Shown in pieces: positions 1 through 64,000 of a stretch of 64,000 nt of DNA. The position numbers were made by a program, and so were the translations under genes. Position 1 is the stretch's first letter; each line of letters opens with the position of its first letter. Under the pieces are notes generated by a model. The model was not told the DNA's origin and searched no databases. It saw nothing but the letters and a program-made list of their open reading frames with translations. The DNA is from a virus: positions 1 through 64,000 of the IMG/VR virus record IMGVR_UViG_3300037234_000438; one strand, written 5' to 3'.

Positions 1-55
1 AGTGAGTACTGGCAGAAGATCAGCATTAAACTAACATAACTAAAAAGGATTTACT

Positions 56-226
56 ATGAATGACTTAATTAACAAACTACAAGCAGCAGCAAATATTAGA
101 AGGATGGGAACTGACACTATATCCGGCCTTGTAAAGATTGACAAAGATGTTGAAAAAAGGTTTCATCAAGTTACTGCCGGCCTTGTTAGTGAGAGTGAGG
201 CTGTTTTGTTAATTAAGAGGGGCTAG
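56..226 (+). CDS. Small hypothetical protein (56 aa)
   Basis: An ATG at 56 follows an AAGGA-like ribosome site and opens a 56-codon frame ending TAG just before the next gene. The product is mostly helical-looking and charged, with no signal peptide or membrane segment. No family is recognised. It is the first whole gene of the leftmost run of small phage genes. Confidence 0.55.
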   Translation: MNDLINKLQAAANIRRMGTDTISGLVKIDKDVEKRFHQVTAGLVSESEAVLLIKRG

Positions 227-228
227 CA

Positions 229-480
229 ATGGATTATATAACCTTAACAAACGTCACAGACTTAAAGTCAACGAGTTACTATAGGACTTTCTATATATCG
301 TTATTGCTAAAGGCTTTGGAGAATCGATCTTATACAAAGATTGAAATATATACTCCATCTGTTAATACTGTTAGGGTTGTCTTTTGGTGTGATAATGTAA
401 TACTGGACGTGGCGGAAAAGCATTTCACGGCGAGGCAATTTAAAAGATTTATTGAGGCTAACAAAGAGGAGTCGATATGA
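229..480 (+). CDS. Hypothetical protein (83 aa)
   Basis: The ATG lies 2 nt after the previous stop and the stop codon overlaps the next start (ATGA), which indicates a translationally coupled run. The N-terminal half has alternating hydrophobic and charged residues that suggest a small alpha/beta fold. No family is recognised. Confidence 0.6.
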   Translation: MDYITLTNVTDLKSTSYYRTFYISLLLKALENRSYTKIEIYTPSVNTVRVVFWCDNVILDVAEKHFTARQFKRFIEANKEESI

Positions 481-539
481 TAGTAATAGCAATGTTCATG
501 GTGGTGGTCGGGCTTATTAAATTCAAACTTGTTTATTAA
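477..539 (+). CDS. Very short membrane peptide (20 aa)
   Basis: A 20-codon frame starts inside the previous stop codon, preceded by a good GAGGAG ribosome site 5 nt upstream. Almost the whole peptide is one hydrophobic segment (MIVIAMFMVVVGLIKF), so it would be a single-span membrane peptide. The strong ribosome site and coupling are the only evidence that it is made. Confidence 0.45.
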   Translation: MIVIAMFMVVVGLIKFKLVY

Positions 540-553
540 CTTGAGGTTAGGTT

Positions 554-1102
554 ATGTTTAAATCTATAGCGTCCTTAACGGTGTTGATTGTACTCTTTAC
601 TGGTTCCGGTGTTTATGCTGGTACAAAGATTAATACCTTTCTTTCTTTGCTTGCCATAACGGGAGTACACGCTTTAGGGCATGATAATCAAGGCAGGGAA
701 CTGGACGTTAACGTTTCCATAAACGTTAAAAGCTTTGATGAGGTATGGCATACAGAAGAGCATGGCAAGCGGTTGCTGATACACGGTGCTGGCTTTAGGA
801 TGCAATCGGAGTTCGTTAGACACTTTGACAATACTGTACTTGCAAGAGAGATGCACAAAGCCAATGTCGTGTACTCTATAGGCTATTTGTTAGGAATCAA
901 TGAGTTGTTCGCTGGTTTAAAAGTAGGCGATATTGAGCTAATATCAGAGCATAGCGGGTCAAAGTGGCCTGTAGTAGTTGGTCTTACGTCCGGCATAATA
1001 TCAGACTTCATGCACATCAACGACCCTAAGCTATCATGGTCTATGCAATTCTGGCAGTCAGGGTATGGTGTGCCAGGGATAGCTTTTAATTACACTTATT
1101 AA
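554..1102 (+). CDS. Predicted exported protein (182 aa)
   Basis: The first 22 residues form a Sec signal peptide: a Lys near the start, a hydrophobic core (LTVLIVLF) and a small-residue cleavage site (VYA-GT). The mature part of about 160 residues contains HALGH near residue 40 and several aromatic residues near the C-terminus. No family is recognised. An exported protein in a phage accessory run could act at the host envelope, for example in superinfection exclusion, but this is inference. Confidence 0.65.
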   Translation: MFKSIASLTVLIVLFTGSGVYAGTKINTFLSLLAITGVHALGHDNQGRELDVNVSINVKSFDEVWHTEEHGKRLLIHGAGFRMQSEFVRHFDNTVLAREMHKANVVYSIGYLLGINELFAGLKVGDIELISEHSGSKWPVVVGLTSGIISDFMHINDPKLSWSMQFWQSGYGVPGIAFNYTY

Positions 1103-1114
1103 ACAGGAGGGATT

Positions 1115-1282
1115 ATGAGTCAGCAAATTGTAGAGGTAGCAGGGCTTGCGATAGCAATGCCTAAGCGTAGTAAGGATAAGAAGTGCCATTGCGTAAACTG
1201 TGAGAAGAACCACGGTTGTATGGGCGATAAGCTCATAGACGACAAGAAAACTAATTATGTTAGGGAGGTAAAAAGATCATAA
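1115..1282 (+). CDS. Small Cys-rich protein (55 aa)
   Basis: The ATG is 5 nt after a strong AGGAGG. The product carries a CHCVNCEKNHGC cluster at about residues 24-35 that could hold one zinc ion. The rest is basic. No family is recognised. Confidence 0.6.
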   Translation: MSQQIVEVAGLAIAMPKRSKDKKCHCVNCEKNHGCMGDKLIDDKKTNYVREVKRS

Positions 1283-1351
1283 AGCCTTGATTAGGCATGC
1301 GGAATAAACCTTTTAATTAACTATGCCATATAAGGCAAGGAGTACAATGTC

Positions 1352-1786
1352 ATGAAGAAAGCCAAAAAGAACCCTACAGAGCCACAAACAAGCGAAGTCA
1401 ACGAGACTATCAAGCTGGGTGGTGTAGAATTGTCAAAGGCTCAATATGACGGTCTTGAAGATGCACTAGTTAAGCTAACACTCGACCAGAAGTTAAGAAC
1501 GTACAAGGACAAATTCAAGAACGATCAGATATCATGCGGCATTGCCATTGCTGATATGAACAAAGCCCTTGTAGGCATCGGGTTTAAGGGCAAGGAGAAT
1601 GTTAGAGAGGTAACAGACCACTTTCACGCCAAAGGTAGCTTTGAGCTTGTTTATAGGGGCTTTACTTGGCAAGCAACTCACCCCGATGTTGTGGCGGCTG
1701 GCAGCCTAAAAACAAAGAAAATGGCCGACGCTCAAAAAGCCGAACGTGATGCGGATGTTAATAGCGCTTTCAGCTTTAAGCTGTAA
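1352..1786 (+). CDS. Hypothetical protein (144 aa)
   Basis: The frame begins after AAGGAG about 10 nt upstream and ends just before a rho-independent terminator, so it closes a transcription unit. The first 16 residues are polar and probably disordered; the middle has regular alpha/beta character and the C-terminus is Lys/Ala rich. No family is recognised. Confidence 0.65.
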   Translation: MKKAKKNPTEPQTSEVNETIKLGGVELSKAQYDGLEDALVKLTLDQKLRTYKDKFKNDQISCGIAIADMNKALVGIGFKGKENVREVTDHFHAKGSFELVYRGFTWQATHPDVVAAGSLKTKKMADAQKAERDADVNSAFSFKL

Positions 1787-1792
1787 TCAATA

Positions 1793-1830
1793 GGCGGTTG
1801 ACCTGTAAAAGGGTTGACCGTCTTTTTTTA
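1793..1830 (+). terminator. Rho-independent terminator
   Basis: A 9-bp stem (1795-1803 with 1812-1820, two of the pairs G-U) with an 8-nt loop is followed at once by a run of T residues (1822-1829). It lies directly downstream of the 144-aa gene. Confidence 0.8.
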
Positions 1831-1926
1831 TTTCTTCACACATGGTACGCTTATTAAAAAGCAGTCTATGACTAAATGGGACGCCGAAACCGCTGGGATA
1901 TTTTAATTTTTGAGAGGATACTTATT

Positions 1927-2052
1927 ATGAAAGAAGAAGAGCTAGACGGAGAGTATGGACAATCTGGGCGAAAATGTGGGGATATTTTGGCAGAATATCA
2001 AGACGAGAAGGCAAAGCTGGAAAGATGTGTGAAGTGGGTTGAAGCTGCATAA
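1927..2052 (+). CDS. Small hypothetical protein (41 aa)
   Basis: An ATG preceded by a GAGAGGAT ribosome site opens a 41-codon acidic, helical-looking frame. It follows the terminator and stands alone between two short intergenic stretches. No family is recognised. Confidence 0.45.
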   Translation: MKEEELDGEYGQSGRKCGDILAEYQDEKAKLERCVKWVEAA

Positions 2053-2103
2053 ACAGATGTTTCCTGGCTTAGAGGACTCAAATAGGCAGAAATGAAGCGT
2101 CAG

Positions 2104-2114
2104 AACCCCTGGAA
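2104..2114 (+). repeat. AACCCCTGGAA dispersed motif, copy 1
   Basis: The exact 11-mer AACCCCTGGAA followed by an AT-rich stretch occurs here and at 4339-4349 and 5405-5415. This copy lies about 30 nt upstream of the 87-aa gene. It may be a promoter or other regulatory site specific to this phage. Confidence 0.4.
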
Positions 2115-2142
2115 TATAAATATAATTTCATGAGGACGTTAT

Positions 2143-2406
2143 ATGTCTCAACCCAACGAAGAAGAATGGAAACCACCTTATCGATTATGTGACTTTCCTG
2201 TGTCACCAGAAGCACGGACTGTGGGCAGAAGCATTGTAAGGAAACTAAGTCAAGCTATCGAAGATCGAGCCGTAATGAGGCGACAACGTAAGATTAAACG
2301 GGAGAGCTTGGAAGATATACTTGTTTTAAGTAGGGATCGTTTGCAGCAGGTGGCGGACGGCTTAATAACTAAAAGCGAAGCACTGGAAGCAATTAAATAT
2401 TACTAG
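2143..2406 (+). CDS. Hypothetical protein (87 aa)
   Basis: The ATG follows TGAGGACG. The product is basic in its middle (RRQRKIKRE around residue 47) and helical-looking, which would fit a small nucleic-acid-binding protein, but no domain is recognised. The next gene starts 9 nt downstream. Confidence 0.6.
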   Translation: MSQPNEEEWKPPYRLCDFPVSPEARTVGRSIVRKLSQAIEDRAVMRRQRKIKRESLEDILVLSRDRLQQVADGLITKSEALEAIKYY

Positions 2407-2415
2407 GAGAATATT

Positions 2416-2598
2416 ATGTCTATTGCTGAACAGACTGTTGAAGATAAAGAGATTGTCGTTGTTGATGAGAAAGGTAATAAAATACCGTGGCGGGATCTGC
2501 CGGATAACGTAAAAAGGCTTACTATGTTCTGGTTTACTATCGGCCTTGGATATACAGTCAAAGAGTCTATCTCTATGGCTTTAATGCAGTCGTTATGA
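2416..2598 (+). CDS. Hypothetical protein (60 aa)
   Basis: The start has AGGAG 7 nt upstream. The acidic N-terminal half is followed by an amphipathic, possibly membrane-associated segment (MFWFTIGLGYTV, about residues 37-48). The stop overlaps the start of the methyltransferase gene by 4 nt, so the two are probably translated together. Confidence 0.55.
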   Translation: MSIAEQTVEDKEIVVVDEKGNKIPWRDLPDNVKRLTMFWFTIGLGYTVKESISMALMQSL

Positions 2599-3029
2599 GA
2601 GGCTACTGCGGTATTGGCCTAGATAATCCAAAGAATGCAATTAATGTGGGCAGCACGTTAAGGGCAGCCGGTATTTACGGAGCTGCATTTGTGGCAACGA
2701 CAGGAAAGAGGTATAAGAAAGCCTCGACAGATACTATGAAGCACTATAGGCACTTACCGTTATGGACCCCGAAAGACCTGAAAGATTTAGTAGCCTATGA
2801 CTGCGTTCCTGTGGCCGTAGACTTGATTGAGGGGGCAATCCCCCTGCCAGAATACAAGCACCCTGAGAGAGCATTCTATATTTTTGGGGCTGAAGATAAT
2901 ACTCTTGGTGAACGCATAACTGGCTGGTGTAGAGATATAGTTTATGTTCCCACGCAAGGATCTATGAATCTTGCCGCCGCTGTGAATGTCGTGCTATATG
3001 ACAGGTTTGCAAAGTCCTACAAACGCTGA
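2595..3029 (+). CDS. SpoU-family RNA 2'-O-methyltransferase (TrmL/TrmH-like)
   Basis: This 144-residue protein is a minimal SPOUT methyltransferase of the SpoU class, which moves a methyl group from S-adenosylmethionine to a ribose 2'-OH in tRNA or rRNA. The class motifs are visible in order: motif 1 (NPKNAINVGSTLRAA, residues 11-25), motif 2 (FYIFGAEDNTLG, about 95-106) and motif 3 (VPTQGSMNLAAAVNVVLYDR, about 117-137). The family acts as a knotted dimer. The length matches the small tRNA-specific TrmL type, which has no extra RNA-binding domain. The start overlaps the upstream stop. In a phage it might protect or retune tRNA or rRNA during infection. The substrate cannot be told from sequence. 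Confidence 0.85.
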   Translation: MRGYCGIGLDNPKNAINVGSTLRAAGIYGAAFVATTGKRYKKASTDTMKHYRHLPLWTPKDLKDLVAYDCVPVAVDLIEGAIPLPEYKHPERAFYIFGAEDNTLGERITGWCRDIVYVPTQGSMNLAAAVNVVLYDRFAKSYKR

Positions 3030-3145
3030 GTTATTTACGCATGCCTAAAATGCAGAATAGCGTTAACCGAGATGGCAAGATCAATGCAATCTCTCGTTAA
3101 TAGAGTTGAATCTAATTGCCATAAAAATAAAGGAGGTGATAAGCA
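3030..3145. other. Intergenic stretch with a GCATGCG motif
   Basis: These 116 nt hold one copy of a dispersed GCATGCG motif (read on the minus strand near 3033-3048) and the ribosome site AAAGGAGGTGAT for the next gene. No clear promoter or terminator is seen. Confidence 0.4.
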
Positions 3146-3745
3146 GTGAAAGACGGTAAGTTTGAGGTAGGTGATAGGATAAAGTGTGTCAACAAAGAGG
3201 ATTCGCAGTTCTTAGAGATTGGGAGAATCTATACCGTGTCCAGTATGGCAGGAGGTCGCATACAAGTCGCTGAAGGGGATTACCCTGGCAACAAATGGGA
3301 GTTAAGTTGGTTTAAATTAGTCAAGTCAAAAGGAGGTACAGTGAAGTTCAGAGAGTTCAAAGTAGGTGACAAAGTAGTAAGAGTGCCCGGTTGGGAATAT
3401 ATCAACCAAGACGGCGGGGAAGGCAATATTGGTAAGGTCGTGAGAGATGCCAACGAAAGAGGGTGGTATGGTGTGTCATGGCCTAACGGCGGCAGCTATG
3501 ACTATCAAAGTAGGAGTATCCAGTCAGCAAATAATCAAACAATCAAGGAGGAAAGGACAATGGAAATAAGTGATAATATCTTGGAGGTATTCCCCGATTC
3601 ACAGGACGCAAAGAAGGTGGCTAAAAGGTTCGGGGAGCAGTTCGGAGACAATGACCGCGACCGTCTGGATCTAATCAACCACAAGGACGCTCTACTTAAG
3701 ATCATCAAGGATGAAGAGGCAGAGGAAGCGAAGAAGTCCAAGTAA
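3146..3745 (+). CDS. Hypothetical protein with two SH3-like segments and three in-frame starts
   Basis: The 199-residue frame begins with GTG after AAAGGAGGTGAT. It falls into three parts. Residues 1-62 and 66-125 both look like small SH3-like beta barrels (VGDRIKCV and VGDKVVRV begin equivalent strands). Residues 139-199 are helical and charged. Both internal boundaries carry a new strong ribosome site and an in-frame start: AGGAGG then GTG at 3341, and AAGGAGG then ATG at 3560. The gene may therefore yield three nested proteins, or it may be a fusion of three former small genes. No function is recognised. Confidence 0.65.
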   Translation: MKDGKFEVGDRIKCVNKEDSQFLEIGRIYTVSSMAGGRIQVAEGDYPGNKWELSWFKLVKSKGGTVKFREFKVGDKVVRVPGWEYINQDGGEGNIGKVVRDANERGWYGVSWPNGGSYDYQSRSIQSANNQTIKEERTMEISDNILEVFPDSQDAKKVAKRFGEQFGDNDRDRLDLINHKDALLKIIKDEEAEEAKKSK

Positions 3746-3783
3746 TCATTAAGCCCCTCTTCACGGAGGGGCAAGGAGTTACC

Positions 3784-4182
3784 ATGTATATTCAAGATGC
3801 ACTTAAAGAGACAGGGATGGCCTTCAGGACAGGCTCGAAGCTGTACGTCAAATACTCTTTGGAGCGCAGTGAGTTGGTATGGCAGAGGCGGAACGACAAC
3901 GCTCCTTGTGGTGCAGTCATCGCCTCCCGCCCCATACTTCAAGATGACTGGCTGCCCTACTATAGTGAGCTACAGATTGCGCCTAAAGAGGTCGGGGAGA
4001 TATGGACTCATGAGGACGCCATGTATGCTGTAGGTGTAGACCCTCAGTGCGATTTTGTCATGCTGCTGCTCTTTCGTCACACCAACAAGCCTCCCATACT
4101 GTTTATTGAAAATAGCCAAATAATCCACAACAAAGACGGCTGGGTTAGAACTCACCCACCAGTGGAGGTTGAAAATGTGTAA
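3784..4182 (+). CDS. Hypothetical protein (132 aa)
   Basis: The start is preceded by AAGGAG; a short GC-rich hairpin (GCCCCT/AGGGGC, near 3753-3773) lies just upstream. The product has mixed alpha/beta character without signal or membrane segments. The end overlaps the next gene by 8 nt. No family is recognised. Confidence 0.6.
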   Translation: MYIQDALKETGMAFRTGSKLYVKYSLERSELVWQRRNDNAPCGAVIASRPILQDDWLPYYSELQIAPKEVGEIWTHEDAMYAVGVDPQCDFVMLLLFRHTNKPPILFIENSQIIHNKDGWVRTHPPVEVENV

Positions 4183-4378
4183 ATGCAAAGAAACGGCAGA
4201 AGTGGTGATTATGTGCGGTAAGTGTATACAGGGATTGCTCGGCGTGGTAGGGTCTGCAAAGCCAATGTCGAAGCAGGAATTAAGCTTTCACGGCCTTACC
4301 GATAGGCAGGTCAAGAAGTCTCGGAAAATGGGCCGCAGAACCCCTGGAAACATAAATAATTCCTTGGTGTGGGCATGA
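4175..4378 (+). CDS. Small Cys-motif protein (67 aa)
   Basis: I place the start at the ATG at 4175, which has GGAGG 7 nt upstream. The N-terminus carries CKC and MCGKC (residues 2-4 and about 14-18), a likely zinc knuckle, followed by a basic tail. The 3' part contains the second AACCCCTGGAA motif. No family is recognised. Confidence 0.5.
   Translation: MCKCKETAEVVIMCGKCIQGLLGVVGSAKPMSKQELSFHGLTDRQVKKSRKMGRRTPGNINNSLVWA
4339..4349 (+). repeat. AACCCCTGGAA dispersed motif, copy 2
   Basis: An exact copy of the 11-mer found at 2104 and 5405, here inside the end of the preceding reading frame and about 20 nt upstream of the next start. An AT-rich segment follows it, as at the other sites. Confidence 0.4.
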
Positions 4379-4656
4379 GGCTGGTATTAGAGCTGAACAG
4401 CGAGGAGTTGATTGCGTTAAATACAAGCATTATTGTTGAAATGTGGGAGCATGTTGGTGGGGCTAAGGCTTGTGGAATCACGAAGCAAAAGTATCTTGCC
4501 TCGTTTAACGAGAAACAGAGGAAAACTCTTTCTGCCTACTATCCACGCTTCTACGATTGGCATTTAAGGCGTGGTGTTCCACAACGGTCTGTTTTCAGGA
4601 AGATAGAAACCATTGACTTAATTAAGCGTGCCGTTAGCTTCTTCGCAACGATTTAA
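4369..4656 (+). CDS. Hypothetical protein (95 aa)
   Basis: The likely start is GTG at 4369 or ATG at 4375; neither has a strong ribosome site. The product is helical and basic at its C-terminus. It shows no recognised domain. Confidence 0.5.
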   Translation: MGMRLVLELNSEELIALNTSIIVEMWEHVGGAKACGITKQKYLASFNEKQRKTLSAYYPRFYDWHLRRGVPQRSVFRKIETIDLIKRAVSFFATI

Positions 4657-4669
4657 TGGGAGCTCAAGC

Positions 4670-5086
4670 ATGAAAGACATTAACTTTCTTGAAGTTATGA
4701 TTAGAGCTGTCGAGAAGAGCCACCAAGCAGAGAAGCCCTTAAGTGACAAGCTATGTAAGAATTGCGGCAGTCTCCCAGCTCCAGAGATACGCTGGATGCC
4801 TCCGGAGGCATTAGGGCTTGAGCCCAGTGAGGACGATAGGCCGATAAAGATTACCACCTACCACTGTCACTATTGGGATGCTGTCAGAAAGAGTCACTAT
4901 AAAACCTCCATCGGTATTACAACTAAACCAGAGAGCAGCTGTGCTTACTTCTGCGAGAGGAAGGCTATTGTAGCGACTGAGAAGAGAGGTAGTGACTGGC
5001 TCGATATCATGGCCGATAAGCGACAGCAAACAAAGATCCAGAGGCAGGCATCTCTTGCTAACTTCAAGGCAGTTAAGGTTCTTTAG
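4670..5086 (+). CDS. Hypothetical Cys-containing protein (138 aa)
   Basis: The ATG at 4670 is chosen because GGGAG lies 8 nt upstream. The protein has a CKNC pair at about residues 25-28, a CHY segment near 65 and a CAYFC segment near 90, which could together bind zinc. The C-terminal third is basic and helical. No family is recognised. Confidence 0.55.
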   Translation: MKDINFLEVMIRAVEKSHQAEKPLSDKLCKNCGSLPAPEIRWMPPEALGLEPSEDDRPIKITTYHCHYWDAVRKSHYKTSIGITTKPESSCAYFCERKAIVATEKRGSDWLDIMADKRQQTKIQRQASLANFKAVKVL

Positions 5087-5100
5087 GAGGGCAACATACG

Positions 5101-5331
5101 ATGGATTGGGGTAAGCGTAAGATAGAAATGCAAGAACACGTGAAGATATTAAAACAGGCGGGCTTTACGTGTATCCAAGGTAATTTTAACTTAACTATCA
5201 CTCCAAAAAGGGCAGATCCGAGAGATTTAGTGACAACAATACGACGCACGGACAACAATGCCGTCCTTCAAAGCAATGTCACCTTGAAAGGCTTAGGGGC
5301 TTTGGCCTGCGAATTAAACATAAACGCCTAG
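5101..5331 (+). CDS. Hypothetical protein (76 aa)
   Basis: The start has AGGAGG upstream. The product has a helix followed by beta-rich sequence. Nothing else can be said from sequence. Confidence 0.55.
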   Translation: MDWGKRKIEMQEHVKILKQAGFTCIQGNFNLTITPKRADPRDLVTTIRRTDNNAVLQSNVTLKGLGALACELNINA

Positions 5332-5513
5332 TTCGGCATGCGCAAATATCGCTTAAAAGTCCGTGCGCATTTGCCCGGAAAGTTAATAAAAAATGAGGCG
5401 GTGCAACCCCTGGAATAAAAAGATAAACTGAGGGCTGCAACGGTAAACTTTAGAGTGCCTGAGTCGCACCCTTTTTGGGATATTAAAATAACGCTAAATC
5501 GAAGGAGGTATAA
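5332..5513. other. Intergenic region with two dispersed motifs
   Basis: This 182-nt gap holds a GCATGCG-type motif (5337-5343), the third AACCCCTGGAA motif (5405-5415) followed by an AT-rich run, and a GTGC/GCAC hairpin followed by CTTTTT near 5456-5476 that could be a weak terminator. The AAGGAGG of the next gene closes the region. Confidence 0.4.
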
Positions 5514-5882
5514 GTGTTTGTTTTATTTAGAGATAATTGTACCGGCGACACAGGAAAAGCAGAGGTTGGCGAGATTGTGCTGAAAACACATAAGGGAGAG
5601 CACAAATATCATCTCTATTTTAGTGCCGCTATTTACACTTCTTATCGTGGAAATGACGTGATAATGGAGAGCGGTCAACTCCAAGATAAAATCCTGAAGA
5701 TGTTCCCAGACGACAAGAAAGTTAAGAGGATGATTAAGCTCTGGAAGAAGTATCACATAAAAAACGTATATCCTGGCGAACTAAGGTATTTAAAACTCAA
5801 ACTGTTCTTGCGTGAGTTGATAGGGACGTTTCTTTCAGATATGCATAAAGCTATTGAGCGGGGAGGACTTGATGATGGCTGA
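5514..5882 (+). CDS. Hypothetical protein (122 aa)
   Basis: The GTG start follows GAAGGAGGT. The N-terminal half looks beta-rich and the C-terminal half is helical with many lysines. Its last codons overlap the next gene. No family is recognised. Confidence 0.6.
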   Translation: MFVLFRDNCTGDTGKAEVGEIVLKTHKGEHKYHLYFSAAIYTSYRGNDVIMESGQLQDKILKMFPDDKKVKRMIKLWKKYHIKNVYPGELRYLKLKLFLRELIGTFLSDMHKAIERGGLDDG

Positions 5883-6174
5883 AATAATTGAGATCATAAA
5901 AATTACAAGGTCGGATAATGACAACGCTGTGATAGATAGAAAAGTATTTAGCGTAACGGTTGAAGATTTTCAGCAGATATTAACAGCCGCCAGCCTATTC
6001 AACGGCAAGGAGTTGGAAGCTGAGGAGAAAACACCAATTGGCGAACTCGTTACCTGGGATGACGAACGTATAGGCGTTACTAAGCTGGACGACAAAATAG
6101 AAAACTTGAAGTTCTTAAATGAGCAATGCGACCTTGTTAGACGTGCCCGCTTAGCCCTTGGGGTGAAAATATGA
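5872..6174 (+). CDS. Hypothetical protein (100 aa)
   Basis: The ATG at 5872 (or 5875) is chosen because GGGAGG lies 5-8 nt upstream; it overlaps the end of the previous gene. The product is acidic with a helical C-terminus. The stop overlaps the next start (ATGA). Confidence 0.55.
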   Translation: MMAEIIEIIKITRSDNDNAVIDRKVFSVTVEDFQQILTAASLFNGKELEAEEKTPIGELVTWDDERIGVTKLDDKIENLKFLNEQCDLVRRARLALGVKI

Positions 6175-6404
6175 GAGCAGAATGCCCGAAGGAACTCGCC
6201 GTCAATAGGTTCAATAAGGCGTGGAGAGAACACGAAGCCGCCGGTGATGCCATCGACAAAGCATTTCGCCCTGGCCTTGAAGAGCTTCTAAAACAAGGCA
6301 AGTTTCAAGAGGCTCGCGAATACTTAAGGCCGATTCCGATAGAGTCAGTCAGAAAAGTTCTTATGTTTCGAGAAATTATTCTGAGAGAGAAGGAGGGACA
6401 ATGA
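6171..6404 (+). CDS. Hypothetical protein (77 aa)
   Basis: Start and stop both overlap their neighbours by 4 nt (ATGA), so the gene sits in a tightly coupled string. The product is helical and charged, with no recognised domain. Confidence 0.55.
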   Translation: MRAECPKELAVNRFNKAWREHEAAGDAIDKAFRPGLEELLKQGKFQEAREYLRPIPIESVRKVLMFREIILREKEGQ

Positions 6405-6733
6405 GGAAGCCAGGAATAAAGAAAGAGATAATTATTAAGACTGATAATACAATGCTATCAAGGTTGGTTGTTCATATAGGCACTCAACGTGCCCTTAAAC
6501 ATGTCGCTAAGGAGAGCGGAAGATATTGCACTAGTACCTTTGGGCTCAGAGATAAAGGCGCACAGCTGCCTCTTGAAGTGGCTCTGTATGTAAGTCCTTG
6601 CTATGACATTCTGGAAGTAAAAGAACACCTTGAGAGCCTCATCCCTAAATTACCACCTTCCAGAAGAGAGCCGCCAGTATTGACGTGGGATGAAATGCTC
6701 AAGCAAAACGCAGGGCCAATCGGGGCTTCATGA
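6401..6733 (+). CDS. Hypothetical protein (110 aa)
   Basis: The gene is coupled by ATGA overlaps on both sides, with GGAGGG just before the start. The basic N-terminus is followed by mixed alpha/beta sequence. No family is recognised. Confidence 0.55.
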   Translation: MRKPGIKKEIIIKTDNTMLSRLVVHIGTQRALKHVAKESGRYCTSTFGLRDKGAQLPLEVALYVSPCYDILEVKEHLESLIPKLPPSRREPPVLTWDEMLKQNAGPIGAS

Positions 6734-7005
6734 AAAATAAATACTTCTGCCACATCACTGAAGTTAACGGCGAATACGAATATACCAGTAATTTCCTGAT
6801 GGAGATGGACGAAGGCAAAGAGGATGAGCAATTCGAATCAGTTCTCTTGAGCTACAGAGGCGACGGAGAATACGCCGATGATAAAAAGCGGTTCGTCTGG
6901 TATTCTGATGCCTTGGCTGCGGAGAATTGGGGCTACAAGGAAATCCCCGAAGAGGACTTTACTGCAATGCGTAAATATCTCTCAGTGCTTGGCGCTGGAG
7001 ACTAA
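6730..7005 (+). CDS. Hypothetical acidic protein (91 aa)
   Basis: The ATG overlaps the upstream stop. The protein is very acidic (many Glu/Asp) and rich in aromatics, a composition also seen in some DNA-mimic anti-defence proteins. That resemblance is compositional only and gives no function. Confidence 0.55.
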   Translation: MKNKYFCHITEVNGEYEYTSNFLMEMDEGKEDEQFESVLLSYRGDGEYADDKKRFVWYSDALAAENWGYKEIPEEDFTAMRKYLSVLGAGD

Positions 7006-7017
7006 TTGGAGGATAAT

Positions 7018-7368
7018 ATGCCCAGCAAGGAACAAAAGCAAGAGGAGCTGGACGCTCTCGTACATGATGCCTTTTCCAAAAAGGCTACCAATATAAACAA
7101 CGAAGGCATTGCGGCTCAGATTGCATGCTTGGAGAAGGCAGGGATTGACGCGAGTAAATATAAGCCTGTTAAAAAATACAATCATGCCGTTAGTGTCTCC
7201 TTTTCGGTAGATACTGACCATGTCGCAGGCGATGTCACTGCTGAGGAATTAATACAGGGACTTGTAGCCAGGCTAAGAGGGTTTAGCTTTTTAGGCAAAA
7301 ATCCAGAGATACTTGAAGCTTGTGATGTCTACGATACCTATGAAAACGAATTACCAGAGGAGGATTAA
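7018..7368 (+). CDS. Hypothetical protein (116 aa)
   Basis: The ATG at 7018 is preferred because TTGGAGG lies upstream at correct spacing. The N-terminal half is helical; the C-terminal half contains a short beta pattern (AVSVSFSV). No family is recognised. Confidence 0.6.
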   Translation: MPSKEQKQEELDALVHDAFSKKATNINNEGIAAQIACLEKAGIDASKYKPVKKYNHAVSVSFSVDTDHVAGDVTAEELIQGLVARLRGFSFLGKNPEILEACDVYDTYENELPEED

Positions 7369-7755
7369 ATGCACGAACTTGAGAAAGCTGTAGGTAAGGG
7401 AGCTTACGATGTAGAGTTTAAGGCACTGGAGGTGGCCCTCAAACTTCTCCTTAATCACAAAGATCAGGGTATCACGCTGGGCAAGCTGATAAGGTCTGTC
7501 TCTCATAAAATTAAATGTGACGCCAATAGGGACATTTGCTTGCAATACGAGGCTGTAGCCGCAGCCATCTTGGGTAAGAGGCACAACATTCTCTTAGAGC
7601 AAGTGCCTACGTGGATCAAAAAGGGAGTACGCTCAAACCCCGAAAGAAGATTCAGGCAGTACACTTTAGACCCGGGCATCAAGGAGATCTTGGAAGGGTG
7701 GCTGGGTGATCGCAAACCTAAGGCCCGAGGTCATGAGACGGGAGTGATGATATGA
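7369..7755 (+). CDS. Hypothetical protein (128 aa)
   Basis: The ATG directly follows the previous stop and has GGAGG upstream. The protein is helical with a basic C-terminus. The last codons overlap the next gene by 4 nt. No family is recognised. Confidence 0.6.
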   Translation: MHELEKAVGKGAYDVEFKALEVALKLLLNHKDQGITLGKLIRSVSHKIKCDANRDICLQYEAVAAAILGKRHNILLEQVPTWIKKGVRSNPERRFRQYTLDPGIKEILEGWLGDRKPKARGHETGVMI

Positions 7756-8123
7756 GTGAGAAATCGAATATCGCAGGCAGATTGCAACGCTTACAGGGTG
7801 AGGTTGAAACTGCGAAAGGCGATCTCTTCAACGCAATACTGAGCCTTTCAGACAACCCTAGAATTAAGAGGCTCGGCGATAATTGCTTCGTTGTGAGCAG
7901 CGAAGATCTGGGTGGTAACTGGTCAGTTGTCCACCATGACTTTCACGAGCAGTACAGGCTTATAGTTGACGTCCTCGGCAATGTCAAGCTACACACAATC
8001 CTTGCGAGGCTGAGAGCTATTGTCGAAGAAGAGGTACTTGACCGTAACTATCGAATTCGTCTGCACCGCGACGTGATAAAGAACTTAAAAGGCCTCATGG
8101 GAGACGACAATGGATCTGATTAA
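7752..8123 (+). CDS. Hypothetical protein (123 aa)
   Basis: Coupled to its neighbour by an ATGA overlap. A helical N-terminus (LQRLQGEVETAKGDL) is followed by a beta-rich centre and a helical end. No family is recognised. Confidence 0.55.
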   Translation: MSEKSNIAGRLQRLQGEVETAKGDLFNAILSLSDNPRIKRLGDNCFVVSSEDLGGNWSVVHHDFHEQYRLIVDVLGNVKLHTILARLRAIVEEEVLDRNYRIRLHRDVIKNLKGLMGDDNGSD

Positions 8124-8316
8124 GGGCAGAATAGAGGAAGTCGAAACGTACCGAGAGATCAGAATAGTTTTTGAGCACAACTTGAATATACTTAGAAACA
8201 CCACTGACATCCATACTCTTTGCGGGTTAGGAAGGCAATGTAGGGGGCCTATTGAAAGCGTAAGAGAATTTATCGATGCCATGTTCGAAGAATATGGGGA
8301 CGAGGAGGATCAATGA
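8110..8316 (+). CDS. Hypothetical protein (68 aa)
   Basis: The start has GGGAG upstream and lies 14 nt inside the previous gene. The product is helical with an acidic tail. The stop overlaps the start of the 314-aa gene. Confidence 0.5.
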   Translation: MDLIKGRIEEVETYREIRIVFEHNLNILRNTTDIHTLCGLGRQCRGPIESVREFIDAMFEEYGDEEDQ

Positions 8317-9257
8317 ATAACAGCGATGTAGCTTATGCATTCGCAGCCGGAGCCACTGGGGGCAAAGGAAGCAATATGTTTATAGAAGGCGACACCATCT
8401 ACTCCTACGGATATCACTTTAAAATTGCAAAAAGACTGGGCGGTCGTGAATACTTATATAACTCAGATTCATATAGCTCTTCGACCAGCCAACATAAAAG
8501 CCATGTGCGACAGGCTATCTCAGGGACAATATGGTATGCCCCGAACTGTAATCCTGCCGAGATACCAGCGGATATTCAGTCTCAAGTAGTAGAGCTCATG
8601 GGCAAGATTCCTCGGGCAAGGTCGAATCTGCCTTATTATGTTCGAGAGCTTAACGGCTTAATCGGAGAATGGAAGAAATCGAAAGAAAGATTCAAACTCG
8701 AGAGCGATTGGCTCGACGCATTCCCTGAAAGGGAGGTCGGCATATTTCGTTCATTCTGGAAACAAGAGGCCGTTAAAGCTGGCGATGATGAAGTTCTGGT
8801 AGTTGGCGGCAAGAGCATTTTTATTCACAAAGGACAAACGATTGCCTCTCTTGAGAAGGACGTGTTAAGAATTGAGGGCATCTCTCGATTTAAAGTGCAA
8901 CATCTATACACCCTTGGCGGCATGAAAGACCATGACTATATGGAGCTCTCCTTCATGGACACGCAATGGTCAACTCTTGGCATGATACATCAGTACCCTG
9001 TTGAGCTCAACGTGAAAACCATGGAGCTGATTACGCCTGTCGACAAGAAGGCTTTTAGAAAGATACTTGCCGCTGCTGTCCGGAGGCTGGACTCAATGAA
9101 CCAGCATGATCAATGGACTATCAAAAACGCGGTTCACGCTGCGGTCCGCAAATGCTTGCATGTGGGCGCCATAACCGAACTCAGGAGGGTTAAGGTGTAC
9201 GCAAAAATACAGAGTGCTCAAACCGCAATAGACGTCGCGGAGACTTTAGGGGGTTAG
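8313..9257 (+). CDS. Hypothetical phage protein (314 aa)
   Basis: The ATG overlaps the previous stop and has GAGGAGG upstream. The first 80 residues, with a YSYGYHFKIAKR segment and a Tyr/Ser-rich stretch followed by HKSHVR, look like an N-terminal module found in many uncharacterised phage proteins. The rest (from about 100) is alpha/beta with a helical C-terminus. It precedes the 341-aa Cys-cluster protein and the MoxR/VWA pair in the same operon. Confidence 0.6.
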   Translation: MNNSDVAYAFAAGATGGKGSNMFIEGDTIYSYGYHFKIAKRLGGREYLYNSDSYSSSTSQHKSHVRQAISGTIWYAPNCNPAEIPADIQSQVVELMGKIPRARSNLPYYVRELNGLIGEWKKSKERFKLESDWLDAFPEREVGIFRSFWKQEAVKAGDDEVLVVGGKSIFIHKGQTIASLEKDVLRIEGISRFKVQHLYTLGGMKDHDYMELSFMDTQWSTLGMIHQYPVELNVKTMELITPVDKKAFRKILAAAVRRLDSMNQHDQWTIKNAVHAAVRKCLHVGAITELRRVKVYAKIQSAQTAIDVAETLGG

Positions 9258-9258
9258 C

Positions 9259-10284
9259 ATGGGCCTATTATACGACGCCACCGGAAATTGGGGCGACAGC
9301 CTTTTCGATTCTCTTAGCGATTACCAGAAAGGCGATGTCTTTAATGCCATGGCCCAAGATGAATATGATTACGAGCTAAAAGAATCCTACGTCGGCGGTG
9401 ATCGTCGCTATGATTTCGTAGAGTGGCTCATGGAGAAGCTGACATTAGAACAGATAAACGAAATAGCCAAGCTATCGGGCCTCCTTTTTGACGATGAGAC
9501 TATTACGATGTTCAATGAGTACCAGAACATTCCCGTCGAGAAAAGAGTTTATGATTGGCTCATCCAAAGCGAATGCCCTGAGGATATTGAGAGTGAGGGC
9601 AATCCTGATAACGAGAACTGGATGTGTTGGGATTGGGTTGGCGTGACTGTTCAGGAGCTTTGGAGCGACCTTGACAAGGGCGACGACTACGAAGTTGCTC
9701 TCTTTATGGGGTACTTAAGGTATCCTGGTTTTGATCAGAAAAATAAGCGTTACGTTGAGACAGAGGGTTGCATTCCAGTAGAGACGCTGAGCAAGATACA
9801 CGAAACTGATCGCAAGATTTTCGCATGCAGAAAGTTTAAATCGAGAACGAATAAGCGGAAGGTTAAGCTGGAGAAGAGACTGGAGGACTTAAAGAATAGC
9901 CTTATCGTAATATCTGGTGCTAATGGGCCGAATACGGAGTGGGAGTTTGACCCTGTTCCGATGGATAAAGCCCCCCAGTGTCCCGAATGCGGAGGGATAG
10001 TTCCTCCAGGGGCATATGAGGAGGAATATCTCTCCTTGGTCACTGAGGCGAAGCGTGGGGCTAAAAACAAGAAAGAGTTTGCCATCGAAGTATGTATGAT
10101 GGATGACGAGCATTGGGATAGAGTGAGAGATTGCCGTGCCCCGATAGAATGTCCATCATGCGGCGACTCAACGCTCGCCATGGCCAAAATATACCTGAAG
10201 TCACAGGGATACAGGATGCCAACTAGAGTGGAAATTGAAGGCGCTGTAGAATTAAGAGAAGTAGCTAATATGTTGGCTGCGTAG
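9259..10284 (+). CDS. Hypothetical protein with paired CxxC zinc motifs (341 aa)
   Basis: The gene starts 1 nt after the previous stop. The first 200 residues are acidic and helical. Two CxxC pairs (CPEC near residue 239 and CPSC near 298) are separated by about 55 residues and probably bind one zinc ion as a split ribbon. The family is unknown. Its place in the run leading to the MoxR and VWA genes suggests co-expression with them. Confidence 0.6.
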   Translation: MGLLYDATGNWGDSLFDSLSDYQKGDVFNAMAQDEYDYELKESYVGGDRRYDFVEWLMEKLTLEQINEIAKLSGLLFDDETITMFNEYQNIPVEKRVYDWLIQSECPEDIESEGNPDNENWMCWDWVGVTVQELWSDLDKGDDYEVALFMGYLRYPGFDQKNKRYVETEGCIPVETLSKIHETDRKIFACRKFKSRTNKRKVKLEKRLEDLKNSLIVISGANGPNTEWEFDPVPMDKAPQCPECGGIVPPGAYEEEYLSLVTEAKRGAKNKKEFAIEVCMMDDEHWDRVRDCRAPIECPSCGDSTLAMAKIYLKSQGYRMPTRVEIEGAVELREVANMLAA

Positions 10285-10296
10285 GAGGGCTGGACG

Positions 10297-10572
10297 ATGA
10301 GCATCTACTTTGGAGACAAGCATGAGAGGTTCCTTGTAAAGAATATAGACGTAACCTCGTTCAACGACAATCTGACTATATCTATATGCCCACCATCGCT
10401 AACGGGTGGGCTCACGCCAAAATATATCACTGGCACAGAAAATGATCTTGTGGAGTTATGTAGGAAGATTCTATCGAAAATACACTATTCACAGTTAGAG
10501 GTAAGCGTCGCAATGGCAACAATAAAATCAAATGTCCAAGAGGGCGAAGGAGGAAAAGATGTCAAAAAGTGA
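10297..10572 (+). CDS. Hypothetical protein (91 aa)
   Basis: An ATG preceded by AGGAGG opens a small alpha/beta protein whose end overlaps the MoxR-like gene by 14 nt. It is likely translated with it. No family is recognised. Confidence 0.6.
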   Translation: MSIYFGDKHERFLVKNIDVTSFNDNLTISICPPSLTGGLTPKYITGTENDLVELCRKILSKIHYSQLEVSVAMATIKSNVQEGEGGKDVKK

Positions 10573-11629
10573 GTTATACGAAGTCACTGTGCGTGAGAGC
10601 AAGGAGATTATGAAGGCCTGCTACAAGACCGATACTCCGGTTATTTTACGAGGAGGGCCTGGGATCGGCAAAACGAGTGGTTGTTCGCAGGCTGCAAAAG
10701 AGCTGAAGGTAGGCTGCAAAATAGAAGAAGGGTCGTCTCTCGACATTACCGATGTAAGGGGAGTACAAGTTCCCAATCTACAGGAGAAGACTGCCTTCTT
10801 CACAAGGCCACCTATCTTTCCTGATGCTGAGGTCGACGGAGCCGAGGGGTTTCTGTTAATCGATGAGGCCGCTGGCTGCATGGGTTCGTTACAGAAGGCC
10901 CTGCAGTCAATGTTTGACCTGAGGCGGATAGGAGTACATAAGTTACCAGAAGGCTGGCTTCCTGTGGCCACTGGCAATAGGGCTACAGACGATGCCGGAG
11001 CGTTCAATCTCTTGTCAACCTTTCAGGACAGGATGGTCTGTTTAAACATAAAGTCCTCCTTTCAAGAGTGGAAAGAAGACTTCGCGTTCCCCAACGGAGT
11101 CCATCACGACATAATAAGCTATTTGAATTTCTCCAAAAAGTCATTCAACACCTTTAGTGACAGAAAGAGAAATTCCGGCAACAAAGGCTTTGCTTCACCA
11201 AGAACCTACGCTATGGCATCCAGGTTTCTACATCTCAACCTCACTGAAGCCGTCCTGTTTCCCGTTTTAGTTGGACTTCTAGGGGAAGGTATAGCCTATG
11301 AGCTTACAGCCCACAGAAAGCTACATAAGGATCTTCCTGATATAGACAAAATCTACGCCGGCAAAACTGACGCTGTTCCTAAGGAGCCTTCTGCTTTATA
11401 TGTTTTAAGTGGAGCCCTTTATGGCTATTTAAGCAACCTCCCTAAAGGCCTGAAGCTGTCAGTAGCTATCGAAAGGCTCTTGGAATACTCACGACTTCTT
11501 CCGAGAGAGTTTGCTGTACTCACCATGAAAGACGTAATGGTGACATACAGGAAAGACGTAGAGAGGAGCAGGCAGTTCCCATCGTGGGCCAAGGAGTACA
11601 GATCTTTAATTCTTCCATCTGGAGACTAG
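10559..11629 (+). CDS. MoxR-like AAA+ ATPase
   Basis: This 356-residue protein is an AAA+ ATPase of the MoxR type. Walker A is GGPGIGKT (residues 32-39) and Walker B is FLLIDEA (about 97-103). An arginine-bearing segment (LLSTFQDRMVCLN) follows near 155. MoxR ATPases act as chaperones that insert metals or remodel complexes, usually with a VWA-domain partner, and such a partner is the next gene. The ATG at 10559 has AAGGAGG upstream. The gene lies at the end of a long run of coupled genes. In phages this pair is often joined by a DUF3150 protein; here that gene lies 7 kb downstream, beyond the reverse transcriptase array. Confidence 0.85.
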   Translation: MSKSELYEVTVRESKEIMKACYKTDTPVILRGGPGIGKTSGCSQAAKELKVGCKIEEGSSLDITDVRGVQVPNLQEKTAFFTRPPIFPDAEVDGAEGFLLIDEAAGCMGSLQKALQSMFDLRRIGVHKLPEGWLPVATGNRATDDAGAFNLLSTFQDRMVCLNIKSSFQEWKEDFAFPNGVHHDIISYLNFSKKSFNTFSDRKRNSGNKGFASPRTYAMASRFLHLNLTEAVLFPVLVGLLGEGIAYELTAHRKLHKDLPDIDKIYAGKTDAVPKEPSALYVLSGALYGYLSNLPKGLKLSVAIERLLEYSRLLPREFAVLTMKDVMVTYRKDVERSRQFPSWAKEYRSLILPSGD

Positions 11630-11631
11630 CC

Positions 11632-12873
11632 ATGCCCTTTAGTGAAGCGCAAGACAAAATAGATATAGCGAAGGCCCGGTTAATAATAGACCATCCCTTC
11701 CTCGCAAGTATCGCCATGAGACTTAAGTGGATTGAGGACGAGAAAGCCATCAACCCCCTTAACGGCCAGCCTAAGATGATGGTGAATATAAAGGAGTTGA
11801 GATATCATCCTGACCTTGTGGCATCAATGAAGCAATCTGTAGTGCTGGGTTCCGTCTGCCACGAAATCATGCACCTCGTGTATCAGCACGTCCTCGACTG
11901 GCGAAGTGGCGAAGGTAAGGTGAGTATCATCTGGACCATGGCCCAAGAACAAGTCGTTAACGATGCGGTGTTGAATATGTTTAACGGAGGCAAATTCAGG
12001 TCAGCACTCCCAGAAGGAGTTATCTACGACGAAGGAGCCAGGGGGATGTACACTGAGGAGGCATACGATTATTTTCTCAATAAATACCCTGAAGCAAAAG
12101 ACAATCAGGAATCTCTTGCTAACATGTTAGGTGGAGACAGTGAGGATGGTGAAGACTCTCCTCTTATGAAGCTCGCCAAAGAAGTAGTTGAGAAAATGGT
12201 TGATCATCACGAAGCCGGGGAAGGCACTCTGACGGAACAAGAGCGTACTCAGCAAGAAAGAGAGATTAAGGCGCTGGTTGCCGAGGCTGCTGCGTGTGCA
12301 AAAGATGCTGGTAAAATGCCGGCTGGGTTGGAGAGGTATATTGATGAGTTTCTTGAGGCCAAAATACCATGGCAGCAGCACCTCGCCGAATTCACATGCT
12401 CTATGGCGAGGGACGATTTTAGTTTCAGAAGACCTGCACGTAAATATCTATATTCCGGGATTATATCGCCGTCAATACGCTCAGAACTGCTAGAGGTTGC
12501 CATTGCTTTCGACCTTAGTGGAAGTGTCGGCAGGGAAGAACAGATCGCAATGTACACTGAATTCAGAGGCATACTTGCTGCCTTTCCGAGCTACGTGATC
12601 CACTTGATGAGCTTTGACTATGTGATACAGAACTTCCAGACGATAACAACTGGGCAGGAAGCTGATCTCGAGGCTTTATTTAAGGGGGGAGGGGGAACAG
12701 CCTTCGAACCAATATTCTCCAAGCTTGCCGAGGAAGGCATAACTCCCAACTGTCTGATAATTTTGACCGATGGATATGCCTCATATAGTTTTCCAGAACC
12801 GGAATACCCTGTTTTGTGGACGCTGACTGAGAATCATAGCGAGCCCCCGTGGGGCAAAATTGCGCTCATGTAG
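11632..12873 (+). CDS. Metallopeptidase-like / VWA-domain protein (DUF2201 type)
   Basis: The 413-residue protein joins an N-terminal putative zinc-peptidase domain, with HEIMH at residues 77-81 and a further His at 86, to a C-terminal von Willebrand A domain. The metal-ion site of the VWA domain is visible as DLSGS (294-298), a GGGGT loop near 350 and LTDG (378-381). This is the arrangement of the DUF2201 families, which pair with MoxR ATPases. A charged, helical linker (about 165-240) joins the two domains. The start at 11632 is 2 nt after the stop of the ATPase gene. The complex may mature or remodel a metal-bearing target, which is not known. The stop is followed within 11 nt by the first retron-like element. 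Confidence 0.85.
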   Translation: MPFSEAQDKIDIAKARLIIDHPFLASIAMRLKWIEDEKAINPLNGQPKMMVNIKELRYHPDLVASMKQSVVLGSVCHEIMHLVYQHVLDWRSGEGKVSIIWTMAQEQVVNDAVLNMFNGGKFRSALPEGVIYDEGARGMYTEEAYDYFLNKYPEAKDNQESLANMLGGDSEDGEDSPLMKLAKEVVEKMVDHHEAGEGTLTEQERTQQEREIKALVAEAAACAKDAGKMPAGLERYIDEFLEAKIPWQQHLAEFTCSMARDDFSFRRPARKYLYSGIISPSIRSELLEVAIAFDLSGSVGREEQIAMYTEFRGILAAFPSYVIHLMSFDYVIQNFQTITTGQEADLEALFKGGGGTAFEPIFSKLAEEGITPNCLIILTDGYASYSFPEPEYPVLWTLTENHSEPPWGKIALM

Positions 12874-12883
12874 GAACAATAAA

Positions 12884-13007
12884 GTCTATGGTCTTTGGGG
12901 CACTGAATCGGTGCCTGTGAGTAAAGCTACCTGCGGCTTAGTAGGCAATCGATATACACTATATATCGGGGACTGGGCTATGCTGAAGTATAGCCATTGG
13001 CATAGAC
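12884..13007 (+). ncRNA. Retron-like msr-msd element A
   Basis: Terminal inverted repeat GTCTATG (12884-12890) pairs with CATAGAC (13001-13007). GGTC closes the 5' arm and is followed by a 5-bp hairpin, GGCAC/GTGCC (12899-12903 and 12911-12915), with loop TGAATCG. Two more hairpins follow: 7 bp at 12950-12956/12962-12968 and 6 bp at 12976-12981/12990-12995. The element is 124 nt long and sits 10 nt after the VWA gene. An AAAGGAGGT ribosome site follows its 3' arm. The layout equals a retron RNA (a1, branching G, msr hairpin, msd hairpins, a2). Confidence 0.7.
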
Positions 13008-13019
13008 GAAAGGAGGTAA

Positions 13020-13058
13020 ATGTCGTTAGGTCAAAAAATAAAAGCATCTGCGGTCTAA
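13020..13058 (+). CDS. Possible 12-aa leader peptide
   Basis: An AAAGGAGGTAA ribosome site of the same form as that of the reverse transcriptase gene precedes an ATG and 12 codons (MSLGQKIKASAV). The frame ends inside the 5' part of element B. It could be a leader peptide whose translation unfolds element B, or the remnant of a lost gene. Confidence 0.35.
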   Translation: MSLGQKIKASAV

Positions 13059-13186
13059 GACGGAGTGCTGATTCGGCACTTTATTGAAAAAACAGTAGGC
13101 TCTAAACGTTGCACTAGGCGTTGCATTAAGTTTATAGCGACAAACTTAAAACAACCGCTCTCGCGAAGGAGAATTCCAAGGCGCAG
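13048..13186 (+). ncRNA. Retron-like msr-msd element B
   Basis: A short terminal repeat, CTGCG (13048-13052) with CGCAG (13182-13186), encloses GGTC and a 5-bp hairpin AGTGC/GCACT (13064-13068 and 13076-13080) with loop TGATTCG. Further on, an 8-bp hairpin TTAAGTTT/AAACTTAA lies near 13126-13149. The terminal stem is the shortest of the nine, so this copy could be degraded. The RT ribosome site follows its 3' end directly. Confidence 0.55.
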
Positions 13187-13199
13187 GAAAGGAGGTAAG

Positions 13200-14051
13200 A
13201 TGTCAAAAGAATACAAGATTTGGAAGATACCGAAAAGGCGGGGCGGTTCCAGAACCATCGAAAGCCCGAACGATGAGCTGAAGGCAGCTCAAAGAGAATC
13301 TATCGGCGAGCTACAGAAGAAATTGAAAATATCTCCCTTTGCATATGCTTTTCAGCCTTACAAAAGTATCGCATTATGCGCAATGGCTCACGTTGGCAAA
13401 GAGTGGATTGGATGTATCGATGTCAAAGATTTTTTTCCAAGCATTACCATTGAGAATTTTATGGAACACTCTCGCACAACTGATGCTATTAAGACGTGCG
13501 GCGATAGCATGAATTTCGAGAAAGACCTAAGACAACACTTCCACGATTTTAACGATGGGAAGGGTTGCCGATTGCCACAAGGGGCTCCCGGATCGCCATT
13601 GCTTTCAAACGCATACCTCCTTAAGGCTGACTGGCGGTTCGCTTGGCTCGCATACGCAAAAGGCGTGGCTTATAATCGCTACGCAGACGACTTAATTTTT
13701 TCCGGCCCCAACAGAGACGATATAGTCAAGCTAATCGGAGTCATCACTTCAATCCTCAAAAAGGATTACGATTTAAAGATCAATAAAAAGAAGACGAAGA
13801 TAATGCATCGTTCAAGGAGACAGTTGGTGGTAGGTTTATGCGTAAATGAAAAACTTAATCTCAAACGAGAGTACAGAAAAAATCTCAGAGCCAGAAAACA
13901 TCAAGAGATGTTGAAGCACGGCAAATACTCCCTGGAAACAAAAGGTATGATGGCATTCGAGGAGATGGTTCGTAATAACCAAAAGACTACTCATAGTAGT
14001 ATCGATATAATCAGTTCAATCATGATAGCAAAAGAACTTTCTGGAGGATAA
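13200..14051 (+). CDS. Retron-type reverse transcriptase
   Basis: This 283-residue protein is a complete reverse transcriptase of the retron class. Visible motifs are IDVKDFFPS (73-81, first catalytic Asp), LPQGAPGSPLLSN (125-137), YADD (161-164, catalytic Asp pair) and KINKKKTKIM (193-202). Two retron-specific regions are present in altered form: CAMAH (60-64) where retrons have NAxxH, and VVGLCVN (210-216) where they have VTG. The C-terminal helical thumb is basic. I start at the ATG at 13200 with AAAGGAGG upstream; a longer frame from 13065 would run through element B. Retron RTs prime on the 2'-OH of a G in a structured RNA and make msDNA. Nine candidate RNAs flank this gene. There is no maturase or endonuclease domain, and no template/variable repeat pair as in diversity-generating elements. 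Confidence 0.9.
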   Translation: MSKEYKIWKIPKRRGGSRTIESPNDELKAAQRESIGELQKKLKISPFAYAFQPYKSIALCAMAHVGKEWIGCIDVKDFFPSITIENFMEHSRTTDAIKTCGDSMNFEKDLRQHFHDFNDGKGCRLPQGAPGSPLLSNAYLLKADWRFAWLAYAKGVAYNRYADDLIFSGPNRDDIVKLIGVITSILKKDYDLKINKKKTKIMHRSRRQLVVGLCVNEKLNLKREYRKNLRARKHQEMLKHGKYSLETKGMMAFEEMVRNNQKTTHSSIDIISSIMIAKELSGG

Positions 14052-14052
14052 T

Positions 14053-14218
14053 GTTTGTAGGTCGTAATAGCGACGGTGGATCGCCGTCTTGTTGGAAGAA
14101 CTTCCGCCGACTAATCCCGTGCTGCACACGGGTAGCAGTTTACCCCCCTGAACAATCGCTACCATTATTGAAGGGTTTCAACTCAGGTAGCGATTATCCT
14201 GTGGGCAAAGCTACAAAC
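14053..14218 (+). ncRNA. Retron-like msr-msd element C
   Basis: A perfect 8-bp terminal repeat, GTTTGTAG (14053-14060) and CTACAAAC (14211-14218), encloses GGTC, the hairpin GACGG/CCGTC (14072-14076 and 14084-14088) with loop TGGATCG, a GGAAG/CTTCC hairpin, a CCCGTG/CACGGG hairpin, and a long msd-like stem of 10 perfect pairs (14154-14163 with 14186-14195). The element starts 1 nt after the RT stop codon. Confidence 0.8.
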
Positions 14219-14369
14219 TTATAGGTCGTAAGGACGATGATTCGTCGTCATGGAAAAAAACTACACTGGGCTAAAGGGCCCTTGATCATGATTCAATGGC
14301 CCTTGCAAGGTCTGGGCGTGCAGATAAATCGAAAACATAATTTATCATGCAGCACAGAAGCTATAAGTT
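14216..14369 (+). ncRNA. Retron-like msr-msd element D
   Basis: A perfect 9-bp terminal repeat, AACTTATAG (14216-14224) and CTATAAGTT (14361-14369), encloses GGTC, the hairpin GACGA/TCGTC (14233-14237 and 14245-14249) with loop TGATTCG, a 7-bp GC-rich stem (14274-14280 with 14298-14304), and an 11-bp msd-like stem with one bulge (14319-14329 with 14340-14351). Its first 3 nt are shared with the 3' arm of element C. Confidence 0.8.
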
Positions 14370-14374
14370 GAGAC

Positions 14375-14519
14375 GGTTTGTAGGTCACAAGGGCAGTGAT
14401 TCGCTGTCTTGTCGCAGTGGTTAAGGGTATCCAATAGCCGCCAAAGCCGACGGCTAAAGATATTGTCACAAAATCAACCGAAATTTTCGATCGACATTGT
14501 GCCTTCAAAGCTACAAACC
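14375..14519 (+). ncRNA. Retron-like msr-msd element E
   Basis: A perfect 9-bp terminal repeat, GGTTTGTAG (14375-14383) and CTACAAACC (14511-14519), encloses GGTC and the hairpin GGCAG/CTGTC (14392-14396 and 14404-14408, one G-U pair) with loop TGATTCG. Downstream are an AGCCG/CGGCT hairpin and a CACAA/TTGTG stem. The terminal repeat is nearly that of element C, whereas the interior is unrelated. Confidence 0.8.
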
Positions 14520-14520
14520 A

Positions 14521-14701
14521 ACGGCAATGGGTCATATATTCGATGCTGATTCGGCATTGAGAGAGAAATATTAACTGGGACTAACCTTGTAGCCCGCAGG
14601 CTGCGTCAATTCTGCACCGAAAAGAAGAAGGCTGAAGTCTTTTCTTTTCGTTTTGGCACTCCTTGCCTGCGGGCTACAGAAAGTTTAATAAGCCATGCCG
14701 T
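14521..14701 (+). ncRNA. Retron-like msr-msd element F
   Basis: The terminal repeat ACGGCAATGG (14521-14530) pairs with CCATGCCGT (14693-14701) with one bulged base. It encloses GGTC and the hairpin GATGC/GCATT (14542-14546 and 14554-14558) with loop TGATTCG. The msd-like part is the longest perfect stem of the array: 13 bp, 14588-14600 with 14666-14678, topped by a second CGAAAAG/CTTTTCG stem. An AAGGAGG for the next gene follows the 3' arm. Confidence 0.8.
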
Positions 14702-14711
14702 AAGGAGGAAG

Positions 14712-14951
14712 ATGGATAGGCGAGGAATGCTGATCAAGTTGCTTTCGTTTTGCACTGAGGAGGAGTGTGATATGTTTGCGAGAGTATTTCGCGACTATAG
14801 AGCACCTCTCAGATTGAAGCTTACAGCAGAGACAACTGTTAAGGAATTAGACCCTAGCGACCTCAGGCAAGCGATACTCTTAGTTAGGCGCACTATAAAA
14901 AAGAAATCCGAACTCGAACAAGCAATGATAAGAACTTTAATGAAAGAATAA
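14712..14951 (+). CDS. Hypothetical protein within the retron array (79 aa)
   Basis: The ATG follows AAGGAGG placed directly after element F, and the TAA stop is part of the 5' arm of element G. The product is helical, with alternating Arg/Lys and Glu residues, and has no signal or membrane segment. No family is recognised. Its location between two retron-like RNAs, a few hundred bases from the RT, makes it a candidate accessory protein for the retron system, for example an RNA or msDNA binder. Confidence 0.65.
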   Translation: MDRRGMLIKLLSFCTEEECDMFARVFRDYRAPLRLKLTAETTVKELDPSDLRQAILLVRRTIKKKSELEQAMIRTLMKE

Positions 14952-15099
14952 GCTATAGGTCTGTGTTGGGCGACGTTTCGTTGTCTTAGGATAATGTTTA
15001 TGATGGCTAAAGCCTGGCGAGCTCCAGGCTCGATAATGACGCCGTCGTGATTATGAAGCCGGGGGTAGGGCGCGCACAACGGCGTCATGCTATAGCTTA
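14949..15099 (+). ncRNA. Retron-like msr-msd element G
   Basis: A perfect 10-bp terminal repeat, TAAGCTATAG (14949-14958) and CTATAGCTTA (15090-15099), encloses GGTC and the hairpin GGCGA/TTGTC (14969-14973 and 14981-14985, two G-U pairs) with loop CGTTTCG. A GCCTGG/CCAGGC hairpin (near 15012-15029) and an 8-bp stem (15038-15045 with 15079-15086) follow. The 5' arm includes the stop codon of the 79-aa gene. Confidence 0.8.
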
Positions 15100-15100
15100 A

Positions 15101-15195
15101 TGTGTGGGTCTTATGGATGTTGCTTCGACATCTGGAAGAAATATTGGCATGGACTATGCGTTTTCACCCACAGGCTGAAAGCCTAAAGCCACACA
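15101..15195 (+). ncRNA. Retron-like msr-msd element H
   Basis: The shortest element (95 nt). TGTGTGG (15101-15107) pairs with CCACACA (15189-15195) around GGTC, the hairpin GATGT/ACATC (15116-15120 and 15128-15132) with loop TGCTTCG, a GCAT/ATGC hairpin and an AGGC/GCCT hairpin. A TGTGGGT/ACCCACA alternative pairing also exists. It begins 1 nt after element G and ends 16 nt before the next start codon. Confidence 0.7.
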
Positions 15196-15211
15196 ACAAA
15201 ATGGAGGCAAT

Positions 15212-15403
15212 GTGACCGACAAGGAACTGTATGATAAGATAAAGCCTCAGATGGAGGGCTGTGACGGAGGTATTGTCTGTGAGAGTCTGATGTACTACGA
15301 AAAGACTGGAGGCTTTAGGTTGATGCAACGAGGAGTGCTTCTGTATTACTTAAAAGTTCCACAAGTGTTTAGTATGGGAGGCCAAGATGACGGAGAAAAG
15401 TAA
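15212..15403 (+). CDS. Hypothetical protein (63 aa)
   Basis: A GTG start has TGGAGG upstream, placed directly after element H. The product is a small alpha/beta protein with two Cys in the first third. Its end overlaps the next gene. No family is recognised. Confidence 0.55.
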   Translation: MTDKELYDKIKPQMEGCDGGIVCESLMYYEKTGGFRLMQRGVLLYYLKVPQVFSMGGQDDGEK

Positions 15404-15671
15404 GGACTGTGGGCACGACGGGCCGAAAGGTATGTCGTGCAGGGTATGTGCCTCACCGGAGAAGCCATCGGTAACAGAGGTAAGGAAAGTAATAGTGATT
15501 GACGATTGTTCCAAGTGTCCGCTTACAGGCGGATGCAAGCCGTGGAAGGACCTTAGCGGAAAGCAAAAAGCAATTCTACTATTTGGCGTTGGTGTCGGGA
15601 AGTTTATTTTGAAAGGCTGCCCGTTGCCAGATAGTGATACGGAGCTGGAAGCGTTTGCCGGGTTAGATTAG
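15387..15671 (+). CDS. Cys-rich hypothetical protein (94 aa)
   Basis: The ATG has GGGAGG upstream and overlaps the previous gene. CGHD, CRVC (near residue 18), CSKC and GGCKPW segments suggest one or two zinc sites, and a hydrophobic helix (ILLFGVGVGKFIL) follows at about residues 63-75. No family is recognised. Confidence 0.6.
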   Translation: MTEKSKDCGHDGPKGMSCRVCASPEKPSVTEVRKVIVIDDCSKCPLTGGCKPWKDLSGKQKAILLFGVGVGKFILKGCPLPDSDTELEAFAGLD

Positions 15672-15710
15672 ACAAGGACAACGAAAAACTTAACCAAAGG
15701 AGACATTAGT

Positions 15711-16010
15711 ATGGAATACGAAATAGGAGCCACAGCTTGTTACATAAACGATTATTCCTTTACTCACATAGCCGACATACCTGTCGAAGTGGCAGTTGAA
15801 TGGGTGAAGAAGGTTACTCCAGAAACAAGAATGAGCGCAACGGGAAATGTGCAGGCGAAAGACTTGACGGTTGGCGGCGATCCCGATACGGATGCAAATG
15901 TAAACGGATGGCTTAATAAGTTATTCGTACTGATTGCTTGCGATCATGGCAAATGGGTGGCTCTCTATAATCACGACGGTAGATTTTCGATTAGAGACAA
16001 AGCGATATGA
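15711..16010 (+). CDS. Hypothetical protein (99 aa)
   Basis: The start follows AAAGGAG. The protein has mixed alpha/beta character and no recognised motif. Its stop overlaps the next start (ATGA). Confidence 0.6.
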   Translation: MEYEIGATACYINDYSFTHIADIPVEVAVEWVKKVTPETRMSATGNVQAKDLTVGGDPDTDANVNGWLNKLFVLIACDHGKWVALYNHDGRFSIRDKAI

Positions 16011-16177
16011 TAACAACTCAGAAGTTTAAACGTGGCAGACGCTTAGTTGTAAAACAAACGGAATACGGCATCTGGCCGGCAGTGGTGATGCTCATGCACA
16101 GGGAAGCTATGTGTTACGTCATATCTGTTATGGGGCACTTAAGGTGGGTGGCTCCGGTCGTGGTGTTGGCTAATTAA
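16007..16177 (+). CDS. Small hypothetical protein (56 aa)
   Basis: The ATG overlaps the previous stop. The short basic N-terminus is followed by a hydrophobic, Met/Val-rich stretch (AVVMLM, CYVISVMG, VAPVVVLAN) that looks like a small beta barrel or membrane-associated chain. Element I follows 8 nt after the stop. Confidence 0.5.
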   Translation: MITTQKFKRGRRLVVKQTEYGIWPAVVMLMHREAMCYVISVMGHLRWVAPVVVLAN

Positions 16178-16185
16178 TATTTAAT

Positions 16186-16402
16186 CCTTATGGTCAAAGC
16201 AACTGAGCTGGTGTTTCGCCAGCCTAAGAATAATGTGATCTCGGACTAAGCCTTCGAGCACGGAAAAGCTAACTCCGTTCAATCTTTTACGGGCTCGAGA
16301 TCAATAAATAAGGGTTTACTGAATATCGAATATCACGCTTCGTTTCTGCTGCGCTTCGCGGACTTAGAAATTCCATATTAATTAAACCCTTATCGCATAA
16401 GG
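16186..16402 (+). ncRNA. Retron-like msr-msd element I
   Basis: The longest element (217 nt). CCTTATG (16186-16192) pairs with CATAAGG (16396-16402) around GGTC and the hairpin GCTGG/CCAGC (16207-16211 and 16219-16223) with loop TGTTTCG. The interior holds a GATCTCG/CGAGATC stem, an ACGGA/TCCGT hairpin and a large ATAAGGGTTT/AAACCCTTAT 10-bp stem. The 3' arm contains part of the AAGGAG ribosome site of the next gene. It lies 1 kb from element H, behind four small genes. Confidence 0.75.
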
Positions 16403-16409
16403 AGATACT

Positions 16410-16586
16410 ATGAAGACAGTGTCATTCGACAAAGATAAGCTTGAGCTATTTAAGGCTAAGTACGAGGAAAGCAAGGGTCGTGGAGCTAACCACGTATTCA
16501 AGTTCGAAAGTGACGAATACTTAGTATCGTATGCAAAATATCTAATCGAATATCTCGAGGGAGAGGTTGGTGAAAAAGAAAACTGA
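16410..16586 (+). CDS. Small hypothetical protein (58 aa)
   Basis: The ATG is 8 nt after AAGGAG, which overlaps the 3' arm of element I, so folding of that RNA could control translation. The product is helical and charged. No family is recognised. Confidence 0.55.
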   Translation: MKTVSFDKDKLELFKAKYEESKGRGANHVFKFESDEYLVSYAKYLIEYLEGEVGEKEN

Positions 16587-16761
16587 GAGGATGGAGGTGA
16601 TGGTAAGAGCTATGCATGCCGGTAAGATAGCTTTCCATGATGCCGCTAAAAGCATGAAGTTGTTCAGCGAGGCGATGAGCGCCCTTGGCAGTTTCCCGCC
16701 CAAAAGAAAAGAACATCCCTTGGAAATCGCAGTAAGAAAAGCAACGGAAAAGGAGGACTGA
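16570..16761 (+). CDS. Small hypothetical protein (63 aa)
   Basis: The start is GTG at 16570 (or TTG at 16567) behind GGGAGAGG, overlapping the previous gene. The product is basic at both ends with a helical centre. The stop overlaps the next ATG. Confidence 0.5.
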   Translation: MKKKTERMEVMVRAMHAGKIAFHDAAKSMKLFSEAMSALGSFPPKRKEHPLEIAVRKATEKED

Positions 16762-16973
16762 TGGCTAGTAAAAGTTGTGGAGCATTTCTGGAAGGCAATG
16801 TTATCGTCTGTCCTACATGCTTTATCCCAACGAAACAGATCTCTGGGCCACTAGGCGTTCCAGAAAAAGATCATGACGAAATTATACGGGAATGTCAGGA
16901 ATGCGGAATGGAGCTTTCGATTAGATATTATCCATGCCTGAAGATAACGCAAAGGCTCGGCTATGAAGCGTAA
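16761..16973 (+). CDS. Zinc-ribbon-like protein (70 aa)
   Basis: Two CxxC pairs, CPTC (about residues 17-20) and CQEC (about 45-48), make a clear candidate zinc ribbon. The start has AGGAGG upstream and the end overlaps the next gene. The role is unknown. Confidence 0.6.
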   Translation: MASKSCGAFLEGNVIVCPTCFIPTKQISGPLGVPEKDHDEIIRECQECGMELSIRYYPCLKITQRLGYEA

Positions 16974-17274
16974 AAAGAAGAGTCGCTCTCTCGAGAACGT
17001 CGAGATAACGGAGCATGCCATCTTTCAGTTTTACAAGAGAGTAGTTGCCTTGGGAATGACTCCGCCGGCAGACGTCGAGCAGACTAGACAGTGCATCGTG
17101 GAGCTACTCAAAAAAGCCAAGCCCGACTCTAAGATTAGTGAGGCCAGAAAAGTGCAGAGGATTATCTCTAATAAGTTCAAGGAGGCCAATTACTACCTGT
17201 CTGGAGGTTGGAGGCTTATCATCGTAAACGAGAAAGTGGTAACCATAGAACGTAAGAAATCGAGCGAAAACTAA
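16963..17274 (+). CDS. Hypothetical basic protein (103 aa)
   Basis: The protein begins with a Lys/Arg cluster and contains a segment, ITEHAIFQFYKRV at about residues 15-27, resembling the N-terminal helix of small phage proteins that have a relE-like beta sheet. The C-terminus (WRLIIVNEKVVTIE) is a beta hairpin. A toxin-like or nucleic-acid-binding role is possible but not shown. Confidence 0.55.
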   Translation: MKRKKKSRSLENVEITEHAIFQFYKRVVALGMTPPADVEQTRQCIVELLKKAKPDSKISEARKVQRIISNKFKEANYYLSGGWRLIIVNEKVVTIERKKSSEN

Positions 17275-17289
17275 AGATATGGAGACTGA

Positions 17290-17463
17290 ATGACGTCGAA
17301 GCAGGTATGGTTCTGGTATGTCTACATATTGACCATAATGATGACAATCATAGACAAGCCTGAAGAATGGGTGAAAATACTCTGTGCGGCTATCATGTTT
17401 CCCATCATCATTTACGGAGGATTTTTTTTGTTGGGATTTGTGCTTGGCTGGACTGATAATTAA
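17290..17463 (+). CDS. Small two-span membrane protein (57 aa)
   Basis: Two hydrophobic segments (about residues 7-22 and 31-53) with a short charged loop between them. A weak GGAG lies upstream. The next gene also encodes a membrane peptide, so the two could form a pair. Confidence 0.5.
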   Translation: MTSKQVWFWYVYILTIMMTIIDKPEEWVKILCAAIMFPIIIYGGFFLLGFVLGWTDN

Positions 17464-17473
17464 AGGAGGAAAG

Positions 17474-17623
17474 ATGAAAGATTTTATGCTTTACTTCGTA
17501 ACTGCCATACTGATCTTCTCTTCAGTGGTTCCGTTTATTTTGTTTGTATTTCTCTGGATAGAGCGCGATTTTGATTATGCGTGGAATCGATTTGAGCAGT
17601 TGGTTGATGAGGTTATATCTTAA
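17474..17623 (+). CDS. Small membrane protein (49 aa)
   Basis: The ATG at 17474 has AAAGGAGG upstream; the longer frame from 17384 lacks such a site. One long hydrophobic segment (about residues 5-28) is followed by an acidic cytoplasmic tail. It directly precedes the integrase. Confidence 0.55.
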   Translation: MKDFMLYFVTAILIFSSVVPFILFVFLWIERDFDYAWNRFEQLVDEVIS

Positions 17624-17633
17624 TAGGAGTATT

Positions 17634-18614
17634 ATGGAAAGAGACAGAAAACAAATTGATGCGACAACGCTTACGCTGGTTGCGCTGAATGAGATTGGGA
17701 AGAAGCTCAATGTGATCGACGAGAAAGTGACGGTAGCGAAAGCTACGCTACCGGTAAGCGATGCGTTGATTCTATTTCGAAAGAAGATTGACAAATCCCA
17801 TAAATGCCCAAGGAATCTATATCCCCTGCTAGACAAGTTGCGAGAATCGTTTTCTGATCGAGACTGCGTAACGCTTACGAGCTATGACCTGGAGGGCTTT
17901 ATTGATGAGAACTGGGCAGGCTCAGCTAAGAGTACGATAAATGCGAGACTTGCCCAGCTTAGCCTATTCTTTAATTTTTGTATCAAGGAGACCAGAAAGA
18001 GAGGGTTTGAGCCTTGGCATAATCCGGTGGAACTCATCGATAGACAGAAGAGAGTACCGTTAAAGGAGAATAAATATCTTCCCCCTGAAAAAATACGAGC
18101 ACTTCTTTATCAGTGTGACTCGGATAAAGACTGGCTGATAGTAAGCACTTTACTGTGTGGGCTGCGGAGTGGCGAGCTTCTTAAATTGAGACCAATGGAC
18201 ATATCTGGAAGAAGCCTCCGACTAATAGAACCTAAGAGCGGCAAGCGAGAAGAATTTTCTGTGGCACCAGCGCTCGTGATTAGCGAGTTCCAACTCTACA
18301 TAAATAAACATAAAATAGGTTCAAATGAAAAAATATTTGGCTGCATGTATGGAACCTCGGTAAATAAACTCGCCAGAAGAAAATCGAAGGCGATAGGTGA
18401 AGATCTAACAGCTCATAGCCTAAGAAAAATAGGATGCACGGTTTATGATAGGGCGGGAGATCATGCAATGCGTCGTTTCGTTCTTAGGCATGGCAGCGTT
18501 AAGGGGCACCTTACGTCGCTGGAGTCCAGATACGTCTCTCCTTATACTATCGATGAGGCCTGTGTTGCACAGGATAAAATTATGGTTCCGTCGTGGTTTG
18601 AGGAGGCCGACTGA
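17634..18614 (+). CDS. int: Tyrosine recombinase / phage integrase
   Basis: The 326-residue protein has a SAM-like core-binding domain (about 40-135) and a C-terminal catalytic domain. Catalytic residues can be placed: Arg178 (CGLRSGE), a Lys near 201-204 in the beta turn, His261 and Arg264 (HSLRK), His286, and the nucleophile Tyr300 (SRY). This family cuts and rejoins DNA through a 3'-phosphotyrosine link and would integrate the phage at an att site. I start at ATG 17634 (AGGAG upstream). It sits in the middle of the early region rather than at an obvious end of the genome. No attP core is identifiable. The next gene overlaps its stop. Confidence 0.9.
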   Translation: MERDRKQIDATTLTLVALNEIGKKLNVIDEKVTVAKATLPVSDALILFRKKIDKSHKCPRNLYPLLDKLRESFSDRDCVTLTSYDLEGFIDENWAGSAKSTINARLAQLSLFFNFCIKETRKRGFEPWHNPVELIDRQKRVPLKENKYLPPEKIRALLYQCDSDKDWLIVSTLLCGLRSGELLKLRPMDISGRSLRLIEPKSGKREEFSVAPALVISEFQLYINKHKIGSNEKIFGCMYGTSVNKLARRKSKAIGEDLTAHSLRKIGCTVYDRAGDHAMRRFVLRHGSVKGHLTSLESRYVSPYTIDEACVAQDKIMVPSWFEEAD

Positions 18615-19036
18615 TGAACTTCGAAACATTCAGTCCCTTCGACGTTATCGTTTGTCCTTGGTGCGCAGGAACCAAGTTCGACGTGACAGACCTCTCCGGA
18701 TATAATTCGGCGGTGTGTATGAAGTGTAAAGCTGGCTTCCTGGCTTCCTTCCGTGAGCCGTCGCGGAGTTCCACGCTTAGTGGGCAGCAGGTTAAGTTTG
18801 TTGAGATTATTTGTGGGAGGCAATATTCGCATCTGGACGACGTTTCACGATGGATGTGGAGAATATGCATTGACGCAAGAGACCATTACCGCCAAGCACC
18901 AGAGTGGAAGTCCAACCCAAACACATCTCGAGACAGCACCTTTCTGAGGGGACGCAGGAACTCAATCGAAAGGATAAGCGCTACGATAGACGAGCGATTA
19001 ACGGCATACGAAGTAGCGGAAGCACTTGAGGGATAA
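18614..19036 (+). CDS. Zinc-ribbon protein (140 aa)
   Basis: The ATG overlaps the integrase stop. An N-terminal ribbon has CPWC (about residues 14-17) and CMKC (about 35-38) and probably binds zinc. The rest is basic and helical. Coupling to the integrase could mean an excision or DNA-binding role, but this is only inferred from position. Confidence 0.6.
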   Translation: MNFETFSPFDVIVCPWCAGTKFDVTDLSGYNSAVCMKCKAGFLASFREPSRSSTLSGQQVKFVEIICGRQYSHLDDVSRWMWRICIDARDHYRQAPEWKSNPNTSRDSTFLRGRRNSIERISATIDERLTAYEVAEALEG

Positions 19037-19066
19037 AACAATTAAAGTTAAACCAGGGAGGAAGTT

Positions 19067-19927
19067 ATGTCAGGAAAAGAAGCGGTGGATGTATTTTCGA
19101 AGGGATGTTTAATTAATCTCAGATCGAGCGTGTGGGGAGGGAAGATCAAGATCCCATCGGATTTGGTGAGTAGGGATAGTGGGGCAGACCCCTCTTTCAT
19201 TGCCGCACATAAATTTTTAGTTGAGAAATCTAGCCTTAAAGCCATTGAGCATGCGAGAGGAATGGCTAGATCGTGGCTTGTAACGAAATCGATACCCTTC
19301 CCAGTCAAAGGACTGATTTTTGTCCCGCGCGACATGATTAGCAGGGTTGATAATACCCTTCAGGATTACCAAAGTCGCTTCTATGAAATGACCAACGAAT
19401 TCATAGAGAGATATGACGAGCTCAAAGAGAGTGCCAAAGAAAACTTGGGCGATCTCTACAACCCTGACGATTACCCTTCCGATATAGCCAACAAATTTGA
19501 GTTTGCGTGGGATTTCTTCATCCTTGATGCGCCGAATCATCTTATCACTATCAGCCCTGCGCTGTATGAAAGAGAGGTACATAAGTTTAAGAGCAATATG
19601 GCAGGCTTTGAGGTCTTGGCCAGAAAGACACAGAGGGAAGCACTTAAAACAATGGTCAGCAATATCGTAGAGAGACTCAGCGGTGAGAATGAAAAGGGTA
19701 AGTTTAAAGTTTTCCGAGACACTCTCTTAAGTAATATTCGTGAATTTGTTTATGATTTTCCCTCAATGAACATCACAGGCGATCTCGACTTAGAGGTGCA
19801 AGCCGTTGAAGTTGGGAGAATTCTAGGGGACACGACACCTGCCGAACTAAGAACTGATGAGTCGGTGCGTGACAATATACTTACAAGCATGGAGCTTATC
19901 ACTCTCGACCTTAATACTTTAAAATAA
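19067..19927 (+). CDS. DUF3150-like phage protein (286 aa)
   Basis: The 286-residue, largely helical protein resembles DUF3150 phage proteins, with a Ser/Trp-containing N-terminus followed by a long coiled region (about 90-145). Such genes are usually next to a MoxR ATPase and a VWA protein. Here they are separated by the retron array and the integrase, which suggests that the array entered an existing module. The start has GGGAGG upstream. No enzymatic motif is seen. Confidence 0.6.
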   Translation: MSGKEAVDVFSKGCLINLRSSVWGGKIKIPSDLVSRDSGADPSFIAAHKFLVEKSSLKAIEHARGMARSWLVTKSIPFPVKGLIFVPRDMISRVDNTLQDYQSRFYEMTNEFIERYDELKESAKENLGDLYNPDDYPSDIANKFEFAWDFFILDAPNHLITISPALYEREVHKFKSNMAGFEVLARKTQREALKTMVSNIVERLSGENEKGKFKVFRDTLLSNIREFVYDFPSMNITGDLDLEVQAVEVGRILGDTTPAELRTDESVRDNILTSMELITLDLNTLK

Positions 19928-19967
19928 TTTAGGCAATGCTGAAACATTAAACTACAGGAGGTTTAAA

Positions 19968-21992
19968 ATGTCAGACTTTATTAGATTCAAAACGGCTATA
20001 CGGGAACGATTCGAGTTAATGGCTAAAGGGGAGTTATTTGTTGTTGGTGTAGACAAAGATCTCTTATGGAAAACTTACCTCGAGAGCTTCCCCGATGGCA
20101 CAAATCCCATCTTCAGAGAGAGGTCGGAATACGATTGCCAGTGCTGCAAGCAATTCATTCGTGCTGCCGGCAATGTCGTCTCCATCGTCGATAACAAGCT
20201 GGTCTCAATATGGGACATAGACGTTGGAGGGCATTATCAGGTTGTGGCTGACGCTCTCTCGTCCTTAGTGAAGTCACGAACTGTCGTTGATTCGTTTTTC
20301 CACAGAGAAAAGCATCTTGGCACTGACTTCAATCATCAGTTGCTAGACAACAGTAAATCGCCGATGAGGTGGGACCACTTTCATTTTATGTTGCCGCCCA
20401 AGTTTATTAATAGTGATGCCGGTACTTCACTCTCGGCAATTAGAAGCAACAAGGAGGTGTTTAAGCGAAGCCTTGACGAGATCTCGATTGAGGCTGCCGA
20501 CACTGTTCTTGAATTAATAGAACAGCAATCGATATACAGAGGGGAGGAGCACAAGGGGCTCGTTGAGCTGTTCATTAAGTACAAAAAAGAATATGACGAT
20601 CTACCAAAAGACCAGCTGGACAATTATTGCTGGGCACAGTCTAAATTAATTGGCCCGGCGGCCAAAATAAAGAACACGGTGATAGGTTCGTTGCTTGCCG
20701 ACATTTCGGAAGGAATGGAACTAGATAAAGCTGTTAAAAGCTTCGAGGTAAAAGTGGCTCCCACTAATTACAAACGTCCCACCGCCTTAATAACAAAAAG
20801 CATGGTTGCCAATGCCCAAAAGAAAGTCGTGGAACTAGGCATCGCTGACTCGCTTCAGAGGCGCTTTGCCGTTACTGATGACATTACGGTCAACAATGTT
20901 CTCTTCGCTGACAGATCGGTAAAGAAGGCGATAAGCGCCTTTGAGAATGTCTTTGATGAGATGGCAGATGAGATGCCAGACAACATTGGCAAGCTTAAAA
21001 AGGTTGATGCGGTTGGGATAGATATCTTCATCAAAGACATTCTCCCTAAAGCGGAGAGCATTGAGCTTATGTTTGAAAACAGACATTCTGGCAATTTGAT
21101 GAGCCTCATAGCTCCTATCGCCCCAGGCGCCAAACATATCTTTAAATGGCCTAACAATTATTCATGGGCTTACAACGGTGAAGTTGCCGATTCCATGAAG
21201 CAGCGTGTTAAGAGTGCCGGCGGTAAAGTTGATGGCGTTTTACGTTTTTCTATACAGTGGAACGACGGTGACAATAATCAAAATGATTTTGATGCCCACT
21301 GCATCGAACCCAACAAAAACTTAATACACTATCCCAAACAAGGACAGGTTCAGTCTTCATCTGGAGTGCTTGATGTGGACATTGTGGAGCCGGGCAACAA
21401 GGTCGCAGTCGAGAATATCACATGGTCGAGTTTGAGCAAGATGCTAGAAGGCGAGTATAAGTTTCTTGTCCACAACTACTCTCATAACGGGGGAATGACC
21501 GGTTTCTCGGCAGAGATAGAGTATGATGGCGTGATTCATTCTTATTCCTACAATAAGGGGTTGCGGAATAACGAAAAGGTTGAAGTCGCCAGTATTAAAT
21601 TCAACAAGGAAACAGGGATTGAATTTATAAAATCTCTTCCTTCGAATCAATCTACTAAGACGGTGTGGGGCATTTCAACCCAAAAATTCCAGAAGGTCTC
21701 CATGATCATGACTTCGCCGAACCACTGGGACGGACGGGCAGTTGGAAATAAGCATCTATTCTTTATTTTGGAAGGATGCAAGAACGACAAGAGGGCGAGA
21801 GGGTTCTTTAATGAGTTTCTAAACGAAGACTTAAGGGAGCACAGAAAGGTGTTCGAAGTTCTGGGATCTAAGTTGAAAGCCGAAGAATCTGACGATCAGT
21901 TAAGCGGCTTAGGGTTCTCATCAACTCAGAAGAATAGTGTTTATTGTAAAGTGACGGGTGCATTCACCAGAACGTTAAAAATTAATTTCTAG
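19968..21992 (+). CDS. Large protein with a YfaP-like (DUF2135-type) domain (674 aa)
   Basis: A CQCC cluster (residues 57-60) lies in the N-terminal domain and may bind metal. Between about 420 and 530 is a beta-rich domain with DFDAHCIEP and a later LDVDIVEPGNKVAVENITW segment, the pattern of the YfaP/DUF2135 fold often found with VWA proteins. The rest is alpha/beta without known motifs. It follows the DUF3150-like gene by 40 nt with AGGAGG upstream and is probably the substrate or core partner of the MoxR/VWA machinery. Confidence 0.6.
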   Translation: MSDFIRFKTAIRERFELMAKGELFVVGVDKDLLWKTYLESFPDGTNPIFRERSEYDCQCCKQFIRAAGNVVSIVDNKLVSIWDIDVGGHYQVVADALSSLVKSRTVVDSFFHREKHLGTDFNHQLLDNSKSPMRWDHFHFMLPPKFINSDAGTSLSAIRSNKEVFKRSLDEISIEAADTVLELIEQQSIYRGEEHKGLVELFIKYKKEYDDLPKDQLDNYCWAQSKLIGPAAKIKNTVIGSLLADISEGMELDKAVKSFEVKVAPTNYKRPTALITKSMVANAQKKVVELGIADSLQRRFAVTDDITVNNVLFADRSVKKAISAFENVFDEMADEMPDNIGKLKKVDAVGIDIFIKDILPKAESIELMFENRHSGNLMSLIAPIAPGAKHIFKWPNNYSWAYNGEVADSMKQRVKSAGGKVDGVLRFSIQWNDGDNNQNDFDAHCIEPNKNLIHYPKQGQVQSSSGVLDVDIVEPGNKVAVENITWSSLSKMLEGEYKFLVHNYSHNGGMTGFSAEIEYDGVIHSYSYNKGLRNNEKVEVASIKFNKETGIEFIKSLPSNQSTKTVWGISTQKFQKVSMIMTSPNHWDGRAVGNKHLFFILEGCKNDKRARGFFNEFLNEDLREHRKVFEVLGSKLKAEESDDQLSGLGFSSTQKNSVYCKVTGAFTRTLKINF

Positions 21993-22001
21993 GAGGGAAA
22001 A

Positions 22002-22373
22002 ATGTTTGAAAGAGCAATTAGGTTAAAATTAAGGTTCAAGACCACCAGTGGCCAGCTATCAATTGAGGACTTGTGGGACTTGCCTTTGGCATTTCTTAAC
22101 GAGTTAGCAAAGGCCTTAAGCCGGGAGGTAAAAGAGAGCGCAGAGGAAAGTTTTATTGCTAAGAAAAGCAATACCAACGCGATTTCAGAGCTGAGGTTTG
22201 AACTGGTCAAGCATGTTATTAAGGTTAAACTCGAGGAGGCTGAGACTAAAGAGAAGGCTGTGGAGAACAAAGCTAAGAAGGAGCATATTTTGAGCCTTAT
22301 TGCTGAGAAGCAAGGCGAAGACCTGAAGAGTAAGAGCATTGACGAGCTTACGAAGTTGATGGAAGATCTGTAG
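22002..22373 (+). CDS. Coiled-coil hypothetical protein (123 aa)
   Basis: The gene starts 9 nt after the previous stop with AGGAGGG upstream. It is rich in Lys/Glu heptads from residue 30 on, so a coiled coil is likely. It ends the MoxR-associated operon before a strong terminator. Confidence 0.6.
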   Translation: MFERAIRLKLRFKTTSGQLSIEDLWDLPLAFLNELAKALSREVKESAEESFIAKKSNTNAISELRFELVKHVIKVKLEEAETKEKAVENKAKKEHILSLIAEKQGEDLKSKSIDELTKLMEDL

Positions 22374-22388
22374 TTCGGCAAATCTTTA

Positions 22389-22420
22389 AGTTGCCCTTGA
22401 AACTCAAGGGCAACTTTTTA
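22389..22420 (+). terminator. Strong rho-independent terminator
   Basis: A perfect 12-bp stem (22389-22400 with 22404-22415), a 3-nt loop and a T run (22415-22419) stand 15 nt after the coiled-coil gene. Confidence 0.9.
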
Positions 22421-22444
22421 AATATAAGCTGACGGGAGGACGAC

Positions 22445-22639
22445 ATGTATTTAATCTGGAGTTTCGAGCACGATTCTTGGTGGAAGCCATGCCGCCATGG
22501 ATATACAGAGGACGTCATGCAGGCTGGTCTCTATTCCAAAGAGGACGCTGAGCAGATATGCGAGCATGCTAATTCTTATGAAGAAATCAATGAAGAGATG
22601 AGGCCGGCTAAAGACTACGGGAGGGTTGGTGAGGTATGA
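22445..22639 (+). CDS. Small acidic hypothetical protein (64 aa)
   Basis: The ATG has GGGAGG upstream and is the first gene after the terminator. The product is acidic with several Trp and His residues. The end overlaps the next gene by 4 nt. Confidence 0.55.
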   Translation: MYLIWSFEHDSWWKPCRHGYTEDVMQAGLYSKEDAEQICEHANSYEEINEEMRPAKDYGRVGEV

Positions 22640-22794
22640 AGAATTACATAGGGCACGTCCAGTTCTTCGCCGTTGAAGTTGAGGTAAAGGCAAAGAACAA
22701 GGCTGACGCGAGAAAGAAAATCAAGGCGAAGATGGCCAAGAAAAAAGCGTCTCTACTTATGGACAAGCGCAACTGCTTTATTGATGAAATATGA
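22636..22794 (+). CDS. Small basic hypothetical protein (52 aa)
   Basis: Coupled to its neighbour by an ATGA overlap. A short beta segment (HVQFFAVEVEVKAKN) and a Lys-rich helix recall the small phage proteins whose beta-alpha fold resembles ribosomal-protein-like domains. No function is assigned. Confidence 0.5.
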   Translation: MKNYIGHVQFFAVEVEVKAKNKADARKKIKAKMAKKKASLLMDKRNCFIDEI

Positions 22795-22805
22795 AGGCCT
22801 AAGCA

Positions 22806-23195
22806 ATGGTTATGTCGGTATATTGCTGTGGCTGTGAGAAGAAAGTGGATGTCAGGCTCACTAATGGCACAGAAACATATCCACACCGACCAGACCTAAG
22901 AAGTCTTCCTTTTTGGAAATGCGATAGCTGTGGCAATCATGTTGGCTGCCATCACAAGACGGCTAACAGCACTAACCCTCTAGGTTGTATTCCTACACCT
23001 GAAATCAAAGAGGCCAGGCAATACATACACTTAATACTTGATCCAATCTGGAAGAGCGGGAAGATGGAAAGAAAAGTACTTTATGCTAAGATCAGCGAAA
23101 AGATTGGGTGGAAATATCATACTGCCAAGATACGCAGCATCGAGGAAGCCAGGGCGGTCTATAAGATAATACGAGGATTGTGGTACAATCGGTAA
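22806..23195 (+). CDS. Zinc-finger protein resembling DUF3268
   Basis: The protein opens with CCGC (residues 7-10), then CDSCGNHVGCH (about 39-49), the usual spacing of the DUF3268 zinc-finger domain, in which the ligands lie around a short beta sheet. The C-terminal half (from about 70) is helical and basic. The family is common in phages, with unknown function and presumed nucleic-acid binding. The ribosome site is weak; ATG 22806 or 22812 could be used. Confidence 0.65.
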   Translation: MVMSVYCCGCEKKVDVRLTNGTETYPHRPDLRSLPFWKCDSCGNHVGCHHKTANSTNPLGCIPTPEIKEARQYIHLILDPIWKSGKMERKVLYAKISEKIGWKYHTAKIRSIEEARAVYKIIRGLWYNR

Positions 23196-23277
23196 ACGCC
23201 ACTGCCTCCACCCAAGGCAGCGGTCATGTCGCAAAAGTAGCTCAGAATCAATATGTGGGACAATGGGAGGTGAAATC

Positions 23278-23478
23278 ATGCAACACCATAAAGAGTTTTA
23301 TCCGCACATTAAGCGATTATTCTATACTGAGGGGTGTGGTCGCTGCGGAAAGAATCAAGAAATCATCAAGAAGGGCGAGGAACCATACGATATCGCAATG
23401 TTTGCTGTCCATGAATTGCAAGAAAATGGCTGGCAGATTATTGACGGGGAGCTGATTTGTTCTGCGTGCGTAAATTAA
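23278..23478 (+). CDS. Small zinc-ribbon protein (66 aa)
   Basis: ATG 23278 is chosen for GGGAGG upstream. CGRC (about residues 20-23) and CSAC (about 61-64) form a zinc ribbon. An overlapping frame from 23180 lacks a ribosome site and is rejected. Confidence 0.6.
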   Translation: MQHHKEFYPHIKRLFYTEGCGRCGKNQEIIKKGEEPYDIAMFAVHELQENGWQIIDGELICSACVN

Positions 23479-23570
23479 CAGTTGTGATAACCAGCGGCAG
23501 GAAACGATGGCTAAAAACAGAGCAGACTATTAGCCGTCTGCGTTAATTATTGGGTTATATGGAGGATGCT
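23479..23570. other. Intergenic element with inverted repeat
   Basis: The gap holds GCAGAC/GTCTGC pairing and a block (ACGATGGCTAAAAACAG) close to one in the next gap at about 23793. The two gaps seem to be related short elements. Confidence 0.35.
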
Positions 23571-23771
23571 GTGTCTCAATATCAAGTATTTGCGGATTAT
23601 GAGGTAATTAAAGAAGGGGTCGTTGTTAAGTGGGGGAATCATGATTTTGGGATAGAGTGTGAACCTGGAGAACAATTATTAAAAGCTATAGGGCACATAA
23701 GAAAGACCACATGTGAAGCACTAAAGTGCAAGAGGAAAGCAATTAGAATTAAATTTATAACGGTCATATAA
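23571..23771 (+). CDS. Hypothetical protein (66 aa)
   Basis: A GTG start at 23571 has TGGAGG at good spacing; an upstream TTG at 23550 has none. The small protein has a beta-rich first half and a helix with two Cys. No family is recognised. Confidence 0.5.
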   Translation: MSQYQVFADYEVIKEGVVVKWGNHDFGIECEPGEQLLKAIGHIRKTTCEALKCKRKAIRIKFITVI

Positions 23772-23836
23772 CAGATCATCGGAAGGCGCAACACGATGAC
23801 TAGAACAGGCCAGCTATTGCCTTTCCGGTGCATTGC

Positions 23837-23860
23837 GTGGTTCTAAGGCGTGATTATTAA
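23837..23860 (+). repeat. 24-nt dispersed motif, copy 1
   Basis: A 24-nt block shares 21 positions with 63744-63767 (consensus GTGGTTNTRAGGCGYGAT, then TATTAA). Both copies lie about 10-20 nt before the ATG of a small gene, which suggests a shared promoter or RNA element. Confidence 0.4.
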
Positions 23861-23880
23861 AGAGAAAAGGGGGAAAGCAA

Positions 23881-24063
23881 ATGGATGCAATTAGATTAAT
23901 AGAAGTGTCAAATGGTGACAGCATATTAGAAATTGACTTGCCAGGAGGGGGAGGGTCAGATATCACCCTTGAAGATGGTGACAGTGACGAAATAATAATT
24001 GAAAAATTGGAGACATTGGTGCGGTGTTTAAGGCCAAATCTTTACAAACAAGAAAAGCCTTAG
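23881..24063 (+). CDS. Small acidic protein (60 aa)
   Basis: The ATG follows a purine-rich AAGGGGG site. The protein is very acidic in its middle (Asp/Glu/Ser) with short beta segments. It is the last rightward gene before the structural block. Confidence 0.5.
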   Translation: MDAIRLIEVSNGDSILEIDLPGGGGSDITLEDGDSDEIIIEKLETLVRCLRPNLYKQEKP

Positions 24064-24234
24064 AACCAAGGATTATACGGACTCTGATTCCGTGTAGCAA
24101 TATTATTGAAATAGAGGTGAAACCTTACAGGCCATAGTTAGAAAGGTTTAAACAATCAATTCAAATTACGGACATGAGGAAAAAAGGGGGGGGTGATGCT
24201 TATGGAATAGCCAGATGATTAAGAGATAAATGGT

Positions 24235-24268
24235 GGGCGGAGAGGGCTTGCCACATCCCTCTCCGCCC
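24235..24268. terminator. Hairpin between converging genes
   Basis: A perfect 12-bp GC-rich stem (24235-24246 with 24257-24268) lies between the ends of the rightward early genes and the leftward lysis genes. It has no clear T run on either side, so it may work as a factor-assisted or bidirectional stop. Confidence 0.55.
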
Positions 24269-24275
24269 GATTAAG

Positions 24276-24773
24276 TTAAAACCCTTGAATCTTCTCATCG
24301 ATCTCCATAATCAATAAAAGACCTTCCTGCCACGACTCAACGGCAAGGTCCAATCTGTCAGTGTTCAAGTAGCCTTCCGTTTTTAAAACAATAATCTCAA
24401 TCGTCTCCACTTCGTCTTGGTAAGAAGAAGATAGTCTTCCCGTATTAATAAAATGCTTAGCGGCCCTTACGAGAAGTTTCCCGTCTTTTATTTTTTCTTT
24501 GTATACCTCGATCTTGGCTTCCCTGATTGTTTGTTTCTTTTCAACTTCCGTCATTCCCGACAAATCTTTGATGACTACCGGTTGGGCGCAGCCCGCGATG
24601 ATGGCGATAAGAATCAGCGGGATCACCTTCTTTCCTTTCGAGATAATCTGCTTCAACATCCTGACAATAAGTCCGAGAACTGTGTTATTTTTAAATCGAT
24701 CAATACCCCCAAGGCCTTCCGATGCTGCCAGCGCTATAGCCAGCGCTATCGATATCAATTCTGCTGTTTCCAT
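24276..24773 (-). CDS. Lysis-region membrane protein with internal lipobox (165 aa)
   Basis: The start at 24773 has GGAGGG 4 nt upstream. The N-terminus is a hydrophobic segment (about residues 6-20). A second segment, KVIPLILIAIIAGCAQP (about 48-64), is a textbook lipoprotein signal ending in a lipobox Cys, preceded by its own Met (ATG at 24659). The rest is helical. It could be an outer spanin-like lipoprotein made from the internal start, a holin-like membrane protein from the long start, or both. Its place after the lysozyme gene supports a lysis role. Confidence 0.55.
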   Translation of the reverse strand: METAELISIALAIALAASEGLGGIDRFKNNTVLGLIVRMLKQIISKGKKVIPLILIAIIAGCAQPVVIKDLSGMTEVEKKQTIREAKIEVYKEKIKDGKLLVRAAKHFINTGRLSSSYQDEVETIEIIVLKTEGYLNTDRLDLAVESWQEGLLLIMEIDEKIQGF

Positions 24774-24795
24774 GTCGCCCTCCATTAAAGTTTAT

Positions 24796-25221
24796 CTATT
24801 CTGGTGCCCCAGTTCGCATCTGTTCTGCCAATTCATCCGCTCTCGACTTCACTTGTCTCGCCCACCGGGAATCAAGCATCTCTTTTGCTGCAGCATCAAA
24901 ATCACCGGCTTCAATGGCCGCCCACATTTTCTTGAAGCTCCTCAGTCGAGAGATCCCCATGTTAAAGCACATATTAACCAGCACTTCGTAGCGAATGAGG
25001 CTTACCCTTAAGGCCATAGGGAAAAAAGTTTCGAGGTCGGCCTGCGCTCGCTCGATGTCATTTAATAGCATTAAGGTGGCCTCTCTTTCTGAGATACCAC
25101 CGCCAAGATCGGGATCGATTAATCTGCCGAAGCCTATGGTTAGATATCCGAGAGAGTCTTTGTAGGCGTGTGGCGTCATGCCTTCATGTCGTTTTATTTG
25201 TTCTATTAAATTATGGCTCAC
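24796..25221 (-). CDS. Phage lysozyme (GH24 type endolysin)
   Basis: This 141-residue enzyme belongs to the T4-type lysozyme family that cleaves the N-acetylmuramic acid to N-acetylglucosamine bond of peptidoglycan. The catalytic Glu is in IKRHEGM (residue 13), followed by the active-site strand YLTIGFGRLID (about 26-36) with its Thr and Asp. The length is normal, with no signal peptide, so release would depend on a holin. The GTG start overlaps the end of the HNH endonuclease gene by 11 nt and has AAGGAG upstream inside that gene. Confidence 0.9.
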   Translation of the reverse strand: MSHNLIEQIKRHEGMTPHAYKDSLGYLTIGFGRLIDPDLGGGISEREATLMLLNDIERAQADLETFFPMALRVSLIRYEVLVNMCFNMGISRLRSFKKMWAAIEAGDFDAAAKEMLDSRWARQVKSRADELAEQMRTGAPE

Positions 25222-25780
25222 AATAGGTCTCCTTATTTATAATTCGCCTTATCACATAACAGCCAACTGCGTATTTATTAGCCAGAAAGAGAATTGACGA
25301 GCCATGCTCTTCTTTTTCTCGCCTTATATTTATGGCATCTTGGTAGCTTAGCTTTCTTTTTAACTTATTGTTTTCAATACACACTTTCCTGGAAGTATCT
25401 CTTGTTTTTTGAGACACTTTGGTAATGCCAATGCGATATCCATGCTTTTTATTTTCCGAGCCAGTTACCCACTCAAGGTTTGCCACGTAATTGTTGCCAG
25501 TATTGCCATCCTTGTGGTTAACTTGAGGCTTGTTTGTGGGGTTGGGAATAAATGCAGTTGCGACCAATCGATGAACTGACTTGCTCTCAGATCCGCTTTT
25601 CCTTAAGACTACAGCTAAATATTTCCTATTCCTACCTCTACCGCTAGGCTTTAAAAATAAGCCATTTCTGTTTATATTTGACTTGGATGGATAACTCCAA
25701 ATCCTGCCAAAATTTGTGACACAATATAAATTTTCATACCCTGGGATATCCTTAACAATTTCTCCTTCGCGTAAGTCCAA
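25211..25780 (-). CDS. HNH homing endonuclease with NUMOD4-like domain
   Basis: The start is taken as TTG 25780, since AAGGAGG lies 5 nt upstream; a TTG at 25834 has no ribosome site. In order: a NUMOD4-like start (EIVKDIPGYENLYCVTNFGR), an HNH core (SKSVHRLVATAFI, then QVNHKDGNTGNNYVANLEWV) and a C-terminal helix-turn-helix-like end (about 145-185). Such free-standing endonucleases cut gene copies that lack them and so spread. It lies within the lysis cassette, between a membrane protein and the lysozyme. Its last codons contain the lysozyme ribosome site, so insertion did not harm that gene. Confidence 0.85.
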   Translation of the reverse strand: MDLREGEIVKDIPGYENLYCVTNFGRIWSYPSKSNINRNGLFLKPSGRGRNRKYLAVVLRKSGSESKSVHRLVATAFIPNPTNKPQVNHKDGNTGNNYVANLEWVTGSENKKHGYRIGITKVSQKTRDTSRKVCIENNKLKRKLSYQDAINIRREKEEHGSSILFLANKYAVGCYVIRRIINKETYCEP

Positions 25781-25866
25781 TAGCTCCTCCTTAACGTTTG
25801 CTCCAATAGTAGCGCATTTTACTGCCGGAGTCAATGCAACTAAGGATTTAGCGTTGTCCCCTCCCG

Positions 25867-26157
25867 TCAGTCCCTACTCTTTACTCTTCTATTAACGAAA
25901 TCATCCATTCGCTCGTGAACCCCTTTAATGTCGCCCCTTGTCTCCCTGAAGCCATCTTCTATAGCTTTTCTCATGTCGCTTATCGCTTGTTCCTGCTTGT
26001 CTTGATCGCGATAATACTCTTTCGTTGGCACGCATGACTCCTTGATCTTGTTTATTCGCTTATGAATATTTAGCGTATTTTTGACGTAGGCAAACAACAC
26101 TGTTAGGCCTGCCCCTCCCATAACAAAATCTATTAGGTCCTGACCCTTTTCAGGCAT
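25867..26157 (-). CDS. Holin-like or lysis-region membrane protein (96 aa)
   Basis: GGAGAG precedes the ATG. There is one hydrophobic segment (MGGAGLTVLFAYV, about residues 13-25) followed by a long charged, helical tail with coiled-coil character. The position between the baseplate/fibre genes and the lysozyme suits a holin or holin-associated protein. The topology does not allow a firm choice. Confidence 0.5.
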   Translation of the reverse strand: MPEKGQDLIDFVMGGAGLTVLFAYVKNTLNIHKRINKIKESCVPTKEYYRDQDKQEQAISDMRKAIEDGFRETRGDIKGVHERMDDFVNRRVKSRD

Positions 26158-26173
26158 AGCACTCTCCGGTTGT

Positions 26174-26560
26174 TTATGTTGTTTTTTGCAGGTTTCTAAT
26201 CGTCATGTCAATAATGTATTTCCCGTTTTTTGCTCCGGAGTTATATGTCCATTCGAAGACAGCACGATGGTCTTCAGTGCTGAGATTGCTGTTCTCTATC
26301 ACTGTGTCCTCAGGTTGAACGCTCCATGTCACAAGACCGTCTTCATCAACGGTAACATTGTTGTCGTTTTTAACATCCTGTCCTTCACGGCTATTGATAA
26401 TTGGGTAGGCGTCTCCACTGATGGAGAAGAGCGTCAACGTTAAAGTGGTAAGACTTGAAGCTGGAACAGCTACATCATCCTCATCTTTTAATGTAGCCGT
26501 TATCTTAGAAGTGGTCTCCTCGTAGATTATGTCGTCTAGTACTATTCTGTTCTCGGCCAT
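26174..26560 (-). CDS. Ig-like minor structural protein (128 aa)
   Basis: The ATG at 26560 follows an AGGTG site. The sequence is beta-rich, with evenly spaced hydrophobic strands (ITATLKD, TLTLTLFSI, GLVTWSVQP, AVFEWTY), as in the small Ig-like proteins of phage tails. It lies at the end of the fibre genes. No closer family is recognised. Confidence 0.55.
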   Translation of the reverse strand: MAENRIVLDDIIYEETTSKITATLKDEDDVAVPASSLTTLTLTLFSISGDAYPIINSREGQDVKNDNNVTVDEDGLVTWSVQPEDTVIENSNLSTEDHRAVFEWTYNSGAKNGKYIIDMTIRNLQKTT

Positions 26561-26612
26561 TGGTAACACCTATAAATTAAGTCGTTAATGGTGGGTTCGT
26601 GTCAATGAACTC

Positions 26613-26846
26613 TTATATCTCTGAGTTGCTTTCTGTGTCCGTTAGCTTGGGGATTAACAAGGCCACCCCTGACAGTTTTGCCTGCGATATAGTCATGCCA
26701 GCAAGTGTAGACTGAACAATCTGCACGTTTGTCATTTTTACCCCAAAGATATCCGATACGAGACCGTAGTCTGGCCAATAATCTTCTGCCCAATAAGAAT
26801 CGGTCCAATAAGTTGTCGGCCAGTATCCTGGAGCTAAAAGACTCAT
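26613..26846 (-). CDS. Small structural protein, Tyr/Trp-rich N-terminus (77 aa)
   Basis: The ATG overlaps the stop of the 930-aa fibre gene (TAATG). Residues 6-29 repeat Tyr-Trp at about five-residue steps (GYW, TYW, SYW, DYW), which is rarely seen outside small tail-associated proteins. An overlapping frame starting at 26856 is rejected because it lacks this coupling. Confidence 0.5.
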   Translation of the reverse strand: MSLLAPGYWPTTYWTDSYWAEDYWPDYGLVSDIFGVKMTNVQIVQSTLAGMTISQAKLSGVALLIPKLTDTESNSEI

Positions 26847-29638
26847 TACGTACCATCTAGTGTAATTGCAGTCCTATTTCCATTTATATCAACTGTCGCA
26901 GTTACCCTAGCTTTACTATCAGCAACGTCCTGCATTGTGATCGTAGCTGTGCCCCCTCCTGCTGACTTGCCAGCTAATACCGCAAGACCAATTCTGAGGA
27001 TTTGCCTTAGTGTGAGAGTTCCTTCCACTACTTCATCCAACACTGCGTCAATTCCTGCTGCGGACAATGCATAGCCTGTTTTATCAGAATTGGTAGTTAC
27101 TGTTACAGATGTTCCATCTATGTCGTTAAACCCCGTGACTCCAACACCTTTAGCGAGAACTATATTAGTGCCAGATGTTAATACTCTTGTTGCTACCGCC
27201 CACACATCAGCCGCCGAATGAGTGGAGCCCCCATACTCACTTAAAGCCGTATCCATTTCTGATTTTATGGATGATATTGCGTGAATATGCCTCATAGTCA
27301 ATGCGATTTTTGATGCATCATCAGGCGCAGATGTAAAAGGTTCATCTACAGTCATAAGCCCCGTTGTTGTGTTATATGCTTTTACTACTCGCGGTTGCCA
27401 TTGATCTGCTACTAGTTCTACTGCTATTTCGGTGTCACGAAAGAAGTTCGTTCCGTAACCCGTCAGGGTTGTGATAAAGCTTGTCGTAGTAGCACCGGCA
27501 TCGTTTACAGCACCCTCAACTACATATACGGCACTCAAACCTTTCAGTCGCTTCCCGGCCATGCCGTCCGTATAAGCTGTTAATGTATCCGTCCAATTTG
27601 CTCTCGCCATGGCTAAAGCAAATAGAGAATCAAATAACACTAAATCAAGACCAGTTGCGCTAACGCTAAATCCTGTCTTGTCGATGACATTGCAATCAAG
27701 CTGATTTGCAACGGTGAAGACCATTTGATCTGTGATTGCTCTTATGGAATCAAGAAGATCCTTTAAAGCCCCAAGGCCATCCGTTGCATTGCTCAAATCT
27801 GTCTGTATTCCATCCGTAACAGCCGGTAAATTTGCTGCATCCAGTTCCGCCAATCTTCCCTCAGTACAAATGCTCGCAAGTGCTACATTGGCGGAAACGC
27901 GGTTTAATAGTGTTGCCACATTCATGATAAGGGTATTGAGATCATCAGAATTAGAATCCATCTCTATCCTAATCTCTGCGGCCGTTGGGTCATTTAGATT
28001 GCTTATCTGTTTCGTGGTATACCCTGTATCAATAATTGTTACATTTTCACCAGACGCATCTACATAAGGCTTGCCCGCACCACGAATATCTACAGTACCG
28101 CCCGTACCATTTATGGTAACTGTACCCATATCGGGGCCACCGATTGACATTACATCACCAGCCGCCATATTGGTAATACTGTATCCTCCTGAAGCATTCT
28201 TGATGGACATATTTGTTCCACCAATAGCGACATTCATATCAATCGGAAATTGGGCTGCCCCCGGAGTTCTTGTCCGACAATTGTTTAAATAAAAATTACC
28301 AGTACTCCTTACCGTAAGACCTCCTTCCAGCCAACAGTCACGCATAATAAATGGATCTAAAGTCACTATGCCTACGGGACATGATTCAAAGATTGGCTTA
28401 TTGGTCGATGCTATACCCTCGCCTGATATCTCCCCACTTACAACGTGCAGTCCATCAATAATTTGACCGTCAAAATCCACAGTATATCCAGCGCCAATTA
28501 ACTCCATGCTGGATGAGTCTGACGTTAATATAATATCAGTCCCAGCCGCTACTCTTACTCGATCAAGCCCAACAGAGGTCCTTAACGCGAGTATTGATGC
28601 CCACACTGATACGGGATGGTCTGCATATCCATCAAAGAACGGCGTAGTACCTGTGTTTGACTTATTACCATTAAGCCACAACGCCCCATCTGCATATCCT
28701 ACCGATCTTGATGTTGACATACCATATGCAACTGCGACATTTACTGTGAGAGTAGCGCTAGATAACCCTGTTCCGGTGATTCTTGTTTGTAGCAGGCCAT
28801 CTTTTGTATACTGAGTAACTGTTATTTTATCAAGTGTCACATAATTCAGTGAGTTAGACCCATCTATTGTGCCGAAACTAATAAACGATAAACCATCCTG
28901 ATCATATATCTGAAAATCAAGATCATCAGTAACACCTTGAGCTGCGGCAATCAGTATAAACTGAATAACCTCTGTGTCTTTTTCTAGCTGATAATCAAAA
29001 TCAACTGTTAGTATCCCAGCATCATCATCTAACGTGTATACATCCGCATCATCGTTTGCTAAATCACTTGCTGTCCCACTTGGATTTGTGCCTGTTACAA
29101 CAGTTATGGTGGTTGGCACAAACGGTCTAGCACCAACACCAGGGGCAGCTATTAAGGCTGATATGTTGTTATTAATAGCCTCGTTGCCAAATGTTGTATC
29201 TGCCACTATGCCACCAACAGTATCAAGCTTGCCGTCATGCGTTGCCAGTGAATCAGCTGTTGCTGGGGCATCAGTCAATTGCACTTCGAGCGGCAATTCA
29301 GCCATATTTGTTGCGCCACCAAGCCCAATAGACACAGCATCGGCACCTGAAGCATATAAATCATTATGAAAGTGAAGTTCATAATATCCGGTTGGCGCGT
29401 TTGCGGGTGTACCTATCCTAACCTTACCTACAGCACTTGGGGCTTGATATGTCCCTTCTGTTGCAACATTCTCATCCACCGCTAAAGCAACCCCCAGCCC
29501 ACCCATCCTATTAAAAAAACCTACCATGCCTGATGTTTGGTCTAAACTTCCGAGTCCCGCTCCCGTCGTAGAGGAAGAGTCCTGAATAAATACTACCAAG
29601 ATTAAAGAAGTCGACCCTTTTACAAATGAAAACTTCAT
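26846..29638 (-). CDS. Large tail fibre / receptor-binding protein (930 aa)
   Basis: The protein is Gly/Thr/Asp-rich, low in Cys and Trp, and beta-rich throughout. Residues about 320-560 have short repeated strands suggestive of a beta-helix (VRSTGNFYLNNC, MSIGGPDMGTVTING). Segments such as HSAADVWAVATRVL near residue 820 recur in phage fibres. The C-terminal 80 residues (LRIGLAVLAGKSAGGG to ITLDGT) look like an end domain seen in phage tail proteins. It probably binds the host surface. Its ATG overlaps the stop of the upstream 364-aa gene. Confidence 0.6.
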   Translation of the reverse strand: MKFSFVKGSTSLILVVFIQDSSSTTGAGLGSLDQTSGMVGFFNRMGGLGVALAVDENVATEGTYQAPSAVGKVRIGTPANAPTGYYELHFHNDLYASGADAVSIGLGGATNMAELPLEVQLTDAPATADSLATHDGKLDTVGGIVADTTFGNEAINNNISALIAAPGVGARPFVPTTITVVTGTNPSGTASDLANDDADVYTLDDDAGILTVDFDYQLEKDTEVIQFILIAAAQGVTDDLDFQIYDQDGLSFISFGTIDGSNSLNYVTLDKITVTQYTKDGLLQTRITGTGLSSATLTVNVAVAYGMSTSRSVGYADGALWLNGNKSNTGTTPFFDGYADHPVSVWASILALRTSVGLDRVRVAAGTDIILTSDSSSMELIGAGYTVDFDGQIIDGLHVVSGEISGEGIASTNKPIFESCPVGIVTLDPFIMRDCWLEGGLTVRSTGNFYLNNCRTRTPGAAQFPIDMNVAIGGTNMSIKNASGGYSITNMAAGDVMSIGGPDMGTVTINGTGGTVDIRGAGKPYVDASGENVTIIDTGYTTKQISNLNDPTAAEIRIEMDSNSDDLNTLIMNVATLLNRVSANVALASICTEGRLAELDAANLPAVTDGIQTDLSNATDGLGALKDLLDSIRAITDQMVFTVANQLDCNVIDKTGFSVSATGLDLVLFDSLFALAMARANWTDTLTAYTDGMAGKRLKGLSAVYVVEGAVNDAGATTTSFITTLTGYGTNFFRDTEIAVELVADQWQPRVVKAYNTTTGLMTVDEPFTSAPDDASKIALTMRHIHAISSIKSEMDTALSEYGGSTHSAADVWAVATRVLTSGTNIVLAKGVGVTGFNDIDGTSVTVTTNSDKTGYALSAAGIDAVLDEVVEGTLTLRQILRIGLAVLAGKSAGGGTATITMQDVADSKARVTATVDINGNRTAITLDGT

Positions 29639-30729
29639 CCGTTCATACCTCCATTCATTCCTGGATGGTTTTTTACCCCACCCCCTACGCCACCGGCTCC
29701 ATCGTCAAACTGATCAATCAAGAGCCCGAAAGTAGGCCGTCTCGTTGTCGTGTCTGTCCAGTCCCCTTCTACTGTTGGGTTATTTGCTTCTGTGTAGTGA
29801 AAATCCTGCCCTCCGGTCATTGCGTCCATAATTGCCACGGTATCAACATCTACATGATACAGCCTTATGTTGCCGCCCCCTTTTGGCACTAAAACAAGTC
29901 TATAATAAGTGTCTGCCGCAAAGGTCTTAAACTCATAAAATTTGTGGACATGAAATCTGATTCCGTTTGTTTGTCTAATATCAGTATCTATTGTGTAAAG
30001 AGTTGTAAAAGAGCTGCCACCTTCGACAACTTTAACGTCACAATCACCGTCCACGTCTAAGCCGGTAATCCAAAAACCAGCGGCCCTAAAAGGAAAAGAG
30101 GTTTTAAATTTCAAACCCCGATTATTAGGGTTTGATGAAGAATTATAAATATTGTTACCAATAGCCGAGACCGGAAGACCGACCACCTCCTCATAGCTTC
30201 CATCACTATATTCAAGGGCTAGTAAAATCCCTCGAATCTGTTTAGTCCACGAACCGGTGTTAAGATTAGAATAAGGAAAACCTTGCCCTCCTGACCCCTG
30301 CAACCACGGCCCATCAGCTATCGTCGCAATGTTAATGTCTCCGAAGCTGGTACCAGGATTGACAAATACGGCATTATACTCTACGCCTTGAGTGACGCTT
30401 GCATTCGCTGTTAGCGCAGGAGTAAACCATGTATTATCATCAGTATCTTGTATTACCTGAGCAGCGTTTGAGTTCGCACTAATCAATGTTCCAGTCGGAT
30501 CTCCGTTTGTTGAGTCCATCGTTTCTAATCGCACGTCTATAGTCGCGCCCGTTAGGACTGTGCCTGTTCTAAACCCAACTTTTGCTACATCTCCAGTCTT
30601 AGGCGCCTGAAAACAGAAAGCAATTTTTTCATTCGCAGCATCAATTTTTAAAATATCTGTAATTTGTAAAAAATCAACGGGTATAATCGGTGGGAACGGA
30701 ACCGTTCCCTGAAAAGGCACTAGTGTCAT
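29635..30729 (-). CDS. Minor tail/fibre protein (364 aa)
   Basis: A beta-rich protein with two similar halves, each with a jelly-roll-like carbohydrate-binding look (KVGFRTGTVLTGATIDVRLE and FRAAGFWITGLDVDGDCDVK). The C-terminus is a Gly/Met/Asn-rich tail (about the last 20 residues). It is coupled to the 930-aa fibre and probably sits at the tail tip or on a fibre. Confidence 0.55.
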   Translation of the reverse strand: MTLVPFQGTVPFPPIIPVDFLQITDILKIDAANEKIAFCFQAPKTGDVAKVGFRTGTVLTGATIDVRLETMDSTNGDPTGTLISANSNAAQVIQDTDDNTWFTPALTANASVTQGVEYNAVFVNPGTSFGDINIATIADGPWLQGSGGQGFPYSNLNTGSWTKQIRGILLALEYSDGSYEEVVGLPVSAIGNNIYNSSSNPNNRGLKFKTSFPFRAAGFWITGLDVDGDCDVKVVEGGSSFTTLYTIDTDIRQTNGIRFHVHKFYEFKTFAADTYYRLVLVPKGGGNIRLYHVDVDTVAIMDAMTGGQDFHYTEANNPTVEGDWTDTTTRRPTFGLLIDQFDDGAGGVGGGVKNHPGMNGGMNG

Positions 30730-30821
30730 TACAGTCTAAAGACCTCGGATTCTTTTGTAACAGTTAAATGAATATGACCCCCACCAGGGCATGTGTTTAT
30801 ATTTGATATTGTTAATTCCAT
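30729..30821 (-). CDS. Possible small protein (30 aa)
   Basis: A 30-codon frame ends in TAATG shared with the start of the 364-aa gene. The ribosome site is weak and distant. The peptide has a CPGGGHIHLTV segment. It may be only a coupling leader. Confidence 0.3.
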   Translation of the reverse strand: MELTISNINTCPGGGHIHLTVTKESEVFRL

Positions 30822-30898
30822 ATAATTATCGTAGCTCCCTACCTTGAATCTCCACCTTAAGCTTTTCTATTTCTGCATTCTTCTCTTGAAGCGACTTT

Positions 30899-31285
30899 TT
30901 AAACTTTACCGTCTCCCACAAACAACGCCTCGATGGTCATCAGACCACCTATGGAGACGTCGATATCCTTAGCATCAAGCTCATTCTCGAGCTCTTCCAT
31001 GGTAACGCCTGGGTCTGTCACCTCAACTACGTCCTGAAGCGTCTCAGCCCATTCTCTTTTATATTCCTCGGCACTCTCAGCTTTTATTGCGAGCCTTCCT
31101 TCGCTATCCTTCTCGCCCAGGCGCTCGAATAGCTTCTTCTGGACGTCAGCCATGTCCTCAACGTGCTGGTCGATTGATCGAATGAAGGGTCTTAGCCGCC
31201 TTGCCATCTTGCTTGCGATTGGAGCCTGCTTGAGAGTCGTTAGTGCCGGTACTGCGTTGTTGATTGTTCCAAGCTTTACGTTCAT
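30899..31285 (-). CDS. Hypothetical helical protein in tail module (128 aa)
   Basis: GGGAG lies upstream of the ATG. The protein is helical and acidic and has no strong motif; it looks like small tail-module proteins of the DUF1617 kind. After its stop codon a +1 frame continues open for 23 codons (to 30826) with a coiled-coil sequence (LQEKNAEIEKLKVEIQ), suggesting either a frameshifted extension or decay of a longer gene. Confidence 0.55.
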   Translation of the reverse strand: MNVKLGTINNAVPALTTLKQAPIASKMARRLRPFIRSIDQHVEDMADVQKKLFERLGEKDSEGRLAIKAESAEEYKREWAETLQDVVEVTDPGVTMEELENELDAKDIDVSIGGLMTIEALFVGDGKV

Positions 31286-31316
31286 TGTGTTCTCCCTGGT
31301 TATTATTTTTAAAATG

Positions 31317-32390
31317 TTAAGCTATGTAAGTTATTGTTATCCATCCACGGTTGTAACTTGTTGCATCAAAAAGCGCGTCACCATCAAAAAACCCTCCGGT
31401 CAACCTAAACAAGCGAATATTGGTAGTGCTAATCCAATCAACAAAGCCTTGAGGGCTGGCGTCTGTTGCGTCCACTCCTCTGTTTAACTTGTATTGGTTT
31501 GTCCCGGTGTCAGTACGAATCATTACGCTTACCGTGAGGATGTTGCTTAAAGTTAAGCCATGAGTCACTGTCGCAGAGGTGAACCCATCCATATTCCAAT
31601 CGCCAATATCGATAACTTTAGTTTTTAAGGTATTGGTGCCATCTGTCTGGATACCGCCAGAAGCAATTAGTGCGTTGGTAAGAGTAATGCCGCTGGAAAC
31701 GATTAAATCATTAGTGATCGTCACGTCAGACCCAGAATTGCCAATGGTTAGATCACCAGCACTATCAACCGTAAAGCTGCTATAAACACCGCCATCAGTA
31801 TAGGTAAGCCTAAGTTGTTCTGTAGTAGAAAGAATGTCTAATTTAGCATCAGGGCCGGATGTTCCGATGCCTACAGCGCCAACGCTCCCATCAACAAAAA
31901 GCAATCTATTATTCTTTCCATCATAGATCCCAAAATCCCTGAAGCGGGTTGTGCCCCCATTATATCCAGAATAATTCATCCTCAGCTCTTCAGAATCATT
32001 ATCACCGGAAGATAAATAAATTTCTTTGTTGCTAGGCTTTAAAACTATATCGTTTGTCGCGTTAGTGAGAAACAATAAGTCGTTGGCTTCATCGTAATAG
32101 GAATTACTTCCTAGATATATTTTCCCTGGCGTGGCGTGAGAAGTGGAATATAATATGAGGTCTCCACCTGAGGCCGCGCTACCATACACGTTAAACGTTA
32201 ATGGGTCCCATGACGCACCGTTGTACTTCTCAAATCGATTATTTGAAGCGTTAAAGCCTATCGCATCAGTTGGAACGTTTGTTGAGCTGGTGCCATCAAA
32301 CATTAATGCCAGATCGGTATCGCGATCTTTTAAGTATGTTAAAAAATTAGTGTATGTGTCCGTCAGTGCGGGCGTGTCCCAATCTGCCAT
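31317..32390 (-). CDS. Tail fibre-type protein (357 aa)
   Basis: The N-terminus is helical and is followed by beta-rich repeats. Segments GNDDxE-like and VGIGTSGPDAKLDI (near residue 175) are of the type found just before the end domains of tail fibres, where they mark the shaft. The C-terminus lacks a S74 peptidase. It probably forms a trimeric side fibre. Confidence 0.55.
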   Translation of the reverse strand: MADWDTPALTDTYTNFLTYLKDRDTDLALMFDGTSSTNVPTDAIGFNASNNRFEKYNGASWDPLTFNVYGSAASGGDLILYSTSHATPGKIYLGSNSYYDEANDLLFLTNATNDIVLKPSNKEIYLSSGDNDSEELRMNYSGYNGGTTRFRDFGIYDGKNNRLLFVDGSVGAVGIGTSGPDAKLDILSTTEQLRLTYTDGGVYSSFTVDSAGDLTIGNSGSDVTITNDLIVSSGITLTNALIASGGIQTDGTNTLKTKVIDIGDWNMDGFTSATVTHGLTLSNILTVSVMIRTDTGTNQYKLNRGVDATDASPQGFVDWISTTNIRLFRLTGGFFDGDALFDATSYNRGWITITYIA

Positions 32391-32402
32391 CTCATTTCTC
32401 CC

Positions 32403-35400
32403 TTAATATCCTCTGGCCGTCCAACTAAAATCGCCAGTTATTTTTGTCCCGCTTGTATTAAATAAATATGCCGTAAAATCTGTCGGGTTCGGAATGTCCG
32501 TAAAATCATAGACAGGTATCATTGCTATTGTCCCGTTTGCAGTGACAGTAATAGAAGTCACGTCAATAAACGGCACATTAAAGGTGACGACTTTACCTGT
32601 AGCCGCTACGGTTATCGTGTCGCTCCCTGCATCGTTTTTTAACTTGCTGTCCAGTGTGACATTTAGCGCATCTATGTAGGTTAAGTCGTCTCCATCTGCG
32701 GCAGTAAATGCCAACATTATCTTTACCCACCTAAAGTTCGTCACATATGCCTGGGTGACGCCGACGTTGTCGTCCCATGGGCCAGTGCTCGAAGTGTTGC
32801 TGGTTGATATCGTCACCACCATCGTCACGCTGCCGGTGATACTATTTTCAGTTACATTGGCAGTAACTAATGTCGCGGCAAGAGTTGTCCCATAATCGAA
32901 CACCTCTTCGTATTCGGCGGTTGCTTCCGACGGCATTATGTATCGAGGGTATCCAGCGTCTATCTGATCTTGAGGGTTGGCCCAACTATTATTGATAAAG
33001 TGATCCTGGTAAGACTCAGCGGTTTCCACAGGAACGAGCAACCTGCCATCTTCAATAAAGGCATTCGTTTTTGTTCCAGAAAAATCACTATTCCAAGAAG
33101 TATTCAATACGTAGTCGGGGGGCTGATTAATGTACACGCTCAGAGAGGCCTCTGTGCCGTAGTTGTCAGCTGTATCTATCCCCACCACCCAATACTTGTA
33201 ATTCCCTGCTGCGCTCTCGAAAACGGTAGCGAATGTCCCGCCAAATGTTCCCAATACGTCAGCAGAGGAGAACACATCGCCCTTCCTGACCTCGTAATGC
33301 TGAATAGGTAGAGTCCCTGGCGCAAGTGACCACTTTAGAAGCGCGAAGTTGTCAATCACTTCAGGGGTGATAGTTGGCGCCCCTGGCAAATTAATGGTCA
33401 CTCCGGTTCCACCTTCGGAGCTTTCATTGCCAACGGCATCGTGAGCGCGAACCATGAAACTTCTAAGCCCAGACCAGCCTATTTTTAATTCATAGGTTCT
33501 CGCCTGCAGCGTGTCCACAAAAGTACCGCTAGACCACGTGCTCCCGTAGCGAATCTCGTATCGATCTATAGGGTAATCTCCGGAAGACGCTGTCCAGTTA
33601 AGGGTGAGATTGCCACCGTTAATCGTGTAGTTAGCTACCGGCTGGGATGGCGCCGACACCACCAACCCATTGCTCGCCTCGTTCGTTGAATAATTGCCGG
33701 AAGTGTCTATCGCCTTCACATAATATGTATATGATCCAGCTACGGCCATTTCGTGAAGATACGTTGTTGCTTTTACTTGGTCAACTAATGTGCCGGCAGC
33801 CCAACTCGCCCCGTAGCGAATTTCGTACTCTCCTCGGTCGGCGTCACTGATGGCATTCCAAGATAAGAATATGCCTCGGTCTCTAGTGACGGCAGTGAGG
33901 CCTGTGACGTCTGACGGAACGGCTGTTTTGCCAACTACTGCGTGACTGTCGCTGGCCCAGTCACTCGTAATGTCGTTAATTGCAGTGGCACCCACCCTCA
34001 CATCATACTCGACCCCATCTTCTACGGGAACCACGTATGCGGAAACATCGCCTTCCGGGATAAGAGGTATCCGTATCCACACCGAGTCAGCGGATTTCTT
34101 GTATTCAACAAAATATCCTAAGCGGTAGTAATTATCTGCCGGGGCCGTCCACGACACATAAATCCTTGAAATTATTGAGCCATCCGAGCCCTGTAGCAGA
34201 TGAGTCGTCCCAGAGCTTAATGATAATCCTGTCGGCGGATCTTGTTCGCCAAACGGGTTTTGTAGCGTGGTCGCTAGGGATACGGAAGGCAATGATTCGT
34301 TGCCCACATAAAAAGCGTTGTTGTATAGCTTGAGCGTATAATTGATCTCCTCATCTTCGCTTTCGGATGCCGTTATGATCCGAAACTCTTCATCAACCCA
34401 CCCGGGAAGATCATGCGTTACGGCAACTACATCTCCAACGGTCAAGCTGAGAGAATCCACCATTCCCCTGAGAGAAGCATAAAGATTGCCCTCTACAGAT
34501 TCCCGGCCAAACCATTCAGCAATATCGTAGGCCTGTTTGTAAGTTGGTACGGCACTACCATCTATTTTTTTTTCGATAACTCTGACACGTCTATCTTGCT
34601 CATCGTAATCATCATAGATAGCTGTCATTTCGGGAAAAGTCTGCGTCCCTTGAAACATAGGATAACCCGAAGAATACATTTTGCTTCTGGCGGAGCATCC
34701 AGTCAGACTAGACCCAGTGTTGCCAGTGTATGTAATGGCCTCATCCGATATATATATAGTGCCAGATGAATCAAAAGAGCCTTGGAGATCGCCATAAGGT
34801 ATGGTTGTATCGCCTGTCGGCAAAGCGCCTACAATAAGAGCAATATTTTCTCTTATCTCCTGGTCGATATATTTGACAATGATTCTGTTTGGTGTGTCGT
34901 TAACGCTATTCTGGTAGTAAGAAAAACTGTCTTCAACAATATTGTCATTCGTTTTACTGGATGAGGCGTCGTCGAAATAATGCGCTGGCGTCGAATCGCC
35001 AAGCTCAGGGTGGCTCCAGATAGTATTAATATTCAACTGAGCCTTGCCAGCTGAGTAAGTCATGTATCCCCTGCAAGTAGTGAGCATTAACTCCAGAATG
35101 TCTGTGTCCTTTTTCTGCTCGACCAGGACAAGATTCATTTCGTAGTTATTAGCTGTGCAGACCTGGGCTGCGGCATAAAAAAATGCAAAATCTATCTGAC
35201 TTGCCTCCATAGGAGAGGACGCTCTATTTAGAAGAAAATCAAGGATGCACCATGGGGGACTATTATCCCAAACAGGTGAACCGTCTGGCGTACCATCGCC
35301 CAAATATTTCTGGACGAGAAATCCTTTAACAACAAAAAAGACTTCATCATTAAAGCTGGGCTGGAGAAATGAGCCGCTGGTCATTTTATTTTCCTGTGTC

Positions 35401-35777
35401 CAGATACCAGGATATCCTACTGCCGGCTCTCTCTCAAGAAGCGAACCTCTTATAACGGCTACCGATGTTCTGCGATAATATTTCGTTGTGCTGTCAGAAA
35501 AGGCAAAAGACTGCGATGTGGTGCCAAGATAAGGAGAAAAGACGGTAGAATTCCCAACATCAACGGTTCTGCCATTAACATGACAAGAGATGAAGGAGGA
35601 TGTTTCACCGGAACAGGCAATGTATATTCTGTCTTGTCTACTGACGTTTCCAGGAGACCTATACGAATCGACAAGTTTGCCCTCTATTCTCCCCACACCA
35701 TAAACCATAGGGATGATAGATCTATCGCCTTTAACTGTGTGGGTGATTCGTCCAAAATTTGGGGGAGCTACTAACAT
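32403..35777 (-). CDS. Tail tip attachment protein, J-like, with fibronectin III domains
   Basis: The 1124-residue protein begins with a segment like the N-terminus of lambda J-type tip proteins (ITHTVKGDRSIIPMVYGVGRIEG, residues 10-32), then a phage tail hub domain up to about 520. From about 540 to 870 it holds at least three fibronectin type III repeats, with typical YRLGYFVEYK, DRYEIRYG and IQHYEVRKG strands. The C-terminal 250 residues form a beta-rich receptor-facing part. This protein closes the tail tip and makes contact with the host. The gene lies directly after the two small tip-assembly genes, the normal order. Confidence 0.8.
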   Translation of the reverse strand: MLVAPPNFGRITHTVKGDRSIIPMVYGVGRIEGKLVDSYRSPGNVSRQDRIYIACSGETSSFISCHVNGRTVDVGNSTVFSPYLGTTSQSFAFSDSTTKYYRRTSVAVIRGSLLEREPAVGYPGIWTQENKMTSGSFLQPSFNDEVFFVVKGFLVQKYLGDGTPDGSPVWDNSPPWCILDFLLNRASSPMEASQIDFAFFYAAAQVCTANNYEMNLVLVEQKKDTDILELMLTTCRGYMTYSAGKAQLNINTIWSHPELGDSTPAHYFDDASSSKTNDNIVEDSFSYYQNSVNDTPNRIIVKYIDQEIRENIALIVGALPTGDTTIPYGDLQGSFDSSGTIYISDEAITYTGNTGSSLTGCSARSKMYSSGYPMFQGTQTFPEMTAIYDDYDEQDRRVRVIEKKIDGSAVPTYKQAYDIAEWFGRESVEGNLYASLRGMVDSLSLTVGDVVAVTHDLPGWVDEEFRIITASESEDEEINYTLKLYNNAFYVGNESLPSVSLATTLQNPFGEQDPPTGLSLSSGTTHLLQGSDGSIISRIYVSWTAPADNYYRLGYFVEYKKSADSVWIRIPLIPEGDVSAYVVPVEDGVEYDVRVGATAINDITSDWASDSHAVVGKTAVPSDVTGLTAVTRDRGIFLSWNAISDADRGEYEIRYGASWAAGTLVDQVKATTYLHEMAVAGSYTYYVKAIDTSGNYSTNEASNGLVVSAPSQPVANYTINGGNLTLNWTASSGDYPIDRYEIRYGSTWSSGTFVDTLQARTYELKIGWSGLRSFMVRAHDAVGNESSEGGTGVTINLPGAPTITPEVIDNFALLKWSLAPGTLPIQHYEVRKGDVFSSADVLGTFGGTFATVFESAAGNYKYWVVGIDTADNYGTEASLSVYINQPPDYVLNTSWNSDFSGTKTNAFIEDGRLLVPVETAESYQDHFINNSWANPQDQIDAGYPRYIMPSEATAEYEEVFDYGTTLAATLVTANVTENSITGSVTMVVTISTSNTSSTGPWDDNVGVTQAYVTNFRWVKIMLAFTAADGDDLTYIDALNVTLDSKLKNDAGSDTITVAATGKVVTFNVPFIDVTSITVTANGTIAMIPVYDFTDIPNPTDFTAYLFNTSGTKITGDFSWTARGY

Positions 35778-35787
35778 TGCTTCTTTC

Positions 35788-36831
35788 CTATTTCATTATC
35801 ACAACCCAACTTGTAGAATGATAAGTTTCCTCAAATCCACCAAAGTTAGGCTCATTACTAAATGATTCGCACGTACTCTTTGATTTATCACATTCAACTA
35901 TGTATGTATCCCCGGCGCTAATAGAGTTTGAGAAATCAGAATCAAAGGTGATGTGCCCGGTTGTCGTATTGTGGGTAGCTATTTTCCTGCTCGCGTTTTT
36001 ATTGGCGCCGGACAATATCTTACACGTCCCACCTATCATTGACGATGTGCCGACAAGCTCCGTGTCAGTCAGCGACCCTCCGGCAGAGCCAGTATCTACG
36101 ACCCCTCTTGGCTCTCCGGCCGCCGAATTATAACCGCATTCTGTTTGGCAAAAGCGCCAATTACATTTGGCCGTAAATCGTTGCCACGGAGCAAATGATT
36201 GAGACCGGTCAAAAGCACTTACAATGTGAGGATTAACCTGTCTTTCGGTGATTTTTGGCCTGTCCATGAAACCAGTGAACTGAATGATTCTGTCATCATT
36301 AGTGCCGGTACATTCCCATGTAACGCCGCCATCCACAACAGTTCCGCCGATTGTTGTGGGCCATGTCGGTTCCGATCCGCTCGTTGTGCCTGCTGCTGTA
36401 CATGTATAGCTGAGCCCGTTGGGTGTTGTCGGCTCAACAATATCATCGATAGACTTAACCGCTGACGCAGCCCATGCAGTATATCCATCGATAATGGTGC
36501 CGGTAGAATCAAGGAATACTTTATAGACTTCCGCCTTCTGGCCGGCAAATTCATTGTAAGCAAAATTTGCCGACATTACCTTGTCTACGTTGTCAATAGT
36601 GATGGAGCAATTGTCAACTTGGTTCTTTAGATATGTCTTGATGCTGCCATGGTTGCTGTCATAGGCGGTATATGTATCGCCCTGAAAGGTAATATCTGAG
36701 TGGTGGTTCGTATGCCGGATGACACTTGTGGCTCCGGTGGCTTTATCTAATATCTCCAGGTAATACAGGGATCGCGGAATAACGCCAAGCTTCACGGTCT
36801 CTAATTTTATATTAGTCGATAAAAGTCTCAT
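35788..36831 (-). CDS. Tail tip assembly protein (DUF2163 / BR0599-like)
   Basis: The 347-residue protein resembles the DUF2163 and phage BR0599 domains joined in one chain. A first half is beta-rich with NQVDNCSITIDNV. The second holds four Cys in the pattern CNWRFCQTECGY and KSTCESFSNEPNFGGF, typical of the BR0599 C-terminal part. By analogy with lambda gpL these Cys may hold an iron-sulfur cluster; this is inference. It overlaps the upstream gene by 4 nt. Confidence 0.7.
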   Translation of the reverse strand: MRLLSTNIKLETVKLGVIPRSLYYLEILDKATGATSVIRHTNHHSDITFQGDTYTAYDSNHGSIKTYLKNQVDNCSITIDNVDKVMSANFAYNEFAGQKAEVYKVFLDSTGTIIDGYTAWAASAVKSIDDIVEPTTPNGLSYTCTAAGTTSGSEPTWPTTIGGTVVDGGVTWECTGTNDDRIIQFTGFMDRPKITERQVNPHIVSAFDRSQSFAPWQRFTAKCNWRFCQTECGYNSAAGEPRGVVDTGSAGGSLTDTELVGTSSMIGGTCKILSGANKNASRKIATHNTTTGHITFDSDFSNSISAGDTYIVECDKSKSTCESFSNEPNFGGFEETYHSTSWVVIMK

Positions 36832-37184
36832 ATGATTTCTTCAAACTCAAAGGAGAGCCTATAAAAGTTATATTGGAAATAGTCCCTAGAGAGAGTGTCA
36901 GATTTAAACCTGACAGTATGGGCAACACTATCTACCGGATTAATCCAGGCAAAGGTGTCATACGCACCATTGCAGTCCTGATAAAATTGCCATATAAGGT
37001 CTGCGTCTGAAGCGACCAACACGCCAAACTTCAAACTCCAAGTCTGAGGCCCTGATGCCTTAGAACGTCGCCGCTGTTTGCCTGACTCACCTCTCGAAAC
37101 AAGTGTTTTGAACTTTATTTCCGTGGTGAAAACGTGTTCTGGCGTAAGGCCAACATCGCTATCCCAATCATTCGTAAATGCCAT
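36828..37184 (-). CDS. Small tail tip protein (DUF2460-like)
   Basis: This 118-residue beta-rich protein has the position and look of distal tail proteins: a short N-terminal strand pair and WQFYQDCNGAYDTFAWINPVD near residue 65. It lies between the tape measure and DUF2163 genes, the usual place for a distal tail or gpM-like protein. The exact family is uncertain. Confidence 0.6.
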   Translation of the reverse strand: MAFTNDWDSDVGLTPEHVFTTEIKFKTLVSRGESGKQRRRSKASGPQTWSLKFGVLVASDADLIWQFYQDCNGAYDTFAWINPVDSVAHTVRFKSDTLSRDYFQYNFYRLSFEFEEII

Positions 37185-37195
37185 ACCTGCCTATA

Positions 37196-40100
37196 TTATG
37201 CATATTCGTTAATTGCGTCCTTGGTCTCGCCACCATCCTTAATATCGCGAGTTACTACTCCTGTAATAGCCTCTGGGTTTTCATCAACCAAAGCCTTAAA
37301 GCTCTTTGCATCCACAGCGTTGATAATAATATTGTAATTGGAGGGACCTTGTCCCTCTCCAGCTCTCCAGCCTGTCCCATACTTGCTGGACTCGTACTCA
37401 AAATACTTGTAGCCGCTCGACCCACCACCGCCTCCTCCCCCTCCACCACCCCCTGCCGCCCCCATTCCTGGTTGCATTGCTTGGATGGCAGCTACTCTCG
37501 CCATGCCTGTCACTATTGCTGCCGCAGCCCATACCTTGCCGAGGATAGGTGAGCCTGTCCTTGTCCCCCACTCATCGGCATACTGGGCAGTTTTGAATGT
37601 TGATATGGTAGCCTCCGCTATAGAGGCTAGTTTATATAACTTGAAGAAAGACTTACTTTTGCCTTCACTTAGAGCATAAAAGGCTTGGGCCGCCCCGGCA
37701 AGGGCAGAGAAGGTGGCTTTCGCACCAGCCACCTTCATATAATTCGTCGCCTTCTCGTTGGCAAGATTCATTTCCAGCATAGCCCGTTCTTGGTCTGCGG
37801 CTTCCTGCATGCTTGTTATTTGCAAGTTTTGCATGGCCTCGTAATGCGCCTTCTTGGCATCATATTCAGCCTGATATGGATTCTGCTCCGCCTCTTGTGC
37901 GTATTGCTCGAACGCACTCATGCTAACGCCGAGACCGCGCTGAACGTCTTGATATTTCTGGATCTTCCTGGCTACTGCATTTTGATGCTCGGCCTGTTCC
38001 AGTGAATACTTGGCGGCCTCCATTTGTAGTCTTGCTCCTTCACGTTGATCCCACGATGCTGTTCGGTACTCTTCTACGGCATTGCGATAATTAACGGCAG
38101 CACTTGCTAGTGACGTCTCGTAAGTTTCTCGCTGGGCATTAATGCTCATAATGCTGGTATCTGCGGCCTGAGCTAGGGCGTTGGCCTGACTAATTAACAA
38201 CCCAAGCTTTGCCTTTTCTATGCCAGTAAGCTCTCTGCTCTTTGTAACTATCCTATCCAGCGCGGACAGTTGTTGATTGAGGGCATCTATTTCGTCTTGC
38301 TTCTGTTCTCTTTGCAGGTCACCTATGTACTTGCTTTCTTTTTCTGCTGTAAGTATTTTTAGCTTCTCTTTCAGTTTTAGCTTTTCAAGCTCAAGGGATT
38401 GTCTCTCGAATGCAGAGGCGCTCATCATTCCAGCATTTCTTTTGGTGGAGAGCGCTATTTCCTGCAACCCGATGAGACGGAGAGCTTTACCTGCCTTAAG
38501 TTTGTCTCGTGCTAGAGCCTGGGTCTCCCTAAGTTGTTCCTCTCTTTCCTCGCCAATCTTGGCTTGGAGCCCAAGGATTTCCCTTAAGGCTTCACCTTTA
38601 TCCTTTAGGGCCTTAATCGATCTCCGGGTTGCCTCTGAGAGCCTGTCAAATAGTTCCTTCTGACCTTTAGTTAGGGGGTTCGAGACGGCAAACGCTTTTG
38701 CGTATTCTTCTTGCAGCTTCTCGAGTTCCTTGGTAGTGGCGGCTATGCTTTCTCTGGTTTTATCGGTATTGCTTCTAGTGCTAATAGCGACATCTCTAAG
38801 AGGGTCGATCTCTCTTAATTTCTCAAGCTCAGCCCTTATGCTTATTAGCCTTTTCTCCGTCGATACGAGTCCTTTCTCGTGACTCTTCGTCTTATTGATA
38901 AGTTTATCCCAGTTGAGATCGAACTCATTCGTGACTCGTCTAAGATTTGTCCCAAGAATATCGTATTCTGCGGTAAGTTTTGCCAACGCTTGATGCGCTT
39001 CGGCGGCCTCTTTCCTACCAAGGCCCTTCTTGATTTGCGCTTCTGTGACCTCCATCTGCCGACGAAGCGCTCCTTGTGCTGTTGTGATTTTCGAAATCAC
39101 TTCGTCATGAAACATCCTAAGGCGTTCAAGTGGATTTCTTTGTTTTTCCTCTACCCATTTTTCGAGGAATTGGAAGCCTATCTCATCTGGAGATATCACG
39201 AGTAGCTTCCTTACGCGCTCCATGGTTTTCTTGAGACCTTCAGAAACGTTACGCTCCAATTGCTCATTTAAGTTTGCGAGTGTTTTGCGTGTATTTTCGG
39301 CTGATTTCGCTAAGGCTTCATTGGCTTCCGTGATCCCGGTAAAACCTTTTATCCATTGAGTGACAGATGATTCATTGAAGTCGTCGGTTAAGAACTTGCC
39401 GATCTTACTGAGAATGCCTCCGGTCTCGGTAACCGCTTTCCCCGCTTTCTCGGCTGAGCCAACCCAGTAGTCAAGAATTCCACTAATGCCGGTGAAGGTT
39501 GGGATCGATACTTGAGAGGCTATCTTCAGTTCATTTATTGACTCTGTGAGTTGATCTGTTTTCCTTGCTGCTGAACTTATTTCCATTGACGTGGCAGCTA
39601 TTGCGCTTGCGAATGGGAGAGAACCGCTTATTTTTGCCAGGCCTTCCCATGACTCCTTGAGACTTACAAAGCCCCTTTCGAGAAGCATCTCTTCTTGCCT
39701 AAATCTCTCAGCTTCCCTCCTTGCCCTTTCCTTGGAGACACTAAGCTCATCGTGAGCAAGTGCGAGCTCGTCGGCTTTCTCTTTTGATCTGGTAAATGCA
39801 GCGCCAAGAAGAGAGAGCCCCGCGACAAGAGCCCCGGTTACCAAAATCAAAGGATGCTTGCTAAGAACACTAATGGCTCCATTAAGCAGGACTGTAGCGC
39901 TGGTCACGCTCTTTATGGCGGTCCCAGTCTTAACGAGATGCGACGCTACGAGGGCTAATGTGGTAGTTGCGAATGCGGTCAGGCCAACCGCGAGGCCACC
40001 AAAGGCTTCGGAAGCCATACTCACAAGAGCCGTGATATCTCTAAATCGCCCCATGGCCCACCCGAGAGCATCGGCAAGCAACTTCAAGACGGGCACTGCC

Positions 40101-41917
40101 GCATCTCCTATTTGAATAATGCCTATTTCGAGTTGATTCTTCATGCGCTTCATGGCATTAATAGGCCCTTCCATTGCAACACCGAGAGCCTTTTGCAACA
40201 TTCCTTGCTTGCTGATACGTCTCTCCATTTTCTCAAACTCTGCCGACGTTGCGACAATTGAGGCTGCAAGGATTCGCCCGGCCCTGACTCCAAGAATATC
40301 CATCGACTTGGCCGCGCTAAAGCCTGCCTCCCTGAGCTTATCTATGATTTCTGACATCTTGTTCATTGTGGGATTGACTTCGTTGGCGCTCAAATTGACG
40401 CGCCTTAGCTCTGTCTTAAACTTTTCCGTTGGGGCAACGAGCTGTGTCATTAGTTGGGATAAGCCAGTACCGATTGTGCTGGCCCTGATGCCCATATTTG
40501 AGAGGACGGCGAGTGAGGCGGCAGTCTCCTTAAGGGATCTGCCCATGATTGAACTCGTAGATGCGAGGTAGTTGAATGCCGTACCGAGATCTTCTACCGT
40601 GAGTCTGGAGAAGTTGAGGGCGCCTGCGAGGATATTCCCTATTTCAGGAACCCTGCTTGCCTCGAGATTCCAAGCGAACATGGCTGTGGTGACCGACTTA
40701 GCAACAGTCTCCATGTTTTCCCCGGAAACTGTCGTTACGGCACCTACTGTTTTCATAGCTTCGGCTGCTGCCCTGGCACTCAATCCAGCCTGCACCAGCT
40801 TCAGCCCCATCTTTGCGGCTTGTGCGGCAGCAAGAGGAGTAGTAGTGGCTACCACTTTGGCGGCGTCACCTATCAGCCTGATCTCCTGCTCGGTCTTATC
40901 GGTGATGGCTTGTATGTCTTTGAGGGCCTGGTAGAACTGAAGGGTATTCCGTGTGGCGGCAGCTATGGCACCAGAAACAGCAAAGATGGTTGAGGCCGAA
41001 GCGAACCATCTCAGTTGAAAGCCAGCATATTTCTTAAAGTCCGCCATGAATCGCCGGGCAGTATTCATCGCCTTGCTATGTTCGGGGTGTATAAATGCCT
41101 GCATTCCGGCTGGTAGCTGCTGTTCAGCCGTAGGTTTAGCAAATTTTGCCTCTGCGGTTAATGGCGATAACGCAGATGTCGGAGACTCCCTTCTGTGAGC
41201 CCTAGCCAACCTCGTGGTCTTCTCTCTGGCCTCAGAAAGGCTCTTGACCATCTTTTTAAGCTCTGTGTTCGTGAGACCTAAAGTCTCAAGGTGCTTCAGC
41301 GCTTCATGCCGCAACGCTATTTGCGACTTCTTCGCGCCCTTGGTGTGTATTAGCCTTACCCGCTGTATTTTTGATATGATGTTGGCGGACTGTTCGAGAA
41401 GTTTATTTCTGTCCACCTCTATCTTGTTGCCCTTCTTCCTTGCCTTGTTGAGCTCCTCAGCCTTGGCACGCATAAGGCTGTCTTTTCTTTCAAGCTCACT
41501 CGTCATTTTAAGCTTCTTTTCGAGGGCTTCTAATTCAGACGCGCTAACATCCTTCTTCTTTGCCTCAACAGATACCTGCTTTTTCAGCATGGAGTTCATG
41601 TCGGCGATGATTTTCGTGCCCACGCGAGATTCTTTTCCAGACGCAGCCTTAAGCGAAGCGTTTAGTTTATCCCACTCCACTCTCCAGTCTTTAGCTGCCT
41701 TCTCGCCTTTTTTGCCAGTCTTAGTTGTCTCGTTGCCAAGCTTTTTCTGGGCGGCAATAATCTTATTGACCAAACTGTCAACATCTACAGAAGGACCAGC
41801 GCCTACCGCGCCAACCTTCCCAAATTCACGCTTCATGCCCTTCACTAAACCCTGAATTCGCTTCATGGCATGTCGGGTATCAGCTAAGATTTTTATTTCA
41901 AGTCTGGTGGTGGCCAC
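37196..41917 (-). CDS. Tail tape measure protein
   Basis: At 1573 residues this is the longest gene. A TP901-type core (about 285-470: FYQALKDIQAITDKTEQEI, then TTPLAAAQAAKMG and NFSRLTVEDLGTAFNYLAS) marks it as a tape measure protein. Long coiled coils surround hydrophobic stretches (about 640-720) that may span the host membrane. A Gly-rich tract (GGGGGGGGGG) lies near residue 1505 before the C-terminal end. The start is GTG 3 nt after the frameshifted chaperone stop, with GAGGAGAAGGA upstream. Its length fixes the length of the tail, a long siphovirus tail in this case. Confidence 0.95.
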   Translation of the reverse strand: MATTRLEIKILADTRHAMKRIQGLVKGMKREFGKVGAVGAGPSVDVDSLVNKIIAAQKKLGNETTKTGKKGEKAAKDWRVEWDKLNASLKAASGKESRVGTKIIADMNSMLKKQVSVEAKKKDVSASELEALEKKLKMTSELERKDSLMRAKAEELNKARKKGNKIEVDRNKLLEQSANIISKIQRVRLIHTKGAKKSQIALRHEALKHLETLGLTNTELKKMVKSLSEAREKTTRLARAHRRESPTSALSPLTAEAKFAKPTAEQQLPAGMQAFIHPEHSKAMNTARRFMADFKKYAGFQLRWFASASTIFAVSGAIAAATRNTLQFYQALKDIQAITDKTEQEIRLIGDAAKVVATTTPLAAAQAAKMGLKLVQAGLSARAAAEAMKTVGAVTTVSGENMETVAKSVTTAMFAWNLEASRVPEIGNILAGALNFSRLTVEDLGTAFNYLASTSSIMGRSLKETAASLAVLSNMGIRASTIGTGLSQLMTQLVAPTEKFKTELRRVNLSANEVNPTMNKMSEIIDKLREAGFSAAKSMDILGVRAGRILAASIVATSAEFEKMERRISKQGMLQKALGVAMEGPINAMKRMKNQLEIGIIQIGDAAVPVLKLLADALGWAMGRFRDITALVSMASEAFGGLAVGLTAFATTTLALVASHLVKTGTAIKSVTSATVLLNGAISVLSKHPLILVTGALVAGLSLLGAAFTRSKEKADELALAHDELSVSKERARREAERFRQEEMLLERGFVSLKESWEGLAKISGSLPFASAIAATSMEISSAARKTDQLTESINELKIASQVSIPTFTGISGILDYWVGSAEKAGKAVTETGGILSKIGKFLTDDFNESSVTQWIKGFTGITEANEALAKSAENTRKTLANLNEQLERNVSEGLKKTMERVRKLLVISPDEIGFQFLEKWVEEKQRNPLERLRMFHDEVISKITTAQGALRRQMEVTEAQIKKGLGRKEAAEAHQALAKLTAEYDILGTNLRRVTNEFDLNWDKLINKTKSHEKGLVSTEKRLISIRAELEKLREIDPLRDVAISTRSNTDKTRESIAATTKELEKLQEEYAKAFAVSNPLTKGQKELFDRLSEATRRSIKALKDKGEALREILGLQAKIGEEREEQLRETQALARDKLKAGKALRLIGLQEIALSTKRNAGMMSASAFERQSLELEKLKLKEKLKILTAEKESKYIGDLQREQKQDEIDALNQQLSALDRIVTKSRELTGIEKAKLGLLISQANALAQAADTSIMSINAQRETYETSLASAAVNYRNAVEEYRTASWDQREGARLQMEAAKYSLEQAEHQNAVARKIQKYQDVQRGLGVSMSAFEQYAQEAEQNPYQAEYDAKKAHYEAMQNLQITSMQEAADQERAMLEMNLANEKATNYMKVAGAKATFSALAGAAQAFYALSEGKSKSFFKLYKLASIAEATISTFKTAQYADEWGTRTGSPILGKVWAAAAIVTGMARVAAIQAMQPGMGAAGGGGGGGGGGGSSGYKYFEYESSKYGTGWRAGEGQGPSNYNIIINAVDAKSFKALVDENPEAITGVVTRDIKDGGETKDAINEYA

Positions 41918-41920
41918 TGG

Positions 41921-42194
41921 CTATTCCTTCTCCTCTTTTAAGCCTTGCAATCTGCTCTTCTCTTCCATCACTACTTGTCTTACTGTGAAATAATAATTCG
42001 CCTCACCTAAAAGCTGCGACGGAAGCCTGCTGGAGCTATCGCCGCTCCCTTCGGCCAGCTCTATAAAATTTATGACAGCGAGTGCGTCTCTATCTAGTGT
42101 CGATATTGGGCATTCCAGGAAGAGCTCATTGAATACCTTGATTGGCCGTGCTGGCGCCTTGTATTTCCCTTCGCAATTACGAAGTTCTACTAAC
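41921..42194 (-). CDS. Frameshift extension of tail assembly chaperone (T part)
   Basis: After the stop of the chaperone gene the -1 frame stays open for 90 codons to the TAG at 41921, with no start codon or ribosome site near its beginning. The sequence reads LVELRNCEGKYKAPARPIK onward and is typical of the second domain of a G-T tail chaperone. Seven A residues (T run 42195-42201 on the plus strand) in front of the stop let the ribosome slip back one base. Confidence 0.75.
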
Positions 42195-42714
42195 TTTTTT
42201 TCTCGGCAGGTTCTACAGTTCCACCCTGCTTTGGTTTCTTTTTCTCGGAGCCACTCGATGACGGTGACTCCTTCTCGGAGTTTTTTTCCGATTCTCCCGT
42301 GAGATGGCCAGACACCTCGCTCGCAAGTTCTTCTATGTATTCCTCTGGCAGGAATACAATGTTTTCTTTGCTGAATTTGAATTCCCCATCATCATCTTCG
42401 ACATCCTCCCACCCAAGGACACCTTTCTGGCACATCTTGATGGACACCACGAGATTGCCATGGTTCATCTTCATGATCTCTTCGGTGCTCCTGGAGAGCA
42501 GAGCTTCTCTTACTGCGTCTTCTGCTGCCTTACCCTCCTTGCCTGCCGCCTTCTCCAGTACATCCACTGGAAGACCGGATTCGCCTTCGGCCATGATGCC
42601 AAGCCATTCTTCTTTTGTTAGGGATTGGACTGTGAATACCGGAGCGCCTTTTTTGCCTCTTAGGTTCTTGGGCGTGAATGGGCGTGGCTTTGTAGAACAT
42701 TTGATGATCTTCAT
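42190..42714 (-). CDS. Tail assembly chaperone (G part)
   Basis: I start at the ATG at 42714, which has CAGGAGA upstream; a longer frame to 42786 lacks a ribosome site. The 174-residue acidic protein lies between the tail tube and the tape measure genes, where all siphophages keep the chaperone pair. The C-terminus (SPSSSGSEKKKPKQ) is low complexity, and the reading frame ends GAG AAA AAA AGT TAG with a slippery A7. A small share of ribosomes would produce the longer G-T form that loads onto the tape measure protein. Confidence 0.75.
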   Translation of the reverse strand: MKIIKCSTKPRPFTPKNLRGKKGAPVFTVQSLTKEEWLGIMAEGESGLPVDVLEKAAGKEGKAAEDAVREALLSRSTEEIMKMNHGNLVVSIKMCQKGVLGWEDVEDDDGEFKFSKENIVFLPEEYIEELASEVSGHLTGESEKNSEKESPSSSGSEKKKPKQGGTVEPAEKKS

Positions 42715-42821
42715 TTTGATCTCCTGGTTGAATTGCTCGGGCCTTCCAATTAAGGCTGGAGGACCAGGAAGCCCCCGCCCGAGCATGATTTGCCTGGTTT
42801 ACGCATGCTGAAATGATTCTC

Positions 42822-43997
42822 TTAAAAGAATGATACTCGAATCGTATTCGCGTCTACGTTGCTTGGCGATTGACAATCGAAGCTCATATCATATTTGTAT
42901 ATTCCGCTATCAACAGTCTTTGGGGCAGCCGTGTAGCGGATCTCCGGTAGCTCGAAAGCAACGGCATTTCCAACTACACTTCTTGCCGCTGCAATTCTCA
43001 AAACTGCCGTTGTGTCTGCTCTAAATGCTGTCTCTGGTGCGAGATCTTCCATCTCCAAGGAGAAGGAGCCCGATATCATCCCGCCAGTTCTTAAAATGTC
43101 CGTGATGCCATCTGTTGTGATGGCAAGAGATTTGTAATGCTCATTGGTAATCTCGAGAGAGGCGTTGGATACAGCATAAACCGAACCACCAATCTCAAAT
43201 TCCATCAGAACTGCAACGAGAGGATCTTGAGCGTCAAACGTGGCTGCGCCTCCAAGTCCCGTAGCCGATGTTTCAGCGACTCCCGCCTCTGTTTTTTGGC
43301 CATTGTAGTTAAACGTAGGCTTGATGATTTCACCAGTCGTGAAATCTATTGTCAGTGAAGATACCTTACAGCCAGGCACCTCGAAAAGGAATGTATCTCC
43401 CTGCCAAAACTTCGTATAGAAACTGACTTGCTCTGTGAGATGGGGATTGTATCTGGTGCATGCTCTGTGTACTGGCACGCCGGTTCCGGGGGCAATTGCG
43501 AGAGCCGGAGATACTGTCAATTGGTCGGTGGCGATAGCCGTAACCCACGTCACACTGAAACCATTCGTGGCATCTTGGACGAACACAACATCACCAACCA
43601 CAATGCTGTCGGCTGCTACGTCTCCGGTGTCAAGTTCCAGCGCCGTTGTAGTTGAGCCGCCAACGGTCTCCGCAGCATTACCTGTCAATGCTGAAGTTGC
43701 ACCGATTGCCGATTCCCACAAAACGGCACTCTCGGGAGCGCCAGCCGCAGACCCCGATCCCGCAAGTTCCAATTGAACCGAGCCTGAAACATCCGTTTCT
43801 GCGCCCCTTATCTTCGGCTTTGCAAAGAATGAGTTGGCGATAACATTCCTTTCCTGCATGTCGGGATTGTACGACGGGACATCCAGGCCCTCTTCTGCGG
43901 CAATCCCATCGGCTGGCACCCATGAGCCCGGATCTACTCCAAAAGTAGACTCCTTCTTGGCTCCAAATACGCTTTTACGTTCCAGTATGTTAGCCAT
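42822..43997 (-). CDS. Major tail tube protein
   Basis: The 391-residue protein has the first and last parts of a tail tube fold. Near residues 125-175 is an insert with the pattern DSIVVGDVVFVQ, NGFSVTWVTAI, TDQLTVSP, similar to inserts in the capsid and terminator proteins here. The gene is followed by the chaperone and tape measure genes, and the order agrees with siphovirus tails. Confidence 0.75.
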   Translation of the reverse strand: MANILERKSVFGAKKESTFGVDPGSWVPADGIAAEEGLDVPSYNPDMQERNVIANSFFAKPKIRGAETDVSGSVQLELAGSGSAAGAPESAVLWESAIGATSALTGNAAETVGGSTTTALELDTGDVAADSIVVGDVVFVQDATNGFSVTWVTAIATDQLTVSPALAIAPGTGVPVHRACTRYNPHLTEQVSFYTKFWQGDTFLFEVPGCKVSSLTIDFTTGEIIKPTFNYNGQKTEAGVAETSATGLGGAATFDAQDPLVAVLMEFEIGGSVYAVSNASLEITNEHYKSLAITTDGITDILRTGGMISGSFSLEMEDLAPETAFRADTTAVLRIAAARSVVGNAVAFELPEIRYTAAPKTVDSGIYKYDMSFDCQSPSNVDANTIRVSFF

Positions 43998-44000
43998 TAC

Positions 44001-44273
44001 TTAAACCTCCTTGCGGTCTGTCTGTTTGAATTTTGGATCGGCCTTCTTAGCCGCTGTTTTTACTTTTGATTTTGTTAATATTGTCTCGGCGCAAGATTCC
44101 AGTCTCTCACTGTAATTCTTCCCAGCTACCGTAGCGACAAAGTCTTTCAATGTTTCCCTGACAACTTCTGCGTTCCGTTCTCCAGGCAGCTTGAGGCAAA
44201 TCCCCCTCACGGCGCCATTCAGGTCACCTACCCTGCGATAGGATTCTAGTGCATTTTTTACAAATTCCTTCAT
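44001..44273 (-). CDS. Hypothetical structural-region protein (90 aa)
   Basis: A small basic helical protein between the tail terminator and the tube gene. No motif is recognised. Its stop lies 3 nt before the tube gene start. Confidence 0.55.
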   Translation of the reverse strand: MKEFVKNALESYRRVGDLNGAVRGICLKLPGERNAEVVRETLKDFVATVAGKNYSERLESCAETILTKSKVKTAAKKADPKFKQTDRKEV

Positions 44274-44288
44274 TGATGCCTCCGTGAG

Positions 44289-44990
44289 TTAGTTGTCGCC
44301 TATCGGCTCTTTCCGCTTAACGGCGAGTGGTATCGTGAGATAATAGCCACCCTCGGTCTGTGGGTTAAAGTAAAACCTTGTATCTTGAAGCTCGAGATCG
44401 GTTATGGTCTCTCCGACGGGAAGGCTTCCTAGTAGTTCGAGGTTTCTCTCGAGCGCCCGCCTAACTATCTTGGAGTACTGTGTCTTTCTTGTTTCTGAGT
44501 CTTCTTCGTCGTTATCAAAATAAAGGATCGATATTATGAATGGATAGACGGCAAACTGCTGCTGACTGCCTATCTGTGTTCTGCTCCAGTTCTCAAGCAT
44601 CTGATAGAGAAATATCCCCCTTGAATCCTCGACGTAATTAAAATTCCTCGGCATGCCCTTGCGAACATACAGATGCTCCCCTGTAACAGCTCCCGTGTCT
44701 GCCTCTCCAAAATTACTTGCCAGAGTAAGAGATGTGTCTGATTCTACCGATGCAACTTTGTACCACTCTGTAGACCCCTGCGCTCTAATGGCGCCTCCTT
44801 TCACAATTGCCGCACCTCTGGAGTCGCGCCCCATCAGGTCCGACAGGAACGCTGTCCCTGCGCCCGTAACGGTGGCTGACCCATCTAAGAAGGAGAGATT
44901 CCCAGTTAGAGTGTTTCCGAACTCCGTAAAAATATCTGCGTCATTGCGTATCTGCTTTATGATCGCGTCTTGAACGACTTCTGCGCTCAT
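44289..44990 (-). CDS. Tail terminator-like protein with inserted beta domain (233 aa)
   Basis: The helix at the start (VVQDAIIKQIRND) and the C-terminal half (YPFIISILYFDND and RRALERNLELLGSLPVGE) resemble tail terminator proteins, which cap the tail tube. Between residues about 28 and 105 lies an extra beta-rich insert of the type GNLSFLDGSATVTGAG. Its position just before the tail tube gene agrees with a terminator. Confidence 0.6.
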   Translation of the reverse strand: MSAEVVQDAIIKQIRNDADIFTEFGNTLTGNLSFLDGSATVTGAGTAFLSDLMGRDSRGAAIVKGGAIRAQGSTEWYKVASVESDTSLTLASNFGEADTGAVTGEHLYVRKGMPRNFNYVEDSRGIFLYQMLENWSRTQIGSQQQFAVYPFIISILYFDNDEEDSETRKTQYSKIVRRALERNLELLGSLPVGETITDLELQDTRFYFNPQTEGGYYLTIPLAVKRKEPIGDN

Positions 44991-45826
44991 TATTTTTGAC
45001 TCCTAAGAAAGGCTTCGATTTCCTTTCTGTGTCTTTCTATCGCCGCATTAGATGCGCCCTGAGCTCTCAGTGGGGCCAAGTGGTTTTCTATATTCACTTC
45101 GATATCACTCATTATTACCTCGGCCTCCATCGCCTCAGCCTCGGCGATAGGTATATTATCTACGCCTTCACCAGCCACTACCTCTCCGCCTTCCGGCTTG
45201 ACAACCCCTTTGCCTTCGATAGCTGCCGTTAAAACCTTGTCGATGTCTTCCAGAATTAGACCTACATCTTCATCATCGAGGTGCATAAATTTAATCTCGC
45301 GACCTTTGCTTCCGGTAAAAAAGTCTCTCTGTCCGTAAAACTTAGTCTCCATTGGTTCTGGGTCTATGTATATTTTGCTGTACCCATGACCCTTAATGTA
45401 TATTCCGTATAGTTCAACTTCTGCTCCTTCACCCCATTGAACACAGGAATTTAAGACCTGAGTGCCATCAGCCCTTTCTGCATATGTGGGTGGTGGTGGC
45501 GATTCGTTTCCTTTGGGCCACATCCCCTCAAGAAATACTCTCCCTTCTTTTTTATCGCTTTCTGCACTTATGGAGTCTATTGTGCTTCCGGTAAATATCC
45601 CAGGAGGCCTAGACGTTCCGAATGCTCCCTGCTTCCATTGCTGCCAGATACTCGCTTTGTTTACTTGAGCCGCAAATCGTGCGAGGTATTTCCCTTTTAC
45701 CTGCCTATACGCCCTATTGGCGCCAACCTTATTGAGGCCAACAGGATTCATAGCCTCCATCATCCTGCCTACGGTGGCGTCCACTTCGCTAAAATCAGCC
45801 TGTATTCTGAAGCTAACTGTGCTCAT
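44990..45826 (-). CDS. Head-tail joining / HK97 gp10-like protein (278 aa)
   Basis: The N-terminal 110 residues, with helix EVDATVGRMMEAMNPVG and a later basic helix, resemble the gp10/virion-morphogenesis fold. The rest holds beta strands and an acidic Glu-rich segment (about 205-245). Both ends overlap neighbours by one or a few bases. The exact role is inferred from its place between connector and terminator genes. Confidence 0.5.
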   Translation of the reverse strand: MSTVSFRIQADFSEVDATVGRMMEAMNPVGLNKVGANRAYRQVKGKYLARFAAQVNKASIWQQWKQGAFGTSRPPGIFTGSTIDSISAESDKKEGRVFLEGMWPKGNESPPPPTYAERADGTQVLNSCVQWGEGAEVELYGIYIKGHGYSKIYIDPEPMETKFYGQRDFFTGSKGREIKFMHLDDEDVGLILEDIDKVLTAAIEGKGVVKPEGGEVVAGEGVDNIPIAEAEAMEAEVIMSDIEVNIENHLAPLRAQGASNAAIERHRKEIEAFLRSQK

Positions 45827-46392
45827 TAGCCCTCAAGTTTGACCTGAAGCTCGATTAGCCCTTCAGCGTAAAAAGGGTTAATGCTCCCAGCGATTTTTAG
45901 ATTACGGTTGCCGTCATCCACTATGACTGTCTTGCTGGTGATACCACTTGGCTGACAGTAAAGATAATACGTCTGATCCTTACCTCCAAACCCGGGAGTC
46001 ACTACCCCTCTGTCGGACATCTGGGTAAGACTTCCATCGATTATCAGGCAAGGAATGTCTGTCGTCCCAGCGACAAACTTCTTTGATGTGTTATCCAGGC
46101 TCTTCAAGCTGATCGTGTGGTTACACCTCAAGAGGCGTGCATTTATTTTTAAGAACTCATCAACTCTTTCATCTGGAGATAAGCCAGCCACAAGAAAATT
46201 AGTTGCCTGGGTTGCGATAGAAGCGAGAACGAGATCTCCCGCGACTACCCCGCTATCGGTTTTAAACCATGCCACATATTCGTAGGTCGCCGCCTTAAGC
46301 TTTGGGTTAATATAAGCGTAGGTGCTGACGTTGGTGTCCCTTACAAGAGTTACCGCTTGCCCAATCTCTTCAATCGTTGAGTTGACACTCAT
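45826..46392 (-). CDS. Head-tail connector-region protein (188 aa)
   Basis: A beta-rich protein with a helical N-terminus, between the adaptor-like 149-aa protein and the gp10-like protein. No specific motif is recognised. The position suggests a head completion or stopper protein. Confidence 0.5.
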   Translation of the reverse strand: MSVNSTIEEIGQAVTLVRDTNVSTYAYINPKLKAATYEYVAWFKTDSGVVAGDLVLASIATQATNFLVAGLSPDERVDEFLKINARLLRCNHTISLKSLDNTSKKFVAGTTDIPCLIIDGSLTQMSDRGVVTPGFGGKDQTYYLYCQPSGITSKTVIVDDGNRNLKIAGSINPFYAEGLIELQVKLEG

Positions 46393-46841
46393 TAGTCCTC
46401 CCTGTAGTCTTCGCCCACGGAATCGTCCACCAACCCACTTCCATAGACAACTACTCCGAACACATCATCTGCACTCACAAAAATATGAGCTGTAGTGTTC
46501 GCCTCTCTGGCAGTGGCAAAACTCGCCTCGGCTTTATCGATCATCTCCTTAAGGCTCCTGGCTACCTGCCCTCTCTTTAAGCCTTCAACGTCAAATTTTA
46601 ATACGTTTCTGCGGTACTGGTCGTGAAGGAAATAAAGTCCCATCATCTCAATCAACCAATACTGCTTGACCACATAGTCGACATCGGCTACTGATGTGGG
46701 ATTCTCATATCCACACCGCCTCGTAGCGTAATTATACGCCTTGTCACCGTCAGGGTCACGCACGTAGGTAGGGTCGTAGATCTGTCCATTATCCAGGCCT
46801 ATCGCCTTAAGTTCATCTTTGTCGAGATAAGCGATTGCCAT
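46392..46841 (-). CDS. Head-tail adaptor-like protein (149 aa)
   Basis: The helical protein starts MAIAYLDKDELKAIG and resembles head-tail adaptors that ring the portal. The stop overlaps the next gene start by one base. Confidence 0.55.
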   Translation of the reverse strand: MAIAYLDKDELKAIGLDNGQIYDPTYVRDPDGDKAYNYATRRCGYENPTSVADVDYVVKQYWLIEMMGLYFLHDQYRRNVLKFDVEGLKRGQVARSLKEMIDKAEASFATAREANTTAHIFVSADDVFGVVVYGSGLVDDSVGEDYRED

Positions 46842-47162
46842 TTACTCTGCTGGCTCCTCAAGACTGGACTGCGCCGCTTCCAATAGTTCAGTTAAATCAA
46901 TCTTGCTGGCGTTGCCTTTGTATTCAATTATACAACCTGGGTTCGCTGCGTTGAACTCCGCAATCAGAGCAACAAGAGCGTCCTTACCAAGGCCTTTCAG
47001 CCCATCATCTTCCTTGACGCACACGACCTCACAGATAAGGGCGCCATTTCTCTTGTCTTTATTGTCCGCCCACGCCTTAAAACTATCGTAATGCTTATCT
47101 CCTTCCTCGAGTATCGTTCTCGGTGGAATATTCAGCATTCTCATATTTACTTTTATCGCCAT
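46842..47162 (-). CDS. Small head-region protein, lambda FI-like position (106 aa)
   Basis: The ATG has GGGAGA upstream. The C-terminal half (DALVALIAEFNAANPG to LTELLEAAQSSLEEP) resembles the small end domain that is found in head-region proteins of many phages. It stands between the capsid terminator and the adaptor gene. Confidence 0.55.
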   Translation of the reverse strand: MAIKVNMRMLNIPPRTILEEGDKHYDSFKAWADNKDKRNGALICEVVCVKEDDGLKGLGKDALVALIAEFNAANPGCIIEYKGNASKIDLTELLEAAQSSLEEPAE

Positions 47163-47179
47163 TGCAATCTCCCTGGTTT

Positions 47180-47212
47180 AAAAAAAGGGTGAAGCTAGAT
47201 GCCTCACCCTTT
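47180..47212 (-). terminator. Rho-independent terminator after capsid gene
   Basis: Read on the minus strand, a 9-bp stem (47204-47212 with 47184-47192), an 11-nt loop and a T run (A residues 47180-47186) follow the major capsid stop. It would lower transcription of the connector and tail genes relative to capsid. Confidence 0.85.
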
Positions 47213-47233
47213 CGAGATTTAAACCTGTTTAAA

Positions 47234-48481
47234 TTAGACCTTGATTCTTATCCATGTCGGCCTAGTAATCTTTGGCCCACCACTAATACCTGCACCGACT
47301 TCGAGGGTGTAGGGAACTTTCTCGTCGAAGTGAGTCCAAATATATCGACCAGGGAGAGGCTTAGTCCAGCTCTGCGCCTTTACGAGGCTTGGAGTGGAGA
47401 TCCAGTTGTTAGCCATAACCCTGTCGTTAGGAACAGCTTTGATTAGAACGTACCCGTCCGTAAGGAACTGCTTGTAAACAGTCACTCTGTCGCCCACCAG
47501 ATAAGCTTTGCTGATACCCGCTGACACAGTGATAGTGTTGCCGGAAATGGAAGAGATAGTAGCCTCCTCTTCTTCTCCAATTGTGTTTCTCAGGGTAATC
47601 ACGTCTGCGGCGGTGAACTCGGAAGCGTCAGTCACTACGAGAGTAGTATCTGCGACTGGAGCAGCCTCGACGAACCTGGACTCCTCTGCGTAGATCCTAT
47701 TGTCCTTTTCCATAGTGAGGCCAGTCAAAGTGTCAAAGACCTTTTTTCTGTTAGAAGACCCCTCAACAAGCGCCGGAGAATTAGTCACCATAGTCTGCGT
47801 CGCCGTGGCGAGGTAGAATTCCTCAAGCGTATTAATGGACATGAACGCGGTCTCAGCAACAAGGCCAAGCTTGGTGGCCATGTAATTCACAGCTCCGATC
47901 ATGTCGGCAACAGGAGTTGCGGAGCCAACAGTGTGCCATACTCCGCCAGATGACCATGGAGGCGAGCTTGCCACGTCAACATAATACTTGGCGGGGATCT
48001 TTGGGTCGTAGGTATAATTTACGCCATACCTTGCTTCCGAAAACGTTCCGTCGATCAGAATCTTAGACGTCACATACTCGATGAGAGTGTTTAGTCTAAG
48101 GTCGAGGAAGTTAAGAGCCGCTGAAGCAAGCCCGTCTCCCCATAGCTTAGTAGGTACTGCTGGGTCAACAGCCTCTTGAAGAACCTGCTCTCCAAATTGA
48201 ACTGCCTCTCTCCAGTGCCCAGAAGTGTGCTCTTTGTACGAGCTTCCAGGGATGGAAATTCTCTTGTGGTCGGCGCCAAGATTAACCGGATTGGTACGCC
48301 CGAATGCTCCGTTATTGATCAGGTCGAGAAGTACTGTCTTGTCGACCTCTTTAAAGGGCAGAAAGTTGTCCGTCAGCCGGAATGCATCTGGCGCTGGCTC
48401 GAACTCATTAATAGCTGCGTCCATAATCGGCTGTCTAAAAGCCCTGGACTCGCCTAGTTTTAAAAACTCGTCACCTGTCAT
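47234..48481 (-). CDS. Major capsid protein (lambda gpE-like)
   Basis: The 415-residue protein has the fold pattern of lambda gpE-type capsid proteins: a long N-terminal arm, KRISIPGSSYKEHTSG (about 70-85), a spine helix near 125-145, and the C-terminal WTKPLPGRYIWTHFDEK strand. An extra segment at about 285-345 (EFTAADVITLRNTIGEEEEA, then ISSISGNTITVSAG) is a small beta domain not needed for the core and may be exposed on the shell. The gene follows the decoration gene and is followed by its own terminator, fitting high expression. Confidence 0.85.
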   Translation of the reverse strand: MTGDEFLKLGESRAFRQPIMDAAINEFEPAPDAFRLTDNFLPFKEVDKTVLLDLINNGAFGRTNPVNLGADHKRISIPGSSYKEHTSGHWREAVQFGEQVLQEAVDPAVPTKLWGDGLASAALNFLDLRLNTLIEYVTSKILIDGTFSEARYGVNYTYDPKIPAKYYVDVASSPPWSSGGVWHTVGSATPVADMIGAVNYMATKLGLVAETAFMSINTLEEFYLATATQTMVTNSPALVEGSSNRKKVFDTLTGLTMEKDNRIYAEESRFVEAAPVADTTLVVTDASEFTAADVITLRNTIGEEEEATISSISGNTITVSAGISKAYLVGDRVTVYKQFLTDGYVLIKAVPNDRVMANNWISTPSLVKAQSWTKPLPGRYIWTHFDEKVPYTLEVGAGISGGPKITRPTWIRIKV

Positions 48482-48511
48482 TTTTTAAGTCCTCCTAAAT
48501 TAGTTGTGAGC

Positions 48512-49168
48512 TTACTTCATCTCGATGAGGCTGATGGCCTGATTATCTGCCGCAACAAAATAAGTTGCGTTTTCGATCAAATCTTGATTGAACGCGCCAT
48601 CAATGAACCCGTTAGAGCCAAAGTCTTTAACTCCATCGAATGTGATATCTCCAGCAACAACAACAACGTTAGCGCTAAGCTCTGTGCCGTCAGCCAAGAC
48701 GAGAAGGTCGGCGGTGGCAGGTGTGTTAGTGAAGACTTCGCCTGTGCATGTGATCCTCGTGAAACCTGCGCCCGCAGTTCCGCCACCAGCAACACTGACA
48801 ATATCGATTGTGAGACTTGTCAGTGCGCCTGTGTCCAAAGCGCCGTCAGATACATCGTAGAATTTGACAAGGTCACCGACCTTAAACCTTCTTGCGAGAG
48901 CGTCCGGAACATCACATACGAAGTTTGTACTGTTTGTAATGTCGGTCATTGCCGCATTGCTGAAGAAAGGTAGCGCCCCGAAAGGAGTAGCTGTTTTTCT
49001 TGCGTAAAGGCGTGGGCCAGTTTGGATCTCTGTATCGCTGGCGGAAACACCATACCTTGCGTCACTTCCGTCGATAGTGATTGGGACAGATCTTCCAGGG
49101 CGTCCGATCATAGCCTCTGATCCACCCTGATTTGCAGCGGGGTATCCAACCCCAGGATATTCACTCAT
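48512..49168 (-). CDS. Head decoration protein (lambda gpD-like position)
   Basis: This 218-residue Gly/Ala/Thr-rich protein lies between the protease-scaffold gene and the capsid gene, the place of gpD. The C-terminal part (DGVKDFGSNGFIDGAFNQD) has the loop-and-strand look of capsid-binding trimers. A middle beta segment (RFKVGDLVKFYDVSDG) resembles inserts in the other virion proteins. Confidence 0.7.
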   Translation of the reverse strand: MSEYPGVGYPAANQGGSEAMIGRPGRSVPITIDGSDARYGVSASDTEIQTGPRLYARKTATPFGALPFFSNAAMTDITNSTNFVCDVPDALARRFKVGDLVKFYDVSDGALDTGALTSLTIDIVSVAGGGTAGAGFTRITCTGEVFTNTPATADLLVLADGTELSANVVVVAGDITFDGVKDFGSNGFIDGAFNQDLIENATYFVAADNQAISLIEMK

Positions 49169-49196
49169 TTTTTATGCCTCCTGCTTATTAATTAGT

Positions 49197-49745
49197 TTAT
49201 TTCGCCTCTGACCTTACTTTCGCGCCAGAACTCCTGACTAGATTCTTAGCGTACTCGCTGTCTTCTTTGGCGGTAGCGGTTTTCGCGGCGTCGGTCTTGG
49301 ATGCGGTCAGTCCTGGGCCTCCATCACTAAGGTCGAGAGTTTTCTCCCAGTCTGCCACTTCTGCGGAGAATGCAGCAGCGAATGCTTTGCCGGAATCGCT
49401 CTCTGCCGTGAATGCCTCGTCGTCCTTGACAAACCCTTCATGGCTCACCATGGCCTCAACTTTCACATGGTACTTCTCAGGGATGTCAGAGTCAGCCAGA
49501 ATCTCACTTTTGATGGTTTTCGCAGTGGCCTTATCTTGGCTTGCTTCCATCAGGGAGACCTTCTTGTCCTTCTCCTTTCCTTCCTTTTCGAGGCTTTGAA
49601 TGTTAACGTTGGCCTGGTCAAGCTCAACCTTGACCACCTCATACTTCGCATCGCTTTCTTCGACAGACACATATCCCACACGGGCTTCTGCTGTAATTGC
49701 ATCTACCAGCTCCGGGCATTCGATCTTTAATTCCTTCAGATTCAT
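49197..49745 (-). CDS. Internal scaffold protein (Nu3-like), in frame within the protease gene
   Basis: A strong AGGAGG (49751-49756) lies 5 nt before the in-frame ATG at 49745, giving a 182-residue protein made only of the scaffold end (MNLKELKIECPELV onward). It is rich in Lys/Glu/Ala and coiled coil (VKVELDQANVNIQSLEK). Internal translation of the scaffold within a protease gene is known from lambda; here the ribosome site is the evidence. Confidence 0.7.
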   Translation of the reverse strand: MNLKELKIECPELVDAITAEARVGYVSVEESDAKYEVVKVELDQANVNIQSLEKEGKEKDKKVSLMEASQDKATAKTIKSEILADSDIPEKYHVKVEAMVSHEGFVKDDEAFTAESDSGKAFAAAFSAEVADWEKTLDLSDGGPGLTASKTDAAKTATAKEDSEYAKNLVRSSGAKVRSEAK

Positions 49746-50675
49746 GCTTTCCTCCTCTTTATTTGTTTTAGTTCCATGTGTCCAATTACCTTTTTCGGCC
49801 TGAGTTTCCGCATGCTCAATACTCAGAACACTATCAAGCGTTGCTATCTCGTGGACAAGGCCTAACTCAACGCCCTCCTGGCCATTGAAAATCTTAGAGC
49901 CATCTGTTATCTCCAGAGCCTTCTCGGCAGAGATGCCAAGATTTTTGGCCACACTCTCAACAAAGATACTATACAGCCCGTCGATCTCACCCTGGATTAA
50001 CGCCTCTCCTTCCTTCGTTAAGGGCTCTGCTTCGCGACCCATCCCTTTATACTTCCCCTGATAGATATACTTCTTTTTAACACCTTCATTCTCGTAGTAC
50101 TTGCTGTAGTCATAATGGGCCGTAATTACGCCAACAGATCCAACGATGGCGGTCTCAGAAGAAGCAACGATCTTGTCTGCGGCGCTGGCAATCCAATAAG
50201 CAGCGGAGGCGGCCATACCATCGACATACGCAATTATAGGTTTCCCTCCCCTGCTTTCGTATATTAGGTCGGCAAGCTCTTTTGTTCCATCTATTGTCCC
50301 TCCGGGGCTATCTATGTGGAGTACAATTTGCTTCACACTGTCGTCGGCTAGCGCGGCCCTGAAATCGTTGCTCACCAGCGCCATCGATGTAGCACCGGAG
50401 AACTCGGTCATCATATTTGCTTTCTTGAAGAGTGGCCCCTTGATCGGAACGACAGCGCTCCCGTTGGTAAGCGACATTTCGTGAGAATATCCCGCGTCAC
50501 CTTTAAAGTCGTCGCTGGCATCGATTCCATGTATTTTGCGGCCTACAATCCCATGTATTTGATCAAGCCAATTCGGGATGATAGCCCATGAGCTCTTAGT
50601 AAGATCACCGATTACGTGCTTGTAGTATTGCGTGCCAATGTTGGTCACCAGGGGGTCTTTGTAGTCTTTTTTCAT
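49197..50675 (-). CDS. S49-family head maturation protease with fused scaffold
   Basis: The 492-residue protein has an SppA/S49 serine peptidase domain (about 60-270) with LHIDSPGGTIDG (about 115-126) and the nucleophile Ser in VDGMAASAAYW near residue 160. The C-terminal 180 residues are coiled-coil scaffold. As in lambda C/Nu3, the scaffold has its own internal start. The protease shapes the prohead by cutting scaffold and portal. It follows the portal gene by 2 nt. Confidence 0.9.
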   Translation of the reverse strand: MKKDYKDPLVTNIGTQYYKHVIGDLTKSSWAIIPNWLDQIHGIVGRKIHGIDASDDFKGDAGYSHEMSLTNGSAVVPIKGPLFKKANMMTEFSGATSMALVSNDFRAALADDSVKQIVLHIDSPGGTIDGTKELADLIYESRGGKPIIAYVDGMAASAAYWIASAADKIVASSETAIVGSVGVITAHYDYSKYYENEGVKKKYIYQGKYKGMGREAEPLTKEGEALIQGEIDGLYSIFVESVAKNLGISAEKALEITDGSKIFNGQEGVELGLVHEIATLDSVLSIEHAETQAEKGNWTHGTKTNKEEESMNLKELKIECPELVDAITAEARVGYVSVEESDAKYEVVKVELDQANVNIQSLEKEGKEKDKKVSLMEASQDKATAKTIKSEILADSDIPEKYHVKVEAMVSHEGFVKDDEAFTAESDSGKAFAAAFSAEVADWEKTLDLSDGGPGLTASKTDAAKTATAKEDSEYAKNLVRSSGAKVRSEAK

Positions 50676-50677
50676 TA

Positions 50678-52297
50678 TTACTCCTCTTGACCTTCTTCTT
50701 TTTTGACTGGGGGTTTGCCTGTCATTGAGTCTGTCTCGCTTTCTTTTGGCGTCAGGTCTGTCGTGCCGTCCTCGATCATTCTCAAATCCTTTTCTTTGTC
50801 GTAATCTTTAATGCCAGCGGACTTCGCAGCCCTGGCATTGCTTACGCCGATACTGCTAAATCCCTTGTGGTTGTTGCCGAGATAAGCTGAGGCGATACCA
50901 GCCATCTCGCTTTCAAATTTTGTGTGGGGAGATATCACCTGTACCATTTCGCATGGCTCCACATCTTCCAGAATTTCTACTGGCTTGCCACTCGTATGGT
51001 CTATGAATTTCTTCTTGAATGTTTCGGGGAGATCTCCGACAATACTCTCTACGTGGAAGCAAAACCTCAGAAGGACGTACTTGATGAAATGCTCATTTTT
51101 GTTTTGCATATTCTCAACGTCTATTTCCAGTGGCGAGCGTGATGCTTTGGCTGAGCCATATGTTGCCCTGCCCATATCCCCTTGAAACATGTCCTGAGGT
51201 GATTGCGCACCCGCGCCCGCAATATTAAGGAGGTCCCGGTTGTCGCCATCCAATTTCGACATCTGGGGAGCTTTGACATCATAGTCAAGGCCTGGCATCA
51301 AAAAAAGCTTTGAACCCGGAGTGATGGCTGCCGTCAAGCCGAAAGCCTTTTTCTGGTCGTCTGACATTTTTTTGAAAATATGGTAGGCAAGTTTTCCTGC
51401 TGGCGTGGAGTCGAATTTGAATACATTAGTATAGGAGGTTGCTGCTTTTTTGTGATCAAGCTGCCATTTGATTGCATTCCAATAAAGATTGATGGCCTCA
51501 AGGATTGCCACTAGGGATGAGGTGTCCCTCTCGTACTCATAAATGCCGGAAAGGTTTTTCCAATGGATAACAAATCTTCGGTAGCCGCCTATCTTATTGA
51601 AAGATCCTTTTTTCTTGATGGCCTTGGAAGTTTTGAGCGAATCTTTTTCGAGGTCCTTGAGCAACTTCTCTTTGTCTGGGGCGTAGGCTATATTGATGTC
51701 AGGGATAAGCTCTTTGTCATTGCCTCCATAATACTCATAAAAAAGAGTCTCTCCGGCATCCTCTGGGTTGGTTATGATACCGGTATCTTTCCCTTTACCG
51801 ATCCTGCCTGGCTCCAAAGCTCTGATCGTGGCCTTGCCTTCCTCATTGAAGGCGATCAATAGAAATAGCTCTCCTTCGGCCTGCATTCGTGTGATCCAGC
51901 CTGTTATTCTGAAGAAGAGTTGATTCCTCTGTGAAAACCAAAGATCTTTGATTGATTGATGTATACGGTGGATTGGAGTATAGATATCAAAGCCTGCCCC
52001 TGCCGTATAATCAGACTTCGAGTTTATACTGGCGTTGACTGGGCCGAAGGTGCGGTATTTATTGTATGCTTTTTCTTGGAGGGTTCGGAATTCGGGCTTC
52101 TCTGTTTTCTTTTCCTGGCCAACCTTGGATACCTCGTCGAGAGGGCCTTCATTAAAGATCACATTAGATGCCGGATCTTGCCAATTTGACAAGGCGAAGA
52201 GCTTTAAGGATGGGTCTCCTTCCGTCATCTCGTCCCAATCTTTCTGTGAAAGGCCGTCCCTGAAGACCTCTGGTACTGTGTTTTCTTCTTCTGCCAT
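50678..52297 (-). CDS. Portal protein
   Basis: The 539-residue protein is the first gene of the structural block and lies directly before the protease, as in lambda-like heads. It has the expected wing and stem pattern: GPVNASINSKSDYTAGAGFDIY near 80-101, a long central alpha/beta region, and a helical stem followed by QSPQDMFQGDMGRATYGSAK (about 367-386). Portals form the 12-fold ring that joins head and tail and through which DNA moves. A terminase gene would normally lie just upstream, but none is present. Confidence 0.85.
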   Translation of the reverse strand: MAEEENTVPEVFRDGLSQKDWDEMTEGDPSLKLFALSNWQDPASNVIFNEGPLDEVSKVGQEKKTEKPEFRTLQEKAYNKYRTFGPVNASINSKSDYTAGAGFDIYTPIHRIHQSIKDLWFSQRNQLFFRITGWITRMQAEGELFLLIAFNEEGKATIRALEPGRIGKGKDTGIITNPEDAGETLFYEYYGGNDKELIPDINIAYAPDKEKLLKDLEKDSLKTSKAIKKKGSFNKIGGYRRFVIHWKNLSGIYEYERDTSSLVAILEAINLYWNAIKWQLDHKKAATSYTNVFKFDSTPAGKLAYHIFKKMSDDQKKAFGLTAAITPGSKLFLMPGLDYDVKAPQMSKLDGDNRDLLNIAGAGAQSPQDMFQGDMGRATYGSAKASRSPLEIDVENMQNKNEHFIKYVLLRFCFHVESIVGDLPETFKKKFIDHTSGKPVEILEDVEPCEMVQVISPHTKFESEMAGIASAYLGNNHKGFSSIGVSNARAAKSAGIKDYDKEKDLRMIEDGTTDLTPKESETDSMTGKPPVKKEEGQEE

Positions 52298-52370
52298 GTT
52301 TCTCCTGATTGATTATCTTTGCCTTATACTTGTCCGTAAGGGGGTCTTTGGAAATCAAACATCCCTTTGA

Positions 52371-52383
52371 TCCGCTGAGCGGA
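52371..52383. promoter_or_regulatory. Candidate operator (13-bp dyad)
   Basis: TCCGCTGAGCGGA is a perfect 6-bp inverted repeat around one central base. It lies between the divergent portal and regulator genes and could bind the HTH protein encoded at 52517. This is inference from position and symmetry. Confidence 0.35.
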
Positions 52384-52430
52384 GAGTCGAGGATTAATTT
52401 ATTGGGAAAATCAATGTGAGGTATTTAGAA

Positions 52431-52436
52431 ATTATA
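52431..52436 (-). promoter_or_regulatory. Candidate -10 box for the structural operon
   Basis: A perfect TATAAT on the minus strand lies about 135 nt upstream of the portal start. A matching -35 box is weak, as would suit an activator-dependent late promoter. Confidence 0.35.
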
Positions 52437-52449
52437 TGTCACTTTTTTC

Positions 52450-52478
52450 TTGACGGGTTTATCTGAATATGTTTTAAT
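52450..52478 (+). promoter_or_regulatory. Candidate sigma-70-type promoter
   Basis: TTGACG (52450-52455) and TTTAAT (52473-52478) are separated by 17 nt and lie about 40 nt before the ATG of the HTH regulator. It would start the rightward early operon. Confidence 0.55.
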
Positions 52479-52516
52479 TACTTCATTACTGAGCATTAAT
52501 TTGAAACGGAGAAGAT

Positions 52517-52774
52517 ATGACAACTGATGAGCTTGCTGAAGTAGGACGATTTAACACCGCAGAGATTAAGATTCTTTGCATGAGAAGAGGCGTGCAATTG
52601 ATTAAGATAGCCGAAGACCTCAGTCTTCACAGGATGACCGTGAGCAACGTTGTTAATAATAAGAGGCTTAAGGACTTCAAGTTTGACCTTGTCGTCAAGA
52701 TAAGGGACCACATAGTATCCATATTCGGTGTTCCGCTTGAAGACATAATGAGCAAGGAGGATTCCAATGTTTGA
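52517..52774 (+). CDS. Helix-turn-helix regulator (XRE/Cro-like)
   Basis: The 85-residue protein has a helix-turn-helix: LCMRRGVQLIKIAEDLSLHRMTV region at about residues 20-42, followed by VSNVVNNKRLKDF, the recognition helix of the XRE/Cro fold. It has no sensor domain. It is the first gene of the rightward block and shares its upstream region with the divergent portal gene, so it may control both. It overlaps the next gene by 8 nt. Confidence 0.75.
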   Translation: MTTDELAEVGRFNTAEIKILCMRRGVQLIKIAEDLSLHRMTVSNVVNNKRLKDFKFDLVVKIRDHIVSIFGVPLEDIMSKEDSNV

Positions 52775-53018
52775 TATCAGTTCTACTGTTGGTGAGATTG
52801 CCATTACCGGTATTCTTGGCATGGTGTTTTGGTGGCTATTTGGCATGATGGCGCTTTCGATTGATGCTGTTAGAAAAAAGCGAGATGCTATCCTTTTGGT
52901 TAAGAAGAATCACGAGCAGCTTCAGGCACTCATAAAGAAGGATGCGGCATTCAAGGAATTCATGAAGCACCTTGAGACGATTACACCGGAAGCTATCAGA
53001 AGGGAGGCGTTGCATTGA
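52767..53018 (+). CDS. Small membrane protein with helical tail (83 aa)
   Basis: GGAGG precedes the ATG. One membrane segment (about residues 10-31, IAITGILGMVFWWLFGMMA) is followed by a charged coiled-coil tail. It overlaps both neighbours. The role is unknown. Confidence 0.6.
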   Translation: MFDISSTVGEIAITGILGMVFWWLFGMMALSIDAVRKKRDAILLVKKNHEQLQALIKKDAAFKEFMKHLETITPEAIRREALH

Positions 53019-53845
53019 GCAAGGATACTTACCTAAATGGCTACGATGAGGTGGCTGGGAATAAGAAATATCTGACCGGCTCGCAAATTACTACAATGTG
53101 TGAGTGCCCAGTCGAGTACCGTAAGAGATACATTGAACGGCTACCGACGGCACCTAGCTCATCGATAGCCTTTGGACTGAGTGGGCATAAGGCTGAAGAG
53201 GTAAACTTACGTCAGAAGATCAAGACTAAAAAGGATGAACCTTTAGACGTTGTTCTTGATATTTTTAACCACACGCTGAAAGAATACAGGTCGGACATTG
53301 AGTGGAGCAAAGATGAGCGTAAGGTCGGCAAGAGGAAATCGTTCAACGCCCTCCAAGTCGAAGGGATGGACACGATGGAGAAGGTCCATCTTGAAATATC
53401 GCCAAAGATAAAGCCTCTCAGCGTGGAAGAAAAAGTGCGTATAACCCTCAAAGACTTTCCGTTTGATATTTTGGGAACACCTGACGTTATGACTCGTAGG
53501 GATGTGCTCGATTTTAAATTTATGAAGCGGAGCCCAAATCAAAAAACTGCTGACAACAACCTAAACTTAACAATCTACAGTATGGCAAAAGCCATTAGGG
53601 ACAATAGGTTGCCCCGATTTGTTAGATTGATTGGCGGTGTCCGCTTGAAATCTGGGGCCAAAACTTTCGACATTAAGTCAAAACGAAACGAGAGCGACTT
53701 CAAGCAAGTTCTTCGGACTGTTGGTAAGATCCAGAAGATTATCGAGAATGACATTTGGCTCCCAGCCTCTATTTTATCTTGGAAATGTTCGCCTGGTTTT
53801 TGTTCCTACTTCAATCAATGTACTGAAAAAATGGTGAGAAAATGA
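53015..53845 (+). CDS. RecB/Cas4-like PD-(D/E)XK nuclease
   Basis: A TTG start has GGGAGG upstream. The 276-residue protein has an N-terminal CECPVEYRKRYI (about 28-39), a His in SGHKAEE, the catalytic GTPDVMTRRDVLDFKF (about 158-173) with Asp and Lys, a QKTADNNLNLTIYSMA motif, and C-terminal Cys (CSPGFCSYFNQC). Four Cys split between the ends fit a Fe-S cluster as in Cas4/AddB-like nucleases. With the RecT gene 1 kb further on, it would act as the exonuclease of a two-part recombination pair. Confidence 0.8.
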   Translation: MSKDTYLNGYDEVAGNKKYLTGSQITTMCECPVEYRKRYIERLPTAPSSSIAFGLSGHKAEEVNLRQKIKTKKDEPLDVVLDIFNHTLKEYRSDIEWSKDERKVGKRKSFNALQVEGMDTMEKVHLEISPKIKPLSVEEKVRITLKDFPFDILGTPDVMTRRDVLDFKFMKRSPNQKTADNNLNLTIYSMAKAIRDNRLPRFVRLIGGVRLKSGAKTFDIKSKRNESDFKQVLRTVGKIQKIIENDIWLPASILSWKCSPGFCSYFNQCTEKMVRK

Positions 53846-54534
53846 CGAGGGAAGGGGCAATAGATAAATATAAGACCGGGGAAATAACTTGGTATAAACT
53901 CTGGAAGCTCTACGGAGATATCGATAAGCATGCTTTCCATGTTCGCCTGAAAAAAGGAGCCTCTCCAGAGGAGGCTCTGATGCCGGCGCAGCGCAAAGAG
54001 TATCAGTTCAAGGGCGAGAAGTTGACACTCACAGAGATATCAATGAAAACCGGAGTGTCTGCTAGCACTTTATGGGGAAGGATTAATAATTACAAAATGA
54101 GCGCTGAGGAAGCAGCAAGGCCTTTTAAGAAAAAAGATAAATATGACAACTGTGGCGGATATCCAGGAACTTGCCACAACGGGAAGCTAAAGCACTTACA
54201 CATTATCGCTGCCGAAAAAGCGCTAGGACGCCCTTTGCCGAAAGGTGCAGAGGTTCATCATGTTGACGGAAACAAGGAAAATCACGACAACACCAACCTT
54301 GTGATCGCAGAGAATAAATCTTACCACCTCCTGCTACATCGCAGGACAAACTCACTTAGGGCGACTGGTGATCCAAACTTCAGAAGGTGCCAATTCTGTA
54401 AAGGTTGGAGTGACCCTCGGACCGACAGTATCCATGTCAATACACGCGACAGGTCTTATCATAAGGAGTGCCTACGGCTCGACAACAAGAAGAGAAAGGC
54501 CGCATATAAAAACAAAGCCAAGGGGACAAAATGA
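53842..54534 (+). CDS. HNH endonuclease with helix-turn-helix repeats (230 aa)
   Basis: Two similar DNA-binding-like repeats at the N-terminus end in GASPEEALMP and MSAEEAARP. An HNH core follows: GRPLPKGAEVHHVDGNKENH (about 129-148) with NLVIAENKSYHLLLHRR. A C-terminal CQFC/CHKEC-like zinc site closes the chain (near 185-212). This layout is of free-standing homing or nicking endonucleases. Both ends overlap neighbours by 4 nt, so the gene is built into the operon rather than loosely inserted. Confidence 0.75.
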   Translation: MTREGAIDKYKTGEITWYKLWKLYGDIDKHAFHVRLKKGASPEEALMPAQRKEYQFKGEKLTLTEISMKTGVSASTLWGRINNYKMSAEEAARPFKKKDKYDNCGGYPGTCHNGKLKHLHIIAAEKALGRPLPKGAEVHHVDGNKENHDNTNLVIAENKSYHLLLHRRTNSLRATGDPNFRRCQFCKGWSDPRTDSIHVNTRDRSYHKECLRLDNKKRKAAYKNKAKGTK

Positions 54535-54896
54535 GCCACAACATAGACACATTTAAACTGAAAAAACTGGAAAACTTCTCCTTTCCGATAAAGTCGCTAT
54601 ATAAAAGCGAGCGCCAAGATTGGCATCCAAGGCGTATTGACAACGATGACGGTGCTGTGACATTCGCGAGTATGGGAACCGAGCTCAGTGGAACTGTTGA
54701 AGATGACACATTCCACATGGCAGAGATATCGTGCTATGGAGAAGGTAGTGGTACGGTTATGCGTGAAATGCTTGAGCCGGCGTTCGCAGACAGCAAGGGC
54801 ACGCTGATTGCTTCCTGTGTTTGGGAGGGAGGAGACAATATTGATCGACTTGAAGTTGTTGGTGGCGAAGTAAAGTGGATTGATATTGAGATATAG
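54531..54896 (+). CDS. Hypothetical protein (121 aa)
   Basis: A beta-rich acidic protein between the HNH gene and RecT. Its ATG overlaps the upstream stop. The position suggests a link to DNA metabolism, but no domain is recognised. Confidence 0.55.
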   Translation: MSHNIDTFKLKKLENFSFPIKSLYKSERQDWHPRRIDNDDGAVTFASMGTELSGTVEDDTFHMAEISCYGEGSGTVMREMLEPAFADSKGTLIASCVWEGGDNIDRLEVVGGEVKWIDIEI

Positions 54897-54927
54897 GGAA
54901 CAGAAAATAATTAACCAGGAGTGAAAA

Positions 54928-56007
54928 ATGAAAGAAGATAAGGCAGTAGCGAAGCTTGGAGAAGGCGAAAGCTTCTCTCTCGTACCGAAAACATTAGATG
55001 AGGCGATGAAGTTTTCCGAAATTATTAGCAAGACGGACATGGTTCCGAAGGACTTCATCGGCAAGCCCGGCAATATCCTCGTAGCTATACAGATGGGCCT
55101 CGAGATAGGACTTCCTCCCTTACAGGCTCTCCAGAATATCGCCGTGATTAATGGTAGACCTTGCTTGTACGGAGACTCGGCTCTTGCCTTGGTCAAAATC
55201 CATCCGAGGTGCGAGTATGTCCACGAATACTACTTAGACAAGAAGGGAGAGAAGACTATTGGCGACGACTACCAGACTGCTGTGTGCGTAGTTAAGCGCA
55301 GGGGGCAGGGAGAGGAAAAGCGTACTTTCAGCCTGGAAGACGCCAAGAAGGCAAAGCTTCTCGTTAAGGTTGGTCCTTGGTCTGCCTACCCCAAGAGGAT
55401 GTTGGGCATGCGTGCTAGAGGATTCGCTTTGCGTGATGTGTTTCCTGACGCTCTCAAGGGCCTCTCTATTGCGGAAGAGGCTCGCGACATCCCTCAGGCG
55501 CCCAAAGACGTCACCCCTAAAGAAACCGTAGTCGAGTCCCCCTATGAGGTGCCCGAGATTGATCGCACCGTCGAGGTAATGGTCAGCAAGGAAGCCGCTG
55601 CTGAGCCTCAAGGAGAAGAGACCCAGCAAGGTAGCGTAGCAGCCGACAAAGTAACTCCTCTCTTAGCCGCCATTGACGAACTCGCTCATTCCAGGCACGC
55701 CGACAATTGGCTAACGAAGCACAGCACTGAAATCTCGGCACTATCCAACAATGAAACATCAGTCGTTATGGGTGCCTTCAAGGTCAAGCGTGAAGAGCTT
55801 GCTGCCGACGAGCACACCGAAGAGGAGACTTCCGCTGACAACGAAGAAACTCTCGCTGATGGCTTCAAGGATAAAATAGAGGCTGCTGAAGATCTTCCCG
55901 CTCTCGATGTTTTATTTGACGAGGCTCAAGGTAAAATAAAAACCGGCAAGCTAATTGTTCAGCTTAAGAGGGCTCGAGATAAAAAGGCTCAGGAGTTGAA
56001 GGCGTAA
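54928..56007 (+). CDS. recT: RecT-family single-strand annealing protein
   Basis: The first 200 residues have RecT-family features: KPGNILVAIQMGLEIGLPPLQA (about 46-67), NGRPCLYGDSALAL and WSAYPKRMLGMRARGFALRDVFPDAL (about 152-176). The C-terminal 150 residues are acidic and low complexity. RecT proteins anneal complementary single strands at a replication fork and pair with an exonuclease; the PD-(D/E)XK gene above fits that role. Together with the retron array this gives the phage both a possible source of single-stranded DNA and a protein that could anneal it. Confidence 0.85.
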   Translation: MKEDKAVAKLGEGESFSLVPKTLDEAMKFSEIISKTDMVPKDFIGKPGNILVAIQMGLEIGLPPLQALQNIAVINGRPCLYGDSALALVKIHPRCEYVHEYYLDKKGEKTIGDDYQTAVCVVKRRGQGEEKRTFSLEDAKKAKLLVKVGPWSAYPKRMLGMRARGFALRDVFPDALKGLSIAEEARDIPQAPKDVTPKETVVESPYEVPEIDRTVEVMVSKEAAAEPQGEETQQGSVAADKVTPLLAAIDELAHSRHADNWLTKHSTEISALSNNETSVVMGAFKVKREELAADEHTEEETSADNEETLADGFKDKIEAAEDLPALDVLFDEAQGKIKTGKLIVQLKRARDKKAQELKA

Positions 56008-56033
56008 TAACTAATAGAGCTGAGGAGTTGGGA

Positions 56034-56186
56034 ATGACCATGCTGAAAGTTGAAAACCACAAAAGAGTATCTGAATATGATGGAGCCTATAAGTGCCTCG
56101 ACTGTAAAAGTGAATGGGGAGCATTGCAAGGAAACCCTGAAATGCCGAGGGAATGTTTAGTGGCTGGGGTTAGAAGGCCTTGTTAA
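56034..56186 (+). CDS. Small Cys-motif protein (50 aa)
   Basis: GAGGAG lies upstream of the ATG. A CLDC pair (about residues 21-24) plus two later Cys could bind zinc. No family is recognised. Confidence 0.5.
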   Translation: MTMLKVENHKRVSEYDGAYKCLDCKSEWGALQGNPEMPRECLVAGVRRPC

Positions 56187-56220
56187 TTTATGGCAAAAGA
56201 GATGGAAGAACCTGCTAGAA

Positions 56221-56334
56221 ATGGCGGATAAGCATGGAGAGCGGAAAGAATATCTAATGGCACATGAATGCAGGGTACAGGCCCATGTGTTTATTGATGT
56301 AGTAAGAGAGTTGAAAGAGAGATTGGCCACCTAA
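56221..56334 (+). CDS. Possible small protein (37 aa)
   Basis: An ATG opens 37 helical, charged codons that fill the space between two genes. The ribosome site is poor, so this is tentative. Confidence 0.3.
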   Translation: MADKHGERKEYLMAHECRVQAHVFIDVVRELKERLAT

Positions 56335-56360
56335 CAAATGAACTAAGGAGGTTGCGGATT

Positions 56361-56672
56361 ATGGGAAAATGCGACATTTGCGGAGTGCCAAACGGAGGAC
56401 ACGTTTTTACATGCCAAAACGCTGAAAAAACAAACAATGATTCAAATACACAAGTTTTTTTAGAAGGCTACAATTCGAATAAAGAAACTGTTAGCAACCC
56501 TGCTTCAGTGGCTTGTTATGATGAAATTATAGGGGCAATCAAGAACGCTCCCTTAACGCAATTACCCGCAATATTGATGAACACAGTTGAGGCGTGTATT
56601 GAACGCAATGTTTTTATAAGCGGCGATAGGCTAGTTGATGTTGTAGGCAAGATTGTTAAAAGGCTGTCATAA
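56361..56672 (+). CDS. Small zinc-binding hypothetical protein (103 aa)
   Basis: The ATG at 56361 has AAGGAGG upstream. CDIC at about residues 4-7 and HVFTC further on form a likely zinc site at the N-terminus; the rest is helical. No family is recognised. Confidence 0.6.
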   Translation: MGKCDICGVPNGGHVFTCQNAEKTNNDSNTQVFLEGYNSNKETVSNPASVACYDEIIGAIKNAPLTQLPAILMNTVEACIERNVFISGDRLVDVVGKIVKRLS

Positions 56673-56829
56673 CTGTTTGAAATTAAGTGCCGCATTTGGT
56701 GGCAAAAAGGTGGGAGGGCAATGAGGCCGAAAGAAAAGGAAACAACCCGATTAGGCAAGCTGTGTAGCGGTGAATTTGCATTGTGGGGTTATTTTGCGCG
56801 AATTTTTAAAGGAATTGGAGGGAAAGATT

Positions 56830-57042
56830 ATGGCAGATGCAAGTAGTTCTTCGTCAGGCATTGGGGTTCTAGGCTTATTGGGCGTTTCATTTGTGGTGCT
56901 AAAGTTAACAGGGGTTATAGGCTGGTCTTGGTGGTACATAACAATGCCGTTTTGGGGAGGTATCGCAATTGTATTGATAATACTTCTTGGCGTTTTAGGA
57001 TTTTTCTTAGTGAAACCATTCTTTAAGAAGAAAGCAATATAG
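56830..57042 (+). CDS. Membrane protein resembling Fragile-X-F-like phage proteins (70 aa)
   Basis: GGAGGG precedes the ATG at 56830. A Ser-rich start is followed by two membrane segments (about 11-25 and 41-62) around VLKLTGVIGWSWWYITMPFW, a sequence type annotated in many phages as transmembrane Fragile-X-F protein. Its role is unknown. Confidence 0.65.
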   Translation: MADASSSSSGIGVLGLLGVSFVVLKLTGVIGWSWWYITMPFWGGIAIVLIILLGVLGFFLVKPFFKKKAI

Positions 57043-57147
57043 CAATACTCATATACTGACTTTTAAACCTTTACTAGGCGACGATATAACAGGGCGGAAA
57101 TGGAATTCAAACTTTATCAAATTACGGACAGGGGAGGGAGGTCTTAA
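57043..57147. other. Intergenic region with 14-nt repeat
   Basis: TCAAATTACGGACA at 57117-57130 repeats exactly at 24161-24174. Both copies stand shortly before a GGGGAGG or AAGGGG ribosome-like site. Confidence 0.4.
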
Positions 57148-57537
57148 ATGGACACATTGATTCAAATATTACAGGAACTTAAAGGCATCTCTGGTCCCGC
57201 AATGTGGGTCGGAGTTGTCACTATAATTCTCTTATTCGCCTACAAGATTGCGCTAGTCGGCTCTGTTTATGGCGTGATCAAGTTTGGGATTCAAAAGGTT
57301 CATGACGTAATGGTTAAACCTCGTCATGAATTAGTGGAGAGGCGCGTCGATGTGAAGGCTGAGCTGAATGGAATAACTATAGGTGATGAAGTTGATTACC
57401 TCATAGCGCAGATCACTCGGATTAAAGGGCGACACATCGGCGGTGGCGCTGGCATCTATATCCATCATAGCGACATAGACTGGTTACGCAAAGCAATTGA
57501 TGAGAGGGCCGACAAAGATCTCAAGGAGAAGCAATAA
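57148..57537 (+). CDS. Membrane-anchored hypothetical protein (129 aa)
   Basis: GGAGGG lies upstream. One hydrophobic segment (about 18-45, with two possible spans) is followed by a soluble charged part of about 80 residues. The stop overlaps the next start (TAATG). Confidence 0.55.
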   Translation: MDTLIQILQELKGISGPAMWVGVVTIILLFAYKIALVGSVYGVIKFGIQKVHDVMVKPRHELVERRVDVKAELNGITIGDEVDYLIAQITRIKGRHIGGGAGIYIHHSDIDWLRKAIDERADKDLKEKQ

Positions 57538-57803
57538 TGGCAAAATGGAAAGACAGATCAAAGGTGTGCGCGGCCCCAGAGATAGTAGAATCCGAGATAC
57601 GTCTCGGGATATTCAGACTGACAGTTCATAGACATATCCACCATGAACCCGACGTGTGGCTGGCCTCCTGCTGCGGACTATTTGATCAAGCCGTGCTCGA
57701 AAGCAAAGACCTGTCGGAAGCTAAGTGTCAAGCTGCATCAAAAGTGAGGATGATTTTAGAGGCGGCTCTTAAAAATATAGATGCAGGAGATGCTGATGGA
57801 TAA
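57537..57803 (+). CDS. Hypothetical protein (88 aa)
   Basis: Coupled to both neighbours. The middle (RLTVHRHIHHEPDVWLASCCG) is beta-rich; no family is recognised. Confidence 0.55.
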   Translation: MAKWKDRSKVCAAPEIVESEIRLGIFRLTVHRHIHHEPDVWLASCCGLFDQAVLESKDLSEAKCQAASKVRMILEAALKNIDAGDADG

Positions 57804-58221
57804 AAAGATCATATCATTCACGATTCACCAGAACCCGGTCCCTCAGGGCCGCCCAAGGTTTGCATCGAAAGGGAGGGGTGGAAAGCCTCTTCCTTTTGTT
57901 AGGACTTACGACCCTGCCAAATCTAGGGATTGGAAGAAGGTGGTTGCGGAGCAGGCTATGTTAAGTGGGGCCAACGTCTTGCTGGAGGGACCCCTTAAGA
58001 TGGTGATGACATTCAGGCTGGCACGCCCCAAGTCTCTGCCGAAGAAAACAATTTATCACATTAAAAAGCCTGACGTATCCAACCTTGCTAAGGGAATCGA
58101 AGACGCACTTGAAGGCTTTTGCTATCCGAGAGATCAGCAGATTGTCGAATCTCATCTTTTCAAGGAATACGAGAGGGCAGGATTTCCTCCATGTGTAATC
58201 ATCACTATTGAGCAGATATGA
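57796..58221 (+). CDS. rusA: RusA-like Holliday junction resolvase
   Basis: The 141-residue protein has RusA family motifs: NPVPQGRPRF (about residues 11-20), and KPDVSNLAKGIEDALEG (about 92-108), which includes catalytic Asp residues, with DQQIVE just after. RusA dimers bind four-way junctions and nick them. ATG 57796 has AGGAG upstream, within the previous gene. In phages RusA often takes part in debranching replication intermediates before packaging. Confidence 0.9.
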   Translation: MDKKIISFTIHQNPVPQGRPRFASKGRGGKPLPFVRTYDPAKSRDWKKVVAEQAMLSGANVLLEGPLKMVMTFRLARPKSLPKKTIYHIKKPDVSNLAKGIEDALEGFCYPRDQQIVESHLFKEYERAGFPPCVIITIEQI

Positions 58222-58349
58222 AGAATTTACGCATGCAGAACACCAAAGCCTTAAATGAATTAATCTCTATATGTTGGCTGGTGGTGATTATTTTCATCCT
58301 AACCCAGTTGGAATTATTAATTATTGACTTCGGATGTTTCTGGTGGTAG
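58218..58349 (+). CDS. Small membrane peptide (43 aa)
   Basis: The ATG overlaps the RusA stop (ATGA). A single hydrophobic helix (LISICWLVVIIFILTQLEL, about 15-33) is followed by a short aromatic tail. A GCATGC motif lies in its 5' part. Confidence 0.5.
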   Translation: MKNLRMQNTKALNELISICWLVVIIFILTQLELLIIDFGCFWW

Positions 58350-58373
58350 GATTTGCCTACACATCAGAAACAT
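58331..58373 (+). other. Long hairpin
   Basis: GGATGTTTCTG pairs with CAGAAACATCC (11 bp), with a second inner stem (GTAGG/CCTAC). There is no long T run after it, so it may be an mRNA processing or pausing signal rather than a terminator. Confidence 0.4.
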
Positions 58374-58405
58374 CCATCCTTTAACTCTGTAGCAGGGGAA
58401 AGCAG

Positions 58406-58549
58406 ATGAAACAATATTTCAAATCAATAGAGGTCATTTCGAGTGCCGGGTTACCGGAACGGCTATCTACATCTGCACCGTCTGCTAACATTCGAAGTGG
58501 CCTTTATCGATTCGAGATACCACTTATAAGTCAAAGCGACTACCTATGA
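58406..58549 (+). CDS. Small hypothetical protein (47 aa)
   Basis: A purine-rich GGGGAAAG site precedes the ATG and the stop overlaps the next start. The product is short and Ser-rich, with no recognised features. Confidence 0.45.
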   Translation: MKQYFKSIEVISSAGLPERLSTSAPSANIRSGLYRFEIPLISQSDYL

Positions 58550-59367
58550 GAAGAAAGCATAAAACAGGACTAGACTACTTTTCTTTTGATGTTGATTTTT
58601 TCAACGATGAGAAGATTGAATTTGTTTCTGCAAAGTATGGTCTTGTTGGAGAATTAATTGTCGTAAAGTTGCTTTGCCGGATATACCGAAATGGATATTT
58701 TTTGCAATGGGGAGAAGATGAATGCCTGTTATTTGCGAAGCGATCTGGTGGAAATATTGACGTTGAAATGGTGAAAAATGTAGTCGATGAATTAGTGGTA
58801 AGGGAGTTTTTCCATGGGCAGATTTTTAAGGATTTTAGCGTTTTAACCTCCAATGGGGTCCAGCGAAGATTTTTGGAAGCAACCAAGAGGCGAAAAGATG
58901 TCGAAATGACACAAAATTACTTAATTGCAGACATTGATGGCTACGATGTGAACATTGTTTCTTTAAATGTAGACATTTCTGCACAAAGTAAAGTAAAGGA
59001 AAGTAAAGTAAAGAAAAGAAGTAAAACCTTCTGCTCGGATTCTGTCGAATTCCGGCTCGCAGAATTTCTCCTGAAAGAGATCAGAAAAAATAATTCCAAC
59101 TTCAAAGAGCCCAATCTGCAAACTTGGTCTAGGGAGTTTGATTCGATGATCAGGATAGACAAGAGAGACCCTAAATTGATCGGGAAAGTTATCCGGTGGT
59201 GTCAGGAAGATAATGTGCCTGACCATGGGAATTTCTGCTGGGCCACGAATATCTTATCTGCCGGCACACTTAGAAAAAAATACGATATGCTTGTTATGAA
59301 GATGAACACGGGGAATGGAGGATCGGTAAACACCTCCCATTCGGCCCTCAACGGAGCGATACTGTGA
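58546..59367 (+). CDS. Replication protein, DUF4373 (Lin1244-like)
   Basis: Residues 1-110 fit the DUF4373/Lin1244 winged-helix N-terminal domain (GLDYFSFDVDFFNDEKIEF, then GLVGELIVVKLLCRIYRNGYF), found in phage replication initiators. The C-terminal part (from about 165) is a helical module resembling the end of DnaD-type proteins. It likely opens or marks the origin and loads the helicase encoded next. Its stop overlaps the GTG start of the primase-helicase gene. Confidence 0.75.
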   Translation: MRRKHKTGLDYFSFDVDFFNDEKIEFVSAKYGLVGELIVVKLLCRIYRNGYFLQWGEDECLLFAKRSGGNIDVEMVKNVVDELVVREFFHGQIFKDFSVLTSNGVQRRFLEATKRRKDVEMTQNYLIADIDGYDVNIVSLNVDISAQSKVKESKVKKRSKTFCSDSVEFRLAEFLLKEIRKNNSNFKEPNLQTWSREFDSMIRIDKRDPKLIGKVIRWCQEDNVPDHGNFCWATNILSAGTLRKKYDMLVMKMNTGNGGSVNTSHSALNGAIL

Positions 59368-61259
59368 TCGATATATCCGAAATAAATAGAAGACTGAACA
59401 GCCAAGTTGAGTCCGTGTGCAGACATCTCCTACCCAACGGAAACATTAATGGCAGAGAATGGACTGTTGGCTCTATTGCTGGAGAGCCAGGGAAGTCTCT
59501 CAAGGTTTGCCTCTCTGGGGACAAGCTTGGCGTTTGGGCTGATTTTGCGGCAGGAGAAGGCGGAGACTTAATTAAGCTTTGGTGTGAAGTGAAAGGCCTT
59601 TCTGTTGGGGATGCTCTGCGAGAGATCAAGAATTATCTCGGAATACACGAGACCGACTTCGAGGGCAAGAGAAACAAGAAGTGGAGAAAGCCTGAAGCTC
59701 CCAAGAATGTTAAAAAAGTCCAGCCGCTGTCTCCAGTCATGAAGTATCTCCAGGAGGAGCGGAAGATCACAGCCGATTCAATCCGAGAATTCAAAGTTAA
59801 AGAGTGTGAAGAGATTGGCCCTTGGAAGGGATGGAAGAAACAGAGCCCATGGAAAGGGCCTTGGATTGTTCTCCCGTTCCTGGACAGAGATGAACTCCTA
59901 AGTATCAAATATCTCCATCTCAAAAAAAGGGATGGCAAAAAACAGACAATGGTCGAGGCTAATTGTCGCCCGTCGCTGTTTGGGTGGCAAGCCCTTGATT
60001 CAGACGAGCGCACAGTTGCTATCTGTGAAGGGGAGATAGACTGCATGACTTTGTACCAGTACGGCGTCCCAGCGCTATCTGTCCCGTTTGGTGGAGGCGG
60101 CGGCAAGAAACAGCAATGGGTTGAGTGCGAGTGGGAGAATCTCGAAAGGTTTGAAACAATATACCTCTGCATGGACATGGACAGGGAAGGGGACGTCGCA
60201 ACCAAAGAGCTTATCACACGCCTCGGCAGACATCGGTGCCGCATTGTTAAGCTCCCACACAAAGACGCCAATGAATGTCTCCAAAAAGGAGTTGCTGCGT
60301 CAGTCATTAGCAAATGTTTCGATAGTGCGCAGACCCTTGATCCTGAGGAGCTGAAGCCGGCACCAATGTACGAAGATGCCGTAGTTGAAGAGTTCTACCC
60401 TTCGGGAGGCGTCACTCCAGGCTTTGAGCTCCCGTGGAAGAAACTAAAGGACAAGATTAAGATTAAACCTGGGGAGCTTTCAATCTGGACTGGTTGGTCG
60501 GGTCACGGGAAAAGCTTGACGCTCGGCCAGGTTATGCTTGCTGGGGCCTGCCAGGGAGAGAAGGTGTGCATAGCCTCTCTCGAGATGCATCCAAGAAAAA
60601 CTCTCAGTAGGATAACTAGGCAACTTTCCAACAAAAAGACACCGCCTCGAGCAGATATCTCTAGCTGCTTCCAGTGGTACGATGGGAAGTTTTGGATCTT
60701 CGATCTTCTTGGAACTGCCAAGGCTGACCGGATAGTTGAGGTTTTCAGATACGCCTATCACCGGTACGGAGTGAAGCAATTCGTGGTGGATAGCTTGATG
60801 AAGTGCGGGATCGCAGAGGATGACTATAATGGCCAAAAGAATTTTATCGACACGCTGATGGATTTTTCTCACGAGACCGGTGGGCATGTTCATCTCGTTG
60901 CCCATTCCAGGAAAGGCTTAAGCGAAGAAACCATCGTTGGTCGTCTTGACGTTAGGGGTGGAGCTTCCATTACGGACCTCGCCGACAATGTTTACTCTAT
61001 TTGGAGAAATAAAAAGAAAGCCACGGATTTGGCGACAATCGAGAGCGGCGGCACGGTTAAGGGGATGTCCGAAGCCGAGGTTCAATCTCAGCCAGATTGT
61101 CTCTTTATCAGCGATAAACAGCGAGATGGCGGGTGGGAAGGCAGGGCCGCATTATTTTTCGATCCTGAGTCGGAGAGATATTATGATAATTTCAACTACA
61201 AAGGCTTAATGTTTGGAACAATGGAAGACGTGAATGGGGAGGAGGACTGGAATGAGTAG
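59364..61259 (+). CDS. Toprim primase fused to DnaB-like helicase
   Basis: This 631-residue protein resembles T7 gp4 and Twinkle. The N-terminal part (residues 1-95) has a CHC2-like core, GVWADFAAGEGGDLIKL, without the zinc Cys of a full primase. The Toprim domain (about 215-310) contains ICEGEIDCM and MDMDREGD. The RecA-like helicase has WTGWSGHGKS (Walker A, about 374-383) and QFVVDSLM (Walker B region, about 472). A VAHSRK loop follows. It would unwind the fork and perhaps prime it. It follows the replication initiator and lacks its own ribosome site, so it is translated by coupling. Confidence 0.85.
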   Translation: MIDISEINRRLNSQVESVCRHLLPNGNINGREWTVGSIAGEPGKSLKVCLSGDKLGVWADFAAGEGGDLIKLWCEVKGLSVGDALREIKNYLGIHETDFEGKRNKKWRKPEAPKNVKKVQPLSPVMKYLQEERKITADSIREFKVKECEEIGPWKGWKKQSPWKGPWIVLPFLDRDELLSIKYLHLKKRDGKKQTMVEANCRPSLFGWQALDSDERTVAICEGEIDCMTLYQYGVPALSVPFGGGGGKKQQWVECEWENLERFETIYLCMDMDREGDVATKELITRLGRHRCRIVKLPHKDANECLQKGVAASVISKCFDSAQTLDPEELKPAPMYEDAVVEEFYPSGGVTPGFELPWKKLKDKIKIKPGELSIWTGWSGHGKSLTLGQVMLAGACQGEKVCIASLEMHPRKTLSRITRQLSNKKTPPRADISSCFQWYDGKFWIFDLLGTAKADRIVEVFRYAYHRYGVKQFVVDSLMKCGIAEDDYNGQKNFIDTLMDFSHETGGHVHLVAHSRKGLSEETIVGRLDVRGGASITDLADNVYSIWRNKKKATDLATIESGGTVKGMSEAEVQSQPDCLFISDKQRDGGWEGRAALFFDPESERYYDNFNYKGLMFGTMEDVNGEEDWNE

Positions 61260-61434
61260 GATAGAAATTTGGATAAAAATAATGGACAGTCTCGACATAT
61301 CAAAATGGTCGCATAGGCGCTTTGGAAACGCAGCTCATTTCATTTTATTCCCAATTATCACGTTTAAAGCCAGGTGGCAGAAGTTGGTGCGTAAAACAAA
61401 GGCAGTGATTGAGGATTTGCCATGGACACAGTAA
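61252..61434 (+). CDS. Small basic hypothetical protein (60 aa)
   Basis: The ATG at 61252 overlaps the helicase end and has GAGGAGG upstream. The product is basic with several Trp. No family is recognised. Confidence 0.55.
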   Translation: MSRIEIWIKIMDSLDISKWSHRRFGNAAHFILFPIITFKARWQKLVRKTKAVIEDLPWTQ

Positions 61435-61634
61435 GCAACCTCCACAATCAGACAACCAAACGCATAAGCGAAGGGATGCTCCCTGGCGGCTACGCTAAAC
61501 TCAAAGAGACATATCCCAAAAATCTCGCAGCGACCGAGAAGGCCCTCGAAGATAATTTTACTGAAGAGGGTATTGCGAAGTACGAAGCGGCAATAATTAA
61601 AGGACTTAAGAAGGTGGACTTGTGGAAGAACTAA
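61422..61634 (+). CDS. Small helical hypothetical protein (70 aa)
   Basis: Overlaps the previous gene by 13 nt and the next by 13 nt. The product is helical and charged; no motif is recognised. Confidence 0.5.
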   Translation: MDTVSNLHNQTTKRISEGMLPGGYAKLKETYPKNLAATEKALEDNFTEEGIAKYEAAIIKGLKKVDLWKN

Positions 61635-62164
61635 AGAACTTACTAACACTTAATACCGAGTCAGAGAATCCAGCTCACGAGCTCTACGGTAAACTTCGGC
61701 ATGCGAAAAACATGGTAGGGGCTGGGATTTTCGGAATGGGCGCCATCTTGTCCACGATGAAGAAGTACGAACTATGGACGGGATACGCGCAGAGCTGGAG
61801 AGAGTTCTGTGCCGCCGAGGCCCACTCGTATAGCCATGCACAGAACTGTATCAGGCTCTACGATAAGTATGTAGGCGAGCTCAAGCTATCTGAAGACGTC
61901 ATAGAGCAGCTCATCTGTAGAGATTACACTTGTCTAGGCGAAGTCTGTAAGGTGATAACTGTCGACGACGCAGAAGAGTGGGTGCATAAACTCTTAACCC
62001 TTGGCCGCCAAGATATAATCAAAGAAGTTCGATCTGCTCAAGGAAAAGAAGAAATTAATAAATCTGAAGTTGATAAAATCGTGCTCCTTTATTTCAGCCT
62101 TGCCACATGGGAGGAGCGGGCCGAGGTAAAACGAATTATCGAAGAGAGGGAAAGTAATGACTGA
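61622..62164 (+). CDS. Helical DNA-metabolism-region protein, DUF3102-like (180 aa)
   Basis: A GTG start has AAGGTGG upstream. Residues about 25-120 (AGIFGMGAILSTMKKYELW, WREFCAAE, SHAQNCIRLYDKY) recall the small helical DUF3102 proteins that bind DNA in phages and plasmids. The C-terminus is Lys/Glu-rich. The stop overlaps the next gene. It is not a clear terminase small subunit. Confidence 0.5.
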   Translation: MEELKNLLTLNTESENPAHELYGKLRHAKNMVGAGIFGMGAILSTMKKYELWTGYAQSWREFCAAEAHSYSHAQNCIRLYDKYVGELKLSEDVIEQLICRDYTCLGEVCKVITVDDAEEWVHKLLTLGRQDIIKEVRSAQGKEEINKSEVDKIVLLYFSLATWEERAEVKRIIEERESND

Positions 62165-62369
62165 GAAATTTATATTCAATCCGTTCAAGAACGTCCCACT
62201 AAACACTTTAAAGGTTTACGTGAGAGGAATAACTAACACAGGATGTCAAGTATTCCTGCCGATCAATAATTTCGATCATGAAATTCAGATAGAAAGAAGA
62301 GATGAATTGCAAAGATATCTCTACGCTACGACGTCACATTTGCGAAGTTGCCCGCCAGATAGCACTTAA
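62157..62369 (+). CDS. Small hypothetical protein (70 aa)
   Basis: The ATG overlaps the upstream gene. The first 50 residues are beta-rich (LKVYVRG, CQVFLPI, HEIQIER); no family is recognised. The 104-nt gap after it has a short TTTGCG/CGCAAA hairpin. Confidence 0.5.
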   Translation: MTEKFIFNPFKNVPLNTLKVYVRGITNTGCQVFLPINNFDHEIQIERRDELQRYLYATTSHLRSCPPDST

Positions 62370-62473
62370 ATATTACCACAGGTCACCATTTTGCGGCATA
62401 GGATCGCAAAGCTCGGCATAGCGCATAGAAGGGGTAGGGGTTTTAGTAGAAAACGGATTGAGGAGGATTTTCA

Positions 62474-63094
62474 GTGAGCGATTATTACGATATTTTGGGA
62501 GTTGGGGAAAAAGCTACACTTAAAGAAATCAAAAAGGCTCATAGGAAATTAGCTTTTAAATATCATCCCGACAAGAACAACCACGTTACAACTCGGGAAT
62601 TTCTCGACATCCAGAGAGCCTACGAGGTTTTATCTAATCCTAAGTCTCGGGCAATGTACGACGAGCATGGTTTCGCTCAAACGGACGATCTATTTAGGAG
62701 AATGACGGAGCTTGCCGCAAGCGTAACGGCACATGTTCTCCTGAAAGAGCACGTCCAGCCTGATCTCTATATCAACGAGGTGGAGAGACAGCTCAAACAT
62801 GCCCTCGATAAGCACGCCGAGAACCTCGAACAAATCAACGGGCAATACGAAACATTGGTGGCTCAGAAAGAAGTTCTTGAGCTAAAAAACAAGAACGGCC
62901 TGGACATTATGCGCATGGCCATTGATAATCTAATAAACGGGAGGCGGGCAGAGCTGTTAGTAGCCAAGCAACACGTTGATACTCACGAAGCCCTCTTAAA
63001 GCTTGTCGAGAAGTATGTGAAGGGAGAGGCCCCTAAAGCTGCACATGTTGTTTTTAATATAAACACTGGGTCAACCACAGGAGGTTGGGGATGA
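62474..63094 (+). CDS. DnaJ-domain protein
   Basis: The first 70 residues form a J-domain with the HPD motif (YHPDKNN at about 30-36) and FLDIQRAYEVLSNPKSRAMYDE. J-domains switch on DnaK ATPase. The rest is a coiled helical arm with no zinc centre or C-terminal domain of full DnaJ, so the protein would bring host DnaK to a phage target, possibly the replication complex. The start is GTG with GAGGAGG upstream. It overlaps the HU-like gene by 4 nt. Confidence 0.85.
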   Translation: MSDYYDILGVGEKATLKEIKKAHRKLAFKYHPDKNNHVTTREFLDIQRAYEVLSNPKSRAMYDEHGFAQTDDLFRRMTELAASVTAHVLLKEHVQPDLYINEVERQLKHALDKHAENLEQINGQYETLVAQKEVLELKNKNGLDIMRMAIDNLINGRRAELLVAKQHVDTHEALLKLVEKYVKGEAPKAAHVVFNINTGSTTGGWG

Positions 63095-63357
63095 ATCGAA
63101 AAGACGTCGCGTTCGAGGTTGCCGATAGGCTGGGCGAGAAGCAGACAACTGTTCGGCGCTTCATGGATCAGATCTTCGATGTGATCAGGGAGAGCCTGTC
63201 GGACAATGAGACTGTAAAAATCAGAGGATTCGGAACGTTTAAGCCTACAGTGCTTACTGCCAGGCCAGCGAAAAGACTGCCTACAGGAGCAAAAGTCTTT
63301 GTGCCAGAGAGGATAGTGCCTAAGTTTGTTCCGTCGTCTGAGTTTGATGAATTGTGA
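63091..63357 (+). CDS. HU/IHF-family DNA-binding protein
   Basis: The 88-residue protein is a standard HU-type subunit. It shows the helical N-terminus, the GFGTFKP turn (about 48-54), and a basic arm starting at ARPAKRLPTGAKVFVPE. HU proteins bend DNA and help replication, recombination and site-specific integration. ATG 63091 has AGGAGG upstream. The adjacent J-domain gene is probably co-expressed. Confidence 0.85.
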   Translation: MNRKDVAFEVADRLGEKQTTVRRFMDQIFDVIRESLSDNETVKIRGFGTFKPTVLTARPAKRLPTGAKVFVPERIVPKFVPSSEFDEL

Positions 63358-63403
63358 CTGTTTTGGCTAAATGGCTGGCTGAGTAGTGAAAAGGAGGGTT
63401 GAA

Positions 63404-63682
63404 ATGTTGAGAAGATTACTTGAAAAATTAAAGAACGTGTGTGGCCAGTCCGAATTTCAGCGTGTGGCTATACGTTTTGACCCACAAGAGCTTGTGATTT
63501 ACAACGCAGAAGTGTCACGAGGGATAGTGCATTCTGCGGAATTTAAGGAAAGAATGGCCGTGTTGCAAAAAAGATTTGACGAAGAAATGGAGCAGTATTG
63601 CGAAAAAAACAACCTCACAAAAATACCTTTTATTCTCGGTGAAAGGACGGGCACTATTTGTGAATATCAAGAAAGTAAATGA
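63404..63682 (+). CDS. Small helical hypothetical protein (92 aa)
   Basis: The ATG at 63404 has AAGGAGGG upstream. The first part is amphipathic and basic; the second is acidic. No family is recognised. Confidence 0.5.
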   Translation: MLRRLLEKLKNVCGQSEFQRVAIRFDPQELVIYNAEVSRGIVHSAEFKERMAVLQKRFDEEMEQYCEKNNLTKIPFILGERTGTICEYQESK

Positions 63683-63743
63683 ATGGATTGCGTGAGCATA
63701 ACGGAAGGAAATAAACTGCGCGGAACGCGTCTGCTTGATTGGA

Positions 63744-63767
63744 GTGGTTATGAGGCGCGATTATTAA
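63744..63767 (+). repeat. 24-nt dispersed motif, copy 2
   Basis: This block shares 21 of 24 bases with 23837-23860 and lies 10 nt before the next ATG; the copy at 23837 lies 20 nt before a small gene. A regulatory role is inferred from this repeated placement. Confidence 0.4.
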
Positions 63768-63777
63768 CGGAGGGCAT

Positions 63778-63975
63778 ATGACAGAAAGCGAAATAAATAT
63801 AATAGCAGAGAAGGCCGCCGACATCGTAACGAAACGGATAGAGGGCGGGAAGATAGAGTTGACCGAGAAGTTAATTGACTTGTTATGGAGTGCGCCACTT
63901 CCTAAAGCGCAAGAAGATTACAAAAAAGAGCTGGCCGGCAAAACATGCGGTGAGATATTTGAGACCTTGCTATGA
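63778..63975 (+). CDS. Small hypothetical protein (65 aa)
   Basis: The ATG has GGAGGG upstream; the product is helical and charged. The stop overlaps the next gene (ATGA). Confidence 0.5.
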   Translation: MTESEINIIAEKAADIVTKRIEGGKIELTEKLIDLLWSAPLPKAQEDYKKELAGKTCGEIFETLL

Positions 63976-64000
63976 GCTGGAACTGTAAGAAATGTGGACA
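63972..64000 (+). CDS. Start of a Cys-motif protein, cut by the window edge
   Basis: The frame opens MSWNCKKCG in an ATGA overlap with the previous gene and runs off the end. The CKKC pair suggests a zinc ribbon. Confidence 0.4.

Follow-up and report, generated by a model that had tools for sequence, protein, structure and literature searches.

An unclassified bacterial virus of 79 kb (IMG/VR record IMGVR_UViG_3300037234_000438) carries nine different noncoding RNA (ncRNA) elements, A to I, arranged on one strand around one retron reverse transcriptase (RT) gene. Retrons normally have one RNA per RT. We consider it likely, with a probability of about 0.84, that the phage carries a retron whose single RT serves nine separate ncRNAs; the estimate refers to the architecture and not to its role, and msDNA synthesis is inferred. 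All positions are those of the window, the whole stretch of 64,000 nucleotides that was analysed.

Organization of the Array

The features of the locus are listed below, with the score of each element in a covariance model built from the nine given on the line of its msr hairpin.

12884-13007, +, element A ncRNA; a1 12884-12890 (GTCTATG), GGTC at 12890, a2 13001-13007
12899-12915, +, msr hairpin of A; loop TGAATCG; 34.4 bits
13047-13187, +, element B ncRNA; a1 13047-13052, a2 13182-13187; canonical place, immediately before the ribosome-binding site of the RT
13064-13080, +, msr hairpin of B; loop TGATTCG; 35.1 bits
13200-14051, +, retron-type RT of 283 aa with a short N terminus and YADD; preceded by an AGGAGG ribosome-binding site
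14053-14218, +, element C ncRNA; a1 14053-14060, a2 14211-14218
14072-14088, +, msr hairpin of C; loop TGGATCG; 36.5 bits
14216-14369, +, element D ncRNA; a1 14216-14224, overlapping a2 of C by 3 nt; a2 14361-14369
14233-14249, +, msr hairpin of D; loop TGATTCG; 39 bits
14375-14519, +, element E ncRNA; a1 14375-14383, a2 14511-14519
14392-14408, +, msr hairpin of E; loop TGATTCG; 37.6 bits
14521-14701, +, element F ncRNA; bulged arms 14521-14530 and 14693-14701; perfect outer msd stem of 15 bp; z -5.5
14542-14558, +, msr hairpin of F; loop TGATTCG; 31.6 bits
14712-14951, +, ORF of 79 aa between F and G; without PHROG, Pfam or PADLOC match
14949-15099, +, element G ncRNA; a1 14949-14958, a2 15090-15099
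14969-14985, +, msr hairpin of G; loop CGTTTCG; 31.9 bits
15101-15195, +, element H ncRNA, the shortest; a1 15101-15107, a2 15189-15195
15116-15132, +, msr hairpin of H; loop TGCTTCG; 35.7 bits
15212-16010, +, three small ORFs (63, 94 and 99 aa) located between H and I, none matching a family significantly (the 63-aa ORF was compared with PHROGs only)
16185-16403, +, element I ncRNA, the longest; a1 16185-16192, a2 16396-16403; two large msd-side hairpins
16207-16223, +, msr hairpin of I; loop TGTTTCG; 31.5 bits

The original prediction, made without database searches, had placed nine same-strand elements around the RT at 12884-16402. This held, with all nine on the + strand, the end at 16403 and sizes of 95-219 nt. 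Along the RNA each element consists of a1, a G, the msr hairpin, a variable hairpin region, and a2. GGTC is invariant in 9/9 elements at the inner end of a1, and all nine have the msr hairpin of 5 bp with a 7-nt loop (consensus YGNNTCG); the predicted GGTC, read from the last base of a1 onward, and the predicted loops were found exactly as described. The a1/a2 arms are private complementary pairs, perfect or wobble over 6-10 bp in eight elements. Those of B reach only 5-6 bp, the weakest unbulged arms of the array, and in F ACGGCA-A-TGG pairs with CCATGCCGT with one base bulged. With these two qualifications, the terminal inverted repeats of 5-10 bp that had been predicted also held.

Two regularities had not been mentioned in the prediction. 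A GRCT(A/T)A-type motif begins 17-20 nt past the hairpin in 8/9 elements, the spacing being kept, and an A-rich (A)AAGC is located directly 5' of a2 in most of them.

No promoter-like sites and no + strand terminator-like sites were found between 12.5 and 16.8 kb. Considering this together with the location of all elements on one strand, the nine ncRNAs probably belong to a single transcript, and their cotranscription, inferred from sequence alone, seems likely.

Statistical Support

Chance is excluded by surrogate genomes, by covariation in the hairpin and by the pairing of own versus swapped arms. The motif was counted nine times on the + strand and never on the - strand, versus 0.017 per 79-kb strand in Markov surrogate genomes. 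In the msr hairpin 5/5 pairs covary, with 45/45 cells paired and 16 two-sided changes, and none of 500 shuffles was as good; with the msr of Ec86 and those of two phage relatives added to the alignment, 60/60 cells were paired and the two-sided changes rose to 22. As regards the arms, 95% of the cells paired with their own partner; when partners were swapped, this fell to 59% (0/20,000 shuffles as good), and the combined P was 9e-9, even with element F scored badly. The covariance model returned its nine matches at 31-39 bits, and the next best in the 64-kb window had 14.4 bits. That score belongs to a candidate tenth element at 34269, which matched the motif, had no GGTC-anchored arm, and was rejected. 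Folding of the msd side, that is, the region after the msr, was clear in C, D, F, G, and I (z -2.0 to -4.9); in A, B, E, and H this region folded little beyond shuffles (z -0.6 to -1.2).

Identity of the Reverse Transcriptase

The RT is a genuine member of the retron family by sequence and predicted fold. Among PADLOC models it matched RT_XIII (2.7e-58) and RT_II-A (4.9e-54); the best PDB chain by sequence was the retron Ec86 RT, with retron chains scoring far above maturases, and the top matches to the predicted fold were retron RTs. Its catalytic core is intact (NRYADDLIFSG, of the YADD type). Region X reads CAMAH instead of NAXXH and region Y reads VVG instead of VTG, one position of each being changed. 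Taking into account that each motif is retained in 14/16 proven retrons and that the remainder deviate at similar positions (PMC6868368), neither is strictly defining. The G that closes a1 on its inner side is invariant and sits here in GGTC, versus the usual TAGC priming context; CAGA and ACGC are also on record (PMC6868368).

Other mobile or regulatory elements were considered and rejected. A diversity-generating retroelement does not fit: the rest of the genome contains no near-repeat of the elements, and the RT groups with retrons. Nor does a group II intron: there was no Rfam match in the window, and the RT is nearer to retron chains than to maturases. Arms such as GTTTGTAG misfit the GTTRRRY cores of attC sites in integron cassette arrays, and where such arrays would have an integron integrase, the nearby tyrosine recombinase matches generic phage integrase models. 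Rho-independent terminators or promoters were not detected in the elements on the + strand.

Search for Related Elements

The nine-element covariance model detected the experimentally proven msr of Ec86 (E=2e-4). Among its 28 weak matches, 27 were on the strand of an RT, and 16 preceded an unrelated retron RT on the same strand by no more than 1 kb, where about 1 would be expected. When the consensus DNA pattern was searched in 2.9 million viral contigs, the six top-scoring contigs all carried the Ec86 RT gene. The three closest RTs, at 45-48% identity, sit in phage contigs of 119-195 kb; one matching RNA was found in two of them and no such RNA in the third. Searches with the RT, with the DUF2201 gene and with a protein of the capsid region (47234-48481) uncovered no close relatives of the phage, and phage records contained nothing that matched the protein at 50678-52297.

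The structural alignment with covarying pairs and the covariance-model search had both been proposed as checks of the original prediction, and their outcome favours it. A multi-RNA retron around one RT is supported by the RT family, the covariation and the covariance-model matches; msDNA production itself remains an inference.

Proposed Mechanism

In retron RTs, region Y is the part that binds the msr stem-loop, and an RT together with its msr is sufficient for msDNA (PMC6868368). On the basis of the covariation and the match to the msr of Ec86, and without binding data, we infer that the msr stem-loop is the recognition element of this RT. The RT would recognise the common GTC and the hairpin with the loop YGNNUCG, and priming would start from the 2'-OH of the G adjoining a1. 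For this G, the second one in GGTC is favoured, being the sole G kept there in the phage relatives. The RT would then copy the template from a2 inward and halt near the conserved GRCTAA. The predicted products are nine branched msDNAs, roughly 40-150 nt in length, whose hairpin cores are unrelated and whose ends are similar, 5'-CTTT... in most and ...TTAGYC-3'.

Against this architecture stand the changed retron signatures (CAMAH, VVG, and GGTC), the short arms of B, the bulge in F, and the weak folding of A, B, E, and H.

Possible Role

Comparison of the tested neighbours of the RT with PADLOC, Pfam and PHROGs revealed no retron effector family, so the locus was not classed as a tripartite anti-phage defence retron. 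The role that we favour, with low confidence and by analogy, is that the msDNAs form a panel of decoys or mimics that occupy or replace the ligands of host defence proteins, for example retron effectors. The basis for this role is the absence of an effector and the diversity of the hairpins, and it does not go beyond analogy. Sequence mimicry of the msd of other retrons was rejected: in 2.4 Mb of retrieved loci there were only msr-hairpin matches and chance-level 14-17 mers. A bolder reading, which may also be entertained, is that the phage makes an msDNA library from nine or more fast-diverging templates (compare locus L014 below) and thereby disarms DNA-sensing or DNA-restrained defences. 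If true, counter-defence would gain a new class that acts via DNA synthesis, equivalent at the DNA level to the RNA antitoxin mimics made by phage PhiTE.

Alternative Explanations

The alternative that survives best, and that cannot be put aside, is a defence retron of a temperate prophage, in which the nine msDNAs would sense different triggers and a small unannotated protein (79-103 aa) would be the restrained toxin. In its favour, a tyrosine recombinase at 17634-18614 would permit lysogeny, the majority of known retrons serve in defence and have effectors (PMC12548924), and small ORFs without assigned function are intercalated among the elements. However, the search for effector families was negative, as described above, the closest RTs are in large phage contigs, and the small ORFs resemble ordinary phage early genes.

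Natural recombineering appears unlikely. Here the msDNAs would be single-strand donors pasted into DNA by the RecT-like annealing protein of the phage (54928-56007, PHROG 2e-48), which also has an exonuclease and a RusA-like resolvase; engineered retron arrays reportedly serve recombineering in just such a way. However, the longest match of the msDNA cores to the rest of the 79-kb genome was 14 nt, with a background of up to 15, and the element sequences had no match in the phage, plasmid and E. coli collections searched. Moreover, phages that have no retron commonly carry RecT-like genes.

We regard as very improbable that only element B is functional as a retron RNA and that the other eight are decaying duplicates. 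B alone occupies the canonical position, and tandem duplication of msr-msd does occur (Retron-Nex1, PMC6868368, and locus L172); nevertheless, arms and hairpins diverge and keep pairing via compensatory changes, the GRCTAA spacing is preserved, the cores are unrelated rather than decayed copies, and B itself has the weakest unbulged arms. Equally hard to sustain is that the elements are RNA-only structures (processing sites, regulators, or RNA decoys) bound by the RT and not reverse transcribed, for which speak the apparently single long transcript and the overlapping arms of C and D, and against which stand the precise a1-G-msr-msd-a2 layout, the conserved priming position and boundary motif, and the intact YADD site.

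Significance

As described so far, a retron combines a single RT with a single ncRNA and, in most cases, an effector. Of these features the phage keeps only the single RT: its ncRNAs number nine, diverged yet structurally intact, and no effector is recognisable. If the multi-RNA retron reading is correct, msr and msd are modules that evolve separately, the part that would bind the RT remaining constant and the DNA product being free to vary. The array would also be a natural parallel to engineered retron arrays, with nine natural templates for a compact RT of 283 aa. It raises a testable question, namely, of what use a set of differing hairpin DNAs is to a virus.

Comparison with Known Systems

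Retron-Eco1 (Ec86, type II-A) shares with the phage the RT family and fold and an ncRNA directly upstream of the RT, as element B. Its msr hairpin has a TGTTTCG loop and is preceded, at a distance of about 11 nt, by a GGTC. Unlike the phage, it has one ncRNA, an effector gene and the TAGC priming context, and its GGTC sits in the loop of an extra hairpin, whereas the GGTC of the phage adjoins a1. The closest RTs (45-49% identity, same short N terminus) belong to two phage retrons, L010 and L011 (IMGVR_UViG_3300033388_005265 and 3300033153_008203). These also have the GTC and hairpin, with AGTC instead of GGTC, an RNA directly upstream of the RT as element B, and no known retron effector; they differ in having a single RNA each, an 8-nt loop and a weak HNH-like gene upstream.

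Multi-element retron loci are not unique to this phage. The phage contig L014 has 4 msr hairpins and a nine-repeat hairpin array, in which the repeat GGAAAGGTAGGC separates hairpin cassettes and many unrelated hairpins lie between repeats; its RT is only distantly related. Two further candidates for this repeat, L226 and L228, were discarded, being runs of a 15-nt coding-type repeat (pentapeptide-like) and not retrons. L016, also a phage contig, has 3 elements, several msr-type hairpins beside one distantly related retron RT, and L172, a Saprospiraceae MAG, has 3 elements from a young triplication, again beside one distantly related retron RT. With respect to the original prediction, that no described retron has this many RNAs, nine complete elements are the most seen, and smaller multi-element loci exist. 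In the open-access literature searched, with subscription papers largely outside its scope, there was no description of retrons with several ncRNAs or of phage retrons. The second array, in L014, suggests a recurring phage strategy rather than a lone oddity.

Retron-Nex1 (Ne160, Nannocystis exedens) also has several duplicated msr and msd repeats, but no RT within a kilobase; its repeats are presented as duplicates rather than as a set of distinct msDNAs grouped around an RT (PMC6868368). Engineered retron arrays (Gonzalez-Delgado et al. 2024, cited in PMC12548924) reportedly combine retron templates for multi-site editing, whereas the phage array is natural. Finally, the pseudo-ToxI repeats of phage PhiTE (PMC3475682) are a noncoding phage array imitating the antitoxin with which a suicide system of the host is equipped; in contrast to the array described here, they are RNA only, nearly identical to each other and without an RT.

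Organization of the Locus

The window covers bases 1–64000 of an IMG/VR virus record that is 79,211 bp long. Considering that the window encodes a head maturation protease, a tape-measure protein, a primase/helicase, RecT-like, exonuclease and RusA-like proteins, and a tyrosine recombinase, its source is a tailed phage. Searches of the viral, genome, phage, and plasmid collections returned no close relative of this phage. Nine retron-like elements (A–I) surround one retron-type reverse transcriptase (RT) gene, are confined to intergenic gaps, and all lie on the + strand.

Features of the retron locus, in order along the window
Upstream of the RT, + strand, elements A and B
13200–14051, retron RT, 283 aa, YADD present
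Directly downstream of the RT, + strand, elements C–F
After a 79-aa ORF, + strand, elements G and H
After three further small ORFs, + strand, element I

Between 12500 and 16800 there were 0 promoter-like sites against 7.3 expected from shuffles, and no + strand terminator-like sites were found in 12.5–16.8 kb; for this reason the RT and the whole array are probably carried on one transcript. A tyrosine recombinase gene (PHROG integrase, 17634–18614) was located 1.2 kb past the last element.

Architecture of the Nine Elements

In every element, arms a1 and a2 form an inverted-repeat pair, the 5′ arm carries GGTC at its inner end, and a 5-bp hairpin whose 7-nt loop ends in TCG follows 9–15 nt from the start of GGTC. 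Counted in its strict form, this motif occurs 9 times on the + strand and 0 on the −, against 0.017 per strand in surrogate genomes keeping the dinucleotide make-up of the phage. The original prediction of a nine-element array with arms, GGTC, and hairpin held, with statistics far above chance; its terminal inverted repeats held with two corrections, the arm of element F being bulged and that of element B reaching only 5-6 bp.

Selection acts on the structure of the msr hairpin, since 5/5 pairs show two-sided changes, 45/45 cells are paired, 0/500 shuffles matched this pairing, and it was lost when the partner strand was slid. Several pair types were seen across the nine elements at 6/7 inner arm positions, and 95% of the arm cells paired with their own partner versus 59% with a swapped one (0/20,000). 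Arm lengths alone, compared with other genome positions, gave a combined P = 9e-9, and the full-length folds had z values of -1.5 to -5.5. Arms, GGTC, hairpin, and a GRCTAA motif (17–20 nt beyond the hairpin in 8/9 elements) are retained while the cores differ; these have no mutual sequence similarity, D and E being the only elements recognisably alike, over a1 and msr alone. The nine RNAs matched no Rfam family.

Identity of the RT and the RNAs

The RT groups with retron RTs by PADLOC (RT_XIII, 2.7e-58; RT_II-A, 4.9e-54), by its closest PDB sequence, the RT of Ec86 (Retron-Eco1), and by its predicted fold (mean pLDDT 72), whose top PDB matches were retron RTs.

The covariance model that had been suggested with the original prediction was built (R1) and trained on the nine elements only, Ec86 of E. 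coli C being absent. It matched the proven msr of Ec86 (E=2e-4), with GGTC and the TGTTTCG hairpin both in alignment, a blind and decisive test of the RNAs. R1 was also run on 169 further sequences, almost all of them distant retron RT loci, and gave 28 weak matches. Of these, 27 shared the strand of the RT and 16 lay no more than 1 kb upstream of it, against about one expected there. The consensus DNA pattern over 2.9 million viral contigs yielded 51 single-hit stretches, whose six top-scoring contigs all carry the Ec86 RT gene. Taking into account the Ec86 match, the location of matches upstream of RTs, and the recovery of Ec86 contigs, all available sequence tests identify the nine elements as retron ncRNAs.

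The bare hairpin, in 161 retron loci (L013–L172, L174, and others), was found 86 times on the RT strand versus 28 on the opposite one; in many retron groups, the 5-bp hairpin with a YGNNTCG loop recurs as a general feature of the msr. The signatures NAXXH, VTG, and TAGC are altered in the window; they are also variable among proven retrons. Since an effector was searched for and none found, the inferred class of the locus is a retron variant and not a tripartite defence retron.

Phage Relatives and Inferred Origin of the Array

The closest RTs, 41–49% identical, come from three phage contigs of 119–195 kb (L010, IMGVR_UViG_3300033388_005265; L011, 3300033153_008203; and L012), and they group with the window RT in a supported clade (SH-aLRT 95). 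At each of L010 and L011 a single RNA of this kind lies just upstream of the RT; no matching RNA was found at L012. Considering that this single RNA sits in the same place as element B, we infer that B is likely the original copy and that the other eight elements arose by expansion. The branching G of the original prediction was amended to the second G of GGTC as the likely priming base, because L010 and L011 have AGTC there.

A 148-aa weakly HNH/ZorE-like protein, a possible effector, is conserved directly upstream of the ncRNA and RT in L010 (5344–5790) and L011 (5159–5605) and is absent from the window. In both the window (10532–12873) and L012 (2964–5548), the RT comes after genes for an AAA ATPase and for a DUF2201 metallopeptidase/VWA protein; the "HNH endonuclease" label that PHROG 1314 gives the DUF2201 gene lacks Pfam support.

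Predicted Products

The predicted cDNAs, whose ends are predictions only, are 37–152 nt long if copying runs from the base that precedes a2 as far as the GRCTAA motif. In most, the 5′ end would read CTTT or similar; the 3′ end would read TTAGYC or similar, and the hairpins enclosed by these ends are unrelated. In known systems, region Y of the retron RT binds the msr stem-loop, and RT and msr suffice for msDNA synthesis (PMC6868368); hence one RT could load all nine RNAs through the shared hairpin. Priming would then start at the G next to each a1/a2 duplex, with nine msDNAs released. The multi-RNA retron interpretation was supported at the sequence level, msDNA production being inferred, without biochemical data.

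Possible Role

The toxin of a defence retron is held in check by the complex of RT and msDNA (PMC12548924). Phage PhiTE overcomes a suicide system by means of an expanded set of antitoxin mimics (PMC3475682), which resembles the role proposed here. By this analogy, diverse phage-made msDNAs may act as mimics or decoys against host defence, a tentative reading to which we give a probability of about 0.3. Its main rivals are two. A multi-sensor defence retron carried by a prophage remains possible; no effector families were recognised near the RT. RecT-assisted recombination is unlikely; the element cores matched nothing in the phage's own genome, nor in the E. coli, plasmid, or phage collections.

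Comparison with Other Multi-Template Retrons

Three further loci with several msr-type hairpins turned up. L014 (IMGVR_UViG_3300037247_001602, 4331–5551) is on a phage contig of 94 kb. Its retron RT (430 aa, cysteine-rich in its N-terminal part) is distantly related, and upstream of this RT lie four msr-type hairpins together with nine copies of AGGAAAGGTAGGC, in steps of 53–93 nt plus one of 337 nt. Unrelated hairpins lie between these GGAAAGGTAGGC-type repeats, and most cassettes have no match elsewhere in the L014 phage, the exceptions being palindromic self-matches and one weak 19-nt match. This is a second, different multi-template retron array. L016 (IMGVR_UViG_3300024518_006178, 5098–5360), on a 77-kb phage contig, carries a sister RT and, upstream of it, three msr-type hairpins. 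In L172 (JAHDEQ010000167.1, 5703–6430), from a Saprospiraceae MAG, three tandem msr-msd copies, 70–95% alike and with diverging msd loops, lie upstream of a bacterial retron RT. The published Retron-Nex1 has repeated msr-msd like the window array but, unlike it, no RT nearby. Since these four exist besides the window, it is likely that multi-template retrons arise repeatedly, and among the loci examined here the window has the largest set of complete elements.
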